From contig NZ_CYSD01000014.1 in NCBI RefSeq assembly GCF_001458415.1, positions 1-64,000 of the forward strand: a DNA stretch of 64,000 nucleotides. Direction: 5' to 3'. This DNA is from Tritonibacter multivorans (GTDB lineage Bacteria; Pseudomonadota; Alphaproteobacteria; Rhodobacterales; Rhodobacteraceae). A program made the position numbers and the translations under genes. The notes beneath the pieces were generated by a model that did not search any database, was not told where the DNA came from, and worked only from the letters and a program-made list of their open reading frames with translations. Below, piece by piece: positions 1 through 64,000 of the stretch. Numbering within the stretch: the stretch's first letter is position 1; each line of letters starts with the position of its first letter.

Positions 1-5
1 GTCAT
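1..5 (-). CDS. First codon of a gene leaving the window on the left (probably the TRAP permease partner)
   Basis: The reverse strand reads AAGGGTGCTATGAC, a good ribosome-binding site followed by an ATG at position 5, so a gene starts here and continues beyond the window. It lies downstream of, and on the same strand as, the TAXI solute-binding gene at 85-1062. In TAXI-type TRAP systems that position is normally held by the fused permease. Only the start codon and part of the next codon are inside, so the product is inferred from context alone. Confidence 0.45.
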
Positions 6-84
6 AGCACCCTTCACCCTGAAATATGGTCGCGATCCCGGCGCGAACATTCCCGTCGGGCCCACAGCCTTTCGGTGGGTAGGA

Positions 85-1062
85 TTACATCCAGCCTTGC
101 TCTTTGTAGTATTTGACCGCACCGGGGTGCAGAGGCGCGGAGAGACCGTCTTTGACCATCTCTTCCTGGGTCAGACGACCAAAGGCCGGGTGCAGCTTTT
201 TGAAGTCGTCGAAGTTTTCAAAGATGGATTTCACCAGCACATAGACCACTTCATCAGAGGCACCCGCATCGGTCACGAAGGTCGCTTTCGGACCCCAGGA
301 GGCAATGTCGCCCTCGTTGCCCGGGTACAGGCCGCCGGGGATGGTGGCCGCGGCGTAGGCGGTGTTTTCCGCCAGAACCTTGTCGGTGCCCGAGGTGGTC
401 AGGTCCAGAACTTTGACGTCGCAGGTGGAGGTCGCTTCCATGGTGGAGCCATTGGGCAGGCCCGCCGCCCAGATCGCCGCGTCGATTTTGCCGTCACACA
501 GCGCTGCGGCCTGCTCAGAGGACTTCAGCTCAGCGGCCAGACCAAAATCATCCGGGGTCACGCCAGCGGCATCCATCAGAACATTGGCCAGAACGCGGGT
601 GCCGGAACCGGGGTTGCCGATGTTGACGCGTTTGCCCTTCATGTCCGCGACAGAGTTGATGCCCGCATCCGCGCGCACCATCACGTGCAGCGGCTCGGGG
701 TGGACGGAGAAGACAGAGCGCAGGCCGTCATAAGGCGCGTCGTCTTTGAAGGACCGCTGAGAATTCATCGCCTGAACCTGCACGTCGGACTGCACAACAC
801 CAAAGTCCAGCTCGCCTTCGCGGATGGTGCGGGTGTTGTAGACGGAGCCGCCGGTGGATTCCACAGAGCAGCGCACGCCATGTTCTTTGCGGCCCTTGTT
901 CACCAGACGGCAGATCGCGCCGCCGGTCGGGTAATAAACGCCGGTCACACCGCCGGTGCCGATGGTGATAAAGGTCTGGTCCGCGGCCTGCGCCGCACCA
1001 CCGAAGGCCAGGGCGCTTACTGTCGCAAAACCCAGCACTGTTTGTTTGATAGACATAGTCAT
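85..1062 (-). CDS. TAXI-family TRAP transporter solute-binding protein
   Basis: Periplasmic substrate-binding subunit of a tripartite ATP-independent transporter; it would capture a small organic acid or amino-acid-like solute for a fused permease. The 325-residue product begins with a signal peptide (MTMSIKQTVLGF... ending near AQA) and then the TAXI-type segment ITIGTGGVTGVYYPTGGAIC, which is the family hallmark. The chosen start has GGGGAG four bases ahead of the ATG; the longer ORF start has no such site. A second TAXI protein is at 39602-40612. The RpiR gene upstream on the same strand and the divergent catabolic genes suggest that the substrate feeds that pathway; this is inference. The substrate cannot be read from sequence. 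Confidence 0.9.
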   Translation of the reverse strand: MTMSIKQTVLGFATVSALAFGGAAQAADQTFITIGTGGVTGVYYPTGGAICRLVNKGRKEHGVRCSVESTGGSVYNTRTIREGELDFGVVQSDVQVQAMNSQRSFKDDAPYDGLRSVFSVHPEPLHVMVRADAGINSVADMKGKRVNIGNPGSGTRVLANVLMDAAGVTPDDFGLAAELKSSEQAAALCDGKIDAAIWAAGLPNGSTMEATSTCDVKVLDLTTSGTDKVLAENTAYAAATIPGGLYPGNEGDIASWGPKATFVTDAGASDEVVYVLVKSIFENFDDFKKLHPAFGRLTQEEMVKDGLSAPLHPGAVKYYKEQGWM

Positions 1063-1146
1063 AAACTCCCCTAACTCGACGCTGCAGAGCAAACATCTTG
1101 CGCGTCTGTTCCCACATCAGGGCCCAAACGGGAAAATCTGTCACGT

Positions 1147-1162
1147 AAAAACTAATGTTTTT
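1147..1162. promoter_or_regulatory. Candidate RpiR operator upstream of the TAXI gene
   Basis: An inverted repeat AAAAAC-TAAT-GTTTTT overlaps the stop codon of the RpiR gene, about 85 bp upstream of the TAXI start. It has the same 6-4-6 geometry and nearly the same half-site as the repeat at 2073-2088, so both may bind the same regulator. It could instead be the A/T-rich end of the rpiR transcript. Confidence 0.35.
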
Positions 1163-2039
1163 TAGGGGCAGAGGAGTAGGCGTCGGTGTTACTTCGTAAC
1201 GTTTCGTAGGATTTGATTCGAGCCATGGCCTCCGGCCCGCCCTGTTGGACCAAATGAGACACCAGCGCTTCGATCACTGCGGTTGCCCCCGAATAACAGG
1301 CGAAATGATGTGGCGACAAAACCGTCACCAGCATGACTTCGTCGGGCTGAAACGCCGAGGAAATGACTTCGCTGTCTGACAGCAGGATCAGCTTTGCGCC
1401 CCTTGCGCGCGCAAAGGCGCAGGCCTCGACCGTTTCGCGTGAGTAAGGGTCAAAGGTGATCGCGATCAGCACGTCTTCGCTGGTGGCATTGTGCAATTCA
1501 TCTATGGCGCTGTTCATATGGCGCGGGATCAACTGCATGGAGGGCAGGGCCATGCGGCCCACATAATGTAGATAGTAAGCAAGGCCGTAGCTGGCCCGAA
1601 CGGCGGTGATATAGACCGTGCGCGCGCTCAACAGCATCTCGACAATGCGGGCCATTTGTCCGGGGTTCTGATGCTCCAGCGAGCGCGTGACAATCGCGAG
1701 TGAGTTCTGCACCGCCTCTGACTGTGTTTTGCCGATCTCGCCTTTTTCGCCCAGGCTTTCGAGCCAGCCCGGCTGAGGCGTCGGGGCGGCGGTGTCGACC
1801 AGCGCCAGGCGAAAGGGTTCACGCAGACTGTCGTAGCTTGAAAACCCAAGGTGCTCGGCGAGTCGAACAAGGGTGTAGGTGCTGACGCCGGACTTCCGAG
1901 CTGTTTTTCGGATCGGGTCCAAGCCGAAGTCCGAGGGGTGGTCGAGGATGTATTTCGCAACCACCTGCAAGCGCGGGCTGAGGGCGGGAAGCATCTCCTT
2001 CAGCTCTGATATTGTTCTATTTTTCTTGGATGGATCCAC
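1152..2039 (-). CDS. MurR/RpiR-family transcriptional regulator (HTH plus SIS domain)
   Basis: A 295-residue regulator of the RpiR type. Residues 1-80 form the N-terminal helix-turn-helix (ARKSGVSTYTLVRLAEHLGF), and roughly residues 120-260 form a SIS domain (ARTVYITAVRASYGLAYYLHYVGR; later LIAITFDPYSRETVEACAFARARGAKLILLSDS), which normally senses a phosphorylated sugar or a related small ligand. The start codon is GTG. It stands between the TAXI gene on its own strand and the divergent oxidoreductase operon, so it is probably the local regulator of both. The ligand is unknown. Full length, no visible defect. Confidence 0.88.
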   Translation of the reverse strand: MDPSKKNRTISELKEMLPALSPRLQVVAKYILDHPSDFGLDPIRKTARKSGVSTYTLVRLAEHLGFSSYDSLREPFRLALVDTAAPTPQPGWLESLGEKGEIGKTQSEAVQNSLAIVTRSLEHQNPGQMARIVEMLLSARTVYITAVRASYGLAYYLHYVGRMALPSMQLIPRHMNSAIDELHNATSEDVLIAITFDPYSRETVEACAFARARGAKLILLSDSEVISSAFQPDEVMLVTVLSPHHFACYSGATAVIEALVSHLVQQGGPEAMARIKSYETLRSNTDAYSSAPKKH

Positions 2040-2072
2040 GACGATTCGGACCTTTCTGATGCCACCTATCTG

Positions 2073-2088
2073 AATAACATACGTTATT
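2073..2088. promoter_or_regulatory. Candidate RpiR operator in the divergent promoter region
   Basis: Inverted repeat AATAAC-ATAC-GTTATT lies between the divergent rpiR and oxidoreductase genes, 34 bp before the rpiR start and 75 bp before the oxidoreductase ATG. The position suits autoregulation and control of both directions. Compare the related repeat at 1147-1162. Confidence 0.45.
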
Positions 2089-2162
2089 TAAGGGCAAAGT
2101 TGACGTTTTTTCCCCGTGGGCTCAGTTCTAAGAGACAAATCGCCAAACTGGAAAAGGTGCAT

Positions 2163-4571
2163 ATGGCCATGGGACAGAACATGGATCAAAATTTGCCCGA
2201 ACATGCTTCGGTCGTTGTGATCGGTGGCGGGATCATGGGGTGTTCCACCCTGTACCACCTGGCACAGATGGGCGTGAGCGATGCGGTGCTGCTGGAGCGC
2301 AATGCGCTGACCTCGGGCACGACCTGGCATTCGGCCGCGCAGGTGCGGGCGCTGCGTCATTCGCGGAACCTGACGCGCATGATCCAATATTCGGTGGATC
2401 TGTATTCCCGTCTGGAACAGGAAACGGGCCAGAATGTCGGCTGGATCCAGAAAGGCAGCCTGTCTATTGCCACCACGCAGGACCGTCTGACCCATGTGAA
2501 ACGGCAGGAAGCCCTGGCCCATGCTTATGGGATCGAGGCGACGTCGATCAGCGCCGGTGAAGCCAAGGAACGCTGGCCTCTGATGAATGCCGATGATGTT
2601 CTGGGGGCGGTCTGGTCCCCCGATGACGGACGTGTCAGCCCTTCGGATGTCTGCGCGGCGCTTGTCAAGGCGGCCAAGGGGCTTGGCGCCAAGATCTTTG
2701 AACGCACGGGCGTAACCGGCATTCTGACTGAAAATGGCTGCATCAAAGGCGTCGAGACCACACAGGGCACCATTATGTGTGATGCAATCGCACTGTGCAC
2801 CGGTCTTTGGTCACGGGACGCGGGCGCACTGGCAGGAGCTGAGGTTCCGGCACTGGCCTGCGAGCATTTCTATCTGCTGACCAAGCCGATCGAGGGGATT
2901 GTCGGCAATACCCCCACCCTGTCGGACCACGACAGCCACCTTTATATCCGCGATGACTCTGGCGGGTTGCTGGTGGGCTGTTTCGAACCCATGGGCAAAC
3001 CCATCAAACCCGGCGTTCTGGACGAGACCTTTGAATTTGGCCTACTGCCCGAGGATTGGGATCATTTCGAGCCTATGATGGAGCTGGCGCTGAACCGTCT
3101 GCCCGCATTGGAAACGGCCGAAGTCAAAATGCTTCTGAACGGGCCAGAGAGCTTTACCCCCGATGGCACCTTCATGCTCGGGGAAACCGCAGAGACCAAG
3201 GGTCTGTTCCTTGGCTGCGGCATGAACTCCGTTGGGCTGGCGTCGGGCGGGGGCGCAGGCATGAACCTGGCCCATGCGATTGTGCACGGCCACACCGCAT
3301 ACGATCTGACCGAGGCGGATGCCAAGCGCTTTGCTCCGGTTTTCAACACCATCGACCACCTCATGGCCCGCGCGCCCGAAATTCTGGGCACGCACTATGA
3401 AATTGCATTCCCGGGCAAACAGCTCTCAACCGCCCGGGGCTTGCGCGCCCTGCCGCTGGATGCGGACTACAAGGCGGCAGGGGCGCATATGGGGCAGTTC
3501 TATGGCTGGGAACGCCCGCTTTATTTCGGCAAGACAGAAGAACCCACCCTGCGGTTCGACAAACCCGACTGGTTTGAAAATGTCGCCGCCGAAGTCAAAG
3601 CCGCCCACGAGGAGGCCGCGATCTTTGATGCATCCCCCTTTGGCAAGATCGACGTCCAGGGACCGGATGCCGAGGCCTTCCTGCTGCAGACCTGTGCGGG
3701 CTTCATGGCGCGTGCGCCGGGGGCTGTGATATATTCTGCAGTGCTGAATGACCGCGGGACCTTTGAAAGTGACATCACCGCCCAGCGCATCGCCAAGGAT
3801 CACTATCGGCTGTTTGTCGGCACCAATGCCATCAAGCGCGATCTGTCTTGGTTCACCCGTGCCGCGGACGGCTATGATGTGACCCTGTCAGATGTGACCG
3901 AAGACTACGCCGTTCTGGGGCTGATGGGGCCAGAGGCAGCGCGAATTGCCCGCGAGCTTGGCGGTGATCTGGACGAAATCGGCTATTTCAAACATTCCGA
4001 AGCCACGCTTGCAGGGGTGGCGGTGCGCGCGGCACGGCTGTCCTATGTCGGTGAAGCGGGCTGGGAAGTCACTTGCAAGGCCGCTGACGCGCCTGCGCTT
4101 TATGCGGCGATGACCAAAGCCGGGGCCAAACCAGCAGGCCTGTTTGCCCAATCCTCCATGCGGATTGAAAAGGGCTTCTGTGCCATGGGTCACGAGCTGG
4201 ACAGCGACGTGACGCCGGTGCAGACCGGGCTCGATTTCGCCACCCGCAAGAAAGGCGGGTTTACCGGTGCCGATGCGCTGGCCGAACAGCGTGCGGCAGG
4301 TGTTTCCAGCCACGTGATTTCGCTGGTCCTGGATGACGTAGACGCCGTGCCGCTGGGCCATGAGCCGATCTATCTGGAGGGTGAAATCATCGGTCAGACG
4401 TCCTCCTGTGCCTTTGGATACCGGATTGGAAAGCCGGTTGCCCTGGCGCATGTGTCCGAAGCGGTGAAAAATGGCGCGCGCGTGCAGATTGATATTGCGC
4501 GGCAGATGTTTGATGCAACTGTGACACTGGGGCCGCTTTTTGACCCCGATGGCACCCGCATGAAGGCCTGA
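2163..4571 (+). CDS. FAD-dependent oxidoreductase with GcvT domain (dimethylglycine/sarcosine dehydrogenase family)
   Basis: Predicted to oxidise a secondary or tertiary N-methyl amine and pass the one-carbon unit to tetrahydrofolate. The N-terminal half (about residues 15-400) is a DAO domain with the dinucleotide motif VVVIGGGIMGCSTLYHLAQMG. The segment TSGTTWHSAAQ carries the histidine that holds FAD covalently in this family. The C-terminal half is a GcvT/aminomethyltransferase fold (YVGEAGWEVTC, IEKGFCAMGHELDSDVTP). At 802 residues it matches the dimethylglycine/sarcosine dehydrogenase length. The start at 2163 follows GAAAAGG and removes a 21-residue non-conserved leader. It heads an operon with BKACE (3-bp gap) and an aminotransferase. 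Exact substrate unknown. Confidence 0.88.
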   Translation: MAMGQNMDQNLPEHASVVVIGGGIMGCSTLYHLAQMGVSDAVLLERNALTSGTTWHSAAQVRALRHSRNLTRMIQYSVDLYSRLEQETGQNVGWIQKGSLSIATTQDRLTHVKRQEALAHAYGIEATSISAGEAKERWPLMNADDVLGAVWSPDDGRVSPSDVCAALVKAAKGLGAKIFERTGVTGILTENGCIKGVETTQGTIMCDAIALCTGLWSRDAGALAGAEVPALACEHFYLLTKPIEGIVGNTPTLSDHDSHLYIRDDSGGLLVGCFEPMGKPIKPGVLDETFEFGLLPEDWDHFEPMMELALNRLPALETAEVKMLLNGPESFTPDGTFMLGETAETKGLFLGCGMNSVGLASGGGAGMNLAHAIVHGHTAYDLTEADAKRFAPVFNTIDHLMARAPEILGTHYEIAFPGKQLSTARGLRALPLDADYKAAGAHMGQFYGWERPLYFGKTEEPTLRFDKPDWFENVAAEVKAAHEEAAIFDASPFGKIDVQGPDAEAFLLQTCAGFMARAPGAVIYSAVLNDRGTFESDITAQRIAKDHYRLFVGTNAIKRDLSWFTRAADGYDVTLSDVTEDYAVLGLMGPEAARIARELGGDLDEIGYFKHSEATLAGVAVRAARLSYVGEAGWEVTCKAADAPALYAAMTKAGAKPAGLFAQSSMRIEKGFCAMGHELDSDVTPVQTGLDFATRKKGGFTGADALAEQRAAGVSSHVISLVLDDVDAVPLGHEPIYLEGEIIGQTSSCAFGYRIGKPVALAHVSEAVKNGARVQIDIARQMFDATVTLGPLFDPDGTRMKA

Positions 4572-4574
4572 GCG

Positions 4575-5336
4575 ATGATAGCAGGAACCTCCATCCCGTT
4601 TGTTATGGTAGCACCCAACGGGGCCAGACGGACCAAAGCCGACCACCCGGCGCTGCCAATGACCCTGTCCGAGATCGTGGAGACAGCGCGCAGCTGCCAC
4701 GCCGCAGGGGCGCAGGCGCTGCATCTGCATGTGCGCAATGACGATGGCTCTCACTCTTTGGACGCGGGCCGATACCGCGAAGCGCTGGCTGAACTGGCTG
4801 AGGCTGTGCCGCAGATGAAAGTGCAGATCACGACCGAGGCCGCGGGGATTTTTGATGTCTCGGCACAGGTTCAATGCCTGACCGAGGTCGCGCCGCGCTG
4901 GGCGTCTGTATCGGTGCGCGAGGTGGCGCGTGACGTGGAACTGGCGCCATCGCTTTATGCTGCCTGCGCCGAGATGGCCTGCGAGGTGCAGCACATCCTG
5001 TATGACGTGGATGACATCAAATTGCTGCAGCAGTGGCAGCAGCGCGGAATTGTGCGCCCCGGTCAGGACAGCGTGCTGTTTGTGTTGGGCCGATACAGCG
5101 CGGGGCAAGTGTCGTCCCCGGCGGACCTGCGTCCCTTCCGAGCGTCCCTTCCGGGTGTTGCGAACTGGATGGTCTGTGCCTTTGGCCCGGACGAACACGC
5201 CTGCCTTGCCGCCGCCGCACAAGAAGGTGGCGCCCTGCGCGTTGGTTTTGAAAACAGCCTGACCGCCGAAGATGGCAATCCCCACGCAGACAATGCCGCC
5301 TCGGTTGCGGCGCTTTTGAAAAGGATCGCGTTATGA
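4575..5336 (+). CDS. BKACE-family beta-keto acid cleavage enzyme (DUF849)
   Basis: Family members condense a beta-keto acid with acetyl-CoA and split it to acetoacetyl-CoA plus a new CoA ester or amine (3-keto-5-aminohexanoate or 3-dehydrocarnitine cleavage, for example). The zinc-binding HxH is visible in ALHLHVRNDDG, the strand VQITTEAAG follows, and CAFGPDEHACLAAA is near the C-terminus. At 253 residues it is shorter than the usual 270-310. It starts 3 bp after the oxidoreductase and overlaps the aminotransferase by 4 bp (ATGA), so the three are translationally coupled. With a demethylase-like partner, a carnitine- or betaine-type substrate is possible but unproven. Confidence 0.82.
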   Translation: MIAGTSIPFVMVAPNGARRTKADHPALPMTLSEIVETARSCHAAGAQALHLHVRNDDGSHSLDAGRYREALAELAEAVPQMKVQITTEAAGIFDVSAQVQCLTEVAPRWASVSVREVARDVELAPSLYAACAEMACEVQHILYDVDDIKLLQQWQQRGIVRPGQDSVLFVLGRYSAGQVSSPADLRPFRASLPGVANWMVCAFGPDEHACLAAAAQEGGALRVGFENSLTAEDGNPHADNAASVAALLKRIAL

Positions 5337-6664
5337 CCACCCGTTCCCATGTCTTTCCCCGTCATTGCCATGCAGAGCTGCCCACGGCCGTAGGCGGCGA
5401 TGGCTGCTATCTGATTGACCAGAGTGGCAAGCGTTATTTTGATGGCTCGGGCGGGGCGGCGGTATCCTGTCTGGGGCACTCCAACGCGCGGGTGCGCGAG
5501 GCGATCAAGGAGCAGGTGGATCAGCTTGCCTTTGCGCACACAGGGTTCTTCACCTCGGATCCGGCGGAAGAGCTGGCAACGATGTTGATCGACAAAGCGC
5601 CGGGGGATCTGGACCGGGTTTACTTTGTCTCGGGCGGGTCCGAGGCGGTGGAGGCCGCGATCAAGCTGGCGCGGCAGTACCATCTGGAGCGCGGCGATGT
5701 GAACCGCCGCCATCTGATCGCCCGGCGGCAAAGCTATCACGGCAATACGCTCGGGGCGTTGTCCGCTGGTGGCAATGAATGGCGTCGCCGACAGTTTGCG
5801 CCGTTGCTGGTCGAAATGAGCCATATTGCGCCCTGCTATGAATATGCGGAACGAGACGCAGGCGAGAGCCTCGCGGACTATGGCCAGCGGGTTGCGCAGG
5901 AGCTGGAGGCGGAAATCCTGCGCCTTGGACCAGACAGCGTCATGGCGTTCATTGCCGAACCGGTGGTTGGCGCGACGCTGGGTGCGGTGCCTGCTGTGCC
6001 GGGGTACTTCAAACGCGTTCGGGAGATCTGCGACCAATATGGTGTGCTGCTGATTTTGGATGAGGTCATGTGCGGCATGGGGCGCACAGGACATCTGTTT
6101 GCCTGTGACGCAGATGGGGTCGCGCCGGATATCCTGTGCATCGCCAAGGGTTTGGGCGCGGGCTATCAGCCGATTGGCGCAATGCTGTGCTCCAACACGA
6201 TCTATGACACAATCGCTGGCGGCAGCGGGTTCTTCCAGCATGGTCACACCTATATTGGCCATCCGGTGGCGGCGGCAGCTGGCCGCGCGGTTGTGCGCGA
6301 ACTGCTGGAGCAGGACCTAATCAGCCGCGTGCAAACCCAAGGTGCAAAAGTCGAAGCAGCGCTGCGCGACCGTTTTGGTCAGCACGCCCATGTGGGGGAT
6401 ATTCGTGGCCGCGGCCTGTTCTGGGGGCTGGAGCTGGTTGAGGACCGCAGTGAGAAACGCCCATTTGCCCCAGAACAGGGCCTTGCGGGCAAGTTGAAGA
6501 AAGCCGCCTTTCATGCGGGTCTGATCTGCTATCCGATGCCGGGCACGCGCGACGGGCGTCGGGGCGATCATATCCTGCTGGCGCCGCCCTTCATTCTGGA
6601 GGACAGCGACATCGCATTCATGATCGATTGCCTGTCGCAGGCGCTGGGCGAGGTTCTTGATTAA
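5333..6664 (+). CDS. Class III (omega-type) PLP-dependent aminotransferase
   Basis: A 443-residue subgroup III aminotransferase, typically moving the amino group of an omega-amino acid or amine to pyruvate or 2-oxoglutarate. Visible landmarks are the phosphate-binding segment FVSGGSEAVEAAIKLARQYH, the aspartate that contacts the PLP ring in LILDEVMCGMGRTG, and the Schiff-base lysine in LCIAKGLGAGYQPIGAM. The tail HILLAPPFILEDSDI is standard. It is the last gene of the three-gene operon and runs convergently into btaB with a 4-bp overlap of the stop codons. Amino-donor specificity cannot be inferred. Confidence 0.9.
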   Translation: MTTRSHVFPRHCHAELPTAVGGDGCYLIDQSGKRYFDGSGGAAVSCLGHSNARVREAIKEQVDQLAFAHTGFFTSDPAEELATMLIDKAPGDLDRVYFVSGGSEAVEAAIKLARQYHLERGDVNRRHLIARRQSYHGNTLGALSAGGNEWRRRQFAPLLVEMSHIAPCYEYAERDAGESLADYGQRVAQELEAEILRLGPDSVMAFIAEPVVGATLGAVPAVPGYFKRVREICDQYGVLLILDEVMCGMGRTGHLFACDADGVAPDILCIAKGLGAGYQPIGAMLCSNTIYDTIAGGSGFFQHGHTYIGHPVAAAAGRAVVRELLEQDLISRVQTQGAKVEAALRDRFGQHAHVGDIRGRGLFWGLELVEDRSEKRPFAPEQGLAGKLKKAAFHAGLICYPMPGTRDGRRGDHILLAPPFILEDSDIAFMIDCLSQALGEVLD

Positions 6665-7320
6665 GCCTCAGGACGTCGCAAAACGCCGTATTGTGCGTAT
6701 CCGCGATACAGCAGCTGATGCTGGGCCTCTGCCCCGGTGTCGGCTGCGATCTGGTGCAGCTCGGCTGCCAGCTCCATGCGCGGAGTGACGTGGAATTTCT
6801 GCAGCCAGCGGCGCAGCAGCCGCGCAAACCACGCAGGCCAGCCGGATTGGTCGGCAAAGTCCACCACATGCAGTTCGCCGCCGGGTGCAAGTTGGCTGTA
6901 GGCCATGCGCAGCGCGCCTTGCCAGTCCGGGATCATGGAGATCCCGTAAGAGATAAAGATCCGGTCGAACTGGGGCTGGTCAAACAGCAGGGCAGGGTCA
7001 AAGTCACAGGCGTCAGCTTCGCACAGCTTGGCGCTTTCGCCCAGTTTTGCGCGGGCCGAGATCAGCATCTGCGCAGAAATATCGAGCCCATAGACCTGGC
7101 ACTGCGGATAGCGGCGCGCGACCAGTTGCAGGTTGCGACCGGTGCCACAGGCCACCTCAAGCACATGCGCGCCCGCAGGCGGGGCCATGGCCGCGATCAG
7201 GTGGTCGCGCCCAAACAGATAGTATTTCCGCGTCACATCATAAAACAGCCGCTGATAGCGGTAGGTGTCATCCATGAGGGCGGCGTGAGGTTCGGTGCCT
7301 TCGGGGGACTGGTCAAACAT
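6661..7320 (-). CDS. btaB: BtaB: S-adenosylmethionine-dependent N-methyltransferase of betaine lipid synthesis
   Basis: Methylates diacylglyceryl-homoserine three times to give the betaine lipid DGTS. The 219-residue protein has the class I SAM-binding loop VLEVACGTGRNLQLVARRYP, motif II acid in VYGLDISAQML, and RIFISYGISMIPDWQGALR downstream. The start at 7320 gives the family length and overlaps the btaA stop by 8 bp; the longer ORF start would push 41 unrelated residues into btaA. Last gene of plcP-btaA-btaB. The methyltransferase call is certain; the specific role rests on the btaA neighbour. Confidence 0.9.
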   Translation of the reverse strand: MFDQSPEGTEPHAALMDDTYRYQRLFYDVTRKYYLFGRDHLIAAMAPPAGAHVLEVACGTGRNLQLVARRYPQCQVYGLDISAQMLISARAKLGESAKLCEADACDFDPALLFDQPQFDRIFISYGISMIPDWQGALRMAYSQLAPGGELHVVDFADQSGWPAWFARLLRRWLQKFHVTPRMELAAELHQIAADTGAEAQHQLLYRGYAQYGVLRRPEA

Positions 7321-8542
7321 CTGGCTGGCCCTCGAACCGGTAAAGATGCACGGCGCCATAGATCGCAGACCGGTCCGCCGCCGTGGCTGTGGCCGAGGCG
7401 GGTTCGTCATAGCGCCACTGCGCAAGCGTCGTGTCGTGGACACGACCGGGCAGGATATCGTCTATGCCGCCGGTGCGGAACAGGACCCGCGCGCCGGGCT
7501 TGGCTGTGCGGGTGATTTCGTCCCAGAGCGCATTGAGCTGTTCATCATTCATCCAGTCCTGCGCATCCAGCAGCACGTAGCAGTCTTTGGACGCAGTTGG
7601 GGCTTCGGCCAGAAGATCAGTGAGCGAGCGGTTCACAATGCGCCCGCGTCGAGCCGCCGTGCGCAACCTGTCAAAGTTTGCGGCCTCAAGATAGGGCGGC
7701 ACCGATCCATCAGGCGCCGGGTCATACTGGCGGGCAAAGGCCTGCCAGGCGAAGTAGTTGTCGCGGATCGGCGCATCACACATGAGCTTGCGCACCCGTT
7801 CACGCAGCACCGGCAGCACGTCGCCATCGCCATCTGCCGCCAGTTTGTCATATTGAGCAGGTGGAATGCCCAGACCAAACAGCGATGCCCGAAACCCCGC
7901 GAGCTTGCGCACGATCCACATGTCAAACAGCGGTGCGATTTCGGCATCGAAATAGGCTTTTTGCTCTTCCAGCGTGCGCGCAGCCAGCAGCGGAGCAAAG
8001 TTCACACCGCCCAGACGCGCGACAAAATGGGTCGCACCAAGAAAGCGGCCCAGCAGCCCATGGTGGTAAAAGCCGCGTTCAAACAGGGAAATACGCGGAC
8101 GGAAGGGGGTGTGCTCTTCCCAGAAGGCGCGCGCCTGCCAGTCCAAGGCCTTGCGGATATATTGCGTATAAAGCGCACGGTTGCTTTTGAGGTTGGCCTG
8201 CCCAAAGAACTGATAAAACGCGGCGTGATCCGGCAGGGTTTCCGCTGCGGCCAGCTTCAGCCTCCCAAGGGCCACATGGGCCGGGGACAGATCCACTGCG
8301 GTGACAGAGGCCGGGTTCGCTGTCAGGTAGGACATCATATTGCAGCCCCCCGACGCAATACAGACCAGATTGTCCGTCGGCTGGATATGCAAAGCGGCCA
8401 TATCCGCGACCGGATCTTCCCAGATCTGCGGGTAGACCAGACCAAGAAACAAACGGGAAAACAGGCGCTCTAGGCGGCTGGTTGCGGTGTCGGATTCTTG
8501 AAGAACAGCAGAATCCAGTTGTGCCTTGGCTGTGGTGCTCAT
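7313..8542 (-). CDS. btaA: BtaA: S-adenosylmethionine:diacylglycerol 3-amino-3-carboxypropyltransferase
   Basis: First committed step of betaine lipid synthesis: it moves the 3-amino-3-carboxypropyl group of S-adenosylmethionine onto diacylglycerol. The 409-residue product is a full DUF3419/BtaA protein, with the SAM-binding region NLVCIASGGCNMMSYLTAN, VTAVDLSPAHVALGRLK, and the C-terminal VLFRTGGIDDILPGR. It sits 16 bp behind plcP, which would supply the diacylglycerol, and overlaps btaB, so the three steps are encoded in pathway order. Confidence 0.93.
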   Translation of the reverse strand: MSTTAKAQLDSAVLQESDTATSRLERLFSRLFLGLVYPQIWEDPVADMAALHIQPTDNLVCIASGGCNMMSYLTANPASVTAVDLSPAHVALGRLKLAAAETLPDHAAFYQFFGQANLKSNRALYTQYIRKALDWQARAFWEEHTPFRPRISLFERGFYHHGLLGRFLGATHFVARLGGVNFAPLLAARTLEEQKAYFDAEIAPLFDMWIVRKLAGFRASLFGLGIPPAQYDKLAADGDGDVLPVLRERVRKLMCDAPIRDNYFAWQAFARQYDPAPDGSVPPYLEAANFDRLRTAARRGRIVNRSLTDLLAEAPTASKDCYVLLDAQDWMNDEQLNALWDEITRTAKPGARVLFRTGGIDDILPGRVHDTTLAQWRYDEPASATATAADRSAIYGAVHLYRFEGQPDV

Positions 8543-8558
8543 CGGGGGAGGGCCTCGT

Positions 8559-9437
8559 TCAGGAATTTTCCAGTTGGTCTTCGCCGTGGTTTTCGTCGTG
8601 GTTCTCGTCGCGATCCTCGTCGTGACCTTCGGCGTCTTGGGTGAAGCGATCGCGGCGTAGGCGGCGCAGTTTGCTGCGACGGTTTCGGGACTGGGCTTCG
8701 CGGGTCAGTTGCGCCCAGTCGATCAGGGCCAGCCGTCCGTCGGCTTCTTCGACCACTGCGGTGCAGCTTTCCACCCAGTCGCCGGTATTGACGTACAAGA
8801 GCCCATCCATTGGGCGGATCGCGGCACTGTGGATGTGCCCGCAGATCACCCCGTCATAGCCGCCGCGCCGCGCCTCGGCGGTCAAAACGTTTTCATATTC
8901 GCTGATGAAGTTGACGGCCTGTTTGACCTGATGTTTGGCCCATTTGGACAGGGACCAATATTGCCCGCCCCAAAGATGGCGCAGCTTATTGATGCGGGTG
9001 TTGAGCCACAGCATGAAGTTGTAGGCGCTGTCGCCCAGATGGGCGAGCCATTTGGCGTGGACCACAACCGAGTCATATTGATCCCCATGGGTGACAAGAT
9101 AGCGTTTGCCATCCAGCGCAGTGAAATCCGCGCTCATTACGACCTCAATCCCGCCGAAATGCGTGCCCAGATACGACCGCAGGAATTCATCGTGGTTGCC
9201 GGGGATAAGATAGACGGATGCGCCATCATGGGCTTTGGACAGAAAGGCCTGCACCACATCATTGTGGGATTGCGGCCAGTCTGAACCTTTGCGGCGAATG
9301 CGCCAAGCATCCACAATATCGCCAACCAAATAGTAGTTGTCGGCCTCGTGATGTTTCAGGAAATCAAGAAGCAGTTCAGCCTGGCACCCTGGGGTGCCGA
9401 GGTGAATATCGGACAGGAAAATGTTTCTGTACTTCAC
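8559..9437 (-). CDS. plcP: PlcP: calcineurin-like phospholipase C for phosphate-starvation lipid remodelling
   Basis: A metallophosphoesterase with all metal motifs: D10-x-H12 in FLSDIHLGT, YLVGDIVD, IPGNHDE, VTHGDQYD and CGHIHSAAI. Automatic annotation often calls this family UDP-2,3-diacylglucosamine diphosphatase (LpxH-like). The position directly before btaA and the candidate PHO box point to PlcP, which removes the headgroup of phospholipids to release diacylglycerol. I prefer a GTG start at 9437 because GAGG lies 8 bases ahead; a TTG two codons upstream is the alternative. The tail (about the last 30 residues) is unusually rich in Asp, Glu and His and is encoded by 12-bp repeats. Confidence 0.87.
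   Translation of the reverse strand: MKYRNIFLSDIHLGTPGCQAELLLDFLKHHEADNYYLVGDIVDAWRIRRKGSDWPQSHNDVVQAFLSKAHDGASVYLIPGNHDEFLRSYLGTHFGGIEVVMSADFTALDGKRYLVTHGDQYDSVVVHAKWLAHLGDSAYNFMLWLNTRINKLRHLWGGQYWSLSKWAKHQVKQAVNFISEYENVLTAEARRGGYDGVICGHIHSAAIRPMDGLLYVNTGDWVESCTAVVEEADGRLALIDWAQLTREAQSRNRRSKLRRLRRDRFTQDAEGHDEDRDENHDENHGEDQLENS
8578..8625 (-). repeat. Four 12-bp tandem units in the 3' end of plcP
   Basis: Four imperfect 12-bp units (on the + strand TCTTCGCCGTGG, TTTTCGTCGTGG, TTCTCGTCGCGA, TCCTCGTCGTGA) encode the acidic and histidine-rich tail of PlcP. The unit length is a multiple of three, so copy-number change keeps the frame. Confidence 0.7.
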
Positions 9438-9478
9438 ATGCAACGCCTCATGACCGGGCCCCGTTCTAGCCCGTCAGG

Positions 9479-9496
9479 TTAACAGTAGCATGACGG
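9479..9496 (-). promoter_or_regulatory. Candidate PHO box (PhoB site) of the plcP-btaAB operon
   Basis: The reverse strand reads CCGTCATGCTACTGTTAA, two 7-bp half-sites spaced by 4 bp that match the PhoB consensus CTGTCAT-N4-CTGTCAT at 11 of 14 positions. It ends about 40 bp before the plcP start, as expected for a PhoB-activated promoter. The match was made by eye; the function of the downstream genes makes it credible. Confidence 0.65.
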
Positions 9497-9884
9497 CGGG
9501 ATTCCCTAGGGTAAACCTTTAATTAATTCGGCGCTTCTTTTTGCCGCGCAAAGGGATTCGGTGGTTTTACGATGCGCTGCGTTCAGTCGATTTAGCTGCG
9601 ATGCCCGGTTGAGTCTGTATTTTTTATGATTGAAAATCAATGGTTTATGGTCGATTTGGTGGGGGATCCGAACTGTTTGAATTGCATTTTAGATTTATAA
9701 AAATCGGTTTTAGCGTTTCGTTAGAACACATCCGACTAATTTCCTTCTTGCACGCCTCAAAGGGTGTGGCGCGGAAGCCGGAAGGTGGACGCAACAGTGT
9801 CGCTAAATGACGAACGAGAGCCCCACAACGGGGCAAGGATACGTACCGGAGCCAAAGTGCTCCTTGATCGAAGGAAACTGAGCT
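9497..9884. other. Flagellin promoter and long 5' untranslated region
   Basis: About 390 bp with no credible gene. The left half is A/T-rich; the right half, just before the flagellin start, holds a perfect 5-bp hairpin GCCCC-ACAAC-GGGGC at 9820-9834 and a Shine-Dalgarno AAGGA at 9871-9875. Long flagellin leaders in alphaproteobacteria can be targets of FlbT-type post-transcriptional control; that is a family expectation only. I could not find a convincing sigma-28 promoter. Confidence 0.4.
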
Positions 9885-10733
9885 GTGTCCAGCATTCTGA
9901 CCAACAATGGCGCAATGGTTGCGCTGCAGACCCTCAAGTCAGTCAACGATAGCCTAGATGAGACCCAGTCCGCCATCTCGACTGGTAAGGAAGTGGGCAA
10001 AGCCAAAGACAACGCGGCTGTTTGGGCAATCTCCAAAACCATGGAATCCGATATCGCTGGTTTTGAAGCCATCGAAGAAGGTCTGGCCATCGGTGAAGCA
10101 ACCGTCGGCGTGGCCTCTGCTGCGTCTGAACAGATCGTAGAAAAGCTGAAAGAGATCAAGGAACTGGTGGTTTCGGCACAGTCTGAGAACGTGGAACACG
10201 CCACGATCCAGAACGACATCGACTCCAAAGTCGCGCAGATTGACTCAATCATCTCTGCGGCTCAGTTCAACGGTGCAAACCTGCTGCGCTCGGATATTGA
10301 TGGCAATTCCACAACCAGCTTGGGCGTTCTGGCCTCTTTGGACCGTCAGGGTGCTGGTGGCACTGTGACCGCGGTTGAAATCGCTGTCGCAACCGTCGAT
10401 TTTGAAGGGAACCTCGACCTGTCCGCTTCGCTGACGTCAATCACAGACTCTGCAACTGCGGCCCTCGCACTGGACGACATTGAGGTCCTGCTGAACGTGG
10501 CAATCGAAGGCGCGGCCTCTCTGGGTGCGGCTGCGGCCCGTCTGGAAGACCAGTCTGACTTTGTCTCCAAGCTGGTCGACTCCATGACCATGGGTGTGTC
10601 CACCATGACTGACACCAACATGGAAGAAGCCTCCGCTCGTCTGCAGGCGCTGCAGACCCAACAGGAACTGGCCGTTCAGTCGCTGACCATCGCGAACGAA
10701 GCGCCGGGCACCCTGCTGCAGCTGTTCCAGTAA
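9885..10733 (+). CDS. Flagellin
   Basis: Structural subunit of the flagellar filament. The N-terminal D0/D1 segment (SSILTNNGAMVALQTLKSVN, then QSAISTGKEVGKAKDNAAVWAISKTM) and the C-terminal D1/D0 segment (ARLQALQTQQELAVQSLTIANEAPGTLLQLFQ) are both intact, with a short variable middle. At 282 residues it is a small roseobacter-type flagellin. Translation starts at GTG with AAGGA upstream. No other flagellar gene is adjacent, so the filament gene stands away from any main flagellar cluster within this window. A terminator follows. Confidence 0.95.
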   Translation: MSSILTNNGAMVALQTLKSVNDSLDETQSAISTGKEVGKAKDNAAVWAISKTMESDIAGFEAIEEGLAIGEATVGVASAASEQIVEKLKEIKELVVSAQSENVEHATIQNDIDSKVAQIDSIISAAQFNGANLLRSDIDGNSTTSLGVLASLDRQGAGGTVTAVEIAVATVDFEGNLDLSASLTSITDSATAALALDDIEVLLNVAIEGAASLGAAAARLEDQSDFVSKLVDSMTMGVSTMTDTNMEEASARLQALQTQQELAVQSLTIANEAPGTLLQLFQ

Positions 10734-10793
10734 CAGATGGTTTGGACCGGGCGCTGGGGGCGCCGCGGTCCGACACCGCCTTCATTGGCCTTC

Positions 10794-10823
10794 AAACCGG
10801 CGTGGTTCGACCCCGCCGGTTTT
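10794..10823. terminator. Terminator between flagellin and nadC
   Basis: Stem AACCGGCG / CGCCGGTT with an 11-base loop followed by TTACTG. A second G/C-rich hairpin (GGACCG...CGGTCC, about 10744-10771) lies just before it. The position between two convergent genes suggests use from both sides. Confidence 0.55.
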
Positions 10824-10838
10824 ACTGTGTTCAGCGGC

Positions 10839-11687
10839 CTAGAAATCGAGACCGAGGTCAATCGTGCGGGCAGAATGGGTCAAAGCCCCGGAAGAGACAT
10901 AATCCACGCCGGTTGCCGCAATGGAGGCGATCCGCTCAAGGGTGACATTGCCGCTGGCTTCGGTCTTCATCCGGCCGGCCACCATCGCAACCGCCTCGCG
11001 CAGCATGTCATTGTCCATATTGTCCAGCAGCACCACATCGGCACCGCCCACTGCCAGCACCTCTTCCAGCTGATCCAGTCGGTCGACTTCGATTTCAACA
11101 GCCATCATATGCGAGGCTTGGGCTTTGCTGGCCTCAAGGACCGCACGCACGCCACCGGCGGCGGCAATGTGGTTGTCCTTGATCAGGATGGCATCCGACA
11201 GCGAATAGCGGTGGTTGAAGCCACCACCGTGCAGCACCGCCATTTTTTCAGCAATGCGCAGGCCCGGTGTGGTCTTGCGGGTGCAGGTGACACGGGTGTG
11301 TGTGTCTTTGGCCGCAGCCACGAAACCGGCGGTTTTGGTCGCGATCCCGGTCAAGCGCCCGGCAAAGTTCAGCGCAACCCGTTCCCCGGTCAGGATCGAC
11401 GCGGCAGAGCCGTGGATTTCCATCAGGGTGTCACCGGCTTTGCAGCTCTGACCATCCGCAACACGTGTTTTCACCTTAAGCGTCGGATCAACCAGACGAA
11501 AAGCCAGCGCCGCGATCTGCATGCCAGACACAACCGCATCTTCGCGCGCATTCAGACGCGCAGCATAGGTGGTATCGGCAGGCACAACAGTGCGCGTGGT
11601 AATATCGCCGTAGCTGCCCAGATCCTCCATCAGCGCAGTGCGTACCATGGGTTCAAGGATCAGGTCGGGAAGGGCGGAATGGGTCAT
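10839..11687 (-). CDS. nadC: Nicotinate-nucleotide pyrophosphorylase (carboxylating)
   Basis: Converts quinolinate and PRPP to nicotinate mononucleotide, the last step of the de novo branch encoded here. The 282-residue protein shows the family's EDLGSYGDITTRTVV, LNFAGRLTGIATKT, TRKTTPGLRIAEKMAVLHGGG with the PRPP/quinolinate-binding basic residues, and LIKDNHIAAAGG. The ATG at 11687 lies 1 bp after the nadB stop; a GTG four codons earlier is the alternative. Third gene of nadA-nadB-nadC. Confidence 0.95.
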   Translation of the reverse strand: MTHSALPDLILEPMVRTALMEDLGSYGDITTRTVVPADTTYAARLNAREDAVVSGMQIAALAFRLVDPTLKVKTRVADGQSCKAGDTLMEIHGSAASILTGERVALNFAGRLTGIATKTAGFVAAAKDTHTRVTCTRKTTPGLRIAEKMAVLHGGGFNHRYSLSDAILIKDNHIAAAGGVRAVLEASKAQASHMMAVEIEVDRLDQLEEVLAVGGADVVLLDNMDNDMLREAVAMVAGRMKTEASGNVTLERIASIAATGVDYVSSGALTHSARTIDLGLDF

Positions 11688-11688
11688 G

Positions 11689-13251
11689 TCAGGTCTCACA
11701 AACCTTGGCCCGCAGGGCGAGCGCTTCTGTCAACAATAGGCGAGAGCGGTGGCCGGGGCCGGGGTGGGCGTCGGGGAAATCCGACCGCGCATGCGCGCCA
11801 CGGCTTTCTTCGCGCATCAAAGCGGCCGCCGCGATCAGCGTGGCTGTGGCGCTCATGTTCAGGAAATTCGGGTCATCCTGCTGTGCGGCTTCCAGACTTG
11901 CAATGCGCTGAAGCGCGGCGGTCAGACCCGCGCCCGTGCGCTGCACCCCCACATATTTTGTCATGCACTGGCGCAATTCGCGCACGGCATCTTCGTCCGT
12001 CTGCCGTCCAGGCTGGCCGAGGTGCAGTGTGACCGGATCAGCCGCATTGCCGACGGGGCACTGTGTTTGAATATCCAGCGCGCACAGGCGGGCAAACACC
12101 AATGCCTCGAGCAAACCGTTTGACGCCAATCGATTGGCCCCATGCAGCCCGGTTGAGGAGGCTTCGCCACAGACCCAAAGATTGCCCAGACTGGTCCGCC
12201 CATCCAAATCACAGGAAATGCCGCCCATGTGGTAGTGCGCGGCGGCGGCGACGGGAATTGGGTCTTTGACTGGGTCTATGCCATTGCGCGCGCAGGCCTC
12301 AGCCACGGCGGGAAAATCAGTCAAAACGCGCGCGCCAAGCGCATCCCGCGTGTCCAGCATCGGGCGGCGATCTGCCAGCCATTCCCTAAAGATCGCGCGG
12401 GCGACAATGTCGCGTGGTGCAAGCTCGGCGTCGGGATGCACCGTCTGCATAAACCGTTCACCGGTGGCATTGATCAGGGTCGCACCTTCCCCGCGCAAGG
12501 CTTCTGTGGCCAGGGGGGCAGGATCTTCGCCGACATCCATTGCGGTGGGGTGAAATTGCACAAATTCCGCATCGGCGATTTCAGCGCCCGCGCGGGCGGC
12601 CATGCCGATGACCTGACCCCGGATTCGGGGTGGGTTGGTTGTGGTCTGGTAAAGACCGCCAGAGCCGCCTCCGGCCAGCAAATAGGCCCGGCCCCGCAGC
12701 ATCACAGGGGCGGATCCTTCAGGGGCAGAGGATTGGATCTCTACACCGCAGACTTTCCCATCCAGAACCTCAAGCCGGGTCGCCATGGTCCCTTCGAGCA
12801 CCTGGATCCGGTCGGTTTGGCGGACTTCTTCGATCAAGGCGGCCATGATTTCTGCGCCGGCCTGATCACCTTTGACGCGGACCACACGGGCAAAGCTGTG
12901 CGCTGCCTCGCGCGATAGCACGTATGCGCCGTCTTCGGTGCGGTCAAACGGTGTGCCCAGCGTTGTCAGGTCAAGGATATGCGCGCGCGCTTCGCGGGTG
13001 ACCAGCTGTGCGACCCTTGGATCAACGGTGCCGGCCCCTGCGGATTCGGTGTCGCAGGCATGAGATTCCGGGCTGTCGGCCGCATCCATTGCCGCCGCCA
13101 CGCCCCCCTGCGCCCAGGCAGAGCTGGCGCCGTGGCCCAAAGGTTCTGGCGAGATCATCACAACCGGCAAAGGCGCAAGCTTGAGCGCGGCATAAAGCGC
13201 CCCCAGCCCGGCGCCAACAATGACGATCTGCTCGGTTTTAAGGGTGTCCAT
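11689..13251 (-). CDS. nadB: L-aspartate oxidase
   Basis: Oxidises L-aspartate to iminoaspartate with FAD as the first step of NAD synthesis. The 520-residue protein starts with the FAD-binding IVIVGAGLGALYAALKLAP, has SSAWAQGGVAAAM, the substrate loop QFHPTAMDVGEDPAPLATEALRGEGA, and CGEASSTGLHGANRLASNGLLEALVFA near the C-terminus, all typical of NadB rather than of succinate dehydrogenase. It lies 7 bp downstream of nadA and 1 bp upstream of nadC. Confidence 0.96.
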   Translation of the reverse strand: MDTLKTEQIVIVGAGLGALYAALKLAPLPVVMISPEPLGHGASSAWAQGGVAAAMDAADSPESHACDTESAGAGTVDPRVAQLVTREARAHILDLTTLGTPFDRTEDGAYVLSREAAHSFARVVRVKGDQAGAEIMAALIEEVRQTDRIQVLEGTMATRLEVLDGKVCGVEIQSSAPEGSAPVMLRGRAYLLAGGGSGGLYQTTTNPPRIRGQVIGMAARAGAEIADAEFVQFHPTAMDVGEDPAPLATEALRGEGATLINATGERFMQTVHPDAELAPRDIVARAIFREWLADRRPMLDTRDALGARVLTDFPAVAEACARNGIDPVKDPIPVAAAAHYHMGGISCDLDGRTSLGNLWVCGEASSTGLHGANRLASNGLLEALVFARLCALDIQTQCPVGNAADPVTLHLGQPGRQTDEDAVRELRQCMTKYVGVQRTGAGLTAALQRIASLEAAQQDDPNFLNMSATATLIAAAALMREESRGAHARSDFPDAHPGPGHRSRLLLTEALALRAKVCET

Positions 13252-13258
13252 GTGCGGT

Positions 13259-14314
13259 TCAGATACCCAATTGGCGCGACAGGTCGATCATGCGCTGAAC
13301 AGACAGGCGCGCTTTTTCTGCGACAGTTGCGTCGACCTCGACCTGACCTTCCATGCTGTGCAGCGACCACAGCACTTTTTCCAAGGTGATTTTCTTCATG
13401 TAGGGGCACATGTTGCAGGGGCCGACAAAGTCGACTTCGGGCAGCTCGTCCGCGATATTGGACGCCATGGAGCATTCCGTGATGAGCATCGCTTTTTCTG
13501 GCTTCTCATCGGTGACGTATTTGATGATGCCGCTGGTGGAACCCGAGAAATCGGCCTCGTCCACAACATCCGGCGGGCATTCAGGGTGGGCGATCAACCG
13601 GGTGCCGGGGTTCCATTCGCGGAAGTCGCGCAGGTCCTTGGCGGTGTATTGCTCATGCACGATGCACGAACCCTCCCACCAGACCACATTCTTCTGCGGC
13701 ACATCGCGGGCTACGTTCTGCGCCAAGTATTGGTCCGGGGTCATGATCACCGTGTGGCTGTCCTGCGCGGCCACGATTTGCGCAGCGTTCGACGAGGTAC
13801 AGCAAATGTCAGAGGCGGCTTTGACCTCGGCGGTGGTGTTCACATAGGACACCACAGGCGCGCCGGGATAGCGGCGGCGCATTTCCTCGACCCCTTCTGC
13901 GGTGATCGATTCCGCAAGGCTGCAGCCTGCTTCCATATCGGGCATCAGCACGGTTTTGGACGGGCTGAGGATCTTGGAGGTTTCCGCCATAAAGTGCACG
14001 CCGCATTGAACGATCACGTCGGCTTCCACTTCGGTGGCCTTGATCGCCAGCTGCAGGCTGTCTCCGACAAAATCCGAAATCCCGTGGAAGATTTCCGGCG
14101 TCATGTAATTGTGGCCAAGGATGACGGCGTTGCGCTCTTTCTTCAGGGCGTTGATGGCTTTGACGTAAGGGGCATAGATGGCCCAATCCGGCGGCGAGAC
14201 CACCCGGTCCATGCGACCATAAATGTCACCCATGCTGGCAGCCAGTTCCGCCGACGGGGCCAGATCATAATGGTCAGCCAAAGTGGAACGCATATGCGAC
14301 AGGTCGAGGGGCAT
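13259..14314 (-). CDS. nadA: Quinolinate synthase
   Basis: Condenses iminoaspartate with dihydroxyacetone phosphate to quinolinate using a [4Fe-4S] cluster. The three cluster cysteines are visible in VIVQCGVHFMAETSKI, MLITECSMASNIADE and GPCNMCPYMKKITLE. The 351-residue length is normal and GGGAG lies ahead of the ATG. First gene of nadABC. The 265 bp upstream contain no gene and presumably the promoter; I see no recognisable riboswitch or NrtR/NadQ-type operator there. Confidence 0.96.
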   Translation of the reverse strand: MPLDLSHMRSTLADHYDLAPSAELAASMGDIYGRMDRVVSPPDWAIYAPYVKAINALKKERNAVILGHNYMTPEIFHGISDFVGDSLQLAIKATEVEADVIVQCGVHFMAETSKILSPSKTVLMPDMEAGCSLAESITAEGVEEMRRRYPGAPVVSYVNTTAEVKAASDICCTSSNAAQIVAAQDSHTVIMTPDQYLAQNVARDVPQKNVVWWEGSCIVHEQYTAKDLRDFREWNPGTRLIAHPECPPDVVDEADFSGSTSGIIKYVTDEKPEKAMLITECSMASNIADELPEVDFVGPCNMCPYMKKITLEKVLWSLHSMEGQVEVDATVAEKARLSVQRMIDLSRQLGI

Positions 14315-14579
14315 CAGGCTAGTCTCCCTTTAGGGACGTGGCACCGAAGGGTTTTCAGGGGGCGAAAACGCGGCGCGTGGCGTCGGAAGGGGGCTATTCC
14401 GCTGTCGAAAAACAGCTCGGACCCGGACGCAAGCGCCAGACCGAGAGCCCCCGGTTGGTGTTTGCCGACGGGTTATAGGGGCAGCAAAGCCTGTGGTCCA
14501 GCGCGTTGCGCGTCTTTGCCTTCACGGAAATGACGTCTCGCGTGCCGGTTAGCGCCAACTGTTGCGGGTGGGCAGGGCC

Positions 14580-17168
14580 TCAGGCCCGTTTGTTGCGCGG
14601 GCTTATCGAGGGGTCTCGACCTTCGATAAGAGCCTTCAAGCCTTCGATCGGCTGTGGCCGTGCAAAAGCATAGCCCTGAAGCGTATGACAGCCCATTTCC
14701 GCCAGCACTTCGGCATGGGCCATTGTCTCAACTCCTTCGGCGGTGACTTTTAGGCCAAGAATGTCAGCCATCCCAATAATTTGCCGCAACAGTGCCCGCG
14801 CGTCTTCTGATTCCAGAATAGGCATGACCAACCGCTGGTCGATCTTCATAATGTCGGGGCGCAGATGCATCAGGCCAATGATCGACGCGTGGCCAGAGCC
14901 AAAATCGTCGATTTCAATGCAAACCCCGGTGTCGCGAATCCGGTCGAGGCTGAAACTGAACAAATCCGATTGCTCTTCAACCAGCACGGACTCAAGCACC
15001 TCAAACCCGATCCGCGGCGCGCCTTCCGGAAGCGATTCCAATAGATCAAAGACCTTTGGATTCTGGATGCGCTGGGCTGTGACATTAAACGACACTTTGG
15101 GAATGGTGATCCCGGTCCGTTGCAGGTTTGAAATCTCTGCCACGGCTTTGTCAAAAATAATGGCGTCCATGTCATCCACCACCGAAAGCTGCTCGGCAAT
15201 GGGTAGAAACTGTCCAGGATGCATGACGCCCAAAGTGGGGGAATGCCAGCGCGCCAGTGTTTCAACACCGACGATGTCATGGGTTTGGGCATCAAACTGT
15301 GGCTGAAAATACGGGACAAATTCCCGGTTCGCGATGGCACGCCGGATTTCAAGCGCCAGTGTTCTGCGCCCGATGACCGTATCGTGCAGCGCCGGCGTGT
15401 AAAGACGAACGCGATCGCGTCCCATGTCTTTGGCCTCGTAAAGCGCGGCATCTGCCCCGATGGTGAGCGAGTCAATCGGAAGCAGCCCGTCGTGGGTGCT
15501 GGCAATGCCAAAGCTGGCGCCGACACGCACGGTTTTACCTTCAAAAGATGTGGGCTGGCGGATGCGCTCCAGCATGCGCTGTGCCACGGTTTCGCCAACG
15601 GCTGACGTGTTTCCAACGCCAAGCAGGATCACAAATTCGTCGCCGCCAACGCGCACGGGCAGATCCCCTTCTTTGGTTTCGTCGCGCAAGATATCCGCGA
15701 CGCTGCACAGGACAAAATCCCCCGCTTCGTGGCCAAGCGTGTCATTGACGTATTTGAAGTGGTCCAGATCGATGCGCACGATGGTGGCATCATCCGGGTC
15801 GGTGGCTTTGCGGTCCTGCAACGCAAGGTTCAAGGCCCGTCGATTGGGCAAGCCTGTCAGCGGGTCATGCAGCGCCTGATATTCGATTTCCTGCTTGGCT
15901 TGGACGATGGCGTCGCGCTGTGCACGCTCTTGCGTGATGTCATGCGAAATCGACACAAAGCCGTAGCCTTCGCCATGTTCATTGGAGAGCGGCGAAATAC
16001 CGATCGACACCCAATAGGAGCTTCCGTCTTTTCGGTAGTTCAACAGCTCCAGTTTGACGGGTTCTAGGTTGAGCAGCGCCTTGCGCATCAGCGCAATATG
16101 TTCGGGATCGGTCTCTGGTCCCTGCAGGACATCGCCCGGTTTTTGGCCATGAATTTCCTGCATTGTGAAACCGGAAAGCTGTTCAAACGCCGGGTTTGTC
16201 CAGGTCACGATGCCGCGAATGTCCGTGACAATAATCGCGTCATTTGCCCGTTCCGCGACAGCTGCCAGTTCTGCAAGATCCTTCTTCTGGCGTGCCAGAC
16301 GCTGGTGCGGTTCGACAAGCGCGGCCCGCCCGGCGGCGGCAAAAACAGCGAATGCGATGACCAGCACAGTTGCAATCGCAGCCACCGTATTGGTGAACAG
16401 ACGTCTTTCTGCGGCCCGAACACTGTCCTGATCCGGCTCCATGACAATGGCGAGATCCACCTTCTCCAATGCCGCCGAAACCGCCCCCTCCGCGAGCGGA
16501 ACATGTCCAGCGTCCAGATCAGATGTATGCACCATGCGAATGGATTGAACGATCTCGCTTTCTGGAAAAACAGTGGCGCGATCGATTTCAAAGGTCGCCA
16601 CAACCGCGCCTTCTACATATCCAGCGTGAAGGATTGGGGCCGTCAGCAGAACATAGGTATGCGCGCCTTGTTCCTGCAACACCACATGATGCAGTGCGGT
16701 CGGCGCCATCCCGGTGATATCTTCGACCAGCGCTTCGATTTCGGTTGTGTCAAACAGCGCGCGAATGTCGGGCTTGGGGGCATGAATTGCGATTTCCGCC
16801 CCAAGAATGTCATAGACCGCAACCCAAGACAGATCGTCCGGCTGATGCCCATTTTCCAGATATTGTGATACGATTTCTTTATTGCGGGCATAGCCCATGA
16901 CGACGTTTGACACGTCCGGCGCTTTGCCGATGACCTCCAGCAGCAGCAGGTGACGCTCCAGAAGGGCTTCGAGGCTGCGCGCATCTGTTGCGACGCGGGT
17001 CTGAACGGCCTCGTTCTGCTGGCCCACCAAAATGGGTGTGGAGGTCAGTTTCACCGCAAAGGCAGATGACGTCACAGCCAGAAGGAAAATCAGGCAAATG
17101 AGAGACCAGAACCTGCGTTGAACTAGTGTCGAGGTGTCCTGGGGGTTGGCCATTCTGTTAATGCGCAT
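14580..17168 (-). CDS. Membrane PAS-GGDEF-EAL protein (c-di-GMP synthesis/breakdown)
   Basis: Layout in the 862-residue form: membrane segment about 20-38, periplasmic sensor region to about 258, second membrane segment about 260-280, PAS about 300-415, GGDEF about 430-590 and EAL about 610-850. The active-site GGDEF is intact at about 508-512 (VRVGGDEFVILL), as are EAL-domain residues (GVETLARW, FNVTAQRI, DDFGSGHASI, KIDQRLV, AEGVET), so both activities are possible. The start is uncertain: ATG 17168 overlaps the upstream gene by 11 bp, and ATG 17153 follows it by 4 bp. Coupling to the periplasmic binding protein upstream suggests that this protein supplies the signal input. Confidence 0.92.
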   Translation of the reverse strand: MRINRMANPQDTSTLVQRRFWSLICLIFLLAVTSSAFAVKLTSTPILVGQQNEAVQTRVATDARSLEALLERHLLLLEVIGKAPDVSNVVMGYARNKEIVSQYLENGHQPDDLSWVAVYDILGAEIAIHAPKPDIRALFDTTEIEALVEDITGMAPTALHHVVLQEQGAHTYVLLTAPILHAGYVEGAVVATFEIDRATVFPESEIVQSIRMVHTSDLDAGHVPLAEGAVSAALEKVDLAIVMEPDQDSVRAAERRLFTNTVAAIATVLVIAFAVFAAAGRAALVEPHQRLARQKKDLAELAAVAERANDAIIVTDIRGIVTWTNPAFEQLSGFTMQEIHGQKPGDVLQGPETDPEHIALMRKALLNLEPVKLELLNYRKDGSSYWVSIGISPLSNEHGEGYGFVSISHDITQERAQRDAIVQAKQEIEYQALHDPLTGLPNRRALNLALQDRKATDPDDATIVRIDLDHFKYVNDTLGHEAGDFVLCSVADILRDETKEGDLPVRVGGDEFVILLGVGNTSAVGETVAQRMLERIRQPTSFEGKTVRVGASFGIASTHDGLLPIDSLTIGADAALYEAKDMGRDRVRLYTPALHDTVIGRRTLALEIRRAIANREFVPYFQPQFDAQTHDIVGVETLARWHSPTLGVMHPGQFLPIAEQLSVVDDMDAIIFDKAVAEISNLQRTGITIPKVSFNVTAQRIQNPKVFDLLESLPEGAPRIGFEVLESVLVEEQSDLFSFSLDRIRDTGVCIEIDDFGSGHASIIGLMHLRPDIMKIDQRLVMPILESEDARALLRQIIGMADILGLKVTAEGVETMAHAEVLAEMGCHTLQGYAFARPQPIEGLKALIEGRDPSISPRNKRA

Positions 17169-18390
17169 GTTCCAGCCGTCCGTCCTTCCGGAACCGCGCG
17201 AGGCACAAATCGTCAATTCCCAGTGCCTCATGCCCATCCGCGTTGCCAGCCACATTGGCAGAGAATGGCGGGGCGTAACGCTTCAGAATGCCGTCGACAG
17301 GGGTATCCAAGGATAGAAGGGCCGTGCGCAGCGCCTGGCGCATGGTTTCAATGTTTTGACCGTCCCAGTGGGAATGGGAATGTGCCTGCTTGGCTGCGGC
17401 AACGATGACGCGGCCCAGGTCGTACCCATGAACGAAACCCGTTGGCGCAGGAATTTCAGCGAGCGATTGCGTCGTGGGCGCTGCACGGTGCAAAGCCGAT
17501 TGCAGAACAGGATTTGCGGCCGCTTCCTGACGCAGTCCACAGGTCTGCAAAACCGTGATTTCCATATCACTGCGTGTTGTGTGCGGCACTTCATTGGCAA
17601 ATTCCCCGCCCATAATGCCCCAGTGGCTGAAGATGCGAAGCTCGGGGAGCTCTTTATGCAGGGCATTCACCACGGTGGCTCCGTCGTTCCAATTGGCAAG
17701 AAGCACGGCGCAATCGGGCGAGGCCGCTCCGACGTCTTCGGCAAGCAACGCTGCGGCTGTGTCACTAATGCCAGAGGGAAAGAATGTGGCAATGGCTGGA
17801 GTTCGATCCCGCAGCGACAGGGCTTTGGTCAGTGACTTGCGGTTCGCCTGCCCCCAGCCTGTGTCCAGAAGAACCAGCGCGATCCGCGCGCATTGATTGG
17901 TTTGTTCCATTTGCCGCACGAAAAATTCGCCGGTCTGGCTGTCATCCACCGACAGGCGGAAGACCCAGTTTTCGTGACCTGGCGTCGCCCGGGTGATCGG
18001 CCCGGCCGCGGACCAGGGAAGCAGGGTCAGGATGCTGTTTTCGTTTAAATAATCCTTGTGGGTCAGATAGGGCGGCGAATGCATGCCCCCGATAATCGCC
18101 AAGGCGCGTTCGCTTTTGAGGTATTGCCCATAGGTGCGCAGAGACCGTTTTACGTTTGCGCGATGGTCCATCGGCACAACTTCGACCTGCTGACCGCCAA
18201 GTTCGAATCCCTCTTCTTCCAGAGCGGTGCGCAGGCCCAGTTCGATCGATTGGGCCGCCCTGGCGCTGATGGTGTAATCGGCATCAATCAGCAATTGCAG
18301 TGGCGGTTGCAGCGGCGTGGCATTGGCGGCAGGTATCGCCCACAGCCCCAAAACTAAACCGCATGTGACGAGGAATTTTTGCAGACCCAT
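17158..18390 (-). CDS. Periplasmic ABC-type substrate-binding protein, likely sensor partner
   Basis: A 410-residue protein with signal peptide MGLQKFLVTCGLVLGLWAIP...ANA and the two-lobed type I binding fold of LivJ-like proteins (LIDADYTISARAAQSIELGLRTAL, LAIIGGMHSPPYLTHKDYLNE, FVHGYDLGRVIVAAAKQA). No ABC permease or ATPase is nearby. Its stop codon overlaps the start of the GGDEF-EAL gene, so the pair is co-translated. By analogy with periplasmic binding proteins that feed membrane signalling proteins, it may present its ligand to the sensor region of that protein; this is inference. Confidence 0.75.
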   Translation of the reverse strand: MGLQKFLVTCGLVLGLWAIPAANATPLQPPLQLLIDADYTISARAAQSIELGLRTALEEEGFELGGQQVEVVPMDHRANVKRSLRTYGQYLKSERALAIIGGMHSPPYLTHKDYLNENSILTLLPWSAAGPITRATPGHENWVFRLSVDDSQTGEFFVRQMEQTNQCARIALVLLDTGWGQANRKSLTKALSLRDRTPAIATFFPSGISDTAAALLAEDVGAASPDCAVLLANWNDGATVVNALHKELPELRIFSHWGIMGGEFANEVPHTTRSDMEITVLQTCGLRQEAAANPVLQSALHRAAPTTQSLAEIPAPTGFVHGYDLGRVIVAAAKQAHSHSHWDGQNIETMRQALRTALLSLDTPVDGILKRYAPPFSANVAGNADGHEALGIDDLCLARFRKDGRLEHAH

Positions 18391-18557
18391 TTTACTTCAC
18401 CAAACCGAAACTAGCAGATAAGGCGAGAGTGGAGGTCAAGCACTAATGGCTGGTGAAGGACCTGACATTAGGAAATATTTTGCGATTTATTCACGAACTT
18501 CAAAGCTCTGGCTGCGGGTGTTCAAAAATTGCCCCCCTTGCCAAACTTGCGGCATTC

Positions 18558-18593
18558 AAAAAGGCGGCTGACAATGGGTGTCAGTTGCCTTTT
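18558..18593 (-). terminator. Rho-independent terminator downstream of the reductase gene
   Basis: On the reverse strand: AAAAGGC, a small internal loop, CTGACA, a CCCAT loop, TGTCAG, then GCCTTTTT. The stem plus T-run lies about 20 bp after the stop codon at 18612. Confidence 0.75.
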
Positions 18594-18611
18594 GAAAAGT
18601 AAAACAGTCGC

Positions 18612-19673
18612 TTATGCGTCGATTGCCACCGGGCCTTTGGGCCAGCTACAGCAGGTCAAGACATAGCCTGCTTCGGCTTCGCCGGGCATCAGACCGCCCA
18701 TGTCCTGCATCTCAACCTCGCCTTGGGTGACCATCACCTTACAGTTGCCACAGACCCCCTGCTGGCAGGCAGAATCGATCCAGATACCGGCGTTTAATGC
18801 GGCTTCGAGAAGGGTTTCTCCTTTGGCGCATTGGCCGCTTTTGCCCGAGAGCGAGAAGAACACTTCGCCGCCGGTTTCGGTGGCCTCATCCAGCGTAATC
18901 TTCTCGCCAAAACTCTCCTGATGCAGCGCGGCGAAGGGCAGGGCGTCTGCAACAGTGCGCGCCGCTTTCATAAAGCCTTCCGGGCCACACATAAAAATGC
19001 TGCGTTCTGCATGATCGGGAACCAGGCGGGCCAGCAGCTCGGCCGAGATCTGCCCGGTTTCACCTGCGAAACCCTCTTCGTCATTGCTGTCGACGACAAG
19101 GTGAACGGTCACATTGCTGAACCGTTTTGCCATAAATTCGAGCTGGTCGCGGAAAATAACGTCTTTCGGGGACCGGGCGAAATGCACAAAAACAGCGTCT
19201 TTGGGCAGGGTCACATCGGTGATGTATTGCAGCATCGACATCACCGGGGTCACGCCAGATCCACCAGACAGAAACAGCGGCTTGTCGCAGGGGATGTCGA
19301 TCCAGTTGAACGCCCCCGAAATGTCGGCGATTTCCACCGTCATACCCGGTGCCAGACTGTCGTTCATCCAGTTGGACACCAACCCATCCGGCACCCGTTT
19401 GACGGTGACCTGAATGTTGTGCGGACGCGTGGGTGTAGAGGAAATCGAGTAGGCGCGGACATGGCGTTCGCCGTTGATGTCAAAGGCAAAGGTCACGTAT
19501 TGGCCCGGCTTGAAGTCAAAGCTGCGGCTCTGGGTGTCCTCAAACACAAAAGTTTTGCTGTCGTGGGTCTCACTGATGACCGCTTTGCAGATCAGCGTGG
19601 CAGGTCCGCCAGCGTAACAGGGCTGGGTGTTGGCTGAGCTGAGAGAAAACAAGCTATCGGTAGCAATGAGCAT
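18612..19673 (-). CDS. FAD/[2Fe-2S] oxidoreductase (Rieske-oxygenase-type electron-transfer component)
   Basis: A 353-residue electron-transfer protein. The FAD domain carries RAYSISSTPTRP, the NAD(P)H domain FLSGGSGVTPVMSML and FMCGPEGFM, and the C-terminal plant-type ferredoxin the cluster ligands CQQGVCGNC plus the cysteine in VLTCCSWP. This order (FNR, then ferredoxin) is that of reductases serving Rieske oxygenases such as the glycine betaine monooxygenase reductase. GGAGG precedes the ATG. No oxygenase alpha subunit is adjacent, but a Rieske protein is encoded at 21886, and near-identical palindromes link this gene to that unit. Confidence 0.88.
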   Translation of the reverse strand: MLIATDSLFSLSSANTQPCYAGGPATLICKAVISETHDSKTFVFEDTQSRSFDFKPGQYVTFAFDINGERHVRAYSISSTPTRPHNIQVTVKRVPDGLVSNWMNDSLAPGMTVEIADISGAFNWIDIPCDKPLFLSGGSGVTPVMSMLQYITDVTLPKDAVFVHFARSPKDVIFRDQLEFMAKRFSNVTVHLVVDSNDEEGFAGETGQISAELLARLVPDHAERSIFMCGPEGFMKAARTVADALPFAALHQESFGEKITLDEATETGGEVFFSLSGKSGQCAKGETLLEAALNAGIWIDSACQQGVCGNCKVMVTQGEVEMQDMGGLMPGEAEAGYVLTCCSWPKGPVAIDA

Positions 19674-19752
19674 GGTTCGGCGGCCTCCGCTTTGAATTTG
19701 GCGAAGGGATACGCCGACAGGCTATCGGAAAAAATGCATCAGAAATGCCACA

Positions 19753-20625
19753 TTAATCGACTTTGTCGATTGAATGGGTTTCGACCAAATTCCTGAAATG
19801 CGCCAAGGCCTGAACAACAAGCGGGTCATGGCGCTTGCGCAGGTGCACAACCGAATAGAGCGGCTGCGGAATGAGGGGGGCATCCAACACCAGCTTTATG
19901 TTTGGGATGGCTTCCTTCATCTTCTCGACCGCCATTGAGGGCACATAGGCGGCACCGCCGTAGGATCGCAGAAACCCCAACGCAAGGTCGTCACTGCTGA
20001 GCGTGGTTGGCGCAAAGCTTTGGCCTGCAAATAATTCGCTGTGCTGCCGGTCAAAATGCGATGTGTAGGCCACGCGATAATACCGGCTCCAATCCAGATC
20101 TGCCATTTGGTCACAGTCGGTGGACACCATGACATAGTGCTCCAGACCGAATTCCGTCAGATGCATGTCCGGGATCTGGCGCGGGGCAAAGACGATCCCA
20201 ATGTCCGTTTCACCGGTGAGCACGTCGCGCTGGATCTGTTCCGAGAAGTTGGCCTCAAGGTACAATTCGATCCGTGGCACATCGGCGCGCATTGCCTCGG
20301 CCCAGTCGCGCAACAGGGACCGAACCAGGTTGATCTGCGCGGAAACCCGCAGCTGGGGTCGGTTTTTTCCGCTGCCTGACAGCTCGCGTTTGGCCAGGCT
20401 CCACGAGGTCAGCAGCGACCGGCAGTGGGATTCGAACCGCCGACCGGCGGCCGTGGGCTCTGCTCCGCCGCGGCCACGTTCAAACAGGCGGGTGTCGAGA
20501 TCTTCTTCCAATTGCCGGATGCGCGAACTGACTGTGGACTGGGTGATATTGAGCCGCTCAGCGGTGCGATTGAAGTTCCGCGTTTCCAAAACATCCAGAT
20601 AGGTCAGCAGCAGCAGGCGGTTCAT
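19753..20625 (-). CDS. LysR-family transcriptional regulator
   Basis: A 290-residue LysR protein: winged helix at residues 1-65 (YLDVLETRNFNRTAERLN, ITQSTVSSRIRQLEEDLDTRL, then FERGRGG) and an effector-binding domain from about residue 90. It is divergent from the amidohydrolase gene, and a perfect T-N11-A palindrome touches its start codon, the normal setting for autoregulation and activation of the divergent operon. A second copy of the palindrome overlaps its own last codons, upstream of the reductase gene. Inducer unknown. Confidence 0.92.
   Translation of the reverse strand: MNRLLLLTYLDVLETRNFNRTAERLNITQSTVSSRIRQLEEDLDTRLFERGRGGAEPTAAGRRFESHCRSLLTSWSLAKRELSGSGKNRPQLRVSAQINLVRSLLRDWAEAMRADVPRIELYLEANFSEQIQRDVLTGETDIGIVFAPRQIPDMHLTEFGLEHYVMVSTDCDQMADLDWSRYYRVAYTSHFDRQHSELFAGQSFAPTTLSSDDLALGFLRSYGGAAYVPSMAVEKMKEAIPNIKLVLDAPLIPQPLYSVVHLRKRHDPLVVQALAHFRNLVETHSIDKVD
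19755..19771. promoter_or_regulatory. LysR-type operator, copy 2 (upstream of the reductase)
   Basis: AATCGACTTTGTCGATT, a 6-5-6 inverted repeat containing T-N11-A, lies inside the last codons of the LysR gene and 82-98 bp before the reductase start. It matches the copy at 20628-20644 at 15 of 17 positions, and the flanking TT and GAA are also shared. Confidence 0.65.
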
Positions 20626-20627
20626 TT

Positions 20628-20644
20628 AATCGACCTTTTCGATT
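20628..20644. promoter_or_regulatory. LysR-type operator, copy 1 (LysR/amidohydrolase intergenic region)
   Basis: AATCGACCTTTTCGATT, a perfect 6-5-6 inverted repeat with the T-N11-A core, begins 3 bp upstream of the LysR start codon and lies about 144 bp before the amidohydrolase ATG. Confidence 0.7.
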
Positions 20645-20787
20645 GAAGAGGGTGTTTGCGCTGCGTTTATCCGTTTGAACTGAAGATTTATCAAGGCCTC
20701 ATCTTCAAGCCGGGCGACTGATCGTCTGGATCCGACCAGCCCGTGCGACCCGGATTTTCCGACATGCACAAGCAAGAGGAGTGCCGC

Positions 20788-21873
20788 ATGTTTACTGTTG
20801 ATTGCGACTGCCACAATTATTGGTGCAGTGCCACCGTTCTCGAGCCCTACATGGAGGAGGGGCTTTTCAAGGATATGTTCCTTCGGGGTGAACGCACGGG
20901 CCCTCGCGGGGCTTTCCCCCATGGTCACCGTCCTTGGTTCCATCCCGAAGGGTTTGCGCGTCATGACGTTCAGCCCGTAGAGGAAGACGACAACTACGCC
21001 ATTATGAAGGAAAAACACCTCGATAAATACAATATCGACGTGGCGATCCTGACCGGGGACGAGCCGATTGAGGCCTCTACCTTGGCAAACCCCTATTATG
21101 CAAACGCCCTGTGCAAAGCCTACAACGATTACATGATCGACTACTGGCTGCCGAAGGACGACCGGTTCTGGGGCTCTATTGTTGTAGCACCGCAGGATCC
21201 GCATTTGGCGGCGGCCGAAATCCGCCGTCTGGGCAGCAATCCGCGGATGGTTCAGGTGCTGGTGTCCCATGGTGCAAACCGCCCCTATGGCGATCCGTTC
21301 TACCACCCGATCTACGAGGCCTGCGCGGAAATGGGTCTGCCGTTTGCCATGCACCTTGGCGGTCAGGGCGGTATCAACTCCACCCCGATCGGTGCGGGCC
21401 CGACCACCTTCTTCTGGGAAACCCACGCGATCCTGCCGCAGACCGCAATGACCCATATGGCCAGCCTGATCGCCAACGGCGTGTTCGAGAAATGGCCGTC
21501 CCTGAAAGTGGTTGTCATTGAATGCGGCGTGGCTTGGGTGCCGTCTGTGCTGTGGCGTCTGGATGCGAACTACAAAGCGCTGCGCAAAGAGACCCCGTGG
21601 CTGAAGCGTCTGCCATCCGAATACTTCAAGGACCACTTCCGCTTCTCTACCCAGCCACTGGAGCAGCCGGAAAACATCCAGCACCTCTGGGCAACGCTGG
21701 AGGCAATGGATGGCGAAAACACCCTAATGTTCGCCTCGGATTACCCGCATTGGGACTACGACGATGTGAACAAGCTGCATGTGCCCCCGGCATGGCGCGA
21801 AAAGATCTTTGGTCTCAACGCCCTGGATGTCTACACCCGCCTGCCGCGCCCGGCCGCGCAGGCCGCAGAATAA
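20788..21873 (+). CDS. Amidohydrolase-2 family metal-dependent hydrolase/decarboxylase
   Basis: A 361-residue TIM-barrel protein of the amidohydrolase 2 (ACMSD/gamma-resorcylate decarboxylase-like) group. Metal ligands are visible: DCDCH at residues 5-9, FAMHLGG for the mid-barrel histidine, and the aspartate in LMFASDYPHWD. The start at 20788 follows AGAGGAG; the longer ORF start has none. A Rieske gene follows 12 bp later in the same operon. The family removes CO2 from, or hydrolyses, cyclic and aromatic compounds, so a ring-cleaving or demethylating pathway is likely, but I cannot name the substrate. Confidence 0.82.
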   Translation: MFTVDCDCHNYWCSATVLEPYMEEGLFKDMFLRGERTGPRGAFPHGHRPWFHPEGFARHDVQPVEEDDNYAIMKEKHLDKYNIDVAILTGDEPIEASTLANPYYANALCKAYNDYMIDYWLPKDDRFWGSIVVAPQDPHLAAAEIRRLGSNPRMVQVLVSHGANRPYGDPFYHPIYEACAEMGLPFAMHLGGQGGINSTPIGAGPTTFFWETHAILPQTAMTHMASLIANGVFEKWPSLKVVVIECGVAWVPSVLWRLDANYKALRKETPWLKRLPSEYFKDHFRFSTQPLEQPENIQHLWATLEAMDGENTLMFASDYPHWDYDDVNKLHVPPAWREKIFGLNALDVYTRLPRPAAQAAE

Positions 21874-21885
21874 GGAGAGTCTGCA

Positions 21886-22239
21886 ATGACCAACAAACAT
21901 TTTGCCTGCAAAGTCGAAGACGTCCCCACCGATGCGGCCAAGATCGTCACCGTGTCCAACATGCCCATCGGTGTGTTCAAGCTCAACGACGGGTTCCATG
22001 CGCTGCTGAACATCTGCCCCCACAAGGGTGCTGCGCTGTGCGAAGGTCCGGTCTGTGGCACCACCAAGGAAACCGACAGCACCGAGTTCGTCTATGACCG
22101 CGCCGGAGAGATCGTGCGCTGTGCATGGCATGGTTGGGAATTTGACATCCGCTCGGGCGAGTTTCTGGTCGATCCCAAGGTGAAAACCCGCCGGTTCGAT
22201 GTCTCTGTCGAAGGCAGCGATATCTACGTCCACATGTGA
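21886..22239 (+). CDS. Small Rieske [2Fe-2S] protein
   Basis: A 117-residue stand-alone Rieske ferredoxin-like protein. Cluster ligands are C44 and H46 (NICPHKGAALCEG) and C79 and H82 (VRCAWHGWEFD). The segment between them is longer than in a minimal ferredoxin and adds CGTTKETDSTEFVYDRAGE. RBS AAGGAGAG precedes the ATG. It is co-transcribed with the amidohydrolase, ends at a strong terminator and would naturally accept electrons from the reductase at 18612. Whether it is a ferredoxin or part of an oxygenase cannot be decided here. Confidence 0.88.
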   Translation: MTNKHFACKVEDVPTDAAKIVTVSNMPIGVFKLNDGFHALLNICPHKGAALCEGPVCGTTKETDSTEFVYDRAGEIVRCAWHGWEFDIRSGEFLVDPKVKTRRFDVSVEGSDIYVHM

Positions 22240-22334
22240 CGCAGTTGGAGCGCCGGCGCGCAGTCCTCTTCCCCTCCTTGTAGGCTGGTCGGTCAATTGC
22301 CGTCCGATGCCGGTGCTCCATTTTTTATAAAAAG

Positions 22335-22370
22335 CGGCCGCGCTACTCCCCAGCGCGGCCGTAGTTTTGT
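22335..22370. terminator. Strong bidirectional terminator
   Basis: A perfect 10-bp stem CGGCCGCGCT / AGCGCGGCCG with a 7-base loop, followed by TAGTTTTGTT on the + strand and, read the other way, by CTTTTTATAAAAAA. It separates the Rieske operon from the convergent RTX gene. Confidence 0.85.
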
Positions 22371-22418
22371 TCAGTAGGTTGTGGTCGTGGTCCTATTCAC
22401 CCCCTGAACAATTCTGGG

Positions 22419-25040
22419 TCAGAACAGGAAACAGTCGAACAGGTCCGCAGATGACAGGGCGTCGTCTTCCAGCACCGCAGTCAGCGTGACGGTGCTGCTG
22501 CCCAAGGTGACCACGGCATCCCCAGAGGCGAGAATGGTGACGTAGCTTTCGAACCATGTCAGTTCCTCCGCTTCGGTACTGGCCAGGTCCAGTTGCCGCA
22601 GGTCAAAACGGTCGCCGTCTTCGGTTGAGAAGTCGGTGATCTCATCGGTGCCGCCGCTGAGGTCATCGTTGCGGAATACGAACCTGTCACCGCCGGCGCC
22701 ACCCGTGGCAATGTCATCGCCCGCACCCATATAGAGCTGGTCGCGTCCGCCTCCGCCGTCGAGCACATCATTGCCGTAGCCACCGCTGAGGTGATCGCGG
22801 TCCGCGCCCCCATCCAGCGTGTCATTGCCGGAATCGCCTTTCAGCCGGTCCCGTCCGGCGCCCCCAGACAGCTGGTCATTGCCGGTGCCGCCAATGACCC
22901 GATCCGCGCCATCTTCGCCAACAACAACATCATCCCCTGACCCAGCAGTCAGGCTGTCATCGCCATCGCCGCCATAAAGGTCATCATCGCCGCTGCCGCC
23001 GATCAACGTGTCCGCGCCGTCCTCGCCGTTCAGTACATCATTGCCAGAGCTGCCCGTCATATGATCGTCGCCAGCGTCGCCGTACAGAAGATCGTCATGG
23101 CTGCCACCATTCATCTGGTCGGCATCGGCCCCGCCATAAAGCGTATCATCGCCGCTGCCCCCGACCATGGTATCGGCCCCAGCCCCGCCCCAAAGCGCGT
23201 CGGTGTTAGCGCCGCCGGACAGATCATCGTCGCCGTCCCCGCCCCGGAGCGTGTCAAACCCAGAGCCACCGGACAGGGTGTCATTGCCTATGCCGCCCTC
23301 CAGCGTGTCGTGCCCTGCCGATCCTGACAGGTGGTCATCGCCAGTCCCGCCCGACAGGCTGTCGTCGTCCGGGGCAAGCGGATGACCATCTGCATCAAAT
23401 CGCGCGCCCTCGGCGTCATAATAGGACCGCCCCGCCGGACCGCTGCCGGGGGCGCCGCCGCCATAAAGGGAATCGTCGCCCGTGCCCCCATCCAGCACGT
23501 CGCCTAAGCTGCCGCCGATAATGACGTCTTCGCCCAGGCCGCCAACCAGCAGGTCTTCGCCGCCTGCACCTTCCAACGTGTCGTCATAGCTGAGGTCACC
23601 TTCGGCCGTTGCGGTCATCTCCAGATTGCGGATCAGAACGCTGGACGACAGGTCCACATCCACAAACGGGCTCAGCGCCCGCGGATCTGCGGCGCCGTCG
23701 TTGGAATAGGACTTGGGTGCGGATGTGATCAGCTCTAGCGTGGCAGTGCTGGTGTCGGGATTGACGATGACCTTGTAGATGCCGCCCGCGCTGCGGGTGC
23801 TGTTGTCCATGTCATGGTCGCCAGAGTTGCCGCCCACAAACAGATTGCCATCGGTGTCATAGATCGCAGCGCCAAAAGTGATGGCGGGCACGCCGACCTG
23901 TGTCTCCCCATCGATCACAGTATGGGTGACAGAGATTTCGCTGAACTCAGGCGTGCCGGAAGAGATATCCACGGTCAGTAATGTAGCAGGCTGGCCCTCG
24001 GCGCTGGGGCGGCAGACGCCTCGAAAGATCTGGTTTTCCGCGTCAAATGCCAGATCGTAGAAGCTTTTCTGAACCAGATCGCGGGGCAGTTTATGCACCG
24101 TTGTCAGCGGGTTCCCGTCACCGTCCAAAGTGTCCACATCAATGACTGCAATGTGGTTCATACTGGAATTGAACGACCACAGATTGCCCTGATCGTCAAA
24201 ATCCCCGGTCCAGGCCCGGTATGGGGTTTCCCCGATCCGATAAGTGTGCCCATCCGCATCAATCATCACCAGATCACTGGCGGCAACCGCATTGCCAAGG
24301 GCATCGGTACCACTGCCGACGGCGATGGCATAAAGCAGGTCATCTTGTTGATTGAACCCCATAGAGTTCACATTGACCGTGCCGTCCACGCCCGCTTTTT
24401 CATAGGTGCTGGTGGCGGTGTCAAAAACATAAAGCGTCCCATTGAGCACCTGCAGCAGGTTCGACTGTCCTTCAGCAAAAGCAGCGACGGTTGTGGTTTC
24501 GCCGCCGATCACCACCTCTTTGTCATAGTGGAACACCGGCCCGCTGGTGTCGATCACAGGACCGGTTGCCTCTGTCTCGATCGACCGGACGGTCAGGGTC
24601 GTTTCCGCTCCGGTTGCCGTAAAGGACACATCATGCACCCCAAACGCACCGCTGTCCGAGGACACGGTTTTGATGACTGTGTCGCCGACCAGAATTTCGA
24701 CCCCAACCGAGGTGACCCCAGCCGCAAAGTTCGCTGCGATCTCAAACGACACGGAATAGACGCCGGTTGCTTCGGTTGTGATGGTCTGGGACATGGCCTG
24801 ATGGCCATCGTCCAGCGATGTGACCGTCCAATGCCCCGAGGCGCCATAATCGGCAAAGCCATAGGCGCCGCTGGTTCCGTCCAGATGATTGTCCGACTGA
24901 TAGTCGCCATAAAGCGCGTCGTCACCGGCTTGTCCGGCTATTGCGTCATTGCCGGCCAGACCGACCATGACATCAGCAGCGCCTGACCCCGTTAGGTCGT
25001 CAGCACCTGCTGAGCCTGAATGTGTTGTTGCATCAACCAT
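22419..25040 (-). CDS. RTX calcium-binding secreted protein with a beta-propeller-like middle
   Basis: An 873-residue protein secreted presumably by a type I system. Two short RTX-like repeats lie at the N-terminus (GADDLTGSGAADVMVGLAGNDA), then about 400 residues resembling a beta-propeller (repeating DLLYAIAVGSG, GNLWSFNSSMNHIAVIDVDT, GNLFVGGNSGDHD). From about residue 500 come some 15-20 GGxGxDxL nonapeptides, and the end is a secretion-signal-like ALSSADLFDCFLF. No catalytic domain is recognised, and in particular no alginate C5-epimerase or lyase module. Start at 25040 has GGGAGG upstream. It sits 39 bp after algD on the same strand, so it may be an extracellular matrix partner of the polysaccharide. 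Confidence 0.85.
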   Translation of the reverse strand: MVDATTHSGSAGADDLTGSGAADVMVGLAGNDAIAGQAGDDALYGDYQSDNHLDGTSGAYGFADYGASGHWTVTSLDDGHQAMSQTITTEATGVYSVSFEIAANFAAGVTSVGVEILVGDTVIKTVSSDSGAFGVHDVSFTATGAETTLTVRSIETEATGPVIDTSGPVFHYDKEVVIGGETTTVAAFAEGQSNLLQVLNGTLYVFDTATSTYEKAGVDGTVNVNSMGFNQQDDLLYAIAVGSGTDALGNAVAASDLVMIDADGHTYRIGETPYRAWTGDFDDQGNLWSFNSSMNHIAVIDVDTLDGDGNPLTTVHKLPRDLVQKSFYDLAFDAENQIFRGVCRPSAEGQPATLLTVDISSGTPEFSEISVTHTVIDGETQVGVPAITFGAAIYDTDGNLFVGGNSGDHDMDNSTRSAGGIYKVIVNPDTSTATLELITSAPKSYSNDGAADPRALSPFVDVDLSSSVLIRNLEMTATAEGDLSYDDTLEGAGGEDLLVGGLGEDVIIGGSLGDVLDGGTGDDSLYGGGAPGSGPAGRSYYDAEGARFDADGHPLAPDDDSLSGGTGDDHLSGSAGHDTLEGGIGNDTLSGGSGFDTLRGGDGDDDLSGGANTDALWGGAGADTMVGGSGDDTLYGGADADQMNGGSHDDLLYGDAGDDHMTGSSGNDVLNGEDGADTLIGGSGDDDLYGGDGDDSLTAGSGDDVVVGEDGADRVIGGTGNDQLSGGAGRDRLKGDSGNDTLDGGADRDHLSGGYGNDVLDGGGGRDQLYMGAGDDIATGGAGGDRFVFRNDDLSGGTDEITDFSTEDGDRFDLRQLDLASTEAEELTWFESYVTILASGDAVVTLGSSTVTLTAVLEDDALSSADLFDCFLF

Positions 25041-25079
25041 GATGTCCTCCCTTTCCCCCCTTGAGCGCAAATGCGCGAA

Positions 25080-26471
25080 TTACCAGCCGATGCCCTGAAC
25101 GGCGACGTCCGTCGGCGCGGCGTCAAACAGGCGCACCAGATCGACCACTGGCAGGCGACAGCTGCGGACAACCTCGCGGTAGGTCGGTGTGGCATGACAG
25201 ACGACCAACACATCTGATGCGCTCAGCACGTCATTGAGGTCGTCTCGCAAAAGCGTGGGAAGATCCTCGGCCAGGGTTTGCAAGCCAGCGTTTCCATGGC
25301 GGACATAGGCCAGCTGATCGGCAATCCGGGTGTCTTTGTTCACCGCCGGATCATGGGCCAAAGGTTCGATACCCTCTGCACGCAGACGCGCCATCAGATC
25401 GAGCGCCGGGCTCTCGCGCAGGTCATCGGTGCCCGGTTTGAACGCGATCCCCAGAATACCAACCCGTTTGGCCCCGGTTTCGCGCACCAGCCGGACGGCC
25501 TCGTCGATCTGCGCCTGATTGGACACATCGAGGTTCGAGATCATCGGCACACTGACGCCGGTGTCGCGGGCCATATGCGCCACCGCGCGCACCTCTTTGG
25601 GCAGGCAGGACCCGCCATAGGCAAACCCCGGTTTCAGGTAGTAGGGCGACAGGTTCAATTTCGTGTCTTGCGTGAAAATACCCATCACTTCGTGGCTGTC
25701 GACGCCAATCGGTTTACACAAGCGGCCAATTTCGTTGGCAAAACACACTTTTGCCGCATGCCAGACGTTGTCCACGTATTTCACCATTTCGGCCGCGTCG
25801 ATTGTTGTGACAATTGGAGAAGGGTCAATGGGCGTGTAAATCGACTTCACAATTTCTGCAGTTTTTTCATCCATTGCGCCAATGACTGTCTTTGGTGGGT
25901 TGAAAAAATCGTCTATCGCGACGCCTTCCCGCAAAAACTCCGGGTTGAAGCAAACGCCAAAGTCGCGACCCATTTTTTTGCCCGATGTTTTGGCAATAAT
26001 GTCGGCCATAACATTCAGCGTTGTCCCGGGCGGAATAGAACAGCGCATGACAAAGACGTGAAAATCGTCTTTTTGGACAAGACCCTTTGCCATATTGCGC
26101 GCGGCCTGCCGGATGTAGCGGTCATCGCAGCCACCGTCCTGTGCGGTTGGGGTGCCCACAGATACAAAGGTAACATCGGTCTCTTGAACCGCTTTAATCA
26201 AATCAACAGAGGCAGTTACGCGTTCGTTCAACACGCCTTTCATCAAGTATTTGCCCAGGTTCTTTTCGTGAATCGGGCTGCGGCCTGCGCGAATGTCTTC
26301 CACTTTGTCGGGGTCGATGTCGACGCCGACCACCCGATGCCCCAGCGCTGCCAGACAGGCGGTGGACACTGCGCCAACATAGCCTAGCCCAACAATACTG
26401 ATTGCGACTTTTTCCGTCTTTTGGACCTGAATTTCATCCGCAGCGTATAAGGAGAGTCCCTCAATGTTCAT
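25080..26471 (-). CDS. algD: GDP-mannose 6-dehydrogenase
   Basis: Makes GDP-mannuronate, the alginate precursor, by NAD-dependent four-electron oxidation. The 463-residue protein has the Rossmann motif ISIVGLGYVGAVSTACLAALGHRVVGVD, the catalytic cysteine region GFAYGGSCLPKEVRAVAHMA, and GILGIAFKPGTDDLRESP. These fit the UDP-glucose/GDP-mannose dehydrogenase family, and the algA/alg8 neighbours favour AlgD. The ATG at 26471 has AAGGGCTGGGAA ahead; the TTG ten codons earlier lacks this. A terminator separates it from algA, so it appears to have its own promoter (26472-26608), and it is followed by the RTX gene. Confidence 0.88.
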   Translation of the reverse strand: MNIEGLSLYAADEIQVQKTEKVAISIVGLGYVGAVSTACLAALGHRVVGVDIDPDKVEDIRAGRSPIHEKNLGKYLMKGVLNERVTASVDLIKAVQETDVTFVSVGTPTAQDGGCDDRYIRQAARNMAKGLVQKDDFHVFVMRCSIPPGTTLNVMADIIAKTSGKKMGRDFGVCFNPEFLREGVAIDDFFNPPKTVIGAMDEKTAEIVKSIYTPIDPSPIVTTIDAAEMVKYVDNVWHAAKVCFANEIGRLCKPIGVDSHEVMGIFTQDTKLNLSPYYLKPGFAYGGSCLPKEVRAVAHMARDTGVSVPMISNLDVSNQAQIDEAVRLVRETGAKRVGILGIAFKPGTDDLRESPALDLMARLRAEGIEPLAHDPAVNKDTRIADQLAYVRHGNAGLQTLAEDLPTLLRDDLNDVLSASDVLVVCHATPTYREVVRSCRLPVVDLVRLFDAAPTDVAVQGIGW

Positions 26472-26608
26472 TTCCCAGCCCTTCTGTTTAATTTGATTCA
26501 AGTTTTAGGATAGGGTCAGGTGAACTTTTGCGTAGGTGCCAAAACGGGTGAATTGCAACTCCAAAGCGAAATAACCTATACGAAAGATATACTCTCGGGA
26601 ATGCGTAT

Positions 26609-26635
26609 AAAAAAACCCCCGGATGAAACCGGGGG
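26609..26635 (-). terminator. Rho-independent terminator between algA and algD
   Basis: Reverse strand: CCCCCGG-TTTCAT-CCGGGGG followed by seven Ts. It ends the algE-to-algA transcript about 25 bp after the algA stop, so algD and the RTX gene are either a separate unit or expressed by read-through. Confidence 0.88.
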
Positions 26636-26657
26636 TACATTCTTTCTGATTGCGACT

Positions 26658-28085
26658 TCAGGCCACGATTGTCGTCCTATTGTATATGTCTTCGTATCTT
26701 GCGATGTCGTCTTCTCCCAAATAACTTCCTGACTGTACTTCAATCAGGTGGAGTGGCAGTTTTCCGGGGTTTTCCAATCGGTGAATTTCACCCAAGGGAA
26801 TGTAAGTCGACTGGTCTTCTGTCAGGAGGGTCACCTTATCCCCAATCGTCACCCGCGCTGATCCTGCGACAACAACCCAATGTTCGGCGCGATGGACGTG
26901 GCTTTGCAGCGACAGCTGTCCGCCGGGTTTCACCATCAGCCGCTTGACCTGGAACCGATGCCCCAGAGACAGCGTCTCGAAATAGCCCCAGGGCCTATAG
27001 TTGCGCCGGAAGGATTTGGCCTGAACCGCTTCCTGCTGGCTTAGGACATCAACCGTCAGGGCAGCGTCGTCCACGGCATCACTATGGGCGACGAGGATGC
27101 CATCATCTGTGGCAACGGCCACAATGTCCTCCAGCCCCAGCCCAACCAGCGCGATGTCTGGGTTTTCGGATTTGAGCAGGCTGTTTTCGCAGCGAATTGC
27201 AGTGGCGTTGCCACTTAGCGCATTGCCGTCACAGTCCTTGGGCGACGCGTTTTGCAATGCGCTCCAATTGCCCATGTCAGACCATCCGCAATCCAAAATC
27301 GCCGCGCGCATATTGCGTTGATGTTCCAACACCGCATAGTCCAGTGCGATCGACTCGCATTGGGCGTAGGCCTCGGCGTGGAGTTTCAGGCAACTCAGAT
27401 CTTCTTCTGCCCAGGCCAGCGCTGATTCACAGGCCGACACAAGCTGTGGCGCATGTTCCATAAAGGCATCAACCAGCGTGCCGACGCGGCACAGAACCAT
27501 CCCTGCGTTCCAAAAGTATTCGGCGCTGTCGATCATCTTCTCGGCGGTGGCGCGGTCCGGTTTTTCGACAAAGTTGGCGATCTGCTGCAGGCCGTTTTCA
27601 TCCGTATTGGCTTGCGGAATATGCAGATGGCCAAACCCCGGCTCAACACGTGTGGGGGGCACGCCAAACAAAACGATCCCTTCTTTCTTGGCGACCTTTT
27701 CAGCAGAGCGCACCACAGCTTCAAATGCCTTCTTGTCTTCGATGACGTGATCGCTGGGTATCAGCATCATGACCGCGTCCGGGGTGTCTTGCATGCTCAG
27801 CGCCGCCACCAACGCGGCAGGGCCCGTATTACGCGCGACGGGTTCGGCGATCACGGTGATGTCGGCTTGGTCCTCTTCCTGGGTCTGATCGTCGACAATG
27901 AAACGATAGTCATCGTGCGTCACAACAATCGCAGGGGCAAAACCTGGCCCGGAAAGGCGGTCCAGCGTCTGCTGAAACAGGCTCTTTTCGCCGACCAAAG
28001 ACGTGAATTGTTTGGGAAAGCTCTGGCGGGAAACCGGCCACAAACGTGTACCACAACCCCCTGCAAGTATAACGGGATAGATCAT
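26658..28085 (-). CDS. algA: Mannose-1-phosphate guanylyltransferase / mannose-6-phosphate isomerase
   Basis: Bifunctional enzyme making mannose-6-phosphate and GDP-mannose for the polymer. The 475-residue protein has the N-terminal nucleotidyltransferase (VILAGGCGTRLWPVSRQSFPKQF, MLIPSDHVI, FVEKPDRATAEKMI) and a C-terminal cupin isomerase domain (VKPGGQLSLQSHVHRAEHWVVVAGSA, IPLGEIHRLENPGK), the fused CpsB/AlgA layout. Last gene before the terminator at 26609. The phosphomannomutase (AlgC) that lies between the two activities is not encoded in the window. Confidence 0.94.
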   Translation of the reverse strand: MIYPVILAGGCGTRLWPVSRQSFPKQFTSLVGEKSLFQQTLDRLSGPGFAPAIVVTHDDYRFIVDDQTQEEDQADITVIAEPVARNTGPAALVAALSMQDTPDAVMMLIPSDHVIEDKKAFEAVVRSAEKVAKKEGIVLFGVPPTRVEPGFGHLHIPQANTDENGLQQIANFVEKPDRATAEKMIDSAEYFWNAGMVLCRVGTLVDAFMEHAPQLVSACESALAWAEEDLSCLKLHAEAYAQCESIALDYAVLEHQRNMRAAILDCGWSDMGNWSALQNASPKDCDGNALSGNATAIRCENSLLKSENPDIALVGLGLEDIVAVATDDGILVAHSDAVDDAALTVDVLSQQEAVQAKSFRRNYRPWGYFETLSLGHRFQVKRLMVKPGGQLSLQSHVHRAEHWVVVAGSARVTIGDKVTLLTEDQSTYIPLGEIHRLENPGKLPLHLIEVQSGSYLGEDDIARYEDIYNRTTIVA

Positions 28086-28220
28086 TCTGACACTCCTCTT
28101 CCTGATGCATTAAGGTTAACGCAGCTTCGAGAAGATGCATCCTGTCCAAGGGGGGATGTGGCCTGCGCGGAAGGGAGCGCGTTGCGCGAAAGTATGGCGG
28201 ATTCGCGCGGGCGAGAGGCG

Positions 28221-29807
28221 TCAGTTCCAGATGATCGACGCATCCAGAAGGCCAATGTAGATCGCTAGCCCGGTGACAAAGGCTGTGACCGTTGTAACCA
28301 ATTGAAACTTCGCGCAAGCGTTCTGCAACCGGTCAACCAGCGACGTCCCGTCGCCCGCGCTTTGGTTGCCACGATTTGACCATTTCTGCTTGCTGAGGTG
28401 AAACACCATAAAGACCTTCACGCCGGCGTTGATGATCTGATTGAAATACAGAATGAACGGCCAGCTCATGTCCGGTTCACGTGCGTAGCGGAACAGGAAC
28501 AGGCACAAGAGTGTTCGGCTGGCGACAATCCAGATCAGACAGTTCAGGATATAGGCAGGCTCTATGAACAGGCTCAGCAGGGCCATGATCGGGCTGACCA
28601 GCATGGTCCACATGGCAATGCGCTGATCGACCACGCACCACCAGATAAAGGGGCGGCACACGCCGGGACCAAGCGCGATGGCGCGGGCCCCGTTGCGCAG
28701 CATATTGCCAGACCAGCGCCGGAAGTTCTGGACCATGCGCCCGGTGCCAGATCCTTCGATCTGTTCAATGGTATAAACACAGGCATCCGGCACATAGGTC
28801 ATTTTCGAACGGCGGCTAAGCAGGTGATACCAGGTGCTTTTGTCGTCGCCGGACAGAAACCGAAAGCGGCCCCACAACCAATGGTCCAGATGATCGGCTT
28901 CGATGGTGCGTATGAAACGTTCGTCGATCATGTGCTTGGCGCGAAACACGCTCATCCGGCCGGTCAATGTCAGCACCCGCTTTGACAAGGCGTGGCTTTG
29001 CATGGCCAGCCTGCGCTGGGCAAACCGCATCGACAGCCAGCTTTGAATCCAGTCGGGACCGTAACACAGCACTTCTTCGTTGGTGGTCAGCGCCTGCAGG
29101 TTCGGGTCTGCGCCGAACATCGAACAGGTCTTTTCCAGAACGTCCGACCCATAGACCGCATCCCCATCCATAAAGATCACCAGATCGTCGGGCTGGATGC
29201 CTGCCCGGTTCATCGCGCGCAGCACCATGCCAATCGCCATCCGTTTGCCCGGCTGGTTCTGACGCAGGAACACCAGCTGCGCGTCTACATCCGCCCCATG
29301 GGTGCGGGCAAATTCGGTGATGATCGTTTCATCATAGCTGGAGCCGGTGCCGATCCAGAGCGTGGTCGGGATACCTTCGCGGCGGATCTGGCCAATGATC
29401 GAGCCGATCACCCGCCGGGTGATCGCGGGGTCTTCGTAGTAGGTGGTCATTTGAATATGCAGCCGCCGTGGCCGCCAGCCGGATTGCCACACCCGGTCTG
29501 CGCGGCGGCGCATTCCGGGCCAGATCAGGCGGCCATAGATGGCGGCGCGGATCGAATGGGTGAACCACCAGCCAAACCGCCAAAGACCCAGAACTCCCAG
29601 CACAAGCGAGACATGCAAAAGATCCGGGTCAAAAAACCGATTGGGCAGGAAAACCAAAGCGGTGATCAAACTGGCCAAGAGGCAGGCCAAAAGGATCCGC
29701 TGTTTTGTCGGCCATTTGGCCAACCCTTGTTTTGCGGGCGAAGACAGCCCGTCGAGCCAGCCGTCGAGGTGTTTTTCAAAGCCTTGAACGGTGTCAGGTG
29801 CCTGCAT
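28221..29807 (-). CDS. alg8: Alg8: alginate polymerase-type family 2 glycosyltransferase
   Basis: Inner-membrane processive glycosyltransferase that would polymerise GDP-mannuronate. The 528-residue protein has two N-terminal membrane segments (ILLACLLASLITALVFLPN, LLHVSLVLGVLGLWRFGWWF), the GT2 acidic motif VIFMDGDAVYGSD, the (R)RW motif in QNFRRWSGNMLRNGARA, and a C-terminal membrane bundle. The ATG at 29807 overlaps the alg44 stop by 14 bp, with AGGTGG ahead; the longer ORF start lies inside alg44. It is slightly longer than the Pseudomonas protein (about 494). Confidence 0.9.
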   Translation of the reverse strand: MQAPDTVQGFEKHLDGWLDGLSSPAKQGLAKWPTKQRILLACLLASLITALVFLPNRFFDPDLLHVSLVLGVLGLWRFGWWFTHSIRAAIYGRLIWPGMRRRADRVWQSGWRPRRLHIQMTTYYEDPAITRRVIGSIIGQIRREGIPTTLWIGTGSSYDETIITEFARTHGADVDAQLVFLRQNQPGKRMAIGMVLRAMNRAGIQPDDLVIFMDGDAVYGSDVLEKTCSMFGADPNLQALTTNEEVLCYGPDWIQSWLSMRFAQRRLAMQSHALSKRVLTLTGRMSVFRAKHMIDERFIRTIEADHLDHWLWGRFRFLSGDDKSTWYHLLSRRSKMTYVPDACVYTIEQIEGSGTGRMVQNFRRWSGNMLRNGARAIALGPGVCRPFIWWCVVDQRIAMWTMLVSPIMALLSLFIEPAYILNCLIWIVASRTLLCLFLFRYAREPDMSWPFILYFNQIINAGVKVFMVFHLSKQKWSNRGNQSAGDGTSLVDRLQNACAKFQLVTTVTAFVTGLAIYIGLLDASIIWN

Positions 29808-31212
29808 TGAACCACCTGTCCCAGAACATCGGGCGGCGCAGGGCAATATGAACCGGGGCGTTGCGGCCAAACCATTTGCGGGTGTTCATGACGCCCACGC
29901 CCTCGGCCTTGATGGTCAGGATCATGCCATATCGATCAGGGCGCGCCACGTCTGCTCCGGCTTCGATCTTCAGGACCTCGCCGGGAACAGACCGGCGTTC
30001 GCCGCGGTAGGAAAAATGGATCATGGCGTCCATACCGGGATGCACATGGGTCGCCATACGGTCATCCAGCCACGCCACGGCAAGGCGGGGGGTGCGGTCT
30101 TCGACCTCAACCACGCGAGCGCCTCGGGCGACTGTGCTGTTCTTGATGGCATCAATTTCGGTGACCGTGCCGGGCCCGCGGGCGCGCAGCACCAGATTAC
30201 CTACCGCGGCTTTGCGATGCCGCAGCTCGCGCTTCCAATGTCGCAGGTCCAGCTGGCGATCCTCCACCGTGGTCTCAAGCAAGGCGCGCATCTCCCAATA
30301 TCCGCCGGGGCCGTCGTCTATCCCGTTGGTGAAATGAACATAGGCCTCCCAGGCCCTCTGGACGTCCGGAGGGTAGATCAACATCCGCGGATCTTTGGCG
30401 CGCAGGGGCAGCCAGAGGCGATAGAACGCGCGCCACAGATCTTCGCGTTTCACCGCATATTGGGCGATATGGCGGTCCAGACGGTCCTGCGCGCTGTGCA
30501 GGCGGCGTTCGGCTGTTAGCACTTCGATCCGCACATCTTCGACATCACTGTCGCGATCCGGGTCCGAGAGTTTTACCAAAAGATCGCCGGGTTCCACCGT
30601 TTCGCCAATGCGCACATGCAGGCTTTTGACATAGCTGGCATCCGGTGCCACGTATTCGGTGATCGGGGCCTGAAACCGGGCATGATCCAGCTGAATGTGC
30701 GAAATGCGGTTCAGAAGTTTAGACCCTAAAAACACCGCCAACACGCCTGCCAGCAGCACAAAGAGCCCGACGTTCAACACAATGCGCAGTGCCCTGGGGG
30801 CTTGCCCTGCGCGTCCTGCGGCCTCTTCTTCTTCGGTTTCGGACATTGGGACCAGATCAACCGGGGTGTCGAGGCTGGTGATAATATCTTCGGTCGACAC
30901 CATGCGCCCTGACAGGACCCCTTGGTAGAAAGTGGACAGTGTTTCGCGCTGGCGCACCGTCAGGTCCTTAAAGTGAAACCCCCCATCCTCGGTGCGTTCC
31001 GTCAGCAGTACGGGAAAAGACACGTCAATGCCCTGAAACGGCACGGTGAGCGTGACTTCGCCCTGCAGGTCGACGTCTTCGTCCTCCAGCCAAACCCCGG
31101 TCAGGGACCAGCGTTGCGCGACATGGAGCTGCCCATTCTGGCAATGCAGCTTCAAAGGGGCAGTGACCGAATAGGACAGATTCGGCTTTGGACATTCGTG
31201 TCGAATGTTCAT
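29794..31212 (-). CDS. alg44: Alg44: PilZ/HlyD-like co-polymerase
   Basis: Partner of Alg8 in alginate polymerisation. The 472-residue protein has an N-terminal PilZ-like domain (about 1-110), one membrane segment (LRIVLNVGLFVLLAGVLAVFLG, about 145-165), and a periplasmic HlyD/membrane-fusion region with coiled coil (LHVRIGETVEPGDLLVKLSDPD; VLRARGPGTVTEIDAIKNS). The PilZ c-di-GMP motifs look degenerate: only R4 of the RxxxR pair is obvious, and [D/N]xSxxG reads RWSLTG. Strong RBS AGGAGATAGCG. It lies between algX and alg8 and overlaps the latter. Confidence 0.87.
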   Translation of the reverse strand: MNIRHECPKPNLSYSVTAPLKLHCQNGQLHVAQRWSLTGVWLEDEDVDLQGEVTLTVPFQGIDVSFPVLLTERTEDGGFHFKDLTVRQRETLSTFYQGVLSGRMVSTEDIITSLDTPVDLVPMSETEEEEAAGRAGQAPRALRIVLNVGLFVLLAGVLAVFLGSKLLNRISHIQLDHARFQAPITEYVAPDASYVKSLHVRIGETVEPGDLLVKLSDPDRDSDVEDVRIEVLTAERRLHSAQDRLDRHIAQYAVKREDLWRAFYRLWLPLRAKDPRMLIYPPDVQRAWEAYVHFTNGIDDGPGGYWEMRALLETTVEDRQLDLRHWKRELRHRKAAVGNLVLRARGPGTVTEIDAIKNSTVARGARVVEVEDRTPRLAVAWLDDRMATHVHPGMDAMIHFSYRGERRSVPGEVLKIEAGADVARPDRYGMILTIKAEGVGVMNTRKWFGRNAPVHIALRRPMFWDRWFNAGT

Positions 31213-31361
31213 CGCTATCTCCTGGGGTCAAATCGTATAGGGGTGAACGTCGCCCGGTTAGTTTACCGGACGATCCAACCAGCCGAACGCGGGCACACGG
31301 CTACGTTTGGTCGCGTTTTGGTAGGTGGGATATACCTTTGCGCAAAGCGCCGCATGGGGCG

Positions 31362-32660
31362 TTAGCGATAAAGCGTCACCGTGAAAGGCTGGTCCGCAGT
31401 ATTGGCCAGGCGTAGCTTGAGGCGGGCCACATCGGTGAATTCCAGCGCCTCAAAACTGAAGGTCCATGTGTCGGTTCGCAGGTCCTGAGGCAGGCGTTTG
31501 GATTTATCGAGCTTCACACGGGTCTTCTTCCCGTCCGCGCTGATCAGCTCTACCGCCAGCCTGCCTTCGTCATGTCCGGGGGTCTGGATTTGCATCCCTT
31601 TGAAACTGTCGGCCGAGAAGCTTTGCTGCAGGTTCTGCCAGTCGGTGCCAATGGTGCCGCTGTGCAGATGCGTTGTCGGACGTGGTGTCAGGGTGCGCAG
31701 GTCGCCCAGGACCTGTCGCAGGCCGCTGATCTGCGTCAGTGGCGTGGTATAGGGGCTTTCCCAGATCACCGTATGCAGCCCCTGCGCGTCCAGTCCGCCA
31801 CTGTAAAGAAACGCAGACATGGCCCCGGTGCGACCGCCCCCGGTCAGGGACCAATTGTCCACCTCACTGTCGAGCGTATGCGCCAATGCATCCGCCACAC
31901 GGTAGGCATCGCGCTGATACCTGTCCGAATAGCTGGTGCCGACCAGAACGACCCCCGGCATGTCCTCGGACACTGCCAAAAGCGCCTCTGCCGACCCCTC
32001 GCGGGTAAAGTTCAGGGCTGCGACGGTTTCGGGTTCTGGCCGCTGGCCGCAGCTGTCTTCGACCACACGGGCAAGCGATCCTTTTTCTTCGTATTGATCT
32101 TTTGCGGGGACTTTGGCCAGCAACCCGGCCTCCGAAGTGCCATCCAGATGCGCCCGCAACAGGGCAGCCGACCGCGCCGCGCCTTCCGGTGTCCAATGGG
32201 TGTCCCGCTTAAAATAGATCGGGCCGTCTTCTTGGGTCAGCACGGTCAGGTCCGGTGCCGGAATGCCTGCCGCGTTCAGGGCTGCGATATAGGCGCTAAA
32301 GCTGCGTTGCAGCGGTTTCTGAACCTCGTCCGGGGTCAGCCCCATGCGTTTAAGAACTTGCGGAGGCGTGAAAAGCGGGCGTGGCGGCGCGGCCAGCACC
32401 ACAAGCTGCACTCCGTGCATTTGAAATTCAGCGGCAATGGCCTGCCACAGGCGCATGGTCTCTTCGGTGACGGTGAAGTCGCCCTTTAACTGATCGGCGC
32501 CAATGATCCAGCCGCTTTTGCTGTCAGAATAAAAGGGGCCGCGTTTTTGGTATTTCTTCGGCAGGGTTTCAACGCTGGTCAGGTCCGAGCAATAGGGCAT
32601 GGCCATGACCCCGGCGGACAATCCAAGCGACACAAGGGCAGAAACAAAGAGTGTTTTCAT
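31362..32660 (-). CDS. algX: AlgX: SGNH-like alginate O-acetyltransferase with C-terminal carbohydrate-binding region
   Basis: Periplasmic acetyl transfer onto the polymer. The 432-residue protein begins with a signal peptide (MKTLFVSALVSLGLSAGVMA) and shows the catalytic DxH of the SGNH-like fold at D153/H155 (FKRDTHWTPEGA), the serine motif GTSYS at about 243, and VIWESPYTTPL. The last 100 residues (DTWTFSFEALEFTDVARLKLR) resemble the beta-sandwich binding module that distinguishes AlgX from AlgJ. Its ATG overlaps the algJ stop by 4 bp. All active-site residues are present. Confidence 0.87.
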   Translation of the reverse strand: MKTLFVSALVSLGLSAGVMAMPYCSDLTSVETLPKKYQKRGPFYSDSKSGWIIGADQLKGDFTVTEETMRLWQAIAAEFQMHGVQLVVLAAPPRPLFTPPQVLKRMGLTPDEVQKPLQRSFSAYIAALNAAGIPAPDLTVLTQEDGPIYFKRDTHWTPEGAARSAALLRAHLDGTSEAGLLAKVPAKDQYEEKGSLARVVEDSCGQRPEPETVAALNFTREGSAEALLAVSEDMPGVVLVGTSYSDRYQRDAYRVADALAHTLDSEVDNWSLTGGGRTGAMSAFLYSGGLDAQGLHTVIWESPYTTPLTQISGLRQVLGDLRTLTPRPTTHLHSGTIGTDWQNLQQSFSADSFKGMQIQTPGHDEGRLAVELISADGKKTRVKLDKSKRLPQDLRTDTWTFSFEALEFTDVARLKLRLANTADQPFTVTLYR

Positions 32661-33706
32661 GGCAATAGGTCCTTTGAAACGTAGCGCAGCGGGATCTCCC
32701 AGATCACCAGCTGCGGTGGTGAATTCTTTAACGTGTCGGAGGCAAGAAACTGCTCCATTGGCGCGAAGGGGCCGGTGCCTTCGCGGGCATAGTTGATGAC
32801 ATCACTGCGCAGCGCTTGTTTCAGAAAGCCTTCGAAATGAAACTCGGATCGGGCGCTGAAGCTGGTGCCGACCAGAACCACCGGCACGTCGGCGGCGTCG
32901 AACAGGCCCAGGCTGCTTTCGACGGTGGTGACATACTGCACAAGGGTTTCCGGCGGCGGTCCAAACACCGGGCGCAAAGCGCCTGTGGGGACGAACCGGA
33001 TCAAGTCGCCGACAAAAGGCTGAGCGCCCAGTGATGTGGTTTCGACCTCTGTGGTTCCCGGTGCAAACAGCCCGGCGGCAAGCGCATGTTGCGCGGCGGC
33101 TTCTGCGACGCTGCGGCTGCCGTGTGGTGACCAATGGGTGTCTGTGCGCATAAAGACAGGGCCGGTTTGCGCCGCCTGCAACAGGGCAGGGCTGGCGTCC
33201 AATGCGGACACGCCGCGGGCCTCCAGCGCGCCATAAAAACGGTCACGCCGGTGCAGCAGTTCTTTGGGGCGTTTATGCCTGAGGTGCTGGGGATAGAGGT
33301 CGGACTTGTCGGGCACCAGAACCGGCAGAACTGCGATCCCTTGCGCGGCCATGTCCCCCACAACCTGTGTCACATACTCCGCTGAGGTCTCAATCCGGGC
33401 AGCAAAGCCCGGAGCAGTTTCGAATTCCTCTGCGGTGAACAGCCAGCCCGCATGCCCGACCAGAACACCATCCGATCCCTGTCGAAACAGCGCATAGCGC
33501 AGTGTGCCAAGCGCCGTGATAGCAAAACCTTCCAGTGGGTTTGCGGCCTCGAATGCGTCCTCATACCCGGCCTGCCACGCCCCCGATCGCAGGTCTGCGG
33601 CGGCGAAGCTATGGTCCGTGCGCAGGTGGCTCAGGACCCCCACGCCAGACAACGCGAGCACAAAACCAAAGGCGGCGGCCGTTTGGGGAATGTTTCCTGG
33701 CAACAT
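32657..33706 (-). CDS. algJ: AlgJ-like SGNH O-acetyltransferase
   Basis: Membrane-anchored acetyltransferase paralogous to AlgX but without the C-terminal binding module, 349 residues. An N-terminal anchor (TAAAFGFVLALSGVGVLSHL) is followed by the DxH motif at about D189/H191 (FMRTDTHWSPHG), the serine motif in VLVGTSFSARSEFHF, and the C-terminal LVIWEIPLRYV. The ATG at 33706 is favoured over GTG 33709 because GGAGG stands 7 bases ahead of the ATG. It lies 15 bp behind algI and is coupled to algX, completing the I-J-X acetylation set. Confidence 0.87.
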   Translation of the reverse strand: MLPGNIPQTAAAFGFVLALSGVGVLSHLRTDHSFAAADLRSGAWQAGYEDAFEAANPLEGFAITALGTLRYALFRQGSDGVLVGHAGWLFTAEEFETAPGFAARIETSAEYVTQVVGDMAAQGIAVLPVLVPDKSDLYPQHLRHKRPKELLHRRDRFYGALEARGVSALDASPALLQAAQTGPVFMRTDTHWSPHGSRSVAEAAAQHALAAGLFAPGTTEVETTSLGAQPFVGDLIRFVPTGALRPVFGPPPETLVQYVTTVESSLGLFDAADVPVVLVGTSFSARSEFHFEGFLKQALRSDVINYAREGTGPFAPMEQFLASDTLKNSPPQLVIWEIPLRYVSKDLLP

Positions 33707-33721
33707 CACAATCCCTCCCTG

Positions 33722-35119
33722 TCAGAACTGAAAATACAAAAATGGTGAATGGCTCTGGGCGACCAAAGCGAGACAGGTAAGCCCCAGTAACGCTGTCTTC
33801 CCGGCAAGACGCAAGCTTTGCGGTGCATGGAGAGCCCATGGGCGAAGGTGCGGTGCCCAGAGGCTGAGGGCGCAACCCACTGCCAGTGCAGTGATTTCTG
33901 TGGGCTGAATTTGCCAGGCAACGGCGTCTGAAATGGACCAGCCGTTCCAGCCTATCATCCCGGTATAGACGCCAAAGGCCTGGGTCAGCGTTTCGGCCCG
34001 AAAGACCACCCAGCCAAGCAGAACAACCGTCATGGTCACCGGCCAGCCAAGGACACGGCCCCAGATCGGCGTCTGCGCCGTGCCCCCCAGCGCGCGTTCC
34101 AGCGCCAGCCACCCCCCGTGCCACGCCCCCCAGACAATAAAGGTCCAATTGGCCCCATGCCACAACCCGCCCAGCACCATGGTCAGCAGGAGGTTGATGT
34201 AAGTCCGCACACGCCCCTTTCGATTGCCGCCAAGCGGCACATAGAGGTAATCGCGCAGCCAGCAGGACAGGCTGATATGCCACCGTCGCCAGAATTCGGT
34301 GATGGACTGGCTGATATAGGGGGCGTCAAAATTCTCGATGAAGCGAAATCCGATCATCAGCCCCAGCCCGATCGCCATGGCCGAGTAACCGGCAAAATCG
34401 AAGAACAACTGAATGGCATAGGCAACAGCACCCAGCCATGCCTCGCTGCCGGTGGGGGTGGACAGGGCAAAGATCCGATCCGCCAAGGGGGCCACAGTGT
34501 CTGCGATCAACAGCTTCATCGCCAGCCCCTGCGCAAAACGTCCGACGCCGCGCAGAAAGATCTCGGGCGAATGCTGCCGCTCGGTAAACTGATCTGCCAG
34601 ATCCTTGTAGCGCAGCACGGGGCCCGCAATCAGCTGCGGAAACAGCGCCCCAAAGGCGAGGAAATCAACAAGATTGCGCGCAGGCGGCGCATCGCGCCGG
34701 GCCACATCAATGATGTAACTGATCGACTGGAAGGTATGAAAACTGATGCCTATGGGCAGGATTATGGCAGGCACCGTGATGTCTGCGCCTCCCAGCGCTT
34801 GGGACAGATCCTGCAACCCGCTGAGCACGAACATCGTGTATTTGAAGTACCCTAGAACGGCGAGGTCAAAGGCAACGCCAAGGCGCACAGCCCACATCCG
34901 CACCACAGGCCCATGGGCCGAAACCGCGATCCGTGCGGCCATGAAACTGACCAGTGACATGCCAAAAATCAGCGCGAGGTAATCCAGCCGCCACCAGCCA
35001 TAAAAGGCATAGCTGCCCAGCAGGATCACCAGCGATCGGGCTTGTTTTGGCACCAGATAGTAGACCCCCAGAAACAGGGGCAGAAACCCAAAGACAAAAA
35101 TCGCGCTGGAAAAGATCAT
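33722..35119 (-). CDS. algI: AlgI: MBOAT-family membrane O-acyltransferase
   Basis: Carries acetyl groups across the inner membrane for polymer acetylation. The 465-residue multi-span protein has the MBOAT core: GISFHTFQSISYIIDV, FPQLIAGPVLRYKDL, FFDFAGYSAMAIGLGLMIGF, ITEFWRRWHISLSCWLRDYLYVPLGGN, and the catalytic histidine in GGLWHGANWTF. Length and motifs are normal for AlgI/PatA. It follows algF by 38 bp. Confidence 0.94.
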   Translation of the reverse strand: MIFSSAIFVFGFLPLFLGVYYLVPKQARSLVILLGSYAFYGWWRLDYLALIFGMSLVSFMAARIAVSAHGPVVRMWAVRLGVAFDLAVLGYFKYTMFVLSGLQDLSQALGGADITVPAIILPIGISFHTFQSISYIIDVARRDAPPARNLVDFLAFGALFPQLIAGPVLRYKDLADQFTERQHSPEIFLRGVGRFAQGLAMKLLIADTVAPLADRIFALSTPTGSEAWLGAVAYAIQLFFDFAGYSAMAIGLGLMIGFRFIENFDAPYISQSITEFWRRWHISLSCWLRDYLYVPLGGNRKGRVRTYINLLLTMVLGGLWHGANWTFIVWGAWHGGWLALERALGGTAQTPIWGRVLGWPVTMTVVLLGWVVFRAETLTQAFGVYTGMIGWNGWSISDAVAWQIQPTEITALAVGCALSLWAPHLRPWALHAPQSLRLAGKTALLGLTCLALVAQSHSPFLYFQF

Positions 35120-35157
35120 TCCTTTACCCCCTATCCTTTCCCCCCTATCCCGTGTCG

Positions 35158-35748
35158 CTACTGAGCCACCGGATCGAACCGATGCTCGATCAGCTGGACG
35201 CCTGTGGGGGTCGCCAGAAAACTAAGGTTCTGCCCGCGCTGGAGGTTCACCTGAAACGTCCGCAAGGGCTCACCGCCGTCCTCGGCAACCACGCTAAGGC
35301 CAATGCTGACCGGGTTGACCGCGCGGGTGCCCGATTGCATTGCAGAGATGCCCTGAATGACGACGGTCTCGGACCCGGCCACACGGAGGTTCAGGTTCTG
35401 CGGCGTGGTATTGATCAGAAACAAATGCACCTTGCCCGGATCCCGGACGGCACCTTCCTGAATGGTCCGAAGCTGCCCGGTGCTGTCTTTGACAACCGTC
35501 AGAAAAGCCCCCGGTTGAATGCCCTGCAAAAGTGCCGCGGACACCGGCACATAGGGAGCGCCTTCGGTTTTGGGGATGTCAAAGCTTTTGCCAGCGAACT
35601 GAATGGGTTCACCGCGTTCAAACCCAATAAAGCGCAGGAAGCTCGCGTCGGCTGGGGCGGCTTCTGGATACAGGCCGGTATCGGATCTTGCGGGCAGCGA
35701 CAGGCTTGTCAGTGCGAGGATGAAGCAGAGGGTTTTTGCGGTTTTCAT
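35158..35748 (-). CDS. algF: AlgF: periplasmic alginate O-acetylation protein
   Basis: A 196-residue exported protein with signal peptide MKTAKTLCFILALTSLSLPAR. The N-terminal TGLYPEAAPADASFLRFIGF and the segment PYVPVSAALLQGIQPGAF are typical of AlgF, needed for O-acetylation but of no known catalytic activity. RBS GGAGGACCCC precedes the ATG. AlgF occurs only in acetylated-polysaccharide loci (alginate and acetylated cellulose), so it supports the naming of its neighbours. Confidence 0.87.
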   Translation of the reverse strand: MKTAKTLCFILALTSLSLPARSDTGLYPEAAPADASFLRFIGFERGEPIQFAGKSFDIPKTEGAPYVPVSAALLQGIQPGAFLTVVKDSTGQLRTIQEGAVRDPGKVHLFLINTTPQNLNLRVAGSETVVIQGISAMQSGTRAVNPVSIGLSVVAEDGGEPLRTFQVNLQRGQNLSFLATPTGVQLIEHRFDPVAQ

Positions 35749-35766
35749 GTGGGGTCCTCCTTGTGG

Positions 35767-37029
35767 TCAGAAGTAGATCGACAGCTGCGTGTAGACGTGG
35801 CTGTAGGTGCTGCGGTCGACGTAGGCCGATCCCGGTTTGAACAGCCCCACGCCAAACTGAAGTTTGGTTTTTTTACTTGGACGCCAGGCCCCGACGAGGC
35901 TGATCTCGGTGCCAACAAAGCGCGAGCGCCCGGTGGTCTGCCCGTTGATCCGGGCGCTGGGCGCTGTGGTGGAAGGCCGGAGCTGCGCGTAGGCATGAAG
36001 GCCCGCATCTATGCTGAATTTGCGCGATGGCCGAAGGCCAAGCGCCAAAGTGGCCACGGCCAGATTGCTGAGCTCTGGCCGGTAGGCATAGCCATAGCGG
36101 TTGAACTGTTTCTGGCCGCCGTCATAGGTCTTGTTGGTCTGAAGCCCGGTTTGCCGAAATCCAGCGGTGCCCACCGCAAAGCCATAGGTCACTTGCGGAT
36201 TGCGCGCGCCTTTGAGTGTGCGAATGCCGCGCAGGTCGACGCCAAGTCCTGATGATTTCTGATTGGCAGCGTCGCCCAGAACAACCGCGCTGTTGAGTTC
36301 AAAACGATGGTGGTCTGAGGGGCGATGCGTCAGATGGCCAAACAGGTAAAAACGCCGGTCCTCCGCGTCTGTTTCGGCCATCCCCAGGATGCTGCGCCGA
36401 CCGGTGTCTGTCTTCCAGGTCTTGTGCGCCATTGCGAAGGTCGGGCGGCTGTCGTCTGTTCCGCGAAAGGCCGCAACTTCCCAGGACGACATGCCCCCGA
36501 GCTTGGCAAAGTGGAGGCCATCAACAGCCCCATCTGCGATCCATTTGGCCGGGTCCGAAAACCGCATCCTCCCGATGGTCAGCTGCGTCTGTGGGCCGGT
36601 GGCGACGGAGACAAGGGCCTCTTTCACCCTAAAGTCGGATCGCGTCGGGTAGCTGCTGCTGTGAGTTTCAATCCAGCGCGCGCCATATTGGATGTGCCCA
36701 AACGCCACCACCGAAGGTGTGATCTGCGTACGGGCCCAAGTTTCAATGTGGCCCCCGAGGTCACGCTTGTAATCGCGCAGCCCGTCATCGCGGCGCAGAT
36801 TGTTGTCCCAGACGGCTTTGACGCTGGCGCTGGCGCCATATTGAAACCAGCTCGTGGGCTTGTGTTTGGCGCGTTTGCGGGTCTCAATATGAAACAGAAG
36901 CGCCGGTTTTGCGGCTTTGGGTTTTGCGGCCTTGGATCTGGCGTCGGCCGTCGTGGGGCCGCCGGTCGCAAGGACGACCAGTGCCAAAGCCACAGACAGC
37001 TTCCTCAGCCATTTTGCCGAATTTCGCAA
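35767..37029 (-). CDS. algE: AlgE-type alginate export outer-membrane beta-barrel
   Basis: A 420-residue outer-membrane porin for polymer export. The signal peptide KWLRKLSVALALVVLATGGPTTADA requires the TTG start at 37029, which has GGGGAG eight bases ahead. The body is made of alternating amphipathic strands (SFRQTGLQTNKTYDG, RYGYAYRPELSNLAVATLALGL) and ends in YTQLSIYF with a terminal phenylalanine, as outer-membrane barrels do. First gene of the cluster, so the promoter should lie in 37030-37263. It is somewhat shorter than Pseudomonas AlgE (about 490). Confidence 0.83.
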   Translation of the reverse strand: MRNSAKWLRKLSVALALVVLATGGPTTADARSKAAKPKAAKPALLFHIETRKRAKHKPTSWFQYGASASVKAVWDNNLRRDDGLRDYKRDLGGHIETWARTQITPSVVAFGHIQYGARWIETHSSSYPTRSDFRVKEALVSVATGPQTQLTIGRMRFSDPAKWIADGAVDGLHFAKLGGMSSWEVAAFRGTDDSRPTFAMAHKTWKTDTGRRSILGMAETDAEDRRFYLFGHLTHRPSDHHRFELNSAVVLGDAANQKSSGLGVDLRGIRTLKGARNPQVTYGFAVGTAGFRQTGLQTNKTYDGGQKQFNRYGYAYRPELSNLAVATLALGLRPSRKFSIDAGLHAYAQLRPSTTAPSARINGQTTGRSRFVGTEISLVGAWRPSKKTKLQFGVGLFKPGSAYVDRSTYSHVYTQLSIYF

Positions 37030-37263
37030 TTCTTGCTCCCCAAAGATACACTTTAGAGAAGCCTATGTTCTTGCGGTGGGGGGACATATCCGTGCAAACG
37101 CACAGGTTTTGGCGACAAGGCGCAGGCGACATAACCCTCCGCATAGGCAAGATGTGCGGATCGGTGGGGCTGGGCCGCAGACTGTGTGCAAACGCTCGGG
37201 CGCCTTTTATGCGTGTCAGGCCGGTTGGGACTGGGCTGCGCGGATTGCCATGCTCAGCAGTTG

Positions 37264-37300
37264 GAAAAAGGCGACAGGGGCGCGACAAGATCGCGCCCCT
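37264..37300 (-). terminator. Terminator of the TRAP permease gene
   Basis: Reverse strand: perfect 10-bp stem AGGGGCGCGA / TCGCGCCCCT with a 5-base loop, then GTCGCC and TTTTT. It isolates the alg cluster from the upstream transporter. Confidence 0.78.
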
Positions 37301-37311
37301 GATCGTGGACA

Positions 37312-39534
37312 TTAGGCAGAAACGGCTGCGGTTTTCCGCGAGGCCAGCACCTGCTGGATCAGCACTGGCGACATAAAGGCCAGTGCCACCAGATCCGAAC
37401 TGACGCTCGGCGCGACCAGCAGCAGACCGCCAATTGCCATCACCCAGCGCATCCATGCGCTCAGCGGGGTCAGGAAATAGGCCGACACAGCCGTTGCGAT
37501 TGCAAAGATGCCGAAAGCACAGCTCAGCGTCACCTGCAGGAAAGAGGTGATCGTGAAGTACTCGGGCAGAACAATCAGCATGGTCGGCGCATAGACAAAG
37601 ACCATCGGCACCATCAGCTTGCCCACGCCCAGCGTGAAGGCACTCAGACCGGTGCGGAAAGGGTTCGCCCCGGCAATACCCGCCGCCGCATAGGCAGAGG
37701 CACAGACCGGCGGAGTAATCTCAGAGATCACACCGTAGTAGAGCACGAACATATGCGTCGCCAGCGGCGGAACACCCAGCTGGGTCAGCGCCGGTGTCGC
37801 CACCGCAACCAGCATAATGTACAGCGCCGTTGTCGGCAGGCCCGCGCCCATAAAGATACAGGCCATTGCGATCAGCACCAACGAGAAGAACTGCTGCAGG
37901 GCGGATTGCGAGAAGGCCTCGATCCCGGTCCAGCTCAGCCAGGGCGCCAGCGCGTTTGCGATATCCTGCGCACCACCGGTGACCATAAAGCCAAGGCGGA
38001 AGCCAACGCCGGTGGTGTTGATCACACCCACAACAATGCCCACAGCCGCCGAGGCCGCACCTACAGCCAGCGCGTATTGAACGCCGACGTGCATGCTGTC
38101 GAACAGCTCGCGCATGGGCTGACGTTCTTTGCGGTGCAGGACGCTCATGATGGTCAGCGCCGCCAGGATGCCTGCCATGACCGGCGTATAGCCTTCACCG
38201 GAATAGGGCGATGCCTTCCAGAAGATAAAGCCAAGAAACGCCAGCGGAATGATCATGGTCGCCGGTTTGTTGAAGGAACAGAAGCCCACGATGATACACA
38301 GCACCATGCCCACAAAGGCCGCCATATTTGGCGAATAGCCCGAAAACAGCACCATCAGCAGCGCAATCAGCGGCAGAATGGTGTGCCAACCGTCCCGCCA
38401 GACTTTCATGAAGTTCGGCAGCTGGTCTTTGGGATAGGCGTTGAGGCCAAGGCGTTTGGCGGTAAAGTGCACGATCGAGATCACACCCACATAGTGCATG
38501 ATCGCAGGCACAATCGCGGCAATCACGATGGTGGTGTAGGGCACCTCGAGGTACTCTGCCATCAGGAAGGAGGCCGCGCCCATGATCGGCGGGGTGATCT
38601 GACCTCCAGCGGAGGCCGCAGATTCAACACCACCGGCAAAGTGACCAGGGTAGCCCATCTTCTTCATGTTCGGGATGGTCATGGACCCGGTCGACACCGT
38701 GTTCGCAATCGACGACCCCGAAATGGTGCCAAAGAACGCCGAGGAGACAACCGATACTTTGGCCGGACCACCGGTGTAGCGACCGGCCAGGATCATCGCG
38801 TTGTCGACAAAGAACTGACCTAGCCCCATGCGCTGCGCCACAACGCCGAACAGAACGAAGTGGAACACCACGGTGGAAACCACCCACAGCGTCACGCCAT
38901 AGATGCCCTCGGAGGGGAAATACATATTGTTGACAAACTGCTGCCAGTTCACGCCCGGGTGCTTCAGGATCTGCGCGGGCATATAGGGGCCAAACAGCGC
39001 ATAAACGATAAAGACCGAGATGATCAGCGGCAGGATAAAGCCAATGGTCCGACGGGCAATTTCCAGCACGGCCACGATCAGCAGGGTGCCAAAGATCACG
39101 TCGGTGGTGGTCGGGTTGCCCTGACGCATGGCTTGTTCGGGAATGGTCAGACCAAAGCCTGTGAAGCCCCGCCAGCTGAACCACAGGTACAGCGCAGCCC
39201 CAATGCCTGCGATGGCCAGTGCCCAGTCAAACAGTGGCACATTGCCCGGCGACAGGATCGACGCCCCGCGCCATTCCAGGCTGCGCGCGGTTTTGACCAG
39301 CGGGTAGCCCACAAAGATAAACAGGAACAGGCCGGCCAGGTGAATGCCCATGTGCACATGGTCCACCGGCGTGCCAAAGCCCGCTGTCCACAGGTGATAA
39401 AGCGCAAATGCGATCATCGACCAGTAGATAAAACGGCTCAGAAGCGGGCCATTGTCCCGTGTCACAAGTGAGGAGTCATATTGCTTCTCAAGCTCTTCTA
39501 GAGCCTTGTTGTCGAGATGTGTCTGCGAGGTCAT
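37312..39534 (-). CDS. Fused TRAP transporter permease (4TM/12TM, TAXI type)
   Basis: A 740-residue integral membrane permease combining small and large TRAP subunits. It has many hydrophobic segments, with GTISGSSIANTVSTGSMTIPNMKKMGYPGHFAGGVESAASAGGQI(T)PPIMGAASFLMAEYL-type sequence typical of the fused family (AAG-rich, GGQITPPIMGA), and ITPPVCASAYAAAGIAGANPFRTG in the second half. GGAGC precedes the ATG. It lies 67 bp after the TAXI binding protein, so the two form a sodium- or proton-driven importer for an unknown organic acid. Confidence 0.93.
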   Translation of the reverse strand: MTSQTHLDNKALEELEKQYDSSLVTRDNGPLLSRFIYWSMIAFALYHLWTAGFGTPVDHVHMGIHLAGLFLFIFVGYPLVKTARSLEWRGASILSPGNVPLFDWALAIAGIGAALYLWFSWRGFTGFGLTIPEQAMRQGNPTTTDVIFGTLLIVAVLEIARRTIGFILPLIISVFIVYALFGPYMPAQILKHPGVNWQQFVNNMYFPSEGIYGVTLWVVSTVVFHFVLFGVVAQRMGLGQFFVDNAMILAGRYTGGPAKVSVVSSAFFGTISGSSIANTVSTGSMTIPNMKKMGYPGHFAGGVESAASAGGQITPPIMGAASFLMAEYLEVPYTTIVIAAIVPAIMHYVGVISIVHFTAKRLGLNAYPKDQLPNFMKVWRDGWHTILPLIALLMVLFSGYSPNMAAFVGMVLCIIVGFCSFNKPATMIIPLAFLGFIFWKASPYSGEGYTPVMAGILAALTIMSVLHRKERQPMRELFDSMHVGVQYALAVGAASAAVGIVVGVINTTGVGFRLGFMVTGGAQDIANALAPWLSWTGIEAFSQSALQQFFSLVLIAMACIFMGAGLPTTALYIMLVAVATPALTQLGVPPLATHMFVLYYGVISEITPPVCASAYAAAGIAGANPFRTGLSAFTLGVGKLMVPMVFVYAPTMLIVLPEYFTITSFLQVTLSCAFGIFAIATAVSAYFLTPLSAWMRWVMAIGGLLLVAPSVSSDLVALAFMSPVLIQQVLASRKTAAVSA

Positions 39535-39601
39535 TGAAGAGCTCCAAAAAACGGAAGGCAGCAGGCAAGCCCGCTGCCTTCGCAGATGGTTTAGGTAGGA
39601 T

Positions 39602-40612
39602 TTACTTCAGCAGACCGACTTCACGGTAGAAGCGCTCTGCGCCCGGGTGCAGCGGCACGCCGGTGCCTTCGATGCCGTCCAATGCGGTCTCGAGGCGGAT
39701 TTCTTTACCTTTCGGGTGACCACCGTCCAGCAGTTTGCGGGCGGAGTCGGACCACATGGCTTTGGTGATCTGGTAGATCAGTTCTTCGTCCATGTTGGCG
39801 TTGGTGACCATCAAAGAGGACACGCCGAGGGTGTTCACGTCATAGGTCACGCCGGGGTAGGTGCCCGCCGGAATGGTGGAGGGAACGTAGTAGGGAACCG
39901 CTTTGTTTGCAGCAGCCACTTCTTCTTCGGACCAGTTGTACAGTTCCAGACCTTTGGTGTTGTCCAGCTGGATCACAGCAGAGATCGGGGTGCCCGCCGC
40001 ATAGAAATAGGCGTCCAGCTGACCGTCGGCGATCCGCTCGGAGGACTGCGCCATGTTCAGCTCGGCCTCGTCGATGTTGTCGCGGTTCACGCCGAACTCG
40101 TTCAGCATCGCTTCAACGGCGATTTGGGTGCCGGAACCGGCTTGCGCGATACCAACGCGCTTGCCTTTCAGCGCTTCGATGTTCTCCAGAACCGCGTCTT
40201 TCGGCAGAACCAGGTGCAGGTCTTCGTTGTACAGCTTCGCGATGACGCGCAGATCGGGTTTCGCGTTGCCTTCAAACTTGCCGGTGCCATGGTAAGCGAA
40301 GGTCAGGGTCGCAGCGCCGGTCAGGCCCGCTTCCATCTGGCCCGCTTGCACGGCGTTCACATTGTGTGCGGAGGCGTTGGTGGACTGTGCCATGGCAACC
40401 AGACCCGGAACGCCACAAGAGCCGCCCTGGTCACAGGGGCGAGAACCCGGAGGGTTGGAGATCGCGTTGGCGAGTGTACCACCGATCGGGAAGAAGGTGC
40501 CGCCAGCACCACCAGTGCCGATGCGGAAGAAGGTCATGTCCTGCGCGGTTGCAGCACTTGCCAGCATGGCGCATGCCAAAGCGGCGCCGGAAATCTTGGT
40601 GAAGATACCCAT
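39602..40612 (-). CDS. TAXI-family TRAP transporter solute-binding protein
   Basis: A 336-residue exported binding protein with signal peptide (MGIFTKISGAALACAMLASAATA) and the TAXI signature FFRIGTGGAGGTFFPIGGTLANAIS. Residues such as GKRVGIAQAGSGTQIAVEAMLNEFG and LDAYFYAAGTPISAVIQLD resemble the other TAXI protein at 85-1062, but the two are clearly diverged. Its permease follows. The 290 bp ahead hold the promoter and an unexplained inverted repeat (40901-40932). Confidence 0.92.
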   Translation of the reverse strand: MGIFTKISGAALACAMLASAATAQDMTFFRIGTGGAGGTFFPIGGTLANAISNPPGSRPCDQGGSCGVPGLVAMAQSTNASAHNVNAVQAGQMEAGLTGAATLTFAYHGTGKFEGNAKPDLRVIAKLYNEDLHLVLPKDAVLENIEALKGKRVGIAQAGSGTQIAVEAMLNEFGVNRDNIDEAELNMAQSSERIADGQLDAYFYAAGTPISAVIQLDNTKGLELYNWSEEEVAAANKAVPYYVPSTIPAGTYPGVTYDVNTLGVSSLMVTNANMDEELIYQITKAMWSDSARKLLDGGHPKGKEIRLETALDGIEGTGVPLHPGAERFYREVGLLK

Positions 40613-41399
40613 GTATCAGGTCTCCTGTTGGTCGTTCACTATCGCGCCGCGATCCAATGGTCTTGGCAATTGACATGGCCAGAGCCACGGCGGCAGTCGG
40701 AAAGTGATGCCTGTTCCCCATCAGGGCCTGCGCCGTTTGCGCGTGTCCCGACAGGGAAAGCCGCGCAACCAAATGCGACACAGGTCCTGTAGCTCACTCT
40801 GGTTGATCGAGTGCGTCTCACGAGACGGTCGCTACGCGCTGGTACACAACGGCATCCTTTCTCTTGCGAGAGCGTTTGTAACCACGCGTCTTGGCATTCT
40901 AATGCGCCGTTTTGGTCACTCGTTGGCGCATTTTGGTCAGGAATTGACGGAGAAATGAATTGAGCCCCGAACTGAGGGGGCCGCACATGCAAAGCTTGTA
41001 GGGCTACGATTCGTGACCGGGCAAAAACGGCGCTTGGTTTTATGGCGGATCGGAGGTGGATTTGGCCCGCTTGGCTCTGAACTGAGGTCGCCAATAGACC
41101 GCGACAGGGGCGTGCCGATTGCGACATCGCTTGGGAGTTCAGGTGCTGTAGGGGCAGCGAGAAGGGCCAGATTGGGCTGATCCATAGGCTGTTGCTGGGC
41201 CCGACAGAGACAGGCCAGAACGTCCTACAGCATGCTGTATTGGCGCCGACTGCGCTTTGGAGGTGACGGCCCCAACAGCACAGAGACCGCCCTTGATGTT
41301 TTATCAAGTTCAGGCGCGCAAGTGGCAGAAATTTCGTGGTAATTTTGGTGTTGAGAGGTCACATGGATAAGATCCAGTCACCATTCACATTTGATTTAT
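40613..41399. other. Intergenic region without a credible gene
   Basis: Nearly 800 bp between the TAXI gene and tRNA-Pro. Several ORFs overlap here, but none shows a ribosome-binding site, signal peptide or family motif. It holds a perfect inverted repeat AATGCGCC / GGCGCATT (40901-40908 and 40925-40932) and, in the same place, two tandem copies of GCGC(C/A)(G)TTTTGGTCA about 22 bp apart. It may contain a small RNA or a decayed gene. Confidence 0.4.
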
Positions 41400-41476
41400 T
41401 GGTCGGAGCGAGAGGATTCGAACCTCCGGCCCCTGCCTCCCGAAGACAGTGCTCTACCAGGCTGAGCTACGCTCCG
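41400..41476 (-). tRNA. tRNA-Pro (anticodon CGG)
   Basis: The reverse strand folds as a full cloverleaf: acceptor CGGAGCG / CGCTCCG, D-arm GCTC-AGCCTGGTA-GAGC, anticodon stem CTGTC / GGCAG with loop TTCGGGA (anticodon CGG, reads CCG), T-arm GGAGG-TTCGAAT-CCTCT, discriminator A and encoded CCA. No intron or mismatch that would make it a pseudogene. Confidence 0.96.
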
Positions 41477-41520
41477 ACCGTGGCGCGTGATCTATACCCA
41501 GCCTTGGGGGATTGCAAGCC

Positions 41521-42477
41521 CTATTCCGCGTCTTTTTCTTCCGATTGCTGTTTTAGAATAACCGAGACATTTGCCCCGCCCGAGGTGACCGCGCGGCTCT
41601 TGGTGCGCAGCACCGGTGTGTTGTCCGACCGGCCACCGCTGGCCTCGCGGATAACAATGAAGATGCCGCTGGCAATAATGATGCCCGCGCCCAAAAGAGT
41701 AAGCCAATCAACAGCTTCGCCAAAAAGGAAAGCGCCAAACAGGGTCGCCCAGATGATCTGGGAATACTGCATCGGCGCGACAATTGCGGCCTCGCCGATG
41801 GTGTAGGCATTGACCACCAACAGCGTCGCACAGAAGCCAAACAGCGCCACAATGGCAATCCCGCCAAGCTCAACTCCGGTCATCGGGACGTAGACGTAGG
41901 GCAGCGTCAGCCCCATCACCAGAACGGTGGCAAGCATCGGAAACAGCATCAGCACAGAGCGGCGCTCTTCATTGCTGATCTTGCGCAGGATCACGGATTG
42001 CACCGCATTGCCGAAGGCTGCAAACAGGGCCGCCGCATGGCCAAGTTCCAGCTCAAGCGTGCCGGGGCGCAGGACCACCAGAACCCCGATAAAGCCAACG
42101 ATCACAGCGGACAGACGCGGCAGGCCGACCTTTTCACCCAGCAGCGGGATCGACAGCAGGGTGATCAGCAGCGGCGTTGCAAACAACAGGGCATAGACCT
42201 CGGCCAGCGGCAGCACAGAGAAGGCATAAAACGCACTGGACGGGATGAAGGCGATGGTCATCGATCGGATCAGGGTCCAGCCGGGGTAACGGGGCCGCAG
42301 GGTGCCTGGCTCGGTGTCGCGCACCATCAGCAGGGTCAGCAGCGGGAAAGACAAAAGCGAGCTGAAGAACACGATCTGAAACGCGGTGACGTTTTCGCCG
42401 ACGAATTTCACCACCACGTCATGGGTGGAGAAAATGGCGAATGCGATCAGGGCCAGAATGGCGGCTTTTGCGTTCAT
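41521..42477 (-). CDS. DMT-family (EamA) transporter
   Basis: A 318-residue inner-membrane protein with two EamA repeats and about ten membrane segments (ILALIAFAIFSTHDVVVKFV; LAEVYALLFATPLLITLLSIPLLGE; AAIVAPMQYSQIIWATLFGAFLFGE; LTLLGAGIIIASGIFIVIRE). The second-repeat motif near FGEAVDWLTLLGAGII is typical. GAAGG precedes the ATG. Substrate unknown; no regulatory RNA is present here, unlike the related gene at 59398. It follows leuB after a terminator. Confidence 0.88.
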   Translation of the reverse strand: MNAKAAILALIAFAIFSTHDVVVKFVGENVTAFQIVFFSSLLSFPLLTLLMVRDTEPGTLRPRYPGWTLIRSMTIAFIPSSAFYAFSVLPLAEVYALLFATPLLITLLSIPLLGEKVGLPRLSAVIVGFIGVLVVLRPGTLELELGHAAALFAAFGNAVQSVILRKISNEERRSVLMLFPMLATVLVMGLTLPYVYVPMTGVELGGIAIVALFGFCATLLVVNAYTIGEAAIVAPMQYSQIIWATLFGAFLFGEAVDWLTLLGAGIIIASGIFIVIREASGGRSDNTPVLRTKSRAVTSGGANVSVILKQQSEEKDAE

Positions 42478-42606
42478 GTCAAAGGACCTTCAAATATGCG
42501 GCCGGGCTTTGCCCGTCTTTCTTATAGCGCTAACGTCGATGCCGGGGGGCTGACAAGCCCCCAGATGGGAAAACCTGCGCCTGTGGCCAAGCAAAGGGCA
42601 TTGGTC

Positions 42607-42637
42607 AAAAGAAAATCCCCGACCGCAGGGGCCGGGG
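42607..42637 (-). terminator. Rho-independent terminator of leuB
   Basis: Reverse strand: stem CCCCGGCC / GGTCGGGG (one G-U pair) with a 5-base loop, followed by ATTTTCTTTT. It lies about 30 bp after the leuB stop. Confidence 0.8.
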
Positions 42638-42667
42638 GCTGAATTTCTAGCGTCTTCAAGTGACGGA

Positions 42668-43771
42668 TCAGAGGCTTGCGTCCAGCGCGCCGATCACCGC
42701 ATCACCCATTTCAGAGGTAGAGACCGGGGTCACGCCTTCTTCGCCCAGCAGGTCCGCGGTGCGCACGCCATCGGCCAGAACCTTTTCGACCGCTTTTTCC
42801 AGACGGTCGGCTTCAGCGCCTTGGTCAAAGCTGTAGCGCAGCGCCATGGCAAACGACAGGATGCAGGCGATCGGGTTGGCTTTGCCCTGACCTGCGATGT
42901 CCGGCGCGGAGCCGTGGACCGGCTCGTACAGCGCTTTGGGGCGGCCATTGGCCATCGGTGCACCCAGCGACGCAGACGGCAGCATGCCCAAGCTGCCGGT
43001 CAGCATGGCGGCACAGTCAGACAGCAGGTCGCCAAACAGGTTATCGGTCAGGATGACGTCGAACTGTTTGGGCCAGCGGACCAGCTGCATGGCGCCGTTG
43101 TCGGCATACATATGGGACAGCTCGACCTCGGGGTATTCTGCGCCCACACGGGTCACAACTTCGCGCCACAGAATGCCGGATTCCATGACGTTTGCTTTCT
43201 CCATGGAGCAGAGCTTCTTGTTGCGGCGCATGGCCAGCTCAAACGCGGAACGGGCGGCGCGTTCGATCTCAGACTCAGTGTAACGCTGGGTGTTGATGCC
43301 CACGCGCTCGTTGCCTTCTTCAAAGATACCGCGCGGTTCGCCGAAGTAGACGCCCGAGGTCAGCTCGCGCACGATCATAATGTCGAGGCCCGCAACCACA
43401 TCGGTTTTCAGCGAGGAGAAATCCGCCAGCGCGTCAAAGCACTGGGCCGGGCGCAGGTTGGAATAAAGATCCATTTCCTTGCGCAGGCGCAGGAGGCCAC
43501 GCTCGGGTTTGACCGAGAAATCCAGATCGTCGTATTTCGGGCCGCCAACCGCGCCCAGCAGGACCGCGTCGACCTCTTGGGCTTTGGCCATGGTGTCGTC
43601 ATGCAGCGGGGTGCCGTGGGCGTCATAGGCGGACCCGCCAACCAGATCTTCGCTCACGTCGAACTGGATGTCGCGCTTGTCGCCGAACCAGCCGATGATC
43701 TTGCGGACCTCGGCCATGACTTCGGGGCCAATACCGTCGCCGGGCAGAATCAGAATGGAAGGGTTGGACAT
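42668..43771 (-). CDS. leuB: 3-isopropylmalate dehydrogenase
   Basis: Oxidative decarboxylation in leucine synthesis. The 367-residue form from ATG 43771 (RBS AAGGAG) starts [14 protein letters not shown]. It has LRPAQCF, the substrate-binding REL(T)[10 protein letters not shown], and the metal aspartates in [30 protein letters not shown], and ends with [20 protein letters not shown]. It belongs with leuC and leuD upstream, from which it is separated by two unrelated genes and a terminator. Confidence 0.96.
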
Positions 43772-43913
43772 AGAGCTACTCCTTGAACAGTTGCGCAAGG
43801 GCGTAGCCTCCCCGCCCCAAAGGGTCAATATTGGCGAGGGTTTTTCATCCGAAACGCGGCGATTGGATCCTATTTCCCCTTGTTTCTAAGGGGTGTGCGG
43901 TGGCAAAGGCCCC

Positions 43914-44939
43914 TTAGGGCAGAATGTCGACCCAGACCAGCCCATGGCGGCTGCCCGCGCTGCGCAGAATGCCACTGTCGATCACGGTCATTTGGGAGGC
44001 GGGCAGCACGTAGTCGACTCGCATGTCACCTGCATGTTCCCATGTCACCGTGTGATCGTTCCCGGCGCCATCCCGCGGCTGCGGGTCTTGCAGTTTGGGG
44101 TGTGCAAGAAGATCACGGATCGCCGCGTGGCGCCCGTCGCCCCGCACAGGGTCCAGATTGGCGCTGCCCGCAAGGACCAAGGGGCCTGTGACAGCGCTGG
44201 TGATGGTCCCGTCCAGAACATGGCGCCACAGGCGGATCTCATCGGCATTGCGGCGGCCATTGCGGTCCTCCGGGCCATCAAAGACCGGCGGTGCGGCGTG
44301 AAACCCAAGAAGCCACAGGTCACGCCCGTCAGGTAGTGTGATCGGCACCGCCCAAAGGCCCACAGAGGATAGCCGCCAGACCTCCCAGGCCCTGGCTGAG
44401 GGGAAGGGGCTGCCATCCGGGTGGCGCGGCATCTGGTGGTCCGGCAGGTTGCGCCACAGCAGGTCCGAGAAGGTTTCACTGCGGGTTTCATCGATTGGCA
44501 GGCGGGACAGCAACAGCATGCCGCCCTGGCCGGAAAACCGACCCCAGCCGTAGCTGTCGCCGGGGCCATTGGTCTGCCCGTCGCCGTCCAGATCCACGCC
44601 GCTTGGAAACCCTGCATTGGGCTGTCGGGCAAATCCCCGCATGCCGGGAAGCCCCGCGTCGCTGAGCCGCCTGCTCAGGGCCTCAGCGACGCGGGGGGAC
44701 ATGTCCCAGTCGATGCCCTGCAAGAGGACAATATCGGGCTGGGCTTCGACCAAAGTGGCAATCACAGCCTCAATTTGAGGGTTGGGTTTTTGCTGCTCCA
44801 GATCCCGAACCAGAATGCCGGGCCCCTTGCGGGACAGCTCTGTGTGGAAGGTGGCAATGCGCAAGGGCTCTGCCCAGGCGGCCACGGTGCTAAGAAAAAT
44901 CAGAAACGCGCCAAGCAGAGATGCGGCGCGGCATCTCAT
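43914..44939 (-). CDS. Endonuclease/exonuclease/phosphatase-family protein, exported
   Basis: A 341-residue protein with a signal peptide (LLGAFLIFLSTVAAWA) and the EEP fold: VEAQPDIVLLQGIDWD, WLLGFHAAPPVFDG(P)EDRNG, VLAGSANLDPVRGDG, VTWEHAGDMRVDYVLPAS. The metal-binding asparagine and terminal histidine regions are present in modified form (AGSANLD for GDFN; RHGLVWVD for SDH). Nuclease, sphingomyelinase-like or phosphatase activity cannot be told apart. It overlaps the upstream membrane-protein gene by 4 bp. The same gene pair often lies between leuD and leuB in roseobacters. Confidence 0.8.
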   Translation of the reverse strand: MRCRAASLLGAFLIFLSTVAAWAEPLRIATFHTELSRKGPGILVRDLEQQKPNPQIEAVIATLVEAQPDIVLLQGIDWDMSPRVAEALSRRLSDAGLPGMRGFARQPNAGFPSGVDLDGDGQTNGPGDSYGWGRFSGQGGMLLLSRLPIDETRSETFSDLLWRNLPDHQMPRHPDGSPFPSARAWEVWRLSSVGLWAVPITLPDGRDLWLLGFHAAPPVFDGPEDRNGRRNADEIRLWRHVLDGTITSAVTGPLVLAGSANLDPVRGDGRHAAIRDLLAHPKLQDPQPRDGAGNDHTVTWEHAGDMRVDYVLPASQMTVIDSGILRSAGSRHGLVWVDILP

Positions 44940-45754
44940 GCGGTTTGCAGCTCGTCGTCCAGCGCAAAGCTGCGCCGTTGCACCGCGATCAGCTCTGCCA
45001 CCCGCAGACGGGCCATGCCGCGCATGATCATCATGGCCGGGAACATGGCCCAGCCGGTGACGGCCCAGACAAACAGCTGCGCATTGGCAAACAACGCCGG
45101 GTCCATGCTGCCGCTGCCCAATTTGACCATGGCAGGCAGCAGGAACGGCGCAAGCACCCCGCCGGCGATATGCAGACGTGCATCCCGTTGCAGACGGGTC
45201 ACCACATCCCCGCCGGTGGTGGGGTCAAACAGGGGCAGGTTGATCCAGACGTTGAAGGGACCATTGCGCTGCGGCCAGCGGCCTGTGCGAATGATCAAAC
45301 CAAAGACCAGCACCGAGCTGAGCGAGGCTGTGTAAGCCATGGCAGTTGCCCGCCGGGCGAGCTCTACCGCGGGGTCAGACAGATCAGGCGGCAGGACCAG
45401 CTGAACCAGCCGAACCGGCGAGAACGCAATGTCGAGCCCCTGCGCCAGAAGATGACCAAGGCTGCTGGTCAATGCGGTCAACCCGGTGGGGGCGGCTTCG
45501 TGGCGGGTCAGAAGCGAAACAAGGAAGACACAAACCGCCAGCGCCGCAAACCGGCACCGGTTCATCGGACGTGCGTCGCGAAACTCCAGAAAGCTGGGTG
45601 AGGTGGAAAAATACTCAGCAAAAACAAAGCACCCCAGCAGAATTGCGGTCAGGGTCACCAGCTCGGGAGAATGCCCCTGAGTTGGCGGCAAGATCAAAGA
45701 GGGCAGTGCAATAAGCAAAGCCATCAATAGTCCGCGCATAGCTGCAGCTGTCAT
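44936..45754 (-). CDS. Membrane protein of unknown function
   Basis: From ATG 45754 the product has 272 residues and several membrane segments (MRGLLMALLIALPSLILPPTQGH; LTAILLGCFVFAEYFSTS; FAALAVCVFLVSLLTRHE; FVWAVTGWAMFPAMMIMRGMA). The ORF extends 98 codons upstream without a stop, but that part is rich in Arg/Lys/Ser, lacks a membrane pattern and looks non-coding. No family is recognised. Its stop overlaps the EEP gene start (ATGA), so the two are co-translated and probably act together. Confidence 0.65.
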   Translation of the reverse strand: MTAAAMRGLLMALLIALPSLILPPTQGHSPELVTLTAILLGCFVFAEYFSTSPSFLEFRDARPMNRCRFAALAVCVFLVSLLTRHEAAPTGLTALTSSLGHLLAQGLDIAFSPVRLVQLVLPPDLSDPAVELARRATAMAYTASLSSVLVFGLIIRTGRWPQRNGPFNVWINLPLFDPTTGGDVVTRLQRDARLHIAGGVLAPFLLPAMVKLGSGSMDPALFANAQLFVWAVTGWAMFPAMMIMRGMARLRVAELIAVQRRSFALDDELQTA

Positions 45755-46108
45755 GCCAGAAAGCACTCTTGGTCCCTTTGCCGTATCAGCCCCGGTTCTG
45801 TGCCGGGATTTACTTCTGAATTGGCGTCCCGCTCCGATCTTTTTGATCGTTGTTTTACGCGGCGCGCCCTGCCTCATTTTTGCCCCAATGTTGCAAGCTT
45901 TGATGCTGGGCTCAAGCCGGACGGGACGGAATTCTGCGGATTGGTTCGAATTGATCGACAAACTGGTGCAGGCTTGCATCAGGAAAACAAATGGTTTTCC
46001 GGGATTTGCCTGATTTGAGGCACGAAGGCTGAACGCGGCCTGCGGCATTAACCATTATGGCCGGGATGCGGCGGCGCGCGGTTTTCGGTCCTGAAAACGC
46101 ATAGCCCC

Positions 46109-46141
46109 AAAAGAAAAGGAGGCACCCAGATGGGTGCCTCC
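46109..46141 (-). terminator. Rho-independent terminator of the leuC-leuD unit
   Basis: Perfect 10-bp stem GGAGGCACCC / GGGTGCCTCC with a 4-base loop; on the reverse strand it is followed by TTTTCTTTT. About 40 bp after the leuD stop. Confidence 0.9.
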
Positions 46142-46182
46142 GTGCAGAGGGTTTGGGCGCGTGCCCAAAAAGGCCTCTGGGA

Positions 46183-46788
46183 TCAGACCCAGGGGCGTGC
46201 CTGTGCGGCTTGGTCTTCAAAGGTCTTGATGCTGTCGGCTTTCTCCAGCGTCAGGCCAATGTCATCCAGGCCGTTGATCAGGCAGTGCTTTTTGAACGCA
46301 TCAACGTTGAACTTGATGACTTCGCCTTCAGAGGTGGTGATCTCCTGCGCTTCGAGGTTCACGGTCATGCGGGCATTTTCGCCCTTTTCCGCGTCCTTCA
46401 TCAGCACATCGACCTGCTCTTGCGGCAGAACCACCGGCAGCATGCCGTTCTTGAAGCAGTTGTTGAAGAAGATGTCGGCAAAAGAGGTCGAGACAATGAC
46501 CTTGATGCCGAAATCATCCAGCGCCCAGGGGGCGTGCTCGCGCGAAGAACCACAGCCAAAGTTGTCGCCGGCGATCAGGATCTGTGCTTCGCGGTACTGC
46601 GGTTTGTTCAGCACGAAGTCAGGGATCTCGGTGCCGTCGCGGTTGTAGCGCATCTCGTCAAAGAGGTTCTTGCCAAAGCCGGTGCGGGCAATGGATTTCA
46701 GGAACACTTTGGGGATGATCATGTCGGTGTCGATGTTCACCAGCGGCATGGGTGCCGCGATACCTGTGAAAGTCTCGAACTTGTTCAT
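46183..46788 (-). CDS. leuD: 3-isopropylmalate dehydratase small subunit
   Basis: With LeuC, isomerises 2- to 3-isopropylmalate. From ATG 46788 the product has 201 residues, the normal length, with [19 protein letters not shown], the swivel-domain loop [18 protein letters not shown] and IISTSFAD-type [19 protein letters not shown]. Residues before this ATG in the longer ORF are not conserved. It is separated from leuC by an unrelated methyltransferase gene. Confidence 0.95.
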
Positions 46789-46937
46789 TGTTCTATCCTT
46801 CTCTGGATATTCATGTGTTTTCCCACCTTCGCTTGGGGGGGGCATGTCATTTTTAGTCGGCAAGCTTTGGCATCAGCTGCGCGCACTCACAGTGGTTAGC
46901 AGGCGAACAGCGGTGTGGCGTTTAGGAGGCCGAGATG

Positions 46938-47735
46938 TCACGCACGTTGACTCAGTTTTGCCAGTGCGCGTTTCATACTGTTCCATCCTGTTTTCTTCCG
47001 CACAGCAGGGGTAGGGCTGCCAACTTTTTCAACCAAGAACACCTCGCGGTGGTCGCCTCGAATGCCAATGTCATGACGATGCGGGGTGACCATGGTGACC
47101 GCACAACTTGGTGCCCAAGCGAGGATAAGATCACTCAGATCCGCCCCGTAATGGAAAGTCACCAAGGCACCCTGATCCGAGATCGGGTTACCATGGTATT
47201 CCGGTTCAAAAAGATGCTGAACGCCGCTTTCTGTGTAGAGTGCGCGCCGCTCCGTTTTCGCTTTGTCGATGGCAACCGGGGTGGTAAAGATGATCTTCCC
47301 ACCCGGCCGCAGCGTCCGTTCCATTTCTTCAAAGCAGGCCTTCGGGCTGTTGACGTGTTCCAGAACATCCAAATGAACATGAAGGTCGATGGTCTCATCT
47401 TCGAATGTCAGTTGCTCTAGGTTTTCACACCTATAGCCGTCATAGAACTGCCCTGCTTTGCGGTCTGGCCAGTATTGTGTGCCAACATAGTTCGCCGCCT
47501 CGCGCCTCATCACGGATGAGATGGAGCGATCGGCAGGCGAACATTCGTGCAACACCTTTGAGCGCCAGTCCGGAACGAAGGTGTTCAAGCACCAAGCAAA
47601 GGCACGTTCTCGCGGGATGCTGTGACATTGTTCGCACAGAAAATCATCGCGAAGCCAGTGTGTGTAGCTAGTGAACGCAGTACGCTCACCACACACTGGG
47701 CATGTGCCATAGGATTGGTGCAACACCGGACGCAT
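46938..47735 (-). CDS. Zinc-ribbon class I SAM methyltransferase inserted between leuC and leuD
   Basis: A 265-residue protein. The N-terminus has two CxxC pairs (GTCPVCGERTAF; FLCEQCHSIPRER) likely binding zinc. A Methyltransf_11-like core follows, with a weak SAM loop (VLHECSPADRSISSVM) and stronger later motifs (IDLHVHLDVLEHVNSPKACFEEMERTLRPGGKIIFTTPV). The ATG comes 1 bp after the leuC stop, so translation is coupled, and 149 bp separate it from leuD. Such proteins modify sugars, lipids or small molecules; the target is unknown. By eye its GC content seems lower than its neighbours', which suggests acquisition. Confidence 0.8.
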   Translation of the reverse strand: MRPVLHQSYGTCPVCGERTAFTSYTHWLRDDFLCEQCHSIPRERAFAWCLNTFVPDWRSKVLHECSPADRSISSVMRREAANYVGTQYWPDRKAGQFYDGYRCENLEQLTFEDETIDLHVHLDVLEHVNSPKACFEEMERTLRPGGKIIFTTPVAIDKAKTERRALYTESGVQHLFEPEYHGNPISDQGALVTFHYGADLSDLILAWAPSCAVTMVTPHRHDIGIRGDHREVFLVEKVGSPTPAVRKKTGWNSMKRALAKLSQRA

Positions 47736-47736
47736 T

Positions 47737-49146
47737 TTACATCAGCTCGCGAACGTCGGTCAGCTTGCCGGTGACGGCAGCGGCGGCGGCCATGGCGGGG
47801 GACACGAGGTGCGTGCGACCCTTGTAGCCCTGACGACCTTCAAAGTTCCGGTTGGAGGTTGCCGCGCAACGCTCGCCTTCGGACAGCTGGTCAGGGTTCA
47901 TCGCCAGACACATGGAACAACCCGCCATGCGCCATTCAAAACCGGCCTCCTGGAAGATCTCGGCCAGGCCTTCTTCTTCGGCCTGTGCGCGCACCAGGCC
48001 AGAGCCCGGAACAACCATGGCACGCATGCCATCTTTGATCTTCTTGCCTTTCAGGATCTCGGCGGCGGCGCGCAGGTCTTCGATGCGACCATTGGTGCAA
48101 GAGCCGATAAAGACGGTGTCGATCTCGATGTCGGTCAGCTTCTGACCGGCTTCCAGACCCATGTATTCGATCGAACGGCGGGCCGCTTCGATTTTGCCGC
48201 CTTCGAAATCTTCGGGGTTCGGCACTACGCCGGTGATCGGCAGAACGTCCTCGGGCGAGGTGCCCCAGGTCACGACGGGCTGGATGTCTTCACCCTTCAG
48301 GGTGACAACCTTGTCGAAATGCGCGCCTTCGTCGGTGTAGAGGGTTTTCCACCAGTTCATCGCGGCTTCCCACTGCGCGCCTTTGGGGGCGTGCGGGCGG
48401 CCATTGACGTATTTGAAGGTGGTCTCATCGGGGGCGATCAGGCCAGCACGTGCGCCGCCTTCGATGGCCATGTTGCAGACGGTCATACGACCTTCCATGG
48501 ACAGATCACGGATCGCCTCACCACAGTATTCGATCACATAGCCAGTGCCACCGCCGGTGCCGGTTTCGCCGATCACAGCAAGGGTGATGTCCTTGGCAGT
48601 CACGCCCGGCTTCAGCTTGCCGGTGATCTCCACCTTCATGTTCTTGGACTTCTTCTGGATCAGGGTCTGGGTCGCCAGAACATGTTCCACTTCAGAGGTA
48701 CCAATGCCATGCGCCAGCGCGCCGAACGCCCCGTGGGTCGCGGTGTGGCTGTCGCCACAAACAACGGTCATGCCGGGCAGCGTCCAGCCCTGCTCGGGGC
48801 CGACGATGTGCACAATGCCCTGACGCACGTCAGAGACGGGGTAGTAGTGCACGCCAAATTCCTTGGCGTTTTTGTCCAGCGCTTCGACCTGAATGCGGCT
48901 TTCGGCGGTCATGGTCGCCGGGTCCGCGCGGTCCAGCGTGGTGGGGACGTTGTGGTCCGGAACCGCAATGGTTTTTTCCGGGGCGTGCACCTTGCGGCCG
49001 GCCATGCGCAGGCCTTCGAACGCCTGTGCGCTGGTCACTTCGTGGACCAGGTGGCGGTCGATGTACAGCAGGCAGGTGCCGTCCTCGGCCTCATGCGCCA
49101 CATGCGCATCCCAGATTTTATCATAGAGTGTCTTCGGGGCGGTCAT
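47737..49146 (-). CDS. leuC: 3-isopropylmalate dehydratase large subunit
   Basis: Aconitase-type enzyme of leucine synthesis. From ATG 49146 (GGGAGAGCG ahead) it has 469 residues. The [4Fe-4S] ligands are in [17 protein letters not shown] and [14 protein letters not shown], with the motifs [33 protein letters not shown] and [10 protein letters not shown]. The longer ORF adds 16 unconserved residues. The 400 bp upstream are shared with the divergent rsfS. Confidence 0.96.
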
Positions 49147-49547
49147 TTCGCTCTCCCGTGGATGATCAGAAAAATAGGAATATCGGGCGTGCATCTGGGC
49201 ACGCCAAAGGTTGCAGCGACCTTACAGTCGCGCAAGCACCGAGCACGTGGCCCCGTGGAACCGTGCGGGCAACCAAGCCCGGTCAGCGATCTCAAAGATA
49301 CGTTCCATGTCGGCCCCTTTATCGCAGTGCGCCGAGTCTCGCAAGGGATCAGGCGGGATATGCCCCTTGTTTAAAGGCGCAAGCGGCGTTAAAGGGCGTC
49401 GGTCCCGCTGCTGCTGTTCCTTTGGAGGCAGCCCATGTGTCAAAGCCTTGTGCCAAAGGGTGTCTTCATTGAAATGAGACATTGGCGTTGTTATCATTGA
49501 GGGGACCCCAGCGCCGGGGGACGGTCGGCGCCTAACAAAGGAGGACA
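49147..49547. other. Divergent promoter region of leuC and rsfS
   Basis: About 400 bp with no gene I would defend. A reverse-strand ORF (about 108 codons) crosses it but is Pro/Arg-rich, has no ribosome-binding site and shows no family motif. I see no clear leucine-rich leader peptide. Confidence 0.4.
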
Positions 49548-49604
49548 ATGTCCTGTCAGCTCAACCTCATGCGGCTTCTGCCGCGCAAGCCGGGGCAGCC
49601 GTGA
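49548..49604 (+). CDS. 18-codon leader ORF overlapping the rsfS start
   Basis: ATG at 49548 directly follows AGGAGGACA, the best Shine-Dalgarno in the region, and opens a short frame MSCQLNLMRLLPRKPGQP that stops at TGA 49602-49604, overlapping the rsfS ATG (TGATG). It would couple rsfS translation to the leader. Alternatively, rsfS itself starts further upstream from a rare codon in its own frame, where the sequence reads an Ala-rich tract. Confidence 0.4.
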   Translation: MSCQLNLMRLLPRKPGQP

Positions 49605-49966
49605 TGGCCGCAACCGCGCACTCCCAGGTCACCAGCGAAGCGCTGCTGGCCCGCATTCTTTCCTCTCTCGATGAAGACAAAGCTGAAGATGTCACGCAGA
49701 TCGACCTGCGTGGGAAGACATCTATTGGCGACTATATGGTTGTGGCCTCTGGCCGTTCGACCCGCCAAGTTGCAGCTATGGCTGAGAAACTGATGGAAAA
49801 GCTGAAGACCGAATTCGGTGTGTACAGCAAAGTCGAAGGCAAAGAGTCCGGCGACTGGGTTCTGATCGATACCGGTGACGTCATCGTGCATCTGTTCCGC
49901 CCGGAAGTGCGCGAATTCTATCAGATCGAAAAGATGTGGCAGCCCGCAGGCACCAGCACCAGCTGA
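49604..49966 (+). CDS. rsfS: Ribosomal silencing factor RsfS
   Basis: Binds ribosomal protein uL14 and blocks subunit joining in starvation. The 120-residue protein has the family core LRGKTSIGDYMVVASGRSTRQVAAMAEKL, GDWVLIDTGDVIVHLFRPEVREFYQIEKMW. It overlaps a leader ORF through TGATG; GTG 49601 is an alternative start. rlmH follows 92 bp downstream, the usual order in Rhodobacterales. Confidence 0.94.
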   Translation: MAATAHSQVTSEALLARILSSLDEDKAEDVTQIDLRGKTSIGDYMVVASGRSTRQVAAMAEKLMEKLKTEFGVYSKVEGKESGDWVLIDTGDVIVHLFRPEVREFYQIEKMWQPAGTSTS

Positions 49967-50058
49967 TCGCTGCTGTGTGACCCTGCCCAATCCGGGCAGG
50001 GCGGGATGACAAAAAGTTCCATGGGACACCGGGCCCGCGTCCGGTGATGACAAGACAT

Positions 50059-50529
50059 ATGCGCCTGCATATCTGCGCGGTCGGCCGTCTTCGGTCTGGA
50101 CCCGAAAAGACCCTCATCGACGATTATCTGCAACGATTCGACCGCACCGGTCGGGCGCTTGGCCTTGGGCCTGCGCGTATCGTCGAAGTAGAGGACAAGA
50201 AAAACGCAGGCATGGGGGCCGAAGCGCAGCTGCTGCGCAAGGCGCTGCCCAAGGGCGCGGTGATCTGCACTCTGGATGAACGTGGCCGGGTTCTGTCCTC
50301 GCCTGATTTTGCCAATAAGATCGCAGGTTGGCGCGATGGTGGCCGATCGGATCTGGCGTTTATTATCGGGGGCGCGGATGGCATTGATCCGTCTCTGCGC
50401 GCCGAGGCTGATTTCTCCATTTCCTTTGGGCAAATGGTCTGGCCGCATATGATGGTGCGCCTGATGCTGTCTGAACAGATCTACCGGGCCGCGACGATCC
50501 TGTCCGGGTCGCCTTACCATCGGGTCTGA
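50059..50529 (+). CDS. rlmH: 23S rRNA (pseudouridine1915-N3)-methyltransferase
   Basis: Methylates pseudouridine 1915 in helix 69 of 23S rRNA. The 156-residue SPOUT enzyme starts MRLHICAVGRLRSGPE at ATG 50059, the conserved N-terminus and usual length. It has ICTLDERGRVLSS, the SAM knot FIIGGADGIDPSLRAEADFSISFGQMVWPHMMVRLML, and ends YRAATILSGSPYHR. Second gene after rsfS. Confidence 0.96.
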   Translation: MRLHICAVGRLRSGPEKTLIDDYLQRFDRTGRALGLGPARIVEVEDKKNAGMGAEAQLLRKALPKGAVICTLDERGRVLSSPDFANKIAGWRDGGRSDLAFIIGGADGIDPSLRAEADFSISFGQMVWPHMMVRLMLSEQIYRAATILSGSPYHRV

Positions 50530-50703
50530 TTTTCCAAATTTCCTTTTTGTAAATATTTGAGGCGAAAGTGGTCGGAAATCCGCCCAATTCGCGCCGAACT
50601 CCTGTGCTTTATTTGGCAGTGTGAAATTGTCTGCTATTCAAAATCACAAATAAGTGCCGCCAGAAAGGCGTGCCGTGACTTGAGGCGAAGAAGGAGCAAA
50701 CGG

Positions 50704-50895
50704 GTGGAATTGACCAAGCAAGAGCTGTCCGACGGGCGTAAGCGTCTGTTTCAAATGATCATGAGCCGGGCACGAGATGCCCATGCCGCGCGTCGCGAGG
50801 CGGGGTATCTGGCGCGGGTCTCTGCCAAGCACCCCCCCGCGGCAGGGATTTCATTTCTGGATCTCGGTCAGGACAGTTTCAAGTTCGCAAATTGA
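50704..50895 (+). CDS. Small conserved-looking protein of unknown function (63 residues)
   Basis: GTG at 50704 follows AAGGAGCAAACGG, a strong ribosome-binding site at normal spacing. The product is amphipathic and helical at the start (ELTKQELSDGRKRLFQMIMSRARDAHAARREAGYL) and ends FLDLGQDSFKFAN. The ORF extends upstream without a stop, but that part has no conserved character and the ribosome-binding site decides the start. No family recognised. Confidence 0.55.
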   Translation: MELTKQELSDGRKRLFQMIMSRARDAHAARREAGYLARVSAKHPPAAGISFLDLGQDSFKFAN

Positions 50896-50918
50896 TCTGA
50901 CCTTAAGGTCTGCGGCAT

Positions 50919-51287
50919 TTAAGGCAGGGCGACCGTTTTGGTGCGGCCTGCCCAGCCGTCTTTATTGTCGCGGGCCTCAATTTGAATTTCCCGAAGCCCT
51001 TCGGGAATCGTCACCCCGCTCAAAGAGCGCGTGAAAGGCTGCTCTTCCACATGCGGATGATGCAGCACCCGCAGGCCCAGCTCTTCTCCGCTCGGGCTCA
51101 GCACGCGCCAGCCGTCGGCATAGTGATCCCAGCCCGTATCCGGGTGGGACAGCGTGACAGAAACCGTCCAGCTGCCGCCAACCTGCCGCAGTTGCACGTC
51201 CTCGATCACCGGCGGGTCGGCCAAGGCCGGGCTTGCAAAAGCGCAGAGGATAAGGGCAGCGGTCAGCAGGGGGCGAAATTGTGTCAT
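50919..51287 (-). CDS. Exported small protein of unknown function
   Basis: A 122-residue protein with a clear signal peptide (MTQFRPLLTAALILCAFASPALA). The mature part is beta-rich with regular spacing (VRQVGGSWTVSVTLSHPDTGWDHYADGWRV, LSGVTIPEGLREIQIEARDNKDGW) and looks like one immunoglobulin-like domain. It is downstream of the DUF599 gene on the same strand (35-bp gap) and probably co-transcribed. Confidence 0.75.
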   Translation of the reverse strand: MTQFRPLLTAALILCAFASPALADPPVIEDVQLRQVGGSWTVSVTLSHPDTGWDHYADGWRVLSPSGEELGLRVLHHPHVEEQPFTRSLSGVTIPEGLREIQIEARDNKDGWAGRTKTVALP

Positions 51288-51322
51288 GGGCGCACCCTAG
51301 GCCAAGTTGTCGGTCAGTGGGG

Positions 51323-52141
51323 TCACGATTTCGTGTCGGCCTGCGAGGCCGCGCGGGCGTCAGGCTGTGATGCAGGCTGTGACACGGGCTGTGATACGGG
51401 CCGCGATACGGGCGCAAACCGGGCGGTGCTTTCCAGTAGAATCGCGCGGGATTGGGATACAAACTCGCGCCGGAACAGGACCGCCGTGGTCACCAGCGTG
51501 GCCGCAATCAGGGCAAGAGGCCCGGCCAGCCACGCCAGCGCAGCCAGTGCAAAATAGGTCGACCGCAGCCCGCGATTAAAGCTTCGCGCAGCGGTGATAT
51601 TGATTTCTGCTGCCTGCCGCGCGCGGGGATAGGCATCTGGGTCGGAGGCCTCGTTCGGGACAGCCGCCATCAAGACCGAGCAATAGCCAAACAGCCGATG
51701 GGACCAGACAAAAACCAAAAACGCATTGGTCAGAAACGCCAAAGAGGCGAGGATTTTGATCTCGAACACAAACACGGGCGTGCTGGCGAGTGTGAGGTCT
51801 TGGGCCACACCTGCCAGCTGTTCGGTATTGCCCACCAGCGCAAGACCACCGCCCAGGGCGATCATGGCCGCCGATGCAAAGAAGGCTGCCGCCTGTCGCA
51901 GCGATGCAATCACCTGAGAATCAAAGATCCGTGGACTGCGTGCCACCATCTGCGCCATCCACTCGCGGCGGAAATCGGCCATCAGGTTCGACACCGACGG
52001 CTGGTCCGGGCGCGGGTTTTCGATCCGCCAGCCAATCCAGAACCAGGCCAGGGCCAACAGGCCCAAGGCAATGAAATCCAAGGTGGAAAACAGCGTCAGC
52101 CGTTCGGTCCAGGTGAGCATCCAGGGCGTCGTCCAAGTCAT
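51323..52141 (-). CDS. DUF599 family membrane protein
   Basis: A 272-residue DUF599 protein with about four membrane segments (LDFIALGLLALAWFWIGWRI; FFASAAMIALGGGLALVGN; ILASLAFLTNAFLVFVWSHRLFGY; ALAALAWLAGPLALIAATLVTTAVLF) and the family segments RREWMAQMVARSPRIFDSQ and NRGLRSTYFALA. The C-terminal tail (PVSQPVSQPASQPDA) comes from 12-bp tandem repeats. Function unknown. Divergent from glcD with a palindrome in between. Confidence 0.86.
   Translation of the reverse strand: MTWTTPWMLTWTERLTLFSTLDFIALGLLALAWFWIGWRIENPRPDQPSVSNLMADFRREWMAQMVARSPRIFDSQVIASLRQAAAFFASAAMIALGGGLALVGNTEQLAGVAQDLTLASTPVFVFEIKILASLAFLTNAFLVFVWSHRLFGYCSVLMAAVPNEASDPDAYPRARQAAEINITAARSFNRGLRSTYFALAALAWLAGPLALIAATLVTTAVLFRREFVSQSRAILLESTARFAPVSRPVSQPVSQPASQPDARAASQADTKS
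51361..51408 (-). repeat. Four 12-bp tandem units in the DUF599 gene
   Basis: Units caggctgtgatg, caggctgtgaca, cgggctgtgata and cgggccgcgata encode the Pro/Val/Ser/Gln tail. In-frame copy changes are possible. Confidence 0.75.
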
Positions 52142-52186
52142 GAGCGCACCCTACCGGAGGGAAGGGGGCTTGTCAGGGATCTAAAA

Positions 52187-52207
52187 TTGGTAATATTATT
52201 TTACCAA
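52187..52207. promoter_or_regulatory. Palindromic operator candidate upstream of glcD (GntR/GlcC-like)
   Basis: A perfect inverted repeat TTGGTAA-N7-TTACCAA lies 57 bp before the glcD ATG and 46 bp before the divergent DUF599 gene. TTGGT/ACCAA half-sites are usual for FCD-type GntR regulators, among them GlcC, PdhR and LldR, although the spacing here is wider. No such regulator is encoded in the window. Confidence 0.5.
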
Positions 52208-52263
52208 ATGCGGAGCCCTTGGTGAAAAAGGGTGCCGTCAGCCCGGAACGAAGGAACACTTAC

Positions 52264-53700
52264 ATGGAAATGCCTTCCCCCAGCGAAATGGTCTTGGCCG
52301 ATAAGCCAAAGCTGATCGAGGCGCTCTTGCAGGTGCTGCCCGAAGATGCAGTGATTTCGGATCTGGCCGAGACGCGCGCCTATGAATGTGATGCGCTGAC
52401 CGCCTACCGCTGCCCGCCGATGCTGGCGGTGCTGCCGCGCACAACCCAAGAGGTGTCGGATGTTCTGCGGATCTGTCACGAGGCTGGCGTGCCGGTGGTG
52501 CCGCGCGGGGCGGGGACCTCGCTGGCCGGTGGGGCGCTGCCGACCGCCGACTGCGTGTTATTGGGCGTTGCCCGCATGACCGAGGTGCTGGAAACCGACT
52601 ATGACAATCGCGTGATCCGGGTGCAGACCGGGCGCACCAACCTGTCGGTGTCCGGCGCGGTGGAGGACGAGGATTTCTTCTATGCGCCAGATCCTTCCTC
52701 GCAGCTCGCCTGCGCCATTGCGGGCAATATCGCGATGAATTCGGGCGGGGCGCATTGCCTGAAATATGGCGTCACCACCAATAACCTGATGGGCGTCACC
52801 ATGGTGATGATGGATGGCACCGTGGTCGAAATTGGCGGGGCGCATCTGGATGCGGGTGGTCTGGACCTGCTGGGGGTGATCTGCGGCAGCGAAGGTCAGC
52901 TAGGGGTGGTGACCGAAGCCACTCTGCGGATCCTGCGCAAACCCGAAGGCGCGCGCCCGGTGCTGATCGCCTTTGACAGCAATGAGGTCGCAGGCGCCTG
53001 TGTCAGCGACATTATCAAAGCGGGCGTTTTGCCGGTGGCAATCGAATTCATGGATCGCCCCTGCATTGAGGCCTGCGAGGCCTTTGCTAAGGCCGGATAC
53101 CCGATGTGCGAGGCCCTGTTGATTGTGGAGGTCGAAGGATCGGATGCGGAAATCGACCATCAGCTTGCGTTGATTGGCGACATCGCCCGTCGCCACAATC
53201 CGCTGGAACTGCGCGAAGCTCGCGACGCGGATCAGGCCGCGCGGATCTGGCTGGGCCGGAAATCGGCCTTTGGCGCTATGGGGCAGATCAACGATTACAT
53301 GTGTCTTGATGGCACGATCCCGGTGTCGACCCTGCCCGAGGTGCTGCGCGGGATCGAAGATCTGAGCGAGAAATTTGGCCTGAAAGTCGCCAATGTGTTT
53401 CACGCAGGCGACGGCAATATGCATCCGCTGATCCTGTTTGATGCCAATAAACCGGGTGATCTGGAGCTGTGTGAGGAGATGGGCGCGGAGATCCTGAAGC
53501 TTTGTGTTGAGGTCGGCGGATGCCTGACGGGCGAACATGGGGTTGGTGTCGAAAAACGCGATCTGATGATCCATCAATATGGGCCCGACGACCTTGAGGC
53601 GCAGTTGAAGGTCAAGGATGTCTTTGACCCGAAATGGCTGTTGAACGCGGCAAAGGTCTTTCCGCTGCCGGTCACTGAAAATCGCCGCACAGCTGGATGA
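52264..53700 (+). CDS. glcD: Glycolate oxidase FAD-binding subunit
   Basis: Flavoprotein subunit oxidising glycolate to glyoxylate. The 478-residue protein has the FAD_binding_4 loop VPRGAGTSLAGGALP and PDPSSQLACAIAGNIAMNSGG. The C-terminal FAD-oxidase domain contains VFHAGDGNMHPLILFD and GGCLTGEHGVGVEKRD. ATG 52264 follows GAAGGAACAC. First gene of glcDEF; the three subunits form a membrane-associated dehydrogenase. Confidence 0.95.
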   Translation: MEMPSPSEMVLADKPKLIEALLQVLPEDAVISDLAETRAYECDALTAYRCPPMLAVLPRTTQEVSDVLRICHEAGVPVVPRGAGTSLAGGALPTADCVLLGVARMTEVLETDYDNRVIRVQTGRTNLSVSGAVEDEDFFYAPDPSSQLACAIAGNIAMNSGGAHCLKYGVTTNNLMGVTMVMMDGTVVEIGGAHLDAGGLDLLGVICGSEGQLGVVTEATLRILRKPEGARPVLIAFDSNEVAGACVSDIIKAGVLPVAIEFMDRPCIEACEAFAKAGYPMCEALLIVEVEGSDAEIDHQLALIGDIARRHNPLELREARDADQAARIWLGRKSAFGAMGQINDYMCLDGTIPVSTLPEVLRGIEDLSEKFGLKVANVFHAGDGNMHPLILFDANKPGDLELCEEMGAEILKLCVEVGGCLTGEHGVGVEKRDLMIHQYGPDDLEAQLKVKDVFDPKWLLNAAKVFPLPVTENRRTAG

Positions 53701-53767
53701 AAGCGGGACGGGGGCTTTGCCCCCACGGCCTTTGGCCGTTCCCCCAGGATATTTGGGAAAAGATGAA

Positions 53768-54853
53768 ATGCTAACACCTAAGACCGAGGCCGAACTGGCG
53801 GAGATGATCGCGGCTGCGGCCGGTGCGATTGCCATTGCTGGGGGCGGGACACGGGGCGTGGCCTGCGAGGGCGCGCCGTTGACGACCCGGGGATTGACTG
53901 GCGTGAGCCTGTATGAGCCCGGCGCGCTGACGCTGGTGGCGGGGGCAGGCACCCCTTTGGCCGAGGTCGAGGCGCTGCTTGCAGGTGAAAACCAACGCCT
54001 TGCGTTCGAGCCCGCCGATCTGCGGGCCTTGTTGGGGACTGAGTGTATGCCGACGCTGGGTGGGGTTTTTGCCACCAATGGGTCTGGCCCCCGGCGGATC
54101 CAATGTGGCGCGGCGCGGGATTTCCTGTTGGGGGTGCGCTTTGTCGATGGCACTGGCACGGTGGTTTCAAACGGTGGGCGGGTGATGAAGAACGTCACCG
54201 GCTATGATCTGGTGAAGCTGATGGCCGGCGCCCATGGCACGCTTGGGGTTTTGAGCGAGGTGAGCCTCAAGGTGTTGCCCCGTGCGGAGACCACGACAAC
54301 TGTGGCGCTGTCCTGCGGTGATCTTGCGGTGGCGGTGCGGGCCATGTCTGCCGCGCTGGGGGCGCCTTATGATGTGACGGGCGCGGCCTATGACCCGCAG
54401 GCGGGCGCGGCTTATGTTCGGCTTGAAGGGTTTGAGGGCTCTGTGGCGTATCGCGCGGACAAGCTTGCGGCGCTGTTGGCGGTGCACGGCGATGTGGACA
54501 TCCGCCCGGACAGTGCAGAGCTTTGGCAGGGTCTTCGCGATGTTGCCCCTTTGGTGGGGGCGGAGGGCGACCTGTGGCGGATCTCGGTCAAACCCGGGGA
54601 TGCGGTGCAGCTGGTTCCGGCGCTGGGCGCGGCGCAATGCCTGTTTGACTGGGGTGGCGGCCTGGTCTGGGCGGTGGTTCCGAAGGGCACAGATCTGCGC
54701 GCTCGCATGGCGGTTCCCGGTCACGCCACGCTGATGCGCGGGAGTGGTTTTGCGCGGTTCCATCCCGAGCCTGCGCCTTTGGCGGCCATTTCGGCCGGGC
54801 TGCGGGCCAAGTTTGACCCGCGCCAGATCCTCAATCCCGGACTGATGGGGTAA
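53768..54853 (+). CDS. glcE: Glycolate oxidase subunit GlcE
   Basis: Second FAD-binding subunit, 361 residues from ATG 53768. It has the shortened flavin domain (AIAIAGGGTRGVACEGAPLTTRGLTGVSLYEPGALTLVAGAGTPL, GTECMPTLGGVFATNGSGPRRIQCGAARDFLLGV) and ends KFDPRQILNPGLMG. It lies 67 bp after glcD and 3 bp before glcF. Confidence 0.94.
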   Translation: MLTPKTEAELAEMIAAAAGAIAIAGGGTRGVACEGAPLTTRGLTGVSLYEPGALTLVAGAGTPLAEVEALLAGENQRLAFEPADLRALLGTECMPTLGGVFATNGSGPRRIQCGAARDFLLGVRFVDGTGTVVSNGGRVMKNVTGYDLVKLMAGAHGTLGVLSEVSLKVLPRAETTTTVALSCGDLAVAVRAMSAALGAPYDVTGAAYDPQAGAAYVRLEGFEGSVAYRADKLAALLAVHGDVDIRPDSAELWQGLRDVAPLVGAEGDLWRISVKPGDAVQLVPALGAAQCLFDWGGGLVWAVVPKGTDLRARMAVPGHATLMRGSGFARFHPEPAPLAAISAGLRAKFDPRQILNPGLMG

Positions 54854-54856
54854 GAC

Positions 54857-56188
54857 ATGCAGACCAACTTTACCGACGCCCAGCTGCGCGATGCGGGCAC
54901 GAGCCGCGCCAATGAAATTCTGCGATCCTGTGTGCACTGTGGGTTTTGCACGGCGACCTGCCCGACCTATCAGGTGCTGGGGGATGAGCTCGACAGCCCC
55001 CGTGGTCGTATCTATCTGATCAAGGACATGCTGGAAAACGAACGTGTTCCGGATGCAAAGACCGTTAAACACATTGACCGCTGCCTGTCGTGTCTGTCCT
55101 GCATGTCGACCTGCCCCTCGGGGGTGCATTACATGCATCTGGTCGACCACGCGCGCGCCTATATTGAAAAACACTACACGCGCCCCTGGCACGACCGCGC
55201 CCTGCGCTGGATCCTGTCGCAGATCCTGCCCTATCCCACGCGGTTCCGGCTGGCGCTGTTGGGGGCCAAGATCGCGCGCCCGTTCCGGGGGCTGATCCCC
55301 GATGCGCGCCTGCGGGCGATGCTGGATATGGCACCGCGCCATATCCCGCCTGTCAGCCGCAATGACGACCCGCAAAGCTTTGCGCCCGAGATCCCGCGCA
55401 AGAAACGCGTGGCGCTGATGACGGGCTGTGCGCAAAAGGCGCTGAACACCGACATCAATGATGCCACCATCCGCCTGCTGCGGCGTCTGGGCTGCGAAGT
55501 TGTGGTGGCCGAAGGCGCAGGCTGCTGCGGCGCGCTGACCCATCATATGGGCCGCGAGGACGACAGCCACACAGCCGCCGCTGCCAATATCCACGCTTGG
55601 ATGGCCGAAGTGCGCGGCGCGGGGCTGGATGCGATTGTCATCAACACCTCGGGCTGTGGCACCACGGTCAAGGACTACGGACATATGTTCCGCAATGACC
55701 CGCTGGCCGCAGACGCGGCGAAGGTGTCGGACCTTGCCATGGATATCTCGGAACTCTTGATGCAGCTGGACCTGCCGGAAGGCGGGGCTGCGGATCTGAC
55801 CGTGGCCTATCACGCCGCCTGTTCCCTGCAGCACGGCCAGCAGGTGAAAACCCACCCCAAGACGTTGCTGAAACGGGCCGGTTTCAAAATCGTGGAACCT
55901 GCTGACAGCCATCTGTGCTGTGGCTCTGCCGGGACGTACAACCTGCTCCAGCCCGAGATTTCGGGGCAGTTGAAGGCGCGCAAGGTCAAAACCCTTGAGG
56001 CAAAATCCCCCGATCTTATCGCCGCCGGGAATATCGGCTGCATGATGCAGATCGGATCAGGTACGACGACGCCCGTCGTGCATACCGTCGAGCTGCTGGA
56101 CTGGGCGACCGGTGGCCCCAAACCGCCTGCGCTGGCCAACCCGACTAAGCGTAGCCCCGCCACCCCGGCGGTTCCGATCTTGCGCTAG
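54857..56188 (+). CDS. glcF: Glycolate oxidase iron-sulfur subunit
   Basis: A 443-residue electron-transfer subunit with two [4Fe-4S] motifs near the N-terminus (CVHCGFCTATCPTY and CLSCLSCMSTCPSGVHY) and two CCG domains (AEGAGCCGALTHHMGRED, ADSHLCCGSAGTYNLLQ). It takes electrons from GlcDE towards the respiratory chain. Complete and in normal order. Confidence 0.96.
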   Translation: MQTNFTDAQLRDAGTSRANEILRSCVHCGFCTATCPTYQVLGDELDSPRGRIYLIKDMLENERVPDAKTVKHIDRCLSCLSCMSTCPSGVHYMHLVDHARAYIEKHYTRPWHDRALRWILSQILPYPTRFRLALLGAKIARPFRGLIPDARLRAMLDMAPRHIPPVSRNDDPQSFAPEIPRKKRVALMTGCAQKALNTDINDATIRLLRRLGCEVVVAEGAGCCGALTHHMGREDDSHTAAAANIHAWMAEVRGAGLDAIVINTSGCGTTVKDYGHMFRNDPLAADAAKVSDLAMDISELLMQLDLPEGGAADLTVAYHAACSLQHGQQVKTHPKTLLKRAGFKIVEPADSHLCCGSAGTYNLLQPEISGQLKARKVKTLEAKSPDLIAAGNIGCMMQIGSGTTTPVVHTVELLDWATGGPKPPALANPTKRSPATPAVPILR

Positions 56189-56305
56189 GCCGTGCGGCGC
56201 GGCATTGAGGAAAGGTCGGGCTGCGGTCTTTGGCTTTTCCTTTGCCGCATTTTCGCCCGATCCCGCAGGTATTCATGCGGGTGGGATCGGGTTATCGGGG
56301 GCCGT

Positions 56306-57148
56306 ATGATGCGACGGGTATTTGAAGCTGCACTGGCAGCAATGGCGCTGTGCGCGCCACTGATCCTGCCTGCGGTCACATGGGCAGAGCCGCGCGACAG
56401 CAGCGGCCTGCGGCGTCTTGATACGATCGAGGCCGGGCGCGGCTGGGAGGCCGTCGGGCGTCTGGATCGCTGGGGCGAAGGGTTTTGCACCGGGGCGCTG
56501 ATTGCGCCGGATCTGGTCCTGACCGCTGCGCATTGCCTGTTTGACCGCAATACCCACGCCAAGATTGATCCCACTTCGGTCGAATTTCTGGCCGGTTGGC
56601 GCAATGGTCGGGCCTCGGCCTATCGGACGGTGAAACGCGCCATTGTGCATCCCGACTATGTCTTTGATGGCGAACTGTCCGCCGCCCGCGTGCGCAATGA
56701 TCTGGCGCTGTTGCAACTGGACCGCCCCATCCGCAATACAACAGTTCTGCCGTTTGAAACCGACCGCCGCCCCAACAAAGGGGCCGAGGTCGGCGTGGTG
56801 TCCTATGCCCATGACCGTGACAATGCCCCGTCCCTGCAAGAGGTCTGCGGGGTCATGTCGCGCCAAAGCGGGGTTTTGGTGCTGTCCTGCGATGTGGACT
56901 ATGGATCGTCCGGCGCGCCGGTGTTCTCCTTCGAACATGATATGCCGCGGATTGTCTCGGTGGTGTCGGCCAAGGCCCGTGTGAACGGCGAGGAGGTCTC
57001 GCTTGGTGTGTCTCTGGACAAAGAGCTGGCGCTGCTGCGCGCGCAAGTCGAAGACGCGGCTGGCGTACGCTCCATGCCCACAGGTGTAGGTCGCGTACAG
57101 GTCGGTGGTCCGCGCAACAACACAGGGGCCAAGTTCATTCGCAATTGA
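56306..57148 (+). CDS. Exported trypsin-like serine protease (paralogue 1)
   Basis: A 280-residue S1-type protease with signal peptide (RRVFEAALAAMALCAPLILPAVTWA) and a full triad: H76 (LTAAHC), D132 (RNDLALLQL) and S202 (YGSSGAPVFS). The C-terminal tail ends NNTGAKFIRN, similar to the tail of the next gene. ATG 56306 gives a proper signal peptide; the longer ORF does not. It is 29 bp upstream of a second paralogue, so the pair is likely co-transcribed. Confidence 0.9.
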   Translation: MMRRVFEAALAAMALCAPLILPAVTWAEPRDSSGLRRLDTIEAGRGWEAVGRLDRWGEGFCTGALIAPDLVLTAAHCLFDRNTHAKIDPTSVEFLAGWRNGRASAYRTVKRAIVHPDYVFDGELSAARVRNDLALLQLDRPIRNTTVLPFETDRRPNKGAEVGVVSYAHDRDNAPSLQEVCGVMSRQSGVLVLSCDVDYGSSGAPVFSFEHDMPRIVSVVSAKARVNGEEVSLGVSLDKELALLRAQVEDAAGVRSMPTGVGRVQVGGPRNNTGAKFIRN

Positions 57149-57176
57149 CCCTGCCAACTTTATTAAGGGATTGGTT

Positions 57177-58007
57177 TTGATTAATTTATTTCGATTTCTT
57201 GTACTGTTCGCCGTCCTGTGTGCAGGGTCGGTCTGGGCGCAATCTTCTGGTCTGCGGGCCCTGACGGATCGCGAGGATCTTTTGGGTTGGGAGGCCGTTG
57301 GTCGGTTGGAACTCAACAATCAGGGGTTTTGCACGGCAGTTCTGATATCCAATGATCTGGTGCTGACCGCAGCCCATTGCGTGGTTGAAAAATCAGGATC
57401 GCTACGCCCCGCAGACCAGATCCGGTTCCGTGCTGGGTTGACGGAACATGGCACATTGATCGACCGGGGCGTGTCACAGATCGTGGCGCACGAAGGGTAT
57501 GATCGAAACGACAGCGATAGACTGCGGCGCGTGCGCAATGATGTGGCGCTGCTGCGCCTCGACCAAATAGTGACCAGCACCGAAGCGGACGCTTTTGCGG
57601 CCCATGATGGCCGACGCTATGACAGCGACATCTTTGTCGCCTCTTTCGCGCGCGGCCGGGAAGAACGCCTGTCTGTTCAACGCCATTGTCGCCTTGTTGC
57701 AGAACAAGAGGGCGTGTTGGCGGTGGACTGCGATCTGACCTTTGGCGCATCTGGCGCGCCTGTCTTTTCGTGGACGGGAAACCGGGGGCAGGTGCTTGGC
57801 GTGGTCTCTGCCGGTTCCACGCTCAACGGCAAAAAGATCGGTCTGGTGTCAAAGCTGGCAGATCGCTTGCCCGAACTGAAGGCGCAGCTGCGCCGTGCAC
57901 CTGTTGTGCGCCCAAAGGGCGAGGTCAAGCGCATTCGGGTTGGCAATGGCGGCGGTGCTTTTGGCACGAATTCGGGCGGTGCAAAATTTCTGCGTGTCGG
58001 GGATTGA
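57177..58007 (+). CDS. Exported trypsin-like serine protease (paralogue 2)
   Basis: A 276-residue paralogue of the preceding gene: signal peptide (INLFRFLVLFAVLCAGSVWA), then H67 (LTAAHC), D122 (RNDVALLRL) and S192 (FGASGAPVFS). The tail ends NSGGAKFLRVGD. TTG 57177 is the best start, with AAGGGA six bases ahead; the upstream extension runs into paralogue 1. The shared ends (GGAKFLR / TGAKFIR) point to a local duplication. Confidence 0.88.
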   Translation: MINLFRFLVLFAVLCAGSVWAQSSGLRALTDREDLLGWEAVGRLELNNQGFCTAVLISNDLVLTAAHCVVEKSGSLRPADQIRFRAGLTEHGTLIDRGVSQIVAHEGYDRNDSDRLRRVRNDVALLRLDQIVTSTEADAFAAHDGRRYDSDIFVASFARGREERLSVQRHCRLVAEQEGVLAVDCDLTFGASGAPVFSWTGNRGQVLGVVSAGSTLNGKKIGLVSKLADRLPELKAQLRRAPVVRPKGEVKRIRVGNGGGAFGTNSGGAKFLRVGD

Positions 58008-58014
58008 AGCAGGG

Positions 58015-58042
58015 GTTGAACCCGCGAAAAGCGTTCATATCT
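58015..58042 (+). promoter_or_regulatory. Candidate heat-shock (sigma-32) promoter
   Basis: GTTG, 17 bases, then CATATCT resembles the RpoH pattern CTTG-N17-CYTATNT known from alphaproteobacteria. It lies about 115 bp before the hsp20 start, leaving room for a thermometer leader. Confidence 0.3.
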
Positions 58043-58054
58043 CAGTGTCATCGG

Positions 58055-58156
58055 GTCGCCGCCAAGCGGGGCCCGGGTTTCACTGCCCGTCCCGTCAGAG
58101 GTCACAAGGACCGAGGGAGGGCCACAATTTGAATCGCTCCTGAGAGAGGATGACCC
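58055..58156 (+). promoter_or_regulatory. ROSE-like RNA thermometer leader of hsp20
   Basis: The leader contains hairpins CCGC-CAA-GCGG and GGTC-ACAAG-GACC. Just before the start codon, the segment TCCT (58138-58141) pairs with the Shine-Dalgarno AGGA (58147-58150) across a 5-base loop. The preceding TCGCT (58134-58138) matches the U(U/C)GCU box of ROSE elements. Such leaders melt at heat-shock temperature and free the ribosome-binding site. Confidence 0.55.
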
Positions 58157-58621
58157 ATGCGTAATTTTGATTTCGCACCGCTGCACCGTGCCACCATTGG
58201 TTTTGATCAGATCGCTGACCTGATGGACCGCGCCCTGAGCGCCGACGTGCAGACCCAAAGCTACCCGCCCTACAATATCGAAAAGACCGACGCCGATAGC
58301 TACCGGATCTCCATTGCCGTTGCAGGCTTTGCCGAAGAAGATCTGAGCGTCGAGGTCAAGGAAAACGCGCTGGTTGTGGCCGCGCGCAAGGGCGACGCCC
58401 ATACCGACAAAACCTATCTCCACCGCGGCATTGCCACCCGCGCCTTCGAGCGTCGCTTTACGCTCGCCGATCACGTGCGAGTCGTTGGCGCCAGCCATGA
58501 AAACGGCATGCTGCATATCGATCTCGCCCGCGAGGTGCCCGAAGCCCTGAAGCCGCGGCGAATCGAAATTTCCTCGGCGCGGCCGAAAGCGGCTGAAATC
58601 GAAGGGTCGACCGTCAACTGA
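58157..58621 (+). CDS. Hsp20/alpha-crystallin small heat-shock protein
   Basis: A 154-residue IbpA-type chaperone holding unfolded proteins. The alpha-crystallin domain is complete: YPPYNIEKTDADSYRISIAVAGFAEEDLSVEVKENALVVAARKG, YLHRGIATRAFERRFTLADHVRV, ENGMLHIDLAREVPEALKPRRIEI. Its regulation is probably by the leader described above. Confidence 0.95.
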   Translation: MRNFDFAPLHRATIGFDQIADLMDRALSADVQTQSYPPYNIEKTDADSYRISIAVAGFAEEDLSVEVKENALVVAARKGDAHTDKTYLHRGIATRAFERRFTLADHVRVVGASHENGMLHIDLAREVPEALKPRRIEISSARPKAAEIEGSTVN

Positions 58622-58646
58622 CCTGAGTTAAACGGAAATTTTACGG

Positions 58647-58671
58647 CACCCTCTGCCTTTGGCAGGGGGTG
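58647..58671 (+). terminator. Hairpin downstream of hsp20
   Basis: CACCCTCTGCC / GGCAGGGGGTG (11 bp, one wobble, TTT loop) followed by a weak TATT. A plausible terminator without a strong T-run. Confidence 0.5.
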
Positions 58672-58813
58672 TATTGCATCTTTGCGTTGTATTCACCGTT
58701 CGGTAGGGAGTTTCAGCGATAGTCTCAAAGTCATGCAGATGACGCGTCTTAATAAGTACCCCGCGACCGGGGCCTTCCCAATCGGGAGGGATGAGGCAGG
58801 AGACAGCGCCGAA

Positions 58814-59401
58814 ATGGATCCGAAGTTCGACACCCGAGAGCGGCTGATCGCCGCCGCCACCCGTCTGTTTGCCGCGCAAGGCTATGGCGGGGCGAGTATC
58901 TCGAAAATCGCCAGTGAATTGCACCTGACGAAACAGGCCCTGTTGCACCATTTTGGCAGCAAAGAGCGGGTCTATTCCGCCGCTGTCACCAAACAGGTGG
59001 CTGAAATCAAAACCCTTCTCGCTGTGGCCAGCCAAGAGGCCCAGACGCCCGAAGACCAGCTGGACGCCTTTTTCCTGGCGCTCTGTGGATTCGGATTGGA
59101 AGATCCCGATCGCTTGATGCTGGTCGTGCGCGAGGTGTTTGATCAGGTGCTGCCGGTTCAGGTCAGCGGCCTCAAGGATCTGCTGGAACAGCTCAATGCG
59201 CTGGTGCTGGCCACCGACCGTTGGCAAGGCGGCAGCCCCTCTGACGCGATGGTGGTTGTGTGCCAATTGCTGGGCGCGGTGCAGTGTTTTCTCTCCACCG
59301 AGGTGGCGCAGGGCGCTGTGTTCGGAGCCGAAGCCTACGAGACCGCACGCGATGTGCACTACGGTCTCGTGCCTGCCACAGTCAGCGCCCTGATCCGTTA
59401 A
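58814..59401 (+). CDS. TetR-family transcriptional regulator
   Basis: A 195-residue repressor. The N-terminal HTH is TRERLIAAATRLFAAQGYGGASISKIASELHLTKQALLHHFGSKERVY; the rest is an all-helical ligand domain without recognisable specificity. ATG 58814 (AGGAG ahead) begins MDPKFDTRERL, the usual TetR distance to the HTH. The ORF runs 44 codons further upstream without support. It converges with the DMT transporter, the stop codons overlapping by 4 bp. Confidence 0.87.
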   Translation: MDPKFDTRERLIAAATRLFAAQGYGGASISKIASELHLTKQALLHHFGSKERVYSAAVTKQVAEIKTLLAVASQEAQTPEDQLDAFFLALCGFGLEDPDRLMLVVREVFDQVLPVQVSGLKDLLEQLNALVLATDRWQGGSPSDAMVVVCQLLGAVQCFLSTEVAQGAVFGAEAYETARDVHYGLVPATVSALIR

Positions 59402-60306
59402 GCAGCGGCCTTGCCGGCCCGCGCCAACCGGGTTTCCTGCCGCAGCAGGAAGGCGCTTGCGGCGAGGATTATACCGGTGCCCAGCCACAGGTTGCCATCC
59501 GGGTAGAACCCGAACACCAGCGCGCCAAGGCCGATGTTGAACACCAGTTTCAGGTGGTCAAACGGCTGCAGGAACGCCGCATCCGCCAGCGCATAGCCGC
59601 GCACCAGAATGTGCTGGGCAAAGGCGGTGGCAAGGCCTGCAAAGACCACCAGCCAGATCGCGGATGTGGGCAGCGCAAAGCCCGTGCCAAGCGCAATCGC
59701 CGCGTTCGCCGGGCTCAGTAGCACCAGCAGATACAGGGTGATGGTTTCCGGGCTGTCCTTATGGGTCAGGCTCTTGGTCACCACCGAACTTGCCGCCCAC
59801 AGCGCCGCCGCACCCACAGGCAACAGCGCCGCCAGTTGGAACCGGTCTGACCAGGGCGCCAGAATGATGCAGCCGCCAATGATGCCAAAGATTACCGCAA
59901 TCCAGCGCGCAGGCGACACCGTTTCGCGCAGGAACAGCCCCGCACCCAGCGTCACAAAGAAGGGCGACAGCAGGATCAGCGCAATCGCCTGCCAGATCGG
60001 AACCGCGGCCAGCCCCAGCGTCCACAGCTGCACGCCGCCCACGGCAAAGCCCACGCGCACCAGATGCGCCACCATTTGCCCCGTGTGCCAGGCGCCCGTG
60101 CCTTGGCGAAAGATCCACGGCAGATAAAACGCCAGTGCGATCAGGTATTGCCAGAACGTCACCGAAGGGCCTGCCGCCCCATGGAGCATCGTTGCCCCCT
60201 GAAGTGCGGTGTTCACCAGCGCAAAACACGCCCCCGCCAGCACCATGCACCCCGCAGCCTGCACCGCCGGAGAAAAAAGAGAGTTTGAAATTTGAAGTCG
60301 AGCCAT
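59398..60306 (-). CDS. ribN: DMT-family transporter under an FMN riboswitch, probable riboflavin importer (RibN-like)
   Basis: A 302-residue EamA protein with about ten membrane segments (VQAAGCMVLAGACFALVNTALQG; ALILLSPFFVTLGAGLFLRE; IAVIFGIIGGCIILAPW; LWLGTGIILAASAFLLRQ). Sequence alone gives only the DMT family. The riboswitch 75 bp upstream on the same strand is what identifies riboflavin as the likely substrate, as in RibN of rhizobia and relatives. ATG 60306 follows AAAGGACAAACG. Confidence 0.8.
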   Translation of the reverse strand: MARLQISNSLFSPAVQAAGCMVLAGACFALVNTALQGATMLHGAAGPSVTFWQYLIALAFYLPWIFRQGTGAWHTGQMVAHLVRVGFAVGGVQLWTLGLAAVPIWQAIALILLSPFFVTLGAGLFLRETVSPARWIAVIFGIIGGCIILAPWSDRFQLAALLPVGAAALWAASSVVTKSLTHKDSPETITLYLLVLLSPANAAIALGTGFALPTSAIWLVVFAGLATAFAQHILVRGYALADAAFLQPFDHLKLVFNIGLGALVFGFYPDGNLWLGTGIILAASAFLLRQETRLARAGKAAA

Positions 60307-60381
60307 CTGCGTTTGTCCTTTCTTTCGCACGCATGTGACTCAAGGCAGACGACCAGCACGCGCCAAGGCACGGGCTGACCC

Positions 60382-60503
60382 ATTCTCTTCCATCCGGACT
60401 TTAACCGTCGGCCCCGGAATTGCGCCGGGTCTGCTGTCACCTGCACCGCAGGCCGCTCGTGGGCTGTGACCACCGGTAGGGAATTGCACCCTGCCCTGAG
60501 AAT
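60382..60503 (-). promoter_or_regulatory. FMN riboswitch (RFN element)
   Basis: Read on the reverse strand, the region carries all conserved blocks in order: GGGCAGGGTGCAATTCCC, TACCGGTGG, AGCCCACGAGCG, GACCCGGCGCAATTCCGG, GGCCGACGGTTAAAGTCC and GGATGGAAGAGAAT. The closing helix pairs ATTCTC with GAGAAT. It would sense FMN and reduce expression of the transporter that follows. No obvious T-run follows, so translational control is likely. Confidence 0.95.
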
Positions 60504-60547
60504 ACACGCCCCGAAGGGCGCGCAGTCACGCTATGCGGGGGCGCAGG

Positions 60548-60574
60548 AAAAGAGAAGGGGCCCCGAAAGGCCCC
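60548..60574 (-). terminator. Rho-independent terminator of the phytase-like gene
   Basis: Reverse strand GGGGCC-TTTCGG-GGCCCC followed by TTCTCTTTT, about 50 bp after the stop at 60625. Confidence 0.82.
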
Positions 60575-60583
60575 CTCCAAAAT

Positions 60584-60618
60584 GTGTATCAATTGTGCAT
60601 CAATTTGGTGCATCAATT
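60584..60618. repeat. Triple 11-bp direct repeat
   Basis: GTG(T/C)ATCAATT occurs at 60584-60594, 60595-60605 and 60608-60618, between the stop codon and the terminator of the phytase-like gene. Confidence 0.8.
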
Positions 60619-60624
60619 GGTGGA

Positions 60625-62796
60625 TTACTCCAGCTCAAAGGACCAGAACATGGTCTCGCCCGAGCTGTCGTCCACACCATCATTGTCGGTGGAGACCCAA
60701 ACGGTGCCGTCTTCCATGATCGCCAGACCTTCAACCTTGTCCAGCACATAGCCGCCGGTGGATTTCAGATCGGGGATCAGGTCGCGCACCAGCTCTTTGG
60801 AGACAACCGGCAGCTCGCCACCCAGCGGTGCAGGCTGCATGTCCGCCAGCGGGATGCGGTAGATCTTCTTGGTGACGGCACGGTGGTCGTGCTGGTTGTC
60901 GCGCTCGATCACATAGACATAGTCGCCATGAGCTGCGATTTCCGACATGCCAACCCAGCCGGTGTCCGGCTCGGCCTTGGGATAGTGAACCGCGCCCCAC
61001 TCTTTGGTTTCCAGGTTGTAGGAGACCAGTTTGATGTGGTGCTTGGGGTCGTCTTTCCACTCGCGCTGAATGACGATCCACAGGGTGTCACCGATGCGGG
61101 TGATCCCTTCAGAGGCGTGGCGCTTTTCAACGGCCAGCAGCTCGTCCGGGAAAGCGATCTCGTCTTTCTTGAAGCGGATCAGACCGTCGGGCTGCACATG
61201 GTAGATCGCATGCGGCAGCACACGGCCGGTGCGACCCTCAGACACGACATAGAAGCCACCTTCGCCGTCCAGCGTGATGCCTTCGAGGTCCAGTTTCTGC
61301 GCCGCGTCGCCATTGTCACGGTGCAGGCGGATCACATCAACAATGCGCGCCGGTGTCTGGCTGGGATCGATTTTGAAGATAGAGGGCTGGAAGCCGTAGA
61401 AGCTGTCGTTGACCGCATAGATCATGCCGTCGCTGTCGGCGACCATGCCAGAGATTGCACCCCAGCCGATCAGCTCATCCGCGCCAGCGGAGGTCAGATG
61501 CGGGTAAACCGGCGCGCCGTCCTGCAGTTCGTACAGGTTGACGTGGGCGCGTGCGCCGCCATCTTCGATCAGGTCTTTTTCGTTCGCAGAGACCAAGAGG
61601 CCACGCTCAGGAATGGTGACATAGCCTTCCGGGCCAACACCCGACGGCAGCAGCTGCTTTAGCACCGGCGCGGCAGGGTTGGTGACGTCATAAACACCCA
61701 CAACAGAGGCGCGCTCTGCGCCCACGAACACATAAGGTGTGCCGTCAAATTCGGCAAAGGTCACGCTCTCGGGCTCAACGCCTTTGGAGTCGGACCGCTT
61801 GTCCGGGTAGTGGCCGATCTGGATGATCGCGTGTTCAAACTCAACACCGCTTTCGTACACAACAGAGCCATCTTTGTTGAAGATGGTCCAGCCGCGCGAA
61901 CCGCCCTCGTAGTCGCCTTCGTTGGCGGTGGCAAAGTGGCTGTCGTCGATCCAGGTGACCGCATCGGGCTCGCGCTTGCGGCCCAGCTGGCTTTCGGTGA
62001 AGACCAGCTGCGCGCGCTCGTCGGTGGCGTCGATATTGTGCAGATCAACCGCGCCGGCCGAGAAGTGGTTCACGATGGAACCATCCTTGGCGACCACAAC
62101 CATGTGGTTGTTTTCCTGAAGGGTGATCACAGTTTCGCCCAGACCGTTGATCGAAACATACTCGGGCTCTGGGTCGGTGGGGGCGATCTCGGCCAGACCG
62201 GTCAGATCCACCATTTTCAACGAGGCACAGTCAAGGCCCGCGTCGGTGGTGTTGATCATCACCAGATTGCCCGCAGGCAGCTGGGGGATCACGCCGTCGT
62301 TCAGATCTTCGTCACGTTCGTTTTCGATCGCGACCGAAATAAACGCGCCGTCCTTGGATTTGGCGATGCTGTCCGGCTGACCGCCAAGGTCACAGGACGC
62401 CAGTTCCTTGCCGGTGGCCACGTCGATGGCCTTCAGCATACCGGAAGGTGCGGTGTAGCTTTCCGAGGTGTTCACACCCACATAAGCGGTGGCGCCGATC
62501 ACAGCGACCGAGGTCGGCTCGCCCGGCAGGGCAATATTACCCAGCGGCTTGGGGCTGGCAGGGTCCGTAATGTCCACACGACCCAGCGCCTCGAGCGGGC
62601 TGTCGGTGTAAACCAGCGTCATGCCATCGGCGGTGACGTCGATGATCTCGGGAGAGCTTTCGCGTTTGCGATCTTCGCCCTCGGCCATGTTCATAACGAC
62701 TGGGAAGGAAGCAATTCGACTAAAGGATTTTTCTGCCAGCGCTGCACCAGAGGTCAGCGCAAGGGCAGATGTCAGGCACACAAGGCGCAGGGACAT
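60625..62796 (-). CDS. Exported phytase-esterase-like beta-propeller protein
   Basis: A 723-residue secreted protein with signal peptide (MSLRLVCLTSALALTSGAALA). The first 400 residues form a beta-propeller of repeating strands (AVIGATAYVGVNTSESY, YVSINGLGETVITLQENNHMVVV, TPYVFVGAERASVVGVYDVTNPAAPVLKQLLPSG). The C-terminal 300 match the esterase-like-activity-of-phytase type (GAISGMVADSDGMIYAVNDSFYGFQPSIFKID, LEGITLDGEGGFYVVSEG, YVLDKVEGLAIMEDGTVWVSTDNDG). A phosphate-releasing role is possible. Upstream, a 7-4-7 direct repeat (62849-62866) loosely resembles a PHO box. Confidence 0.82.
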   Translation of the reverse strand: MSLRLVCLTSALALTSGAALAEKSFSRIASFPVVMNMAEGEDRKRESSPEIIDVTADGMTLVYTDSPLEALGRVDITDPASPKPLGNIALPGEPTSVAVIGATAYVGVNTSESYTAPSGMLKAIDVATGKELASCDLGGQPDSIAKSKDGAFISVAIENERDEDLNDGVIPQLPAGNLVMINTTDAGLDCASLKMVDLTGLAEIAPTDPEPEYVSINGLGETVITLQENNHMVVVAKDGSIVNHFSAGAVDLHNIDATDERAQLVFTESQLGRKREPDAVTWIDDSHFATANEGDYEGGSRGWTIFNKDGSVVYESGVEFEHAIIQIGHYPDKRSDSKGVEPESVTFAEFDGTPYVFVGAERASVVGVYDVTNPAAPVLKQLLPSGVGPEGYVTIPERGLLVSANEKDLIEDGGARAHVNLYELQDGAPVYPHLTSAGADELIGWGAISGMVADSDGMIYAVNDSFYGFQPSIFKIDPSQTPARIVDVIRLHRDNGDAAQKLDLEGITLDGEGGFYVVSEGRTGRVLPHAIYHVQPDGLIRFKKDEIAFPDELLAVEKRHASEGITRIGDTLWIVIQREWKDDPKHHIKLVSYNLETKEWGAVHYPKAEPDTGWVGMSEIAAHGDYVYVIERDNQHDHRAVTKKIYRIPLADMQPAPLGGELPVVSKELVRDLIPDLKSTGGYVLDKVEGLAIMEDGTVWVSTDNDGVDDSSGETMFWSFELE

Positions 62797-62848
62797 CGGG
62801 AACTCCTGTTGGTTAATTCCAATTGTCCCTGCGGCTTGCCGTTTCGAT

Positions 62849-62866
62849 GTAACGTTTGCGTGACGT
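62849..62866 (-). promoter_or_regulatory. Weak PHO-box-like direct repeat
   Basis: Reverse strand ACGTCAC-GCAA-ACGTTAC: a 7-bp direct repeat with the 11-bp period of PhoB sites, about 55 bp before the phytase-like gene, but only about half the consensus bases match. Confidence 0.25.
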
Positions 62867-62924
62867 CTCTGTGGCGCTTTCGCTAAACCAGCGAAAAACA
62901 GTTAATAAGCGATAGCGCCATTCC

Positions 62925-64000
62925 TCAGACCGATAGGCAGACGTATTTCAGTTCAAGGAAGTCCTCCATGCCGTGGTGGCTGCCTTCGCGGCCCAGACCG
63001 GACTGCTTGACCCCACCAAAAGGCGCCAGCTCGGTCGAGATAATGCCGGTGTTTACCCCAACAATCCCGTATTCCAGCGCCTCGGCGACCTTATAGACGC
63101 GGCTCAGATCCTTGGCATAGAAGTAAGACGCCAGACCAAAGATCGTGTCATTGGCCATGGCGATGACTTCGTCTTCGTCTTCAAATTTGAACAGGGGCGC
63201 AAAGGGGCCAAAGGTCTCTTCCTGCGAGAACACCATGTCAGGCGTCGCGCCGGTGACGATGGTGGGCTCAAAGAAAGTGCCGCCCAGTTCCGACGGGTTG
63301 CCGCCCAGAATGATTTCCGCGCCTTTGGCGGTGGCGTCAGCAATATGCGCCTCGACCTTGGTGACAGCGCTTGCGTTGATCATCGGGCCAAAGATGGTGC
63401 CCTCTTCCAGACCGTCGCCGACCTTCATGCCCTCAATGCGCGCTTTCAGTTTGGCGGCAAAGGCGTCATAGACCCCGGCTTGCACATAGATCCGATTGGC
63501 GCAGACGCAGGTCTGACCATTGTTGCGGAACTTGCACATAATCGCGCCTTCCACGGCCTCGTCCAGATCGGCGTCGTCAAAGACGATGAAGGGCGCATTG
63601 CCCCCCAGTTCGAGCGAGACCTTTTTGACCTGCGCGGCCGACTGGCTCAGCAGGATGCGCCCCACGGCGGTGGACCCGGTAAAGGTCACTTTGCGCACAT
63701 CGGGGTTTTCGCACATTTCTTTGCCGATCTCTGAGGCATCGGTTGACGGCACAACATTGAACACCCCCGCCGGGATGCCCGCGCGGTCGGCCAGCACCGC
63801 AAGTGCGGTGGCCGACAGCGGCGTCAGGTCTGCCGGGCGCGCCACAAACGAACAGCCCGCCGCCAGCGCCGGGGCGGCCTTGCGGGTGATCATCGCATTG
63901 GGGAAGTTCCAGGGCGTGATCGACCCCACCACGCCGATGGGCTGTTTCATCACCATGATCCGCTTGTCGCGGGCATGGCCGGGGATGGTTTCGCCATAGA
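62925..64000 (-). CDS. gabD: Succinate-semialdehyde dehydrogenase, 5' end outside the window
   Basis: Oxidises succinate semialdehyde to succinate with NAD(P). The frame stays open to the right edge ([17 protein letters not shown] at the far end), so the true start is outside. Visible landmarks: [55 protein letters not shown] with the general-base glutamate, catalytic cysteine in [11 protein letters not shown], and [13 protein letters not shown]. The usual lysine of the cofactor-binding KPA motif is arginine (VARPAD). About 120-130 N-terminal residues should be missing. Confidence 0.88.

Follow-up and report, generated by a model that had tools for sequence, protein, structure and literature searches.

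The window, the 64,000-nt stretch of DNA analysed here, carries between positions 22419 and 37029 an array of ten open reading frames, all on the minus strand in the ORF list. An earlier, sequence-only reading had placed ten same-strand genes at these coordinates; this is borne out, and Pfam backs the gene names. At its 5' end the array encodes an AlgE-like outer-membrane barrel of 420 residues (35767–37029; Pfam Alginate_exp, 3.9e-18; PDB AlgE 4afk, 1.6e-5). The O-acetylation set follows and is complete: AlgF, an acetylation adaptor of 196 residues (35158–35748; Pfam AlgF, 1.3e-12); AlgI, an MBOAT acetyl transporter of 465 residues (33722–35119; Pfam MBOAT, 8.2e-32); and two SGNH acetyltransferases, AlgJ with 350 residues (32657–33709; Pfam ALGX, 1.4e-75) and AlgX with 432 residues (31362–32660; Pfam ALGX, 3.9e-37), whose genes share 4 bases of overlap. 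AlgJ contains DTHW and GTSFS stretches, which we take to be catalytic; AlgX contains DTHW and GTSYSD stretches and a C-terminal domain that is present in the alignment.

The next protein is Alg44-like (472 residues; 29794–31212; Pfam HlyD_3, 1.4e-10), with a degenerate PilZ-like domain, one membrane helix and a membrane-fusion part containing a long hairpin. It is followed by an Alg8-like GT2 synthase (28221–29870; Pfam GT2, 5.5e-29) that is 549 residues long as listed; a Met at 29807, which overlaps the end of the Alg44 gene, lines up with the start of several relatives. The array is completed by AlgA, a mannose-1-P guanylyltransferase/mannose-6-P isomerase of 475 residues (26658–28085; TIGR01479, 8.7e-164), AlgD, a GDP-mannose 6-dehydrogenase of 473 residues (25080–26501), and an RTX protein of 883 residues (22419–25070; Pfam RTX repeats, 1.6e-70), whose predicted model consists of a beta-sandwich, a propeller-like part and an RTX roll.

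Terminator-like hairpins on the minus strand flank the array, one between AlgE and the Pfam-identified gene for the TRAP transporter protein DctM (37275–37301; 12-pair stem and T run), the other 3' of the RTX gene (22335–22361; 11-pair stem and T run), where it is scored on the plus strand too. A putative terminator- or attenuator-like hairpin on the same strand lies between AlgA and AlgD (26615–26636; 8-pair stem and T run). With 20 terminators predicted against 15.0 (sd 4.8) in shuffles, the placing of these hairpins, and not their number, is what is suggestive. Promoter prediction returned three sites, below the 5.9 obtained in shuffles. The gene order, E-F-I-J-X-44-8-A-D-RTX, had been read as, for the most part, a reversed Pseudomonas operon. 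Compared with D-8-44-K-E-G-X-L-I-J-F-A in the reference locus L150, where names were assigned by position and similarity, this holds only in part: a simple inversion does not account for the positions of A, E or the I/J pair.

A separate synthase lineage with a linked RTX gene

Identity between the synthase and Pseudomonas-like Alg8 is about 35%. In the synthase tree, 80 rows that we call type A split with support of 100 from four gammaproteobacterial rows and four rows of a second kind, type B. The window's synthase thus belongs to a separate lineage, found mainly in Rhodobacterales and related to the canonical alginate systems. The usual type A core is Alg44-Alg8-AlgA-AlgD-RTX, often adjoining genes for a hybrid kinase and a LuxR-type regulator, and most long relative loci have neither AlgE nor the acetylation set nearby; these genes are add-ons to the core. 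Sulfitobacter mediterraneus (L075) is an example with the full set, and the Ruegeria loci L123–L125 show the core alone. The earlier picture of a Pseudomonas operon that has lost parts is wrong. Type B occurs in the same bacterial family and does include AlgG-, AlgL- and Sel1-type proteins. Plasmid-borne relatives are few (14 among 72,556 records, all below 60% identity), and none of the literature matches listed is a paper on the type A lineage.

The RTX gene is part of the conserved core: its protein exceeds 800 bits in 39 of the 51 named long loci, which makes it a conserved partner of the synthase. Secreted mannuronan epimerases of Azotobacter also carry RTX modules, and we considered the same function here. 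This candidate was rejected because the A-module, the catalytic beta-helix, is neither matched by Pfam in the RTX protein nor seen in its model; the 50 fold matches shown for that model name none either. The protein is probably secreted and may act with the polymer outside the cell.

The regulators bear on whether the cluster is decaying or silent, having lost regulator genes and export parts so that no polymer is exported. Seven close relatives carry kinase and Oxidored_molyb-like genes at the same place; these are missing in the window, and the genome holds only a divergent pair of this kind on another contig. A genome of the same genus (G293) gave no match to AlgF, the synthase or AlgE. Against decay, all ten reading frames are intact over their full length and show the motifs expected of them, and locus L074 keeps the window's arrangement, likewise without the regulators. 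We regard decay as very improbable.

Precursor supply, acetylation and the AlgE-like barrel

A supply of GDP-mannuronate is encoded within the cluster. AlgA scores above the GMP-PMI equivalog cut-off of TIGR01479 (545.7 versus 372.95 bits), and the best solved relative of AlgD is the GDP-mannose 6-dehydrogenase 1mfz (4.9e-108 over residues 33–473), which outscores the best UDP-glucose dehydrogenase by 93 bits. Should the synthase use another sugar nucleotide, with AlgA and AlgD serving other pathways too, the polymer would not be alginate-like. The low identity of the synthase and its separate branching are compatible with this, as is the patchy record of AlgA, which stays under the 100-bit threshold in 13 of the 51 long loci and is represented in L028 by its isomerase domain alone. 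A GDP-mannose-kind AlgD in the same array argues the other way, with an AlgD match linked to the synthase in 48 of the 51 loci, and so does the co-occurrence of the acetylation set with the synthase: 13 of 15 genomes carrying a type A-kind set also have a type A Alg8, versus 7 of the 280 remaining genomes (Fisher p 4.9e-16, uncorrected for kinship of the genomes). The two are unlinked in 5 of the 13 co-carrying genomes. On balance we consider a different polymer unlikely. In Phaeobacter, a phosphomannomutase insertion has been linked to motility and alginate (PMC12363192, as far as the accessible text of that report goes).

The AlgE-like protein is the sole match to PF13372 in the genome at E values up to 1. 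The match covers the C-terminal barrel part only (Alginate_exp profile positions 209–384 of 395); comparison with two Pseudomonas-like AlgE rows gave 133 columns at a probability of 97% and 28% identity. The window's subclade has the barrel. As a marker for type A in general, AlgE was dropped, since the family is matched in only 3 of 20 type A genomes (Fisher p 0.13).

Searches for AlgK, AlgG and AlgL

The sequence-only reading had reported no AlgK, AlgG or AlgL and had offered two explanations, a minimal export machine or missing parts encoded elsewhere. Searches of the whole genome, which is 99.94% complete, confirm the absences at the sensitivity used, with carrier genomes giving matches, and found no counterpart elsewhere. 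The minimal machine is thus the better of the two explanations, although not as a reduced Pseudomonas operon. The AlgL family PF05426 has no match in the genome; one of 14 control genomes was positive, and proteins of L150 and L039 are matched. A search for PL7 lyases was positive in no control genome, so its blank result carries no information. The AlgG profile likewise matches nothing in the genome while detecting its targets in carrier genomes.

Because AlgG is missing, the product is likely to be acetylated polymannuronate. Two other beta-helix proteins are encoded elsewhere in the genome, neither of them matched by the AlgG profile. One (L181:6619-8949, on G000:C19) matches Pect-lyase_RHGA_epim at 7.5e-9 and so belongs to the rhamnogalacturonase/epimerase superfamily; the other (L180:6775-9012) lies just below the Beta_helix cut-off and has a polysaccharide flippase gene nearby. 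Given the superfamily protein, epimerisation by another enzyme is possible, and a guluronate-free polymer is for this reason no more than likely.

For AlgK, the best match in the genome scores 19.2 bits, compared with 629–682 bits in the four genomes from which the profile rows were taken, one of which has a further copy at 424 bits. This match is a short Sel1 protein of about 157 residues. The profile would miss a divergent scaffold, because type B Sel1-rich proteins score 14–20 bits, like the Sel1 match of this genome. The system could be an ordinary alginate-like one: a different TPR/Sel1 protein, diverged in sequence, would stand in for AlgK, export would run through AlgE as in Pseudomonas, and the role of Alg44 would be unchanged. 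The barrel in the window's subclade, the apparent signal sequence of the Sel1 protein and the type B Sel1-rich protein, which sits in an alginate-like cluster yet barely matches the AlgK profile, all favour such a scaffold, as do the four relatives in which the Alg44 hairpin (described below) is dispensable. The Sel1 protein is short, however, and has no recognisable polysaccharide genes adjoining it; the neighbour clusters of type A loci, surveyed by the starts of their sequences and a small number of Pfam scans, offered no obvious scaffold-like gene; and the AlgE family is unmatched in 17 of the 20 type A genomes. We judge a replacement scaffold somewhat unlikely. The short N-terminus of AlgX was also considered as proof of AlgK-free export and was dropped, since reference L152 combines AlgK with a short arm.

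Alg44 and the route of export

Two features of Alg44 set type A apart from the gammaproteobacterial references. The PilZ match of the window's protein is marginal (Pfam, E 0.016), and the c-di-GMP motif (RxxxR followed by [DN]xSxxG) is missing; it occurs in 1 of 80 type A rows (75 distinct) versus 3 of 3 references. Judged by this motif, the usual c-di-GMP site has probably been lost from Alg44 in type A. The hairpin segment, in turn, has a median length of 121 residues in type A versus 32–36 in the references. The sequence-only reading had overlooked both features, as well as the RTX gene as part of the core. Four of the 80 rows (L127–L130) have no hairpin though complete at the N-terminus, and the hairpin is thus not obligatory in type A; no AlgE was seen in these loci either.

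The periplasmic part of Alg44 resembles membrane-fusion adaptors. Against the PDB, the type A profile matches type-I-secretion adaptors and EmrA, whereas the reference profile matches its own PilZ domain only, an uneven comparison of 40 rows with 3. The predicted model of the window's Alg44 (pLDDT 84.8) contains a 56-residue helix, and its best fold matches are EmrA and MacA of TolC pumps; lipoyl and barrel parts and a long alpha-hairpin are found in model and matches. We conclude that Alg44 is similar in sequence to EmrA-type adaptors and is predicted to share their fold. In contrast to EmrA and MacA, it has a PilZ-like cytoplasmic domain and a polysaccharide synthase as partner. The tip motif R-x6-L-x6-S/T is typical of TolC-docking adaptors; 3 of 76 hairpins contain it, and that of the window does not. 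The window's own genome encodes three TolC-family proteins, and all 20 type A genomes have members of the family, which docking would require but which does not establish it. A TolC-family gene adjoins the cluster only in L048 and L105, at the same place, and in L114. As a candidate polymer channel it was set aside: it is probably an adhesin secretion gene, with a BapA-like Ig-repeat adhesin next door in L048.

The reading we favour, tentatively, is that the type A system makes an acetylated polymannuronate-like polymer and exports it through an adaptor-like Alg44 that stands in for AlgK. AlgA and AlgD would produce GDP-mannuronate, Alg8 would polymerise it, and AlgI, AlgJ, AlgF and AlgX would O-acetylate the chain in the periplasm. 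The long hairpin of Alg44 may span the periplasm in the bridging role of AlgK and deliver the polymer to a channel in the outer membrane. Here that channel would be the AlgE-like barrel; in relatives without AlgE, a general channel perhaps receives it. Extracellularly, the RTX protein would then work with the polymer. Points against the Alg44 route are the near absence of the tip motif, the four hairpin-less relatives and the blindness of the AlgK profile to a diverged scaffold. A bolder proposal, which we think improbable as it stands, is a distinct class of roseobacter exporter. Here a GT2 synthase and a membrane-fusion Alg44 with a long hairpin and a dead PilZ domain would pass a growing uronic-acid chain straight on to a channel in the outer membrane; in most members this channel would be of the TolC type, in the window's subclade of the AlgE type. 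A secreted RTX protein would be dedicated to the system, and a two-component system would take the place of c-di-GMP in its control.

With the alginate system of Pseudomonas and Azotobacter the window shares an Alg8 homologue, Alg44, AlgA, AlgD, AlgI, AlgJ, AlgF, AlgX and an AlgE-family barrel; it differs in that AlgK, AlgG and AlgL were not found, in the Alg44 motif and hairpin, in the linked RTX gene and in the lineage of its synthase. Alginate operons of an atypical kind, having lost genes for outer-membrane transport (algKE) or for modification, have been reported for environmental bacteria (PMC7112194); the accessible text of that paper concerns deep-sea bacteria and is silent on the type A lineage, an RTX partner, motif loss or the hairpin. 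The BgsBA mixed-linkage glucan synthase of rhizobia also pairs a GT2 enzyme with an HlyD-like partner in a suggested polymer-expelling channel, but makes a glucan and is activated by c-di-GMP through the synthase C-terminus, and the accessible text mentions no acetylation set or AlgE (PMC9495663).

Type A seems to be without a TPR scaffold, is mostly without an AlgE barrel and usually has an adaptor-like Alg44. On the accepted view, synthase-dependent exporters require a TPR scaffold in the periplasm together with a barrel in the outer membrane. If type A does export a polymer, this accepted minimal set would be wrong, and polysaccharide export would meet the architecture of tripartite pumps. 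Roseobacters live on algae and particles, and acetylated uronic-acid slime, if they make it, would have a bearing on attachment and on marine carbon.

Gene array and synthase lineage

The ten genes read from sequence alone as an alginate-type cluster (22419–37029, all on the minus strand) are borne out as open reading frames, and most of their names are backed by Pfam and NCBIfam. The genes are closely spaced: AlgJ and AlgX share 4 bases, and Alg8 probably starts within the end of Alg44. Terminator-like hairpins 5' of AlgE and 3' of the RTX gene fit with the ten genes as one unit; another lies between AlgA and AlgD, and such sites are no commoner across the region than in shuffled sequence (20 vs 15.0, s.d. 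4.8). Nearby, 14580–17255 (minus strand) encodes a PAS-GGDEF-EAL protein (Pfam), possibly a c-di-GMP enzyme; its conservation together with the cluster was not seen.

Genome contigs scanned with eight aligned Alg8 proteins (A1) yielded 101 relatives. Among the best 80 of these, which were kept, 71 record titles name Rhodobacterales; the remaining nine are metagenome bins whose names are different or merely broader. In an 88-row Alg8 tree, which omits one named locus and three of seven type B loci as too short, the 80 rows of the window's lineage (type A) separate with support 100 from four gammaproteobacterial rows and four rows of type B, a second alginate-like cluster type in the same bacterial family. 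Given a quick method, midpoint rooting and long-branch warnings, we take this sequence-based separation as firm and the position of the root as not established. A starred group of nine comprises the window, all the other AlgE-bearing rows and locus L071, where AlgE was not seen within the stretch.

Genes were counted in 51 long loci, those of the 54 (out of 80 named) spanning at least 21 kb in which type A Alg8 exceeds 850 bits; the 10-kb flanks bound these counts, AlgE being affected most. Alg44 is present in 51/51, AlgD in 48 and AlgA in 38; AlgX and AlgJ each occur in at least 14, AlgI in at least 13, AlgF in at least 12 and AlgE in at least 6. An RTX match above 800 bits is found in 39 and one above 100 bits, which may include unrelated RTX proteins, in 48. 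LuxR-type regulators (41), hybrid histidine kinases (40) and Oxidored_molyb-like proteins (33) are also common, and the order Alg44-Alg8-(AlgA)-AlgD-RTX is colinear in 41 of the 51. The kinase and molybdopterin-like gene lie between AlgX and Alg44 in L040, L070, L072, L073, L075, L136 and L147, and are missing there from the window and L074.

The small protein tied to the kinase (L136:5363-5887 and 32 further long loci) is weakly similar to molybdopterin oxidoreductases. The window's own genome has a divergent hybrid kinase and Oxidored_molyb-like pair at L179:5624-8633 (contig C7, 14 kb), with an AlgA-like frame (25% identity) nearby. AlgA is reduced to a 152-aa mannose-6-phosphate isomerase domain at L028:6444-6902, and AlgA matches are weak (123–168 bits) in L076, L077, L089, L111, L116 and L140. 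In L048 (14997-19470) the acetylation genes have as neighbours a TolC-family gene and one for a BapA-like Ig-repeat protein of 1017 aa, and the genome of L048 gave no AlgE match; L105 and L114 also have a TolC-family gene by the cluster.

The RTX protein aligns in 39 rows at 47–61% identity to the window's. Its model (pLDDT 90.6) predicts almost nothing but strands, arranged as a sandwich, an RTX roll and a part resembling a propeller. RTX domains and propellers, along with other proteins, make up the 50 fold matches listed, and no match is named as an epimerase. Judged by linkage alone, it would most likely be a secreted partner of the polymer.

Acetylation genes and the missing components

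Among 295 Rhodobacteraceae genomes, the window's included, type A Alg8 (above 850 bits) occurs in 20, AlgF in 25 and an AlgE-family protein in 19. We split AlgF carriers by the neighbouring AlgI into a type A kind (at least 58% identity, n = 15) and another kind (at most 54%, or AlgI not seen, as in G022 and G159; n = 10). Type A Alg8 is present in 13 of the 15 type A-kind carriers vs 7 of the remaining 280 genomes (Fisher p 4.9e-16, genomes treated without kinship correction), and this co-occurrence supports a putatively acetylated type A polymer. The acetylation set is unlinked to the synthase in 5 of the 13 genomes having both, and G211 and G260 have the set without a type A synthase. AlgE-family proteins show no association with type A Alg8 (3/20 genomes, p 0.13). 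G293, from the same genus as the window, matched neither AlgF, type A Alg8 nor AlgE, so the cluster is patchy.

The sequence-only reading had noted the lack of algK, algG and algL and left open a minimal machine or parts elsewhere. A search of the whole genome (4.17 Mb, 45 contigs, 99.94% complete) found none of the three. Alginate operons of gammaproteobacterial genomes (L150–L153) served as yardsticks for AlgK (four rows) and AlgG (two rows) profiles, each searched in 15 genomes. The AlgG profile has no match in the window's genome at E up to 1; it reaches 850 bits in G478 and finds some match in 10 of 15 genomes, those in its two row-source genomes by construction. AlgL (PF05426) matches proteins of L150 and L039 and has zero matches across the window's genome. 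The AlgK profile gives 629–682 bits in the four genomes it was built from, as it must, 424 bits for a further copy in G478, and nothing above 41 bits in any of 11 Rhodobacteraceae searched. Its best match in the window's genome is a Sel1 protein of ~157 aa (19.2 bits), among whose neighbours polysaccharide genes were not recognised.

Type B clusters encode Beta_helix, AlgL-family and Sel1-rich proteins (Pfam, L039 only), with relatives in 7, 10 and 10 loci, respectively. At the type B position, an AlgG-profile match is present in G171, G184 and G072 and absent in G006. The Sel1-rich proteins, possibly AlgK-like, score only 14–20 bits with the AlgK profile, so a diverged AlgK scaffold in the window's genome is possible. 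The L039 cluster spans 2290-18432, its Sel1-rich protein has 925 aa, and related loci are L029, L038, L041, L043, L045 and L046.

The window's genome encodes two other beta-helix proteins, one matching a rhamnogalacturonase/epimerase family (7.5e-9), so an enzyme other than AlgG might epimerise the polymer. They lie at L181:6619-8949 and L180:6775-9012 (contigs C19 and C21); the first is the one with this match (Pect-lyase_RHGA_epim) and the second is near a polysaccharide flippase gene.

Alg44 and the proposed export route

The c-di-GMP motif, which we take to be RxxxR...[DN]xSxxG, is carried by all three gammaproteobacterial Alg44 references and by one of 80 aligned rows (75 distinct, five being second copies of loci already included; one is cut at the N-terminus). 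It was not found in the type B reference; the L039 counterpart (347 aa) lacks it. A segment of 121 residues (median) separates the two lipoyl halves, vs 32–36 in the gammaproteobacterial references. The window's Alg44 model (pLDDT 84.8, pTM 0.53) combines a predicted PilZ-like domain and membrane helix with a hairpin that includes a helix of 56 residues; by fold it matches EmrA and MacA of TolC pumps best (E 6e-15 to 3e-14). A 40-row Alg44 profile finds the type-I-secretion adaptor 5nen (2.1e-18) and EmrA 8zar (4.8e-14) in the PDB; the reference profile finds only its own PilZ domain, a comparison weakened because the two profiles differ in depth (40 and 3 rows).

Docking to TolC is permitted at most by TolC-family proteins in 20/20 type A genomes; the tip motif of TolC-docking adaptors, presumably R-x6-L-x6-S/T, occurs in 3 of 76 Alg44 hairpins, which counts against it. 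In L127–L130 the segment is 0–3 residues long, with the N-terminal domain and membrane helix present and the hairpin absent, so those rows either lost the hairpin or never acquired it. These Alg44 genes lie near 8576-10001 in records titled Rubellimicrobium, Phaeovulum and Rhodobacterales, and AlgE was seen in 0/4 of the loci.

In Pseudomonas, two reports (PMC10641220; PMC9734138) have AlgK as needed for AlgE localisation and the periplasmic part of Alg44 as proposed to touch AlgX and AlgK. The gene content of the present cluster and its changes in motif are seen directly in the sequence. Since AlgK was not found and Alg44 has a long predicted adaptor hairpin, we propose, as the simplest model, that Alg44 would itself bridge the periplasm, with a channel partner and a polymer that we likewise infer. 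The relatives without a hairpin count against this as a lineage-wide rule. Atypical alginate operons that have lost algKE or modification genes are reported in PMC7112194, so reduced operons are not a new idea; the type A lineage is undescribed among the matches listed by a literature search with most subscription journals outside its reach. Because several defining features were looked for and not found, we do not class the cluster as a member of the alginate system; it is a variant that probably works partly like that system.
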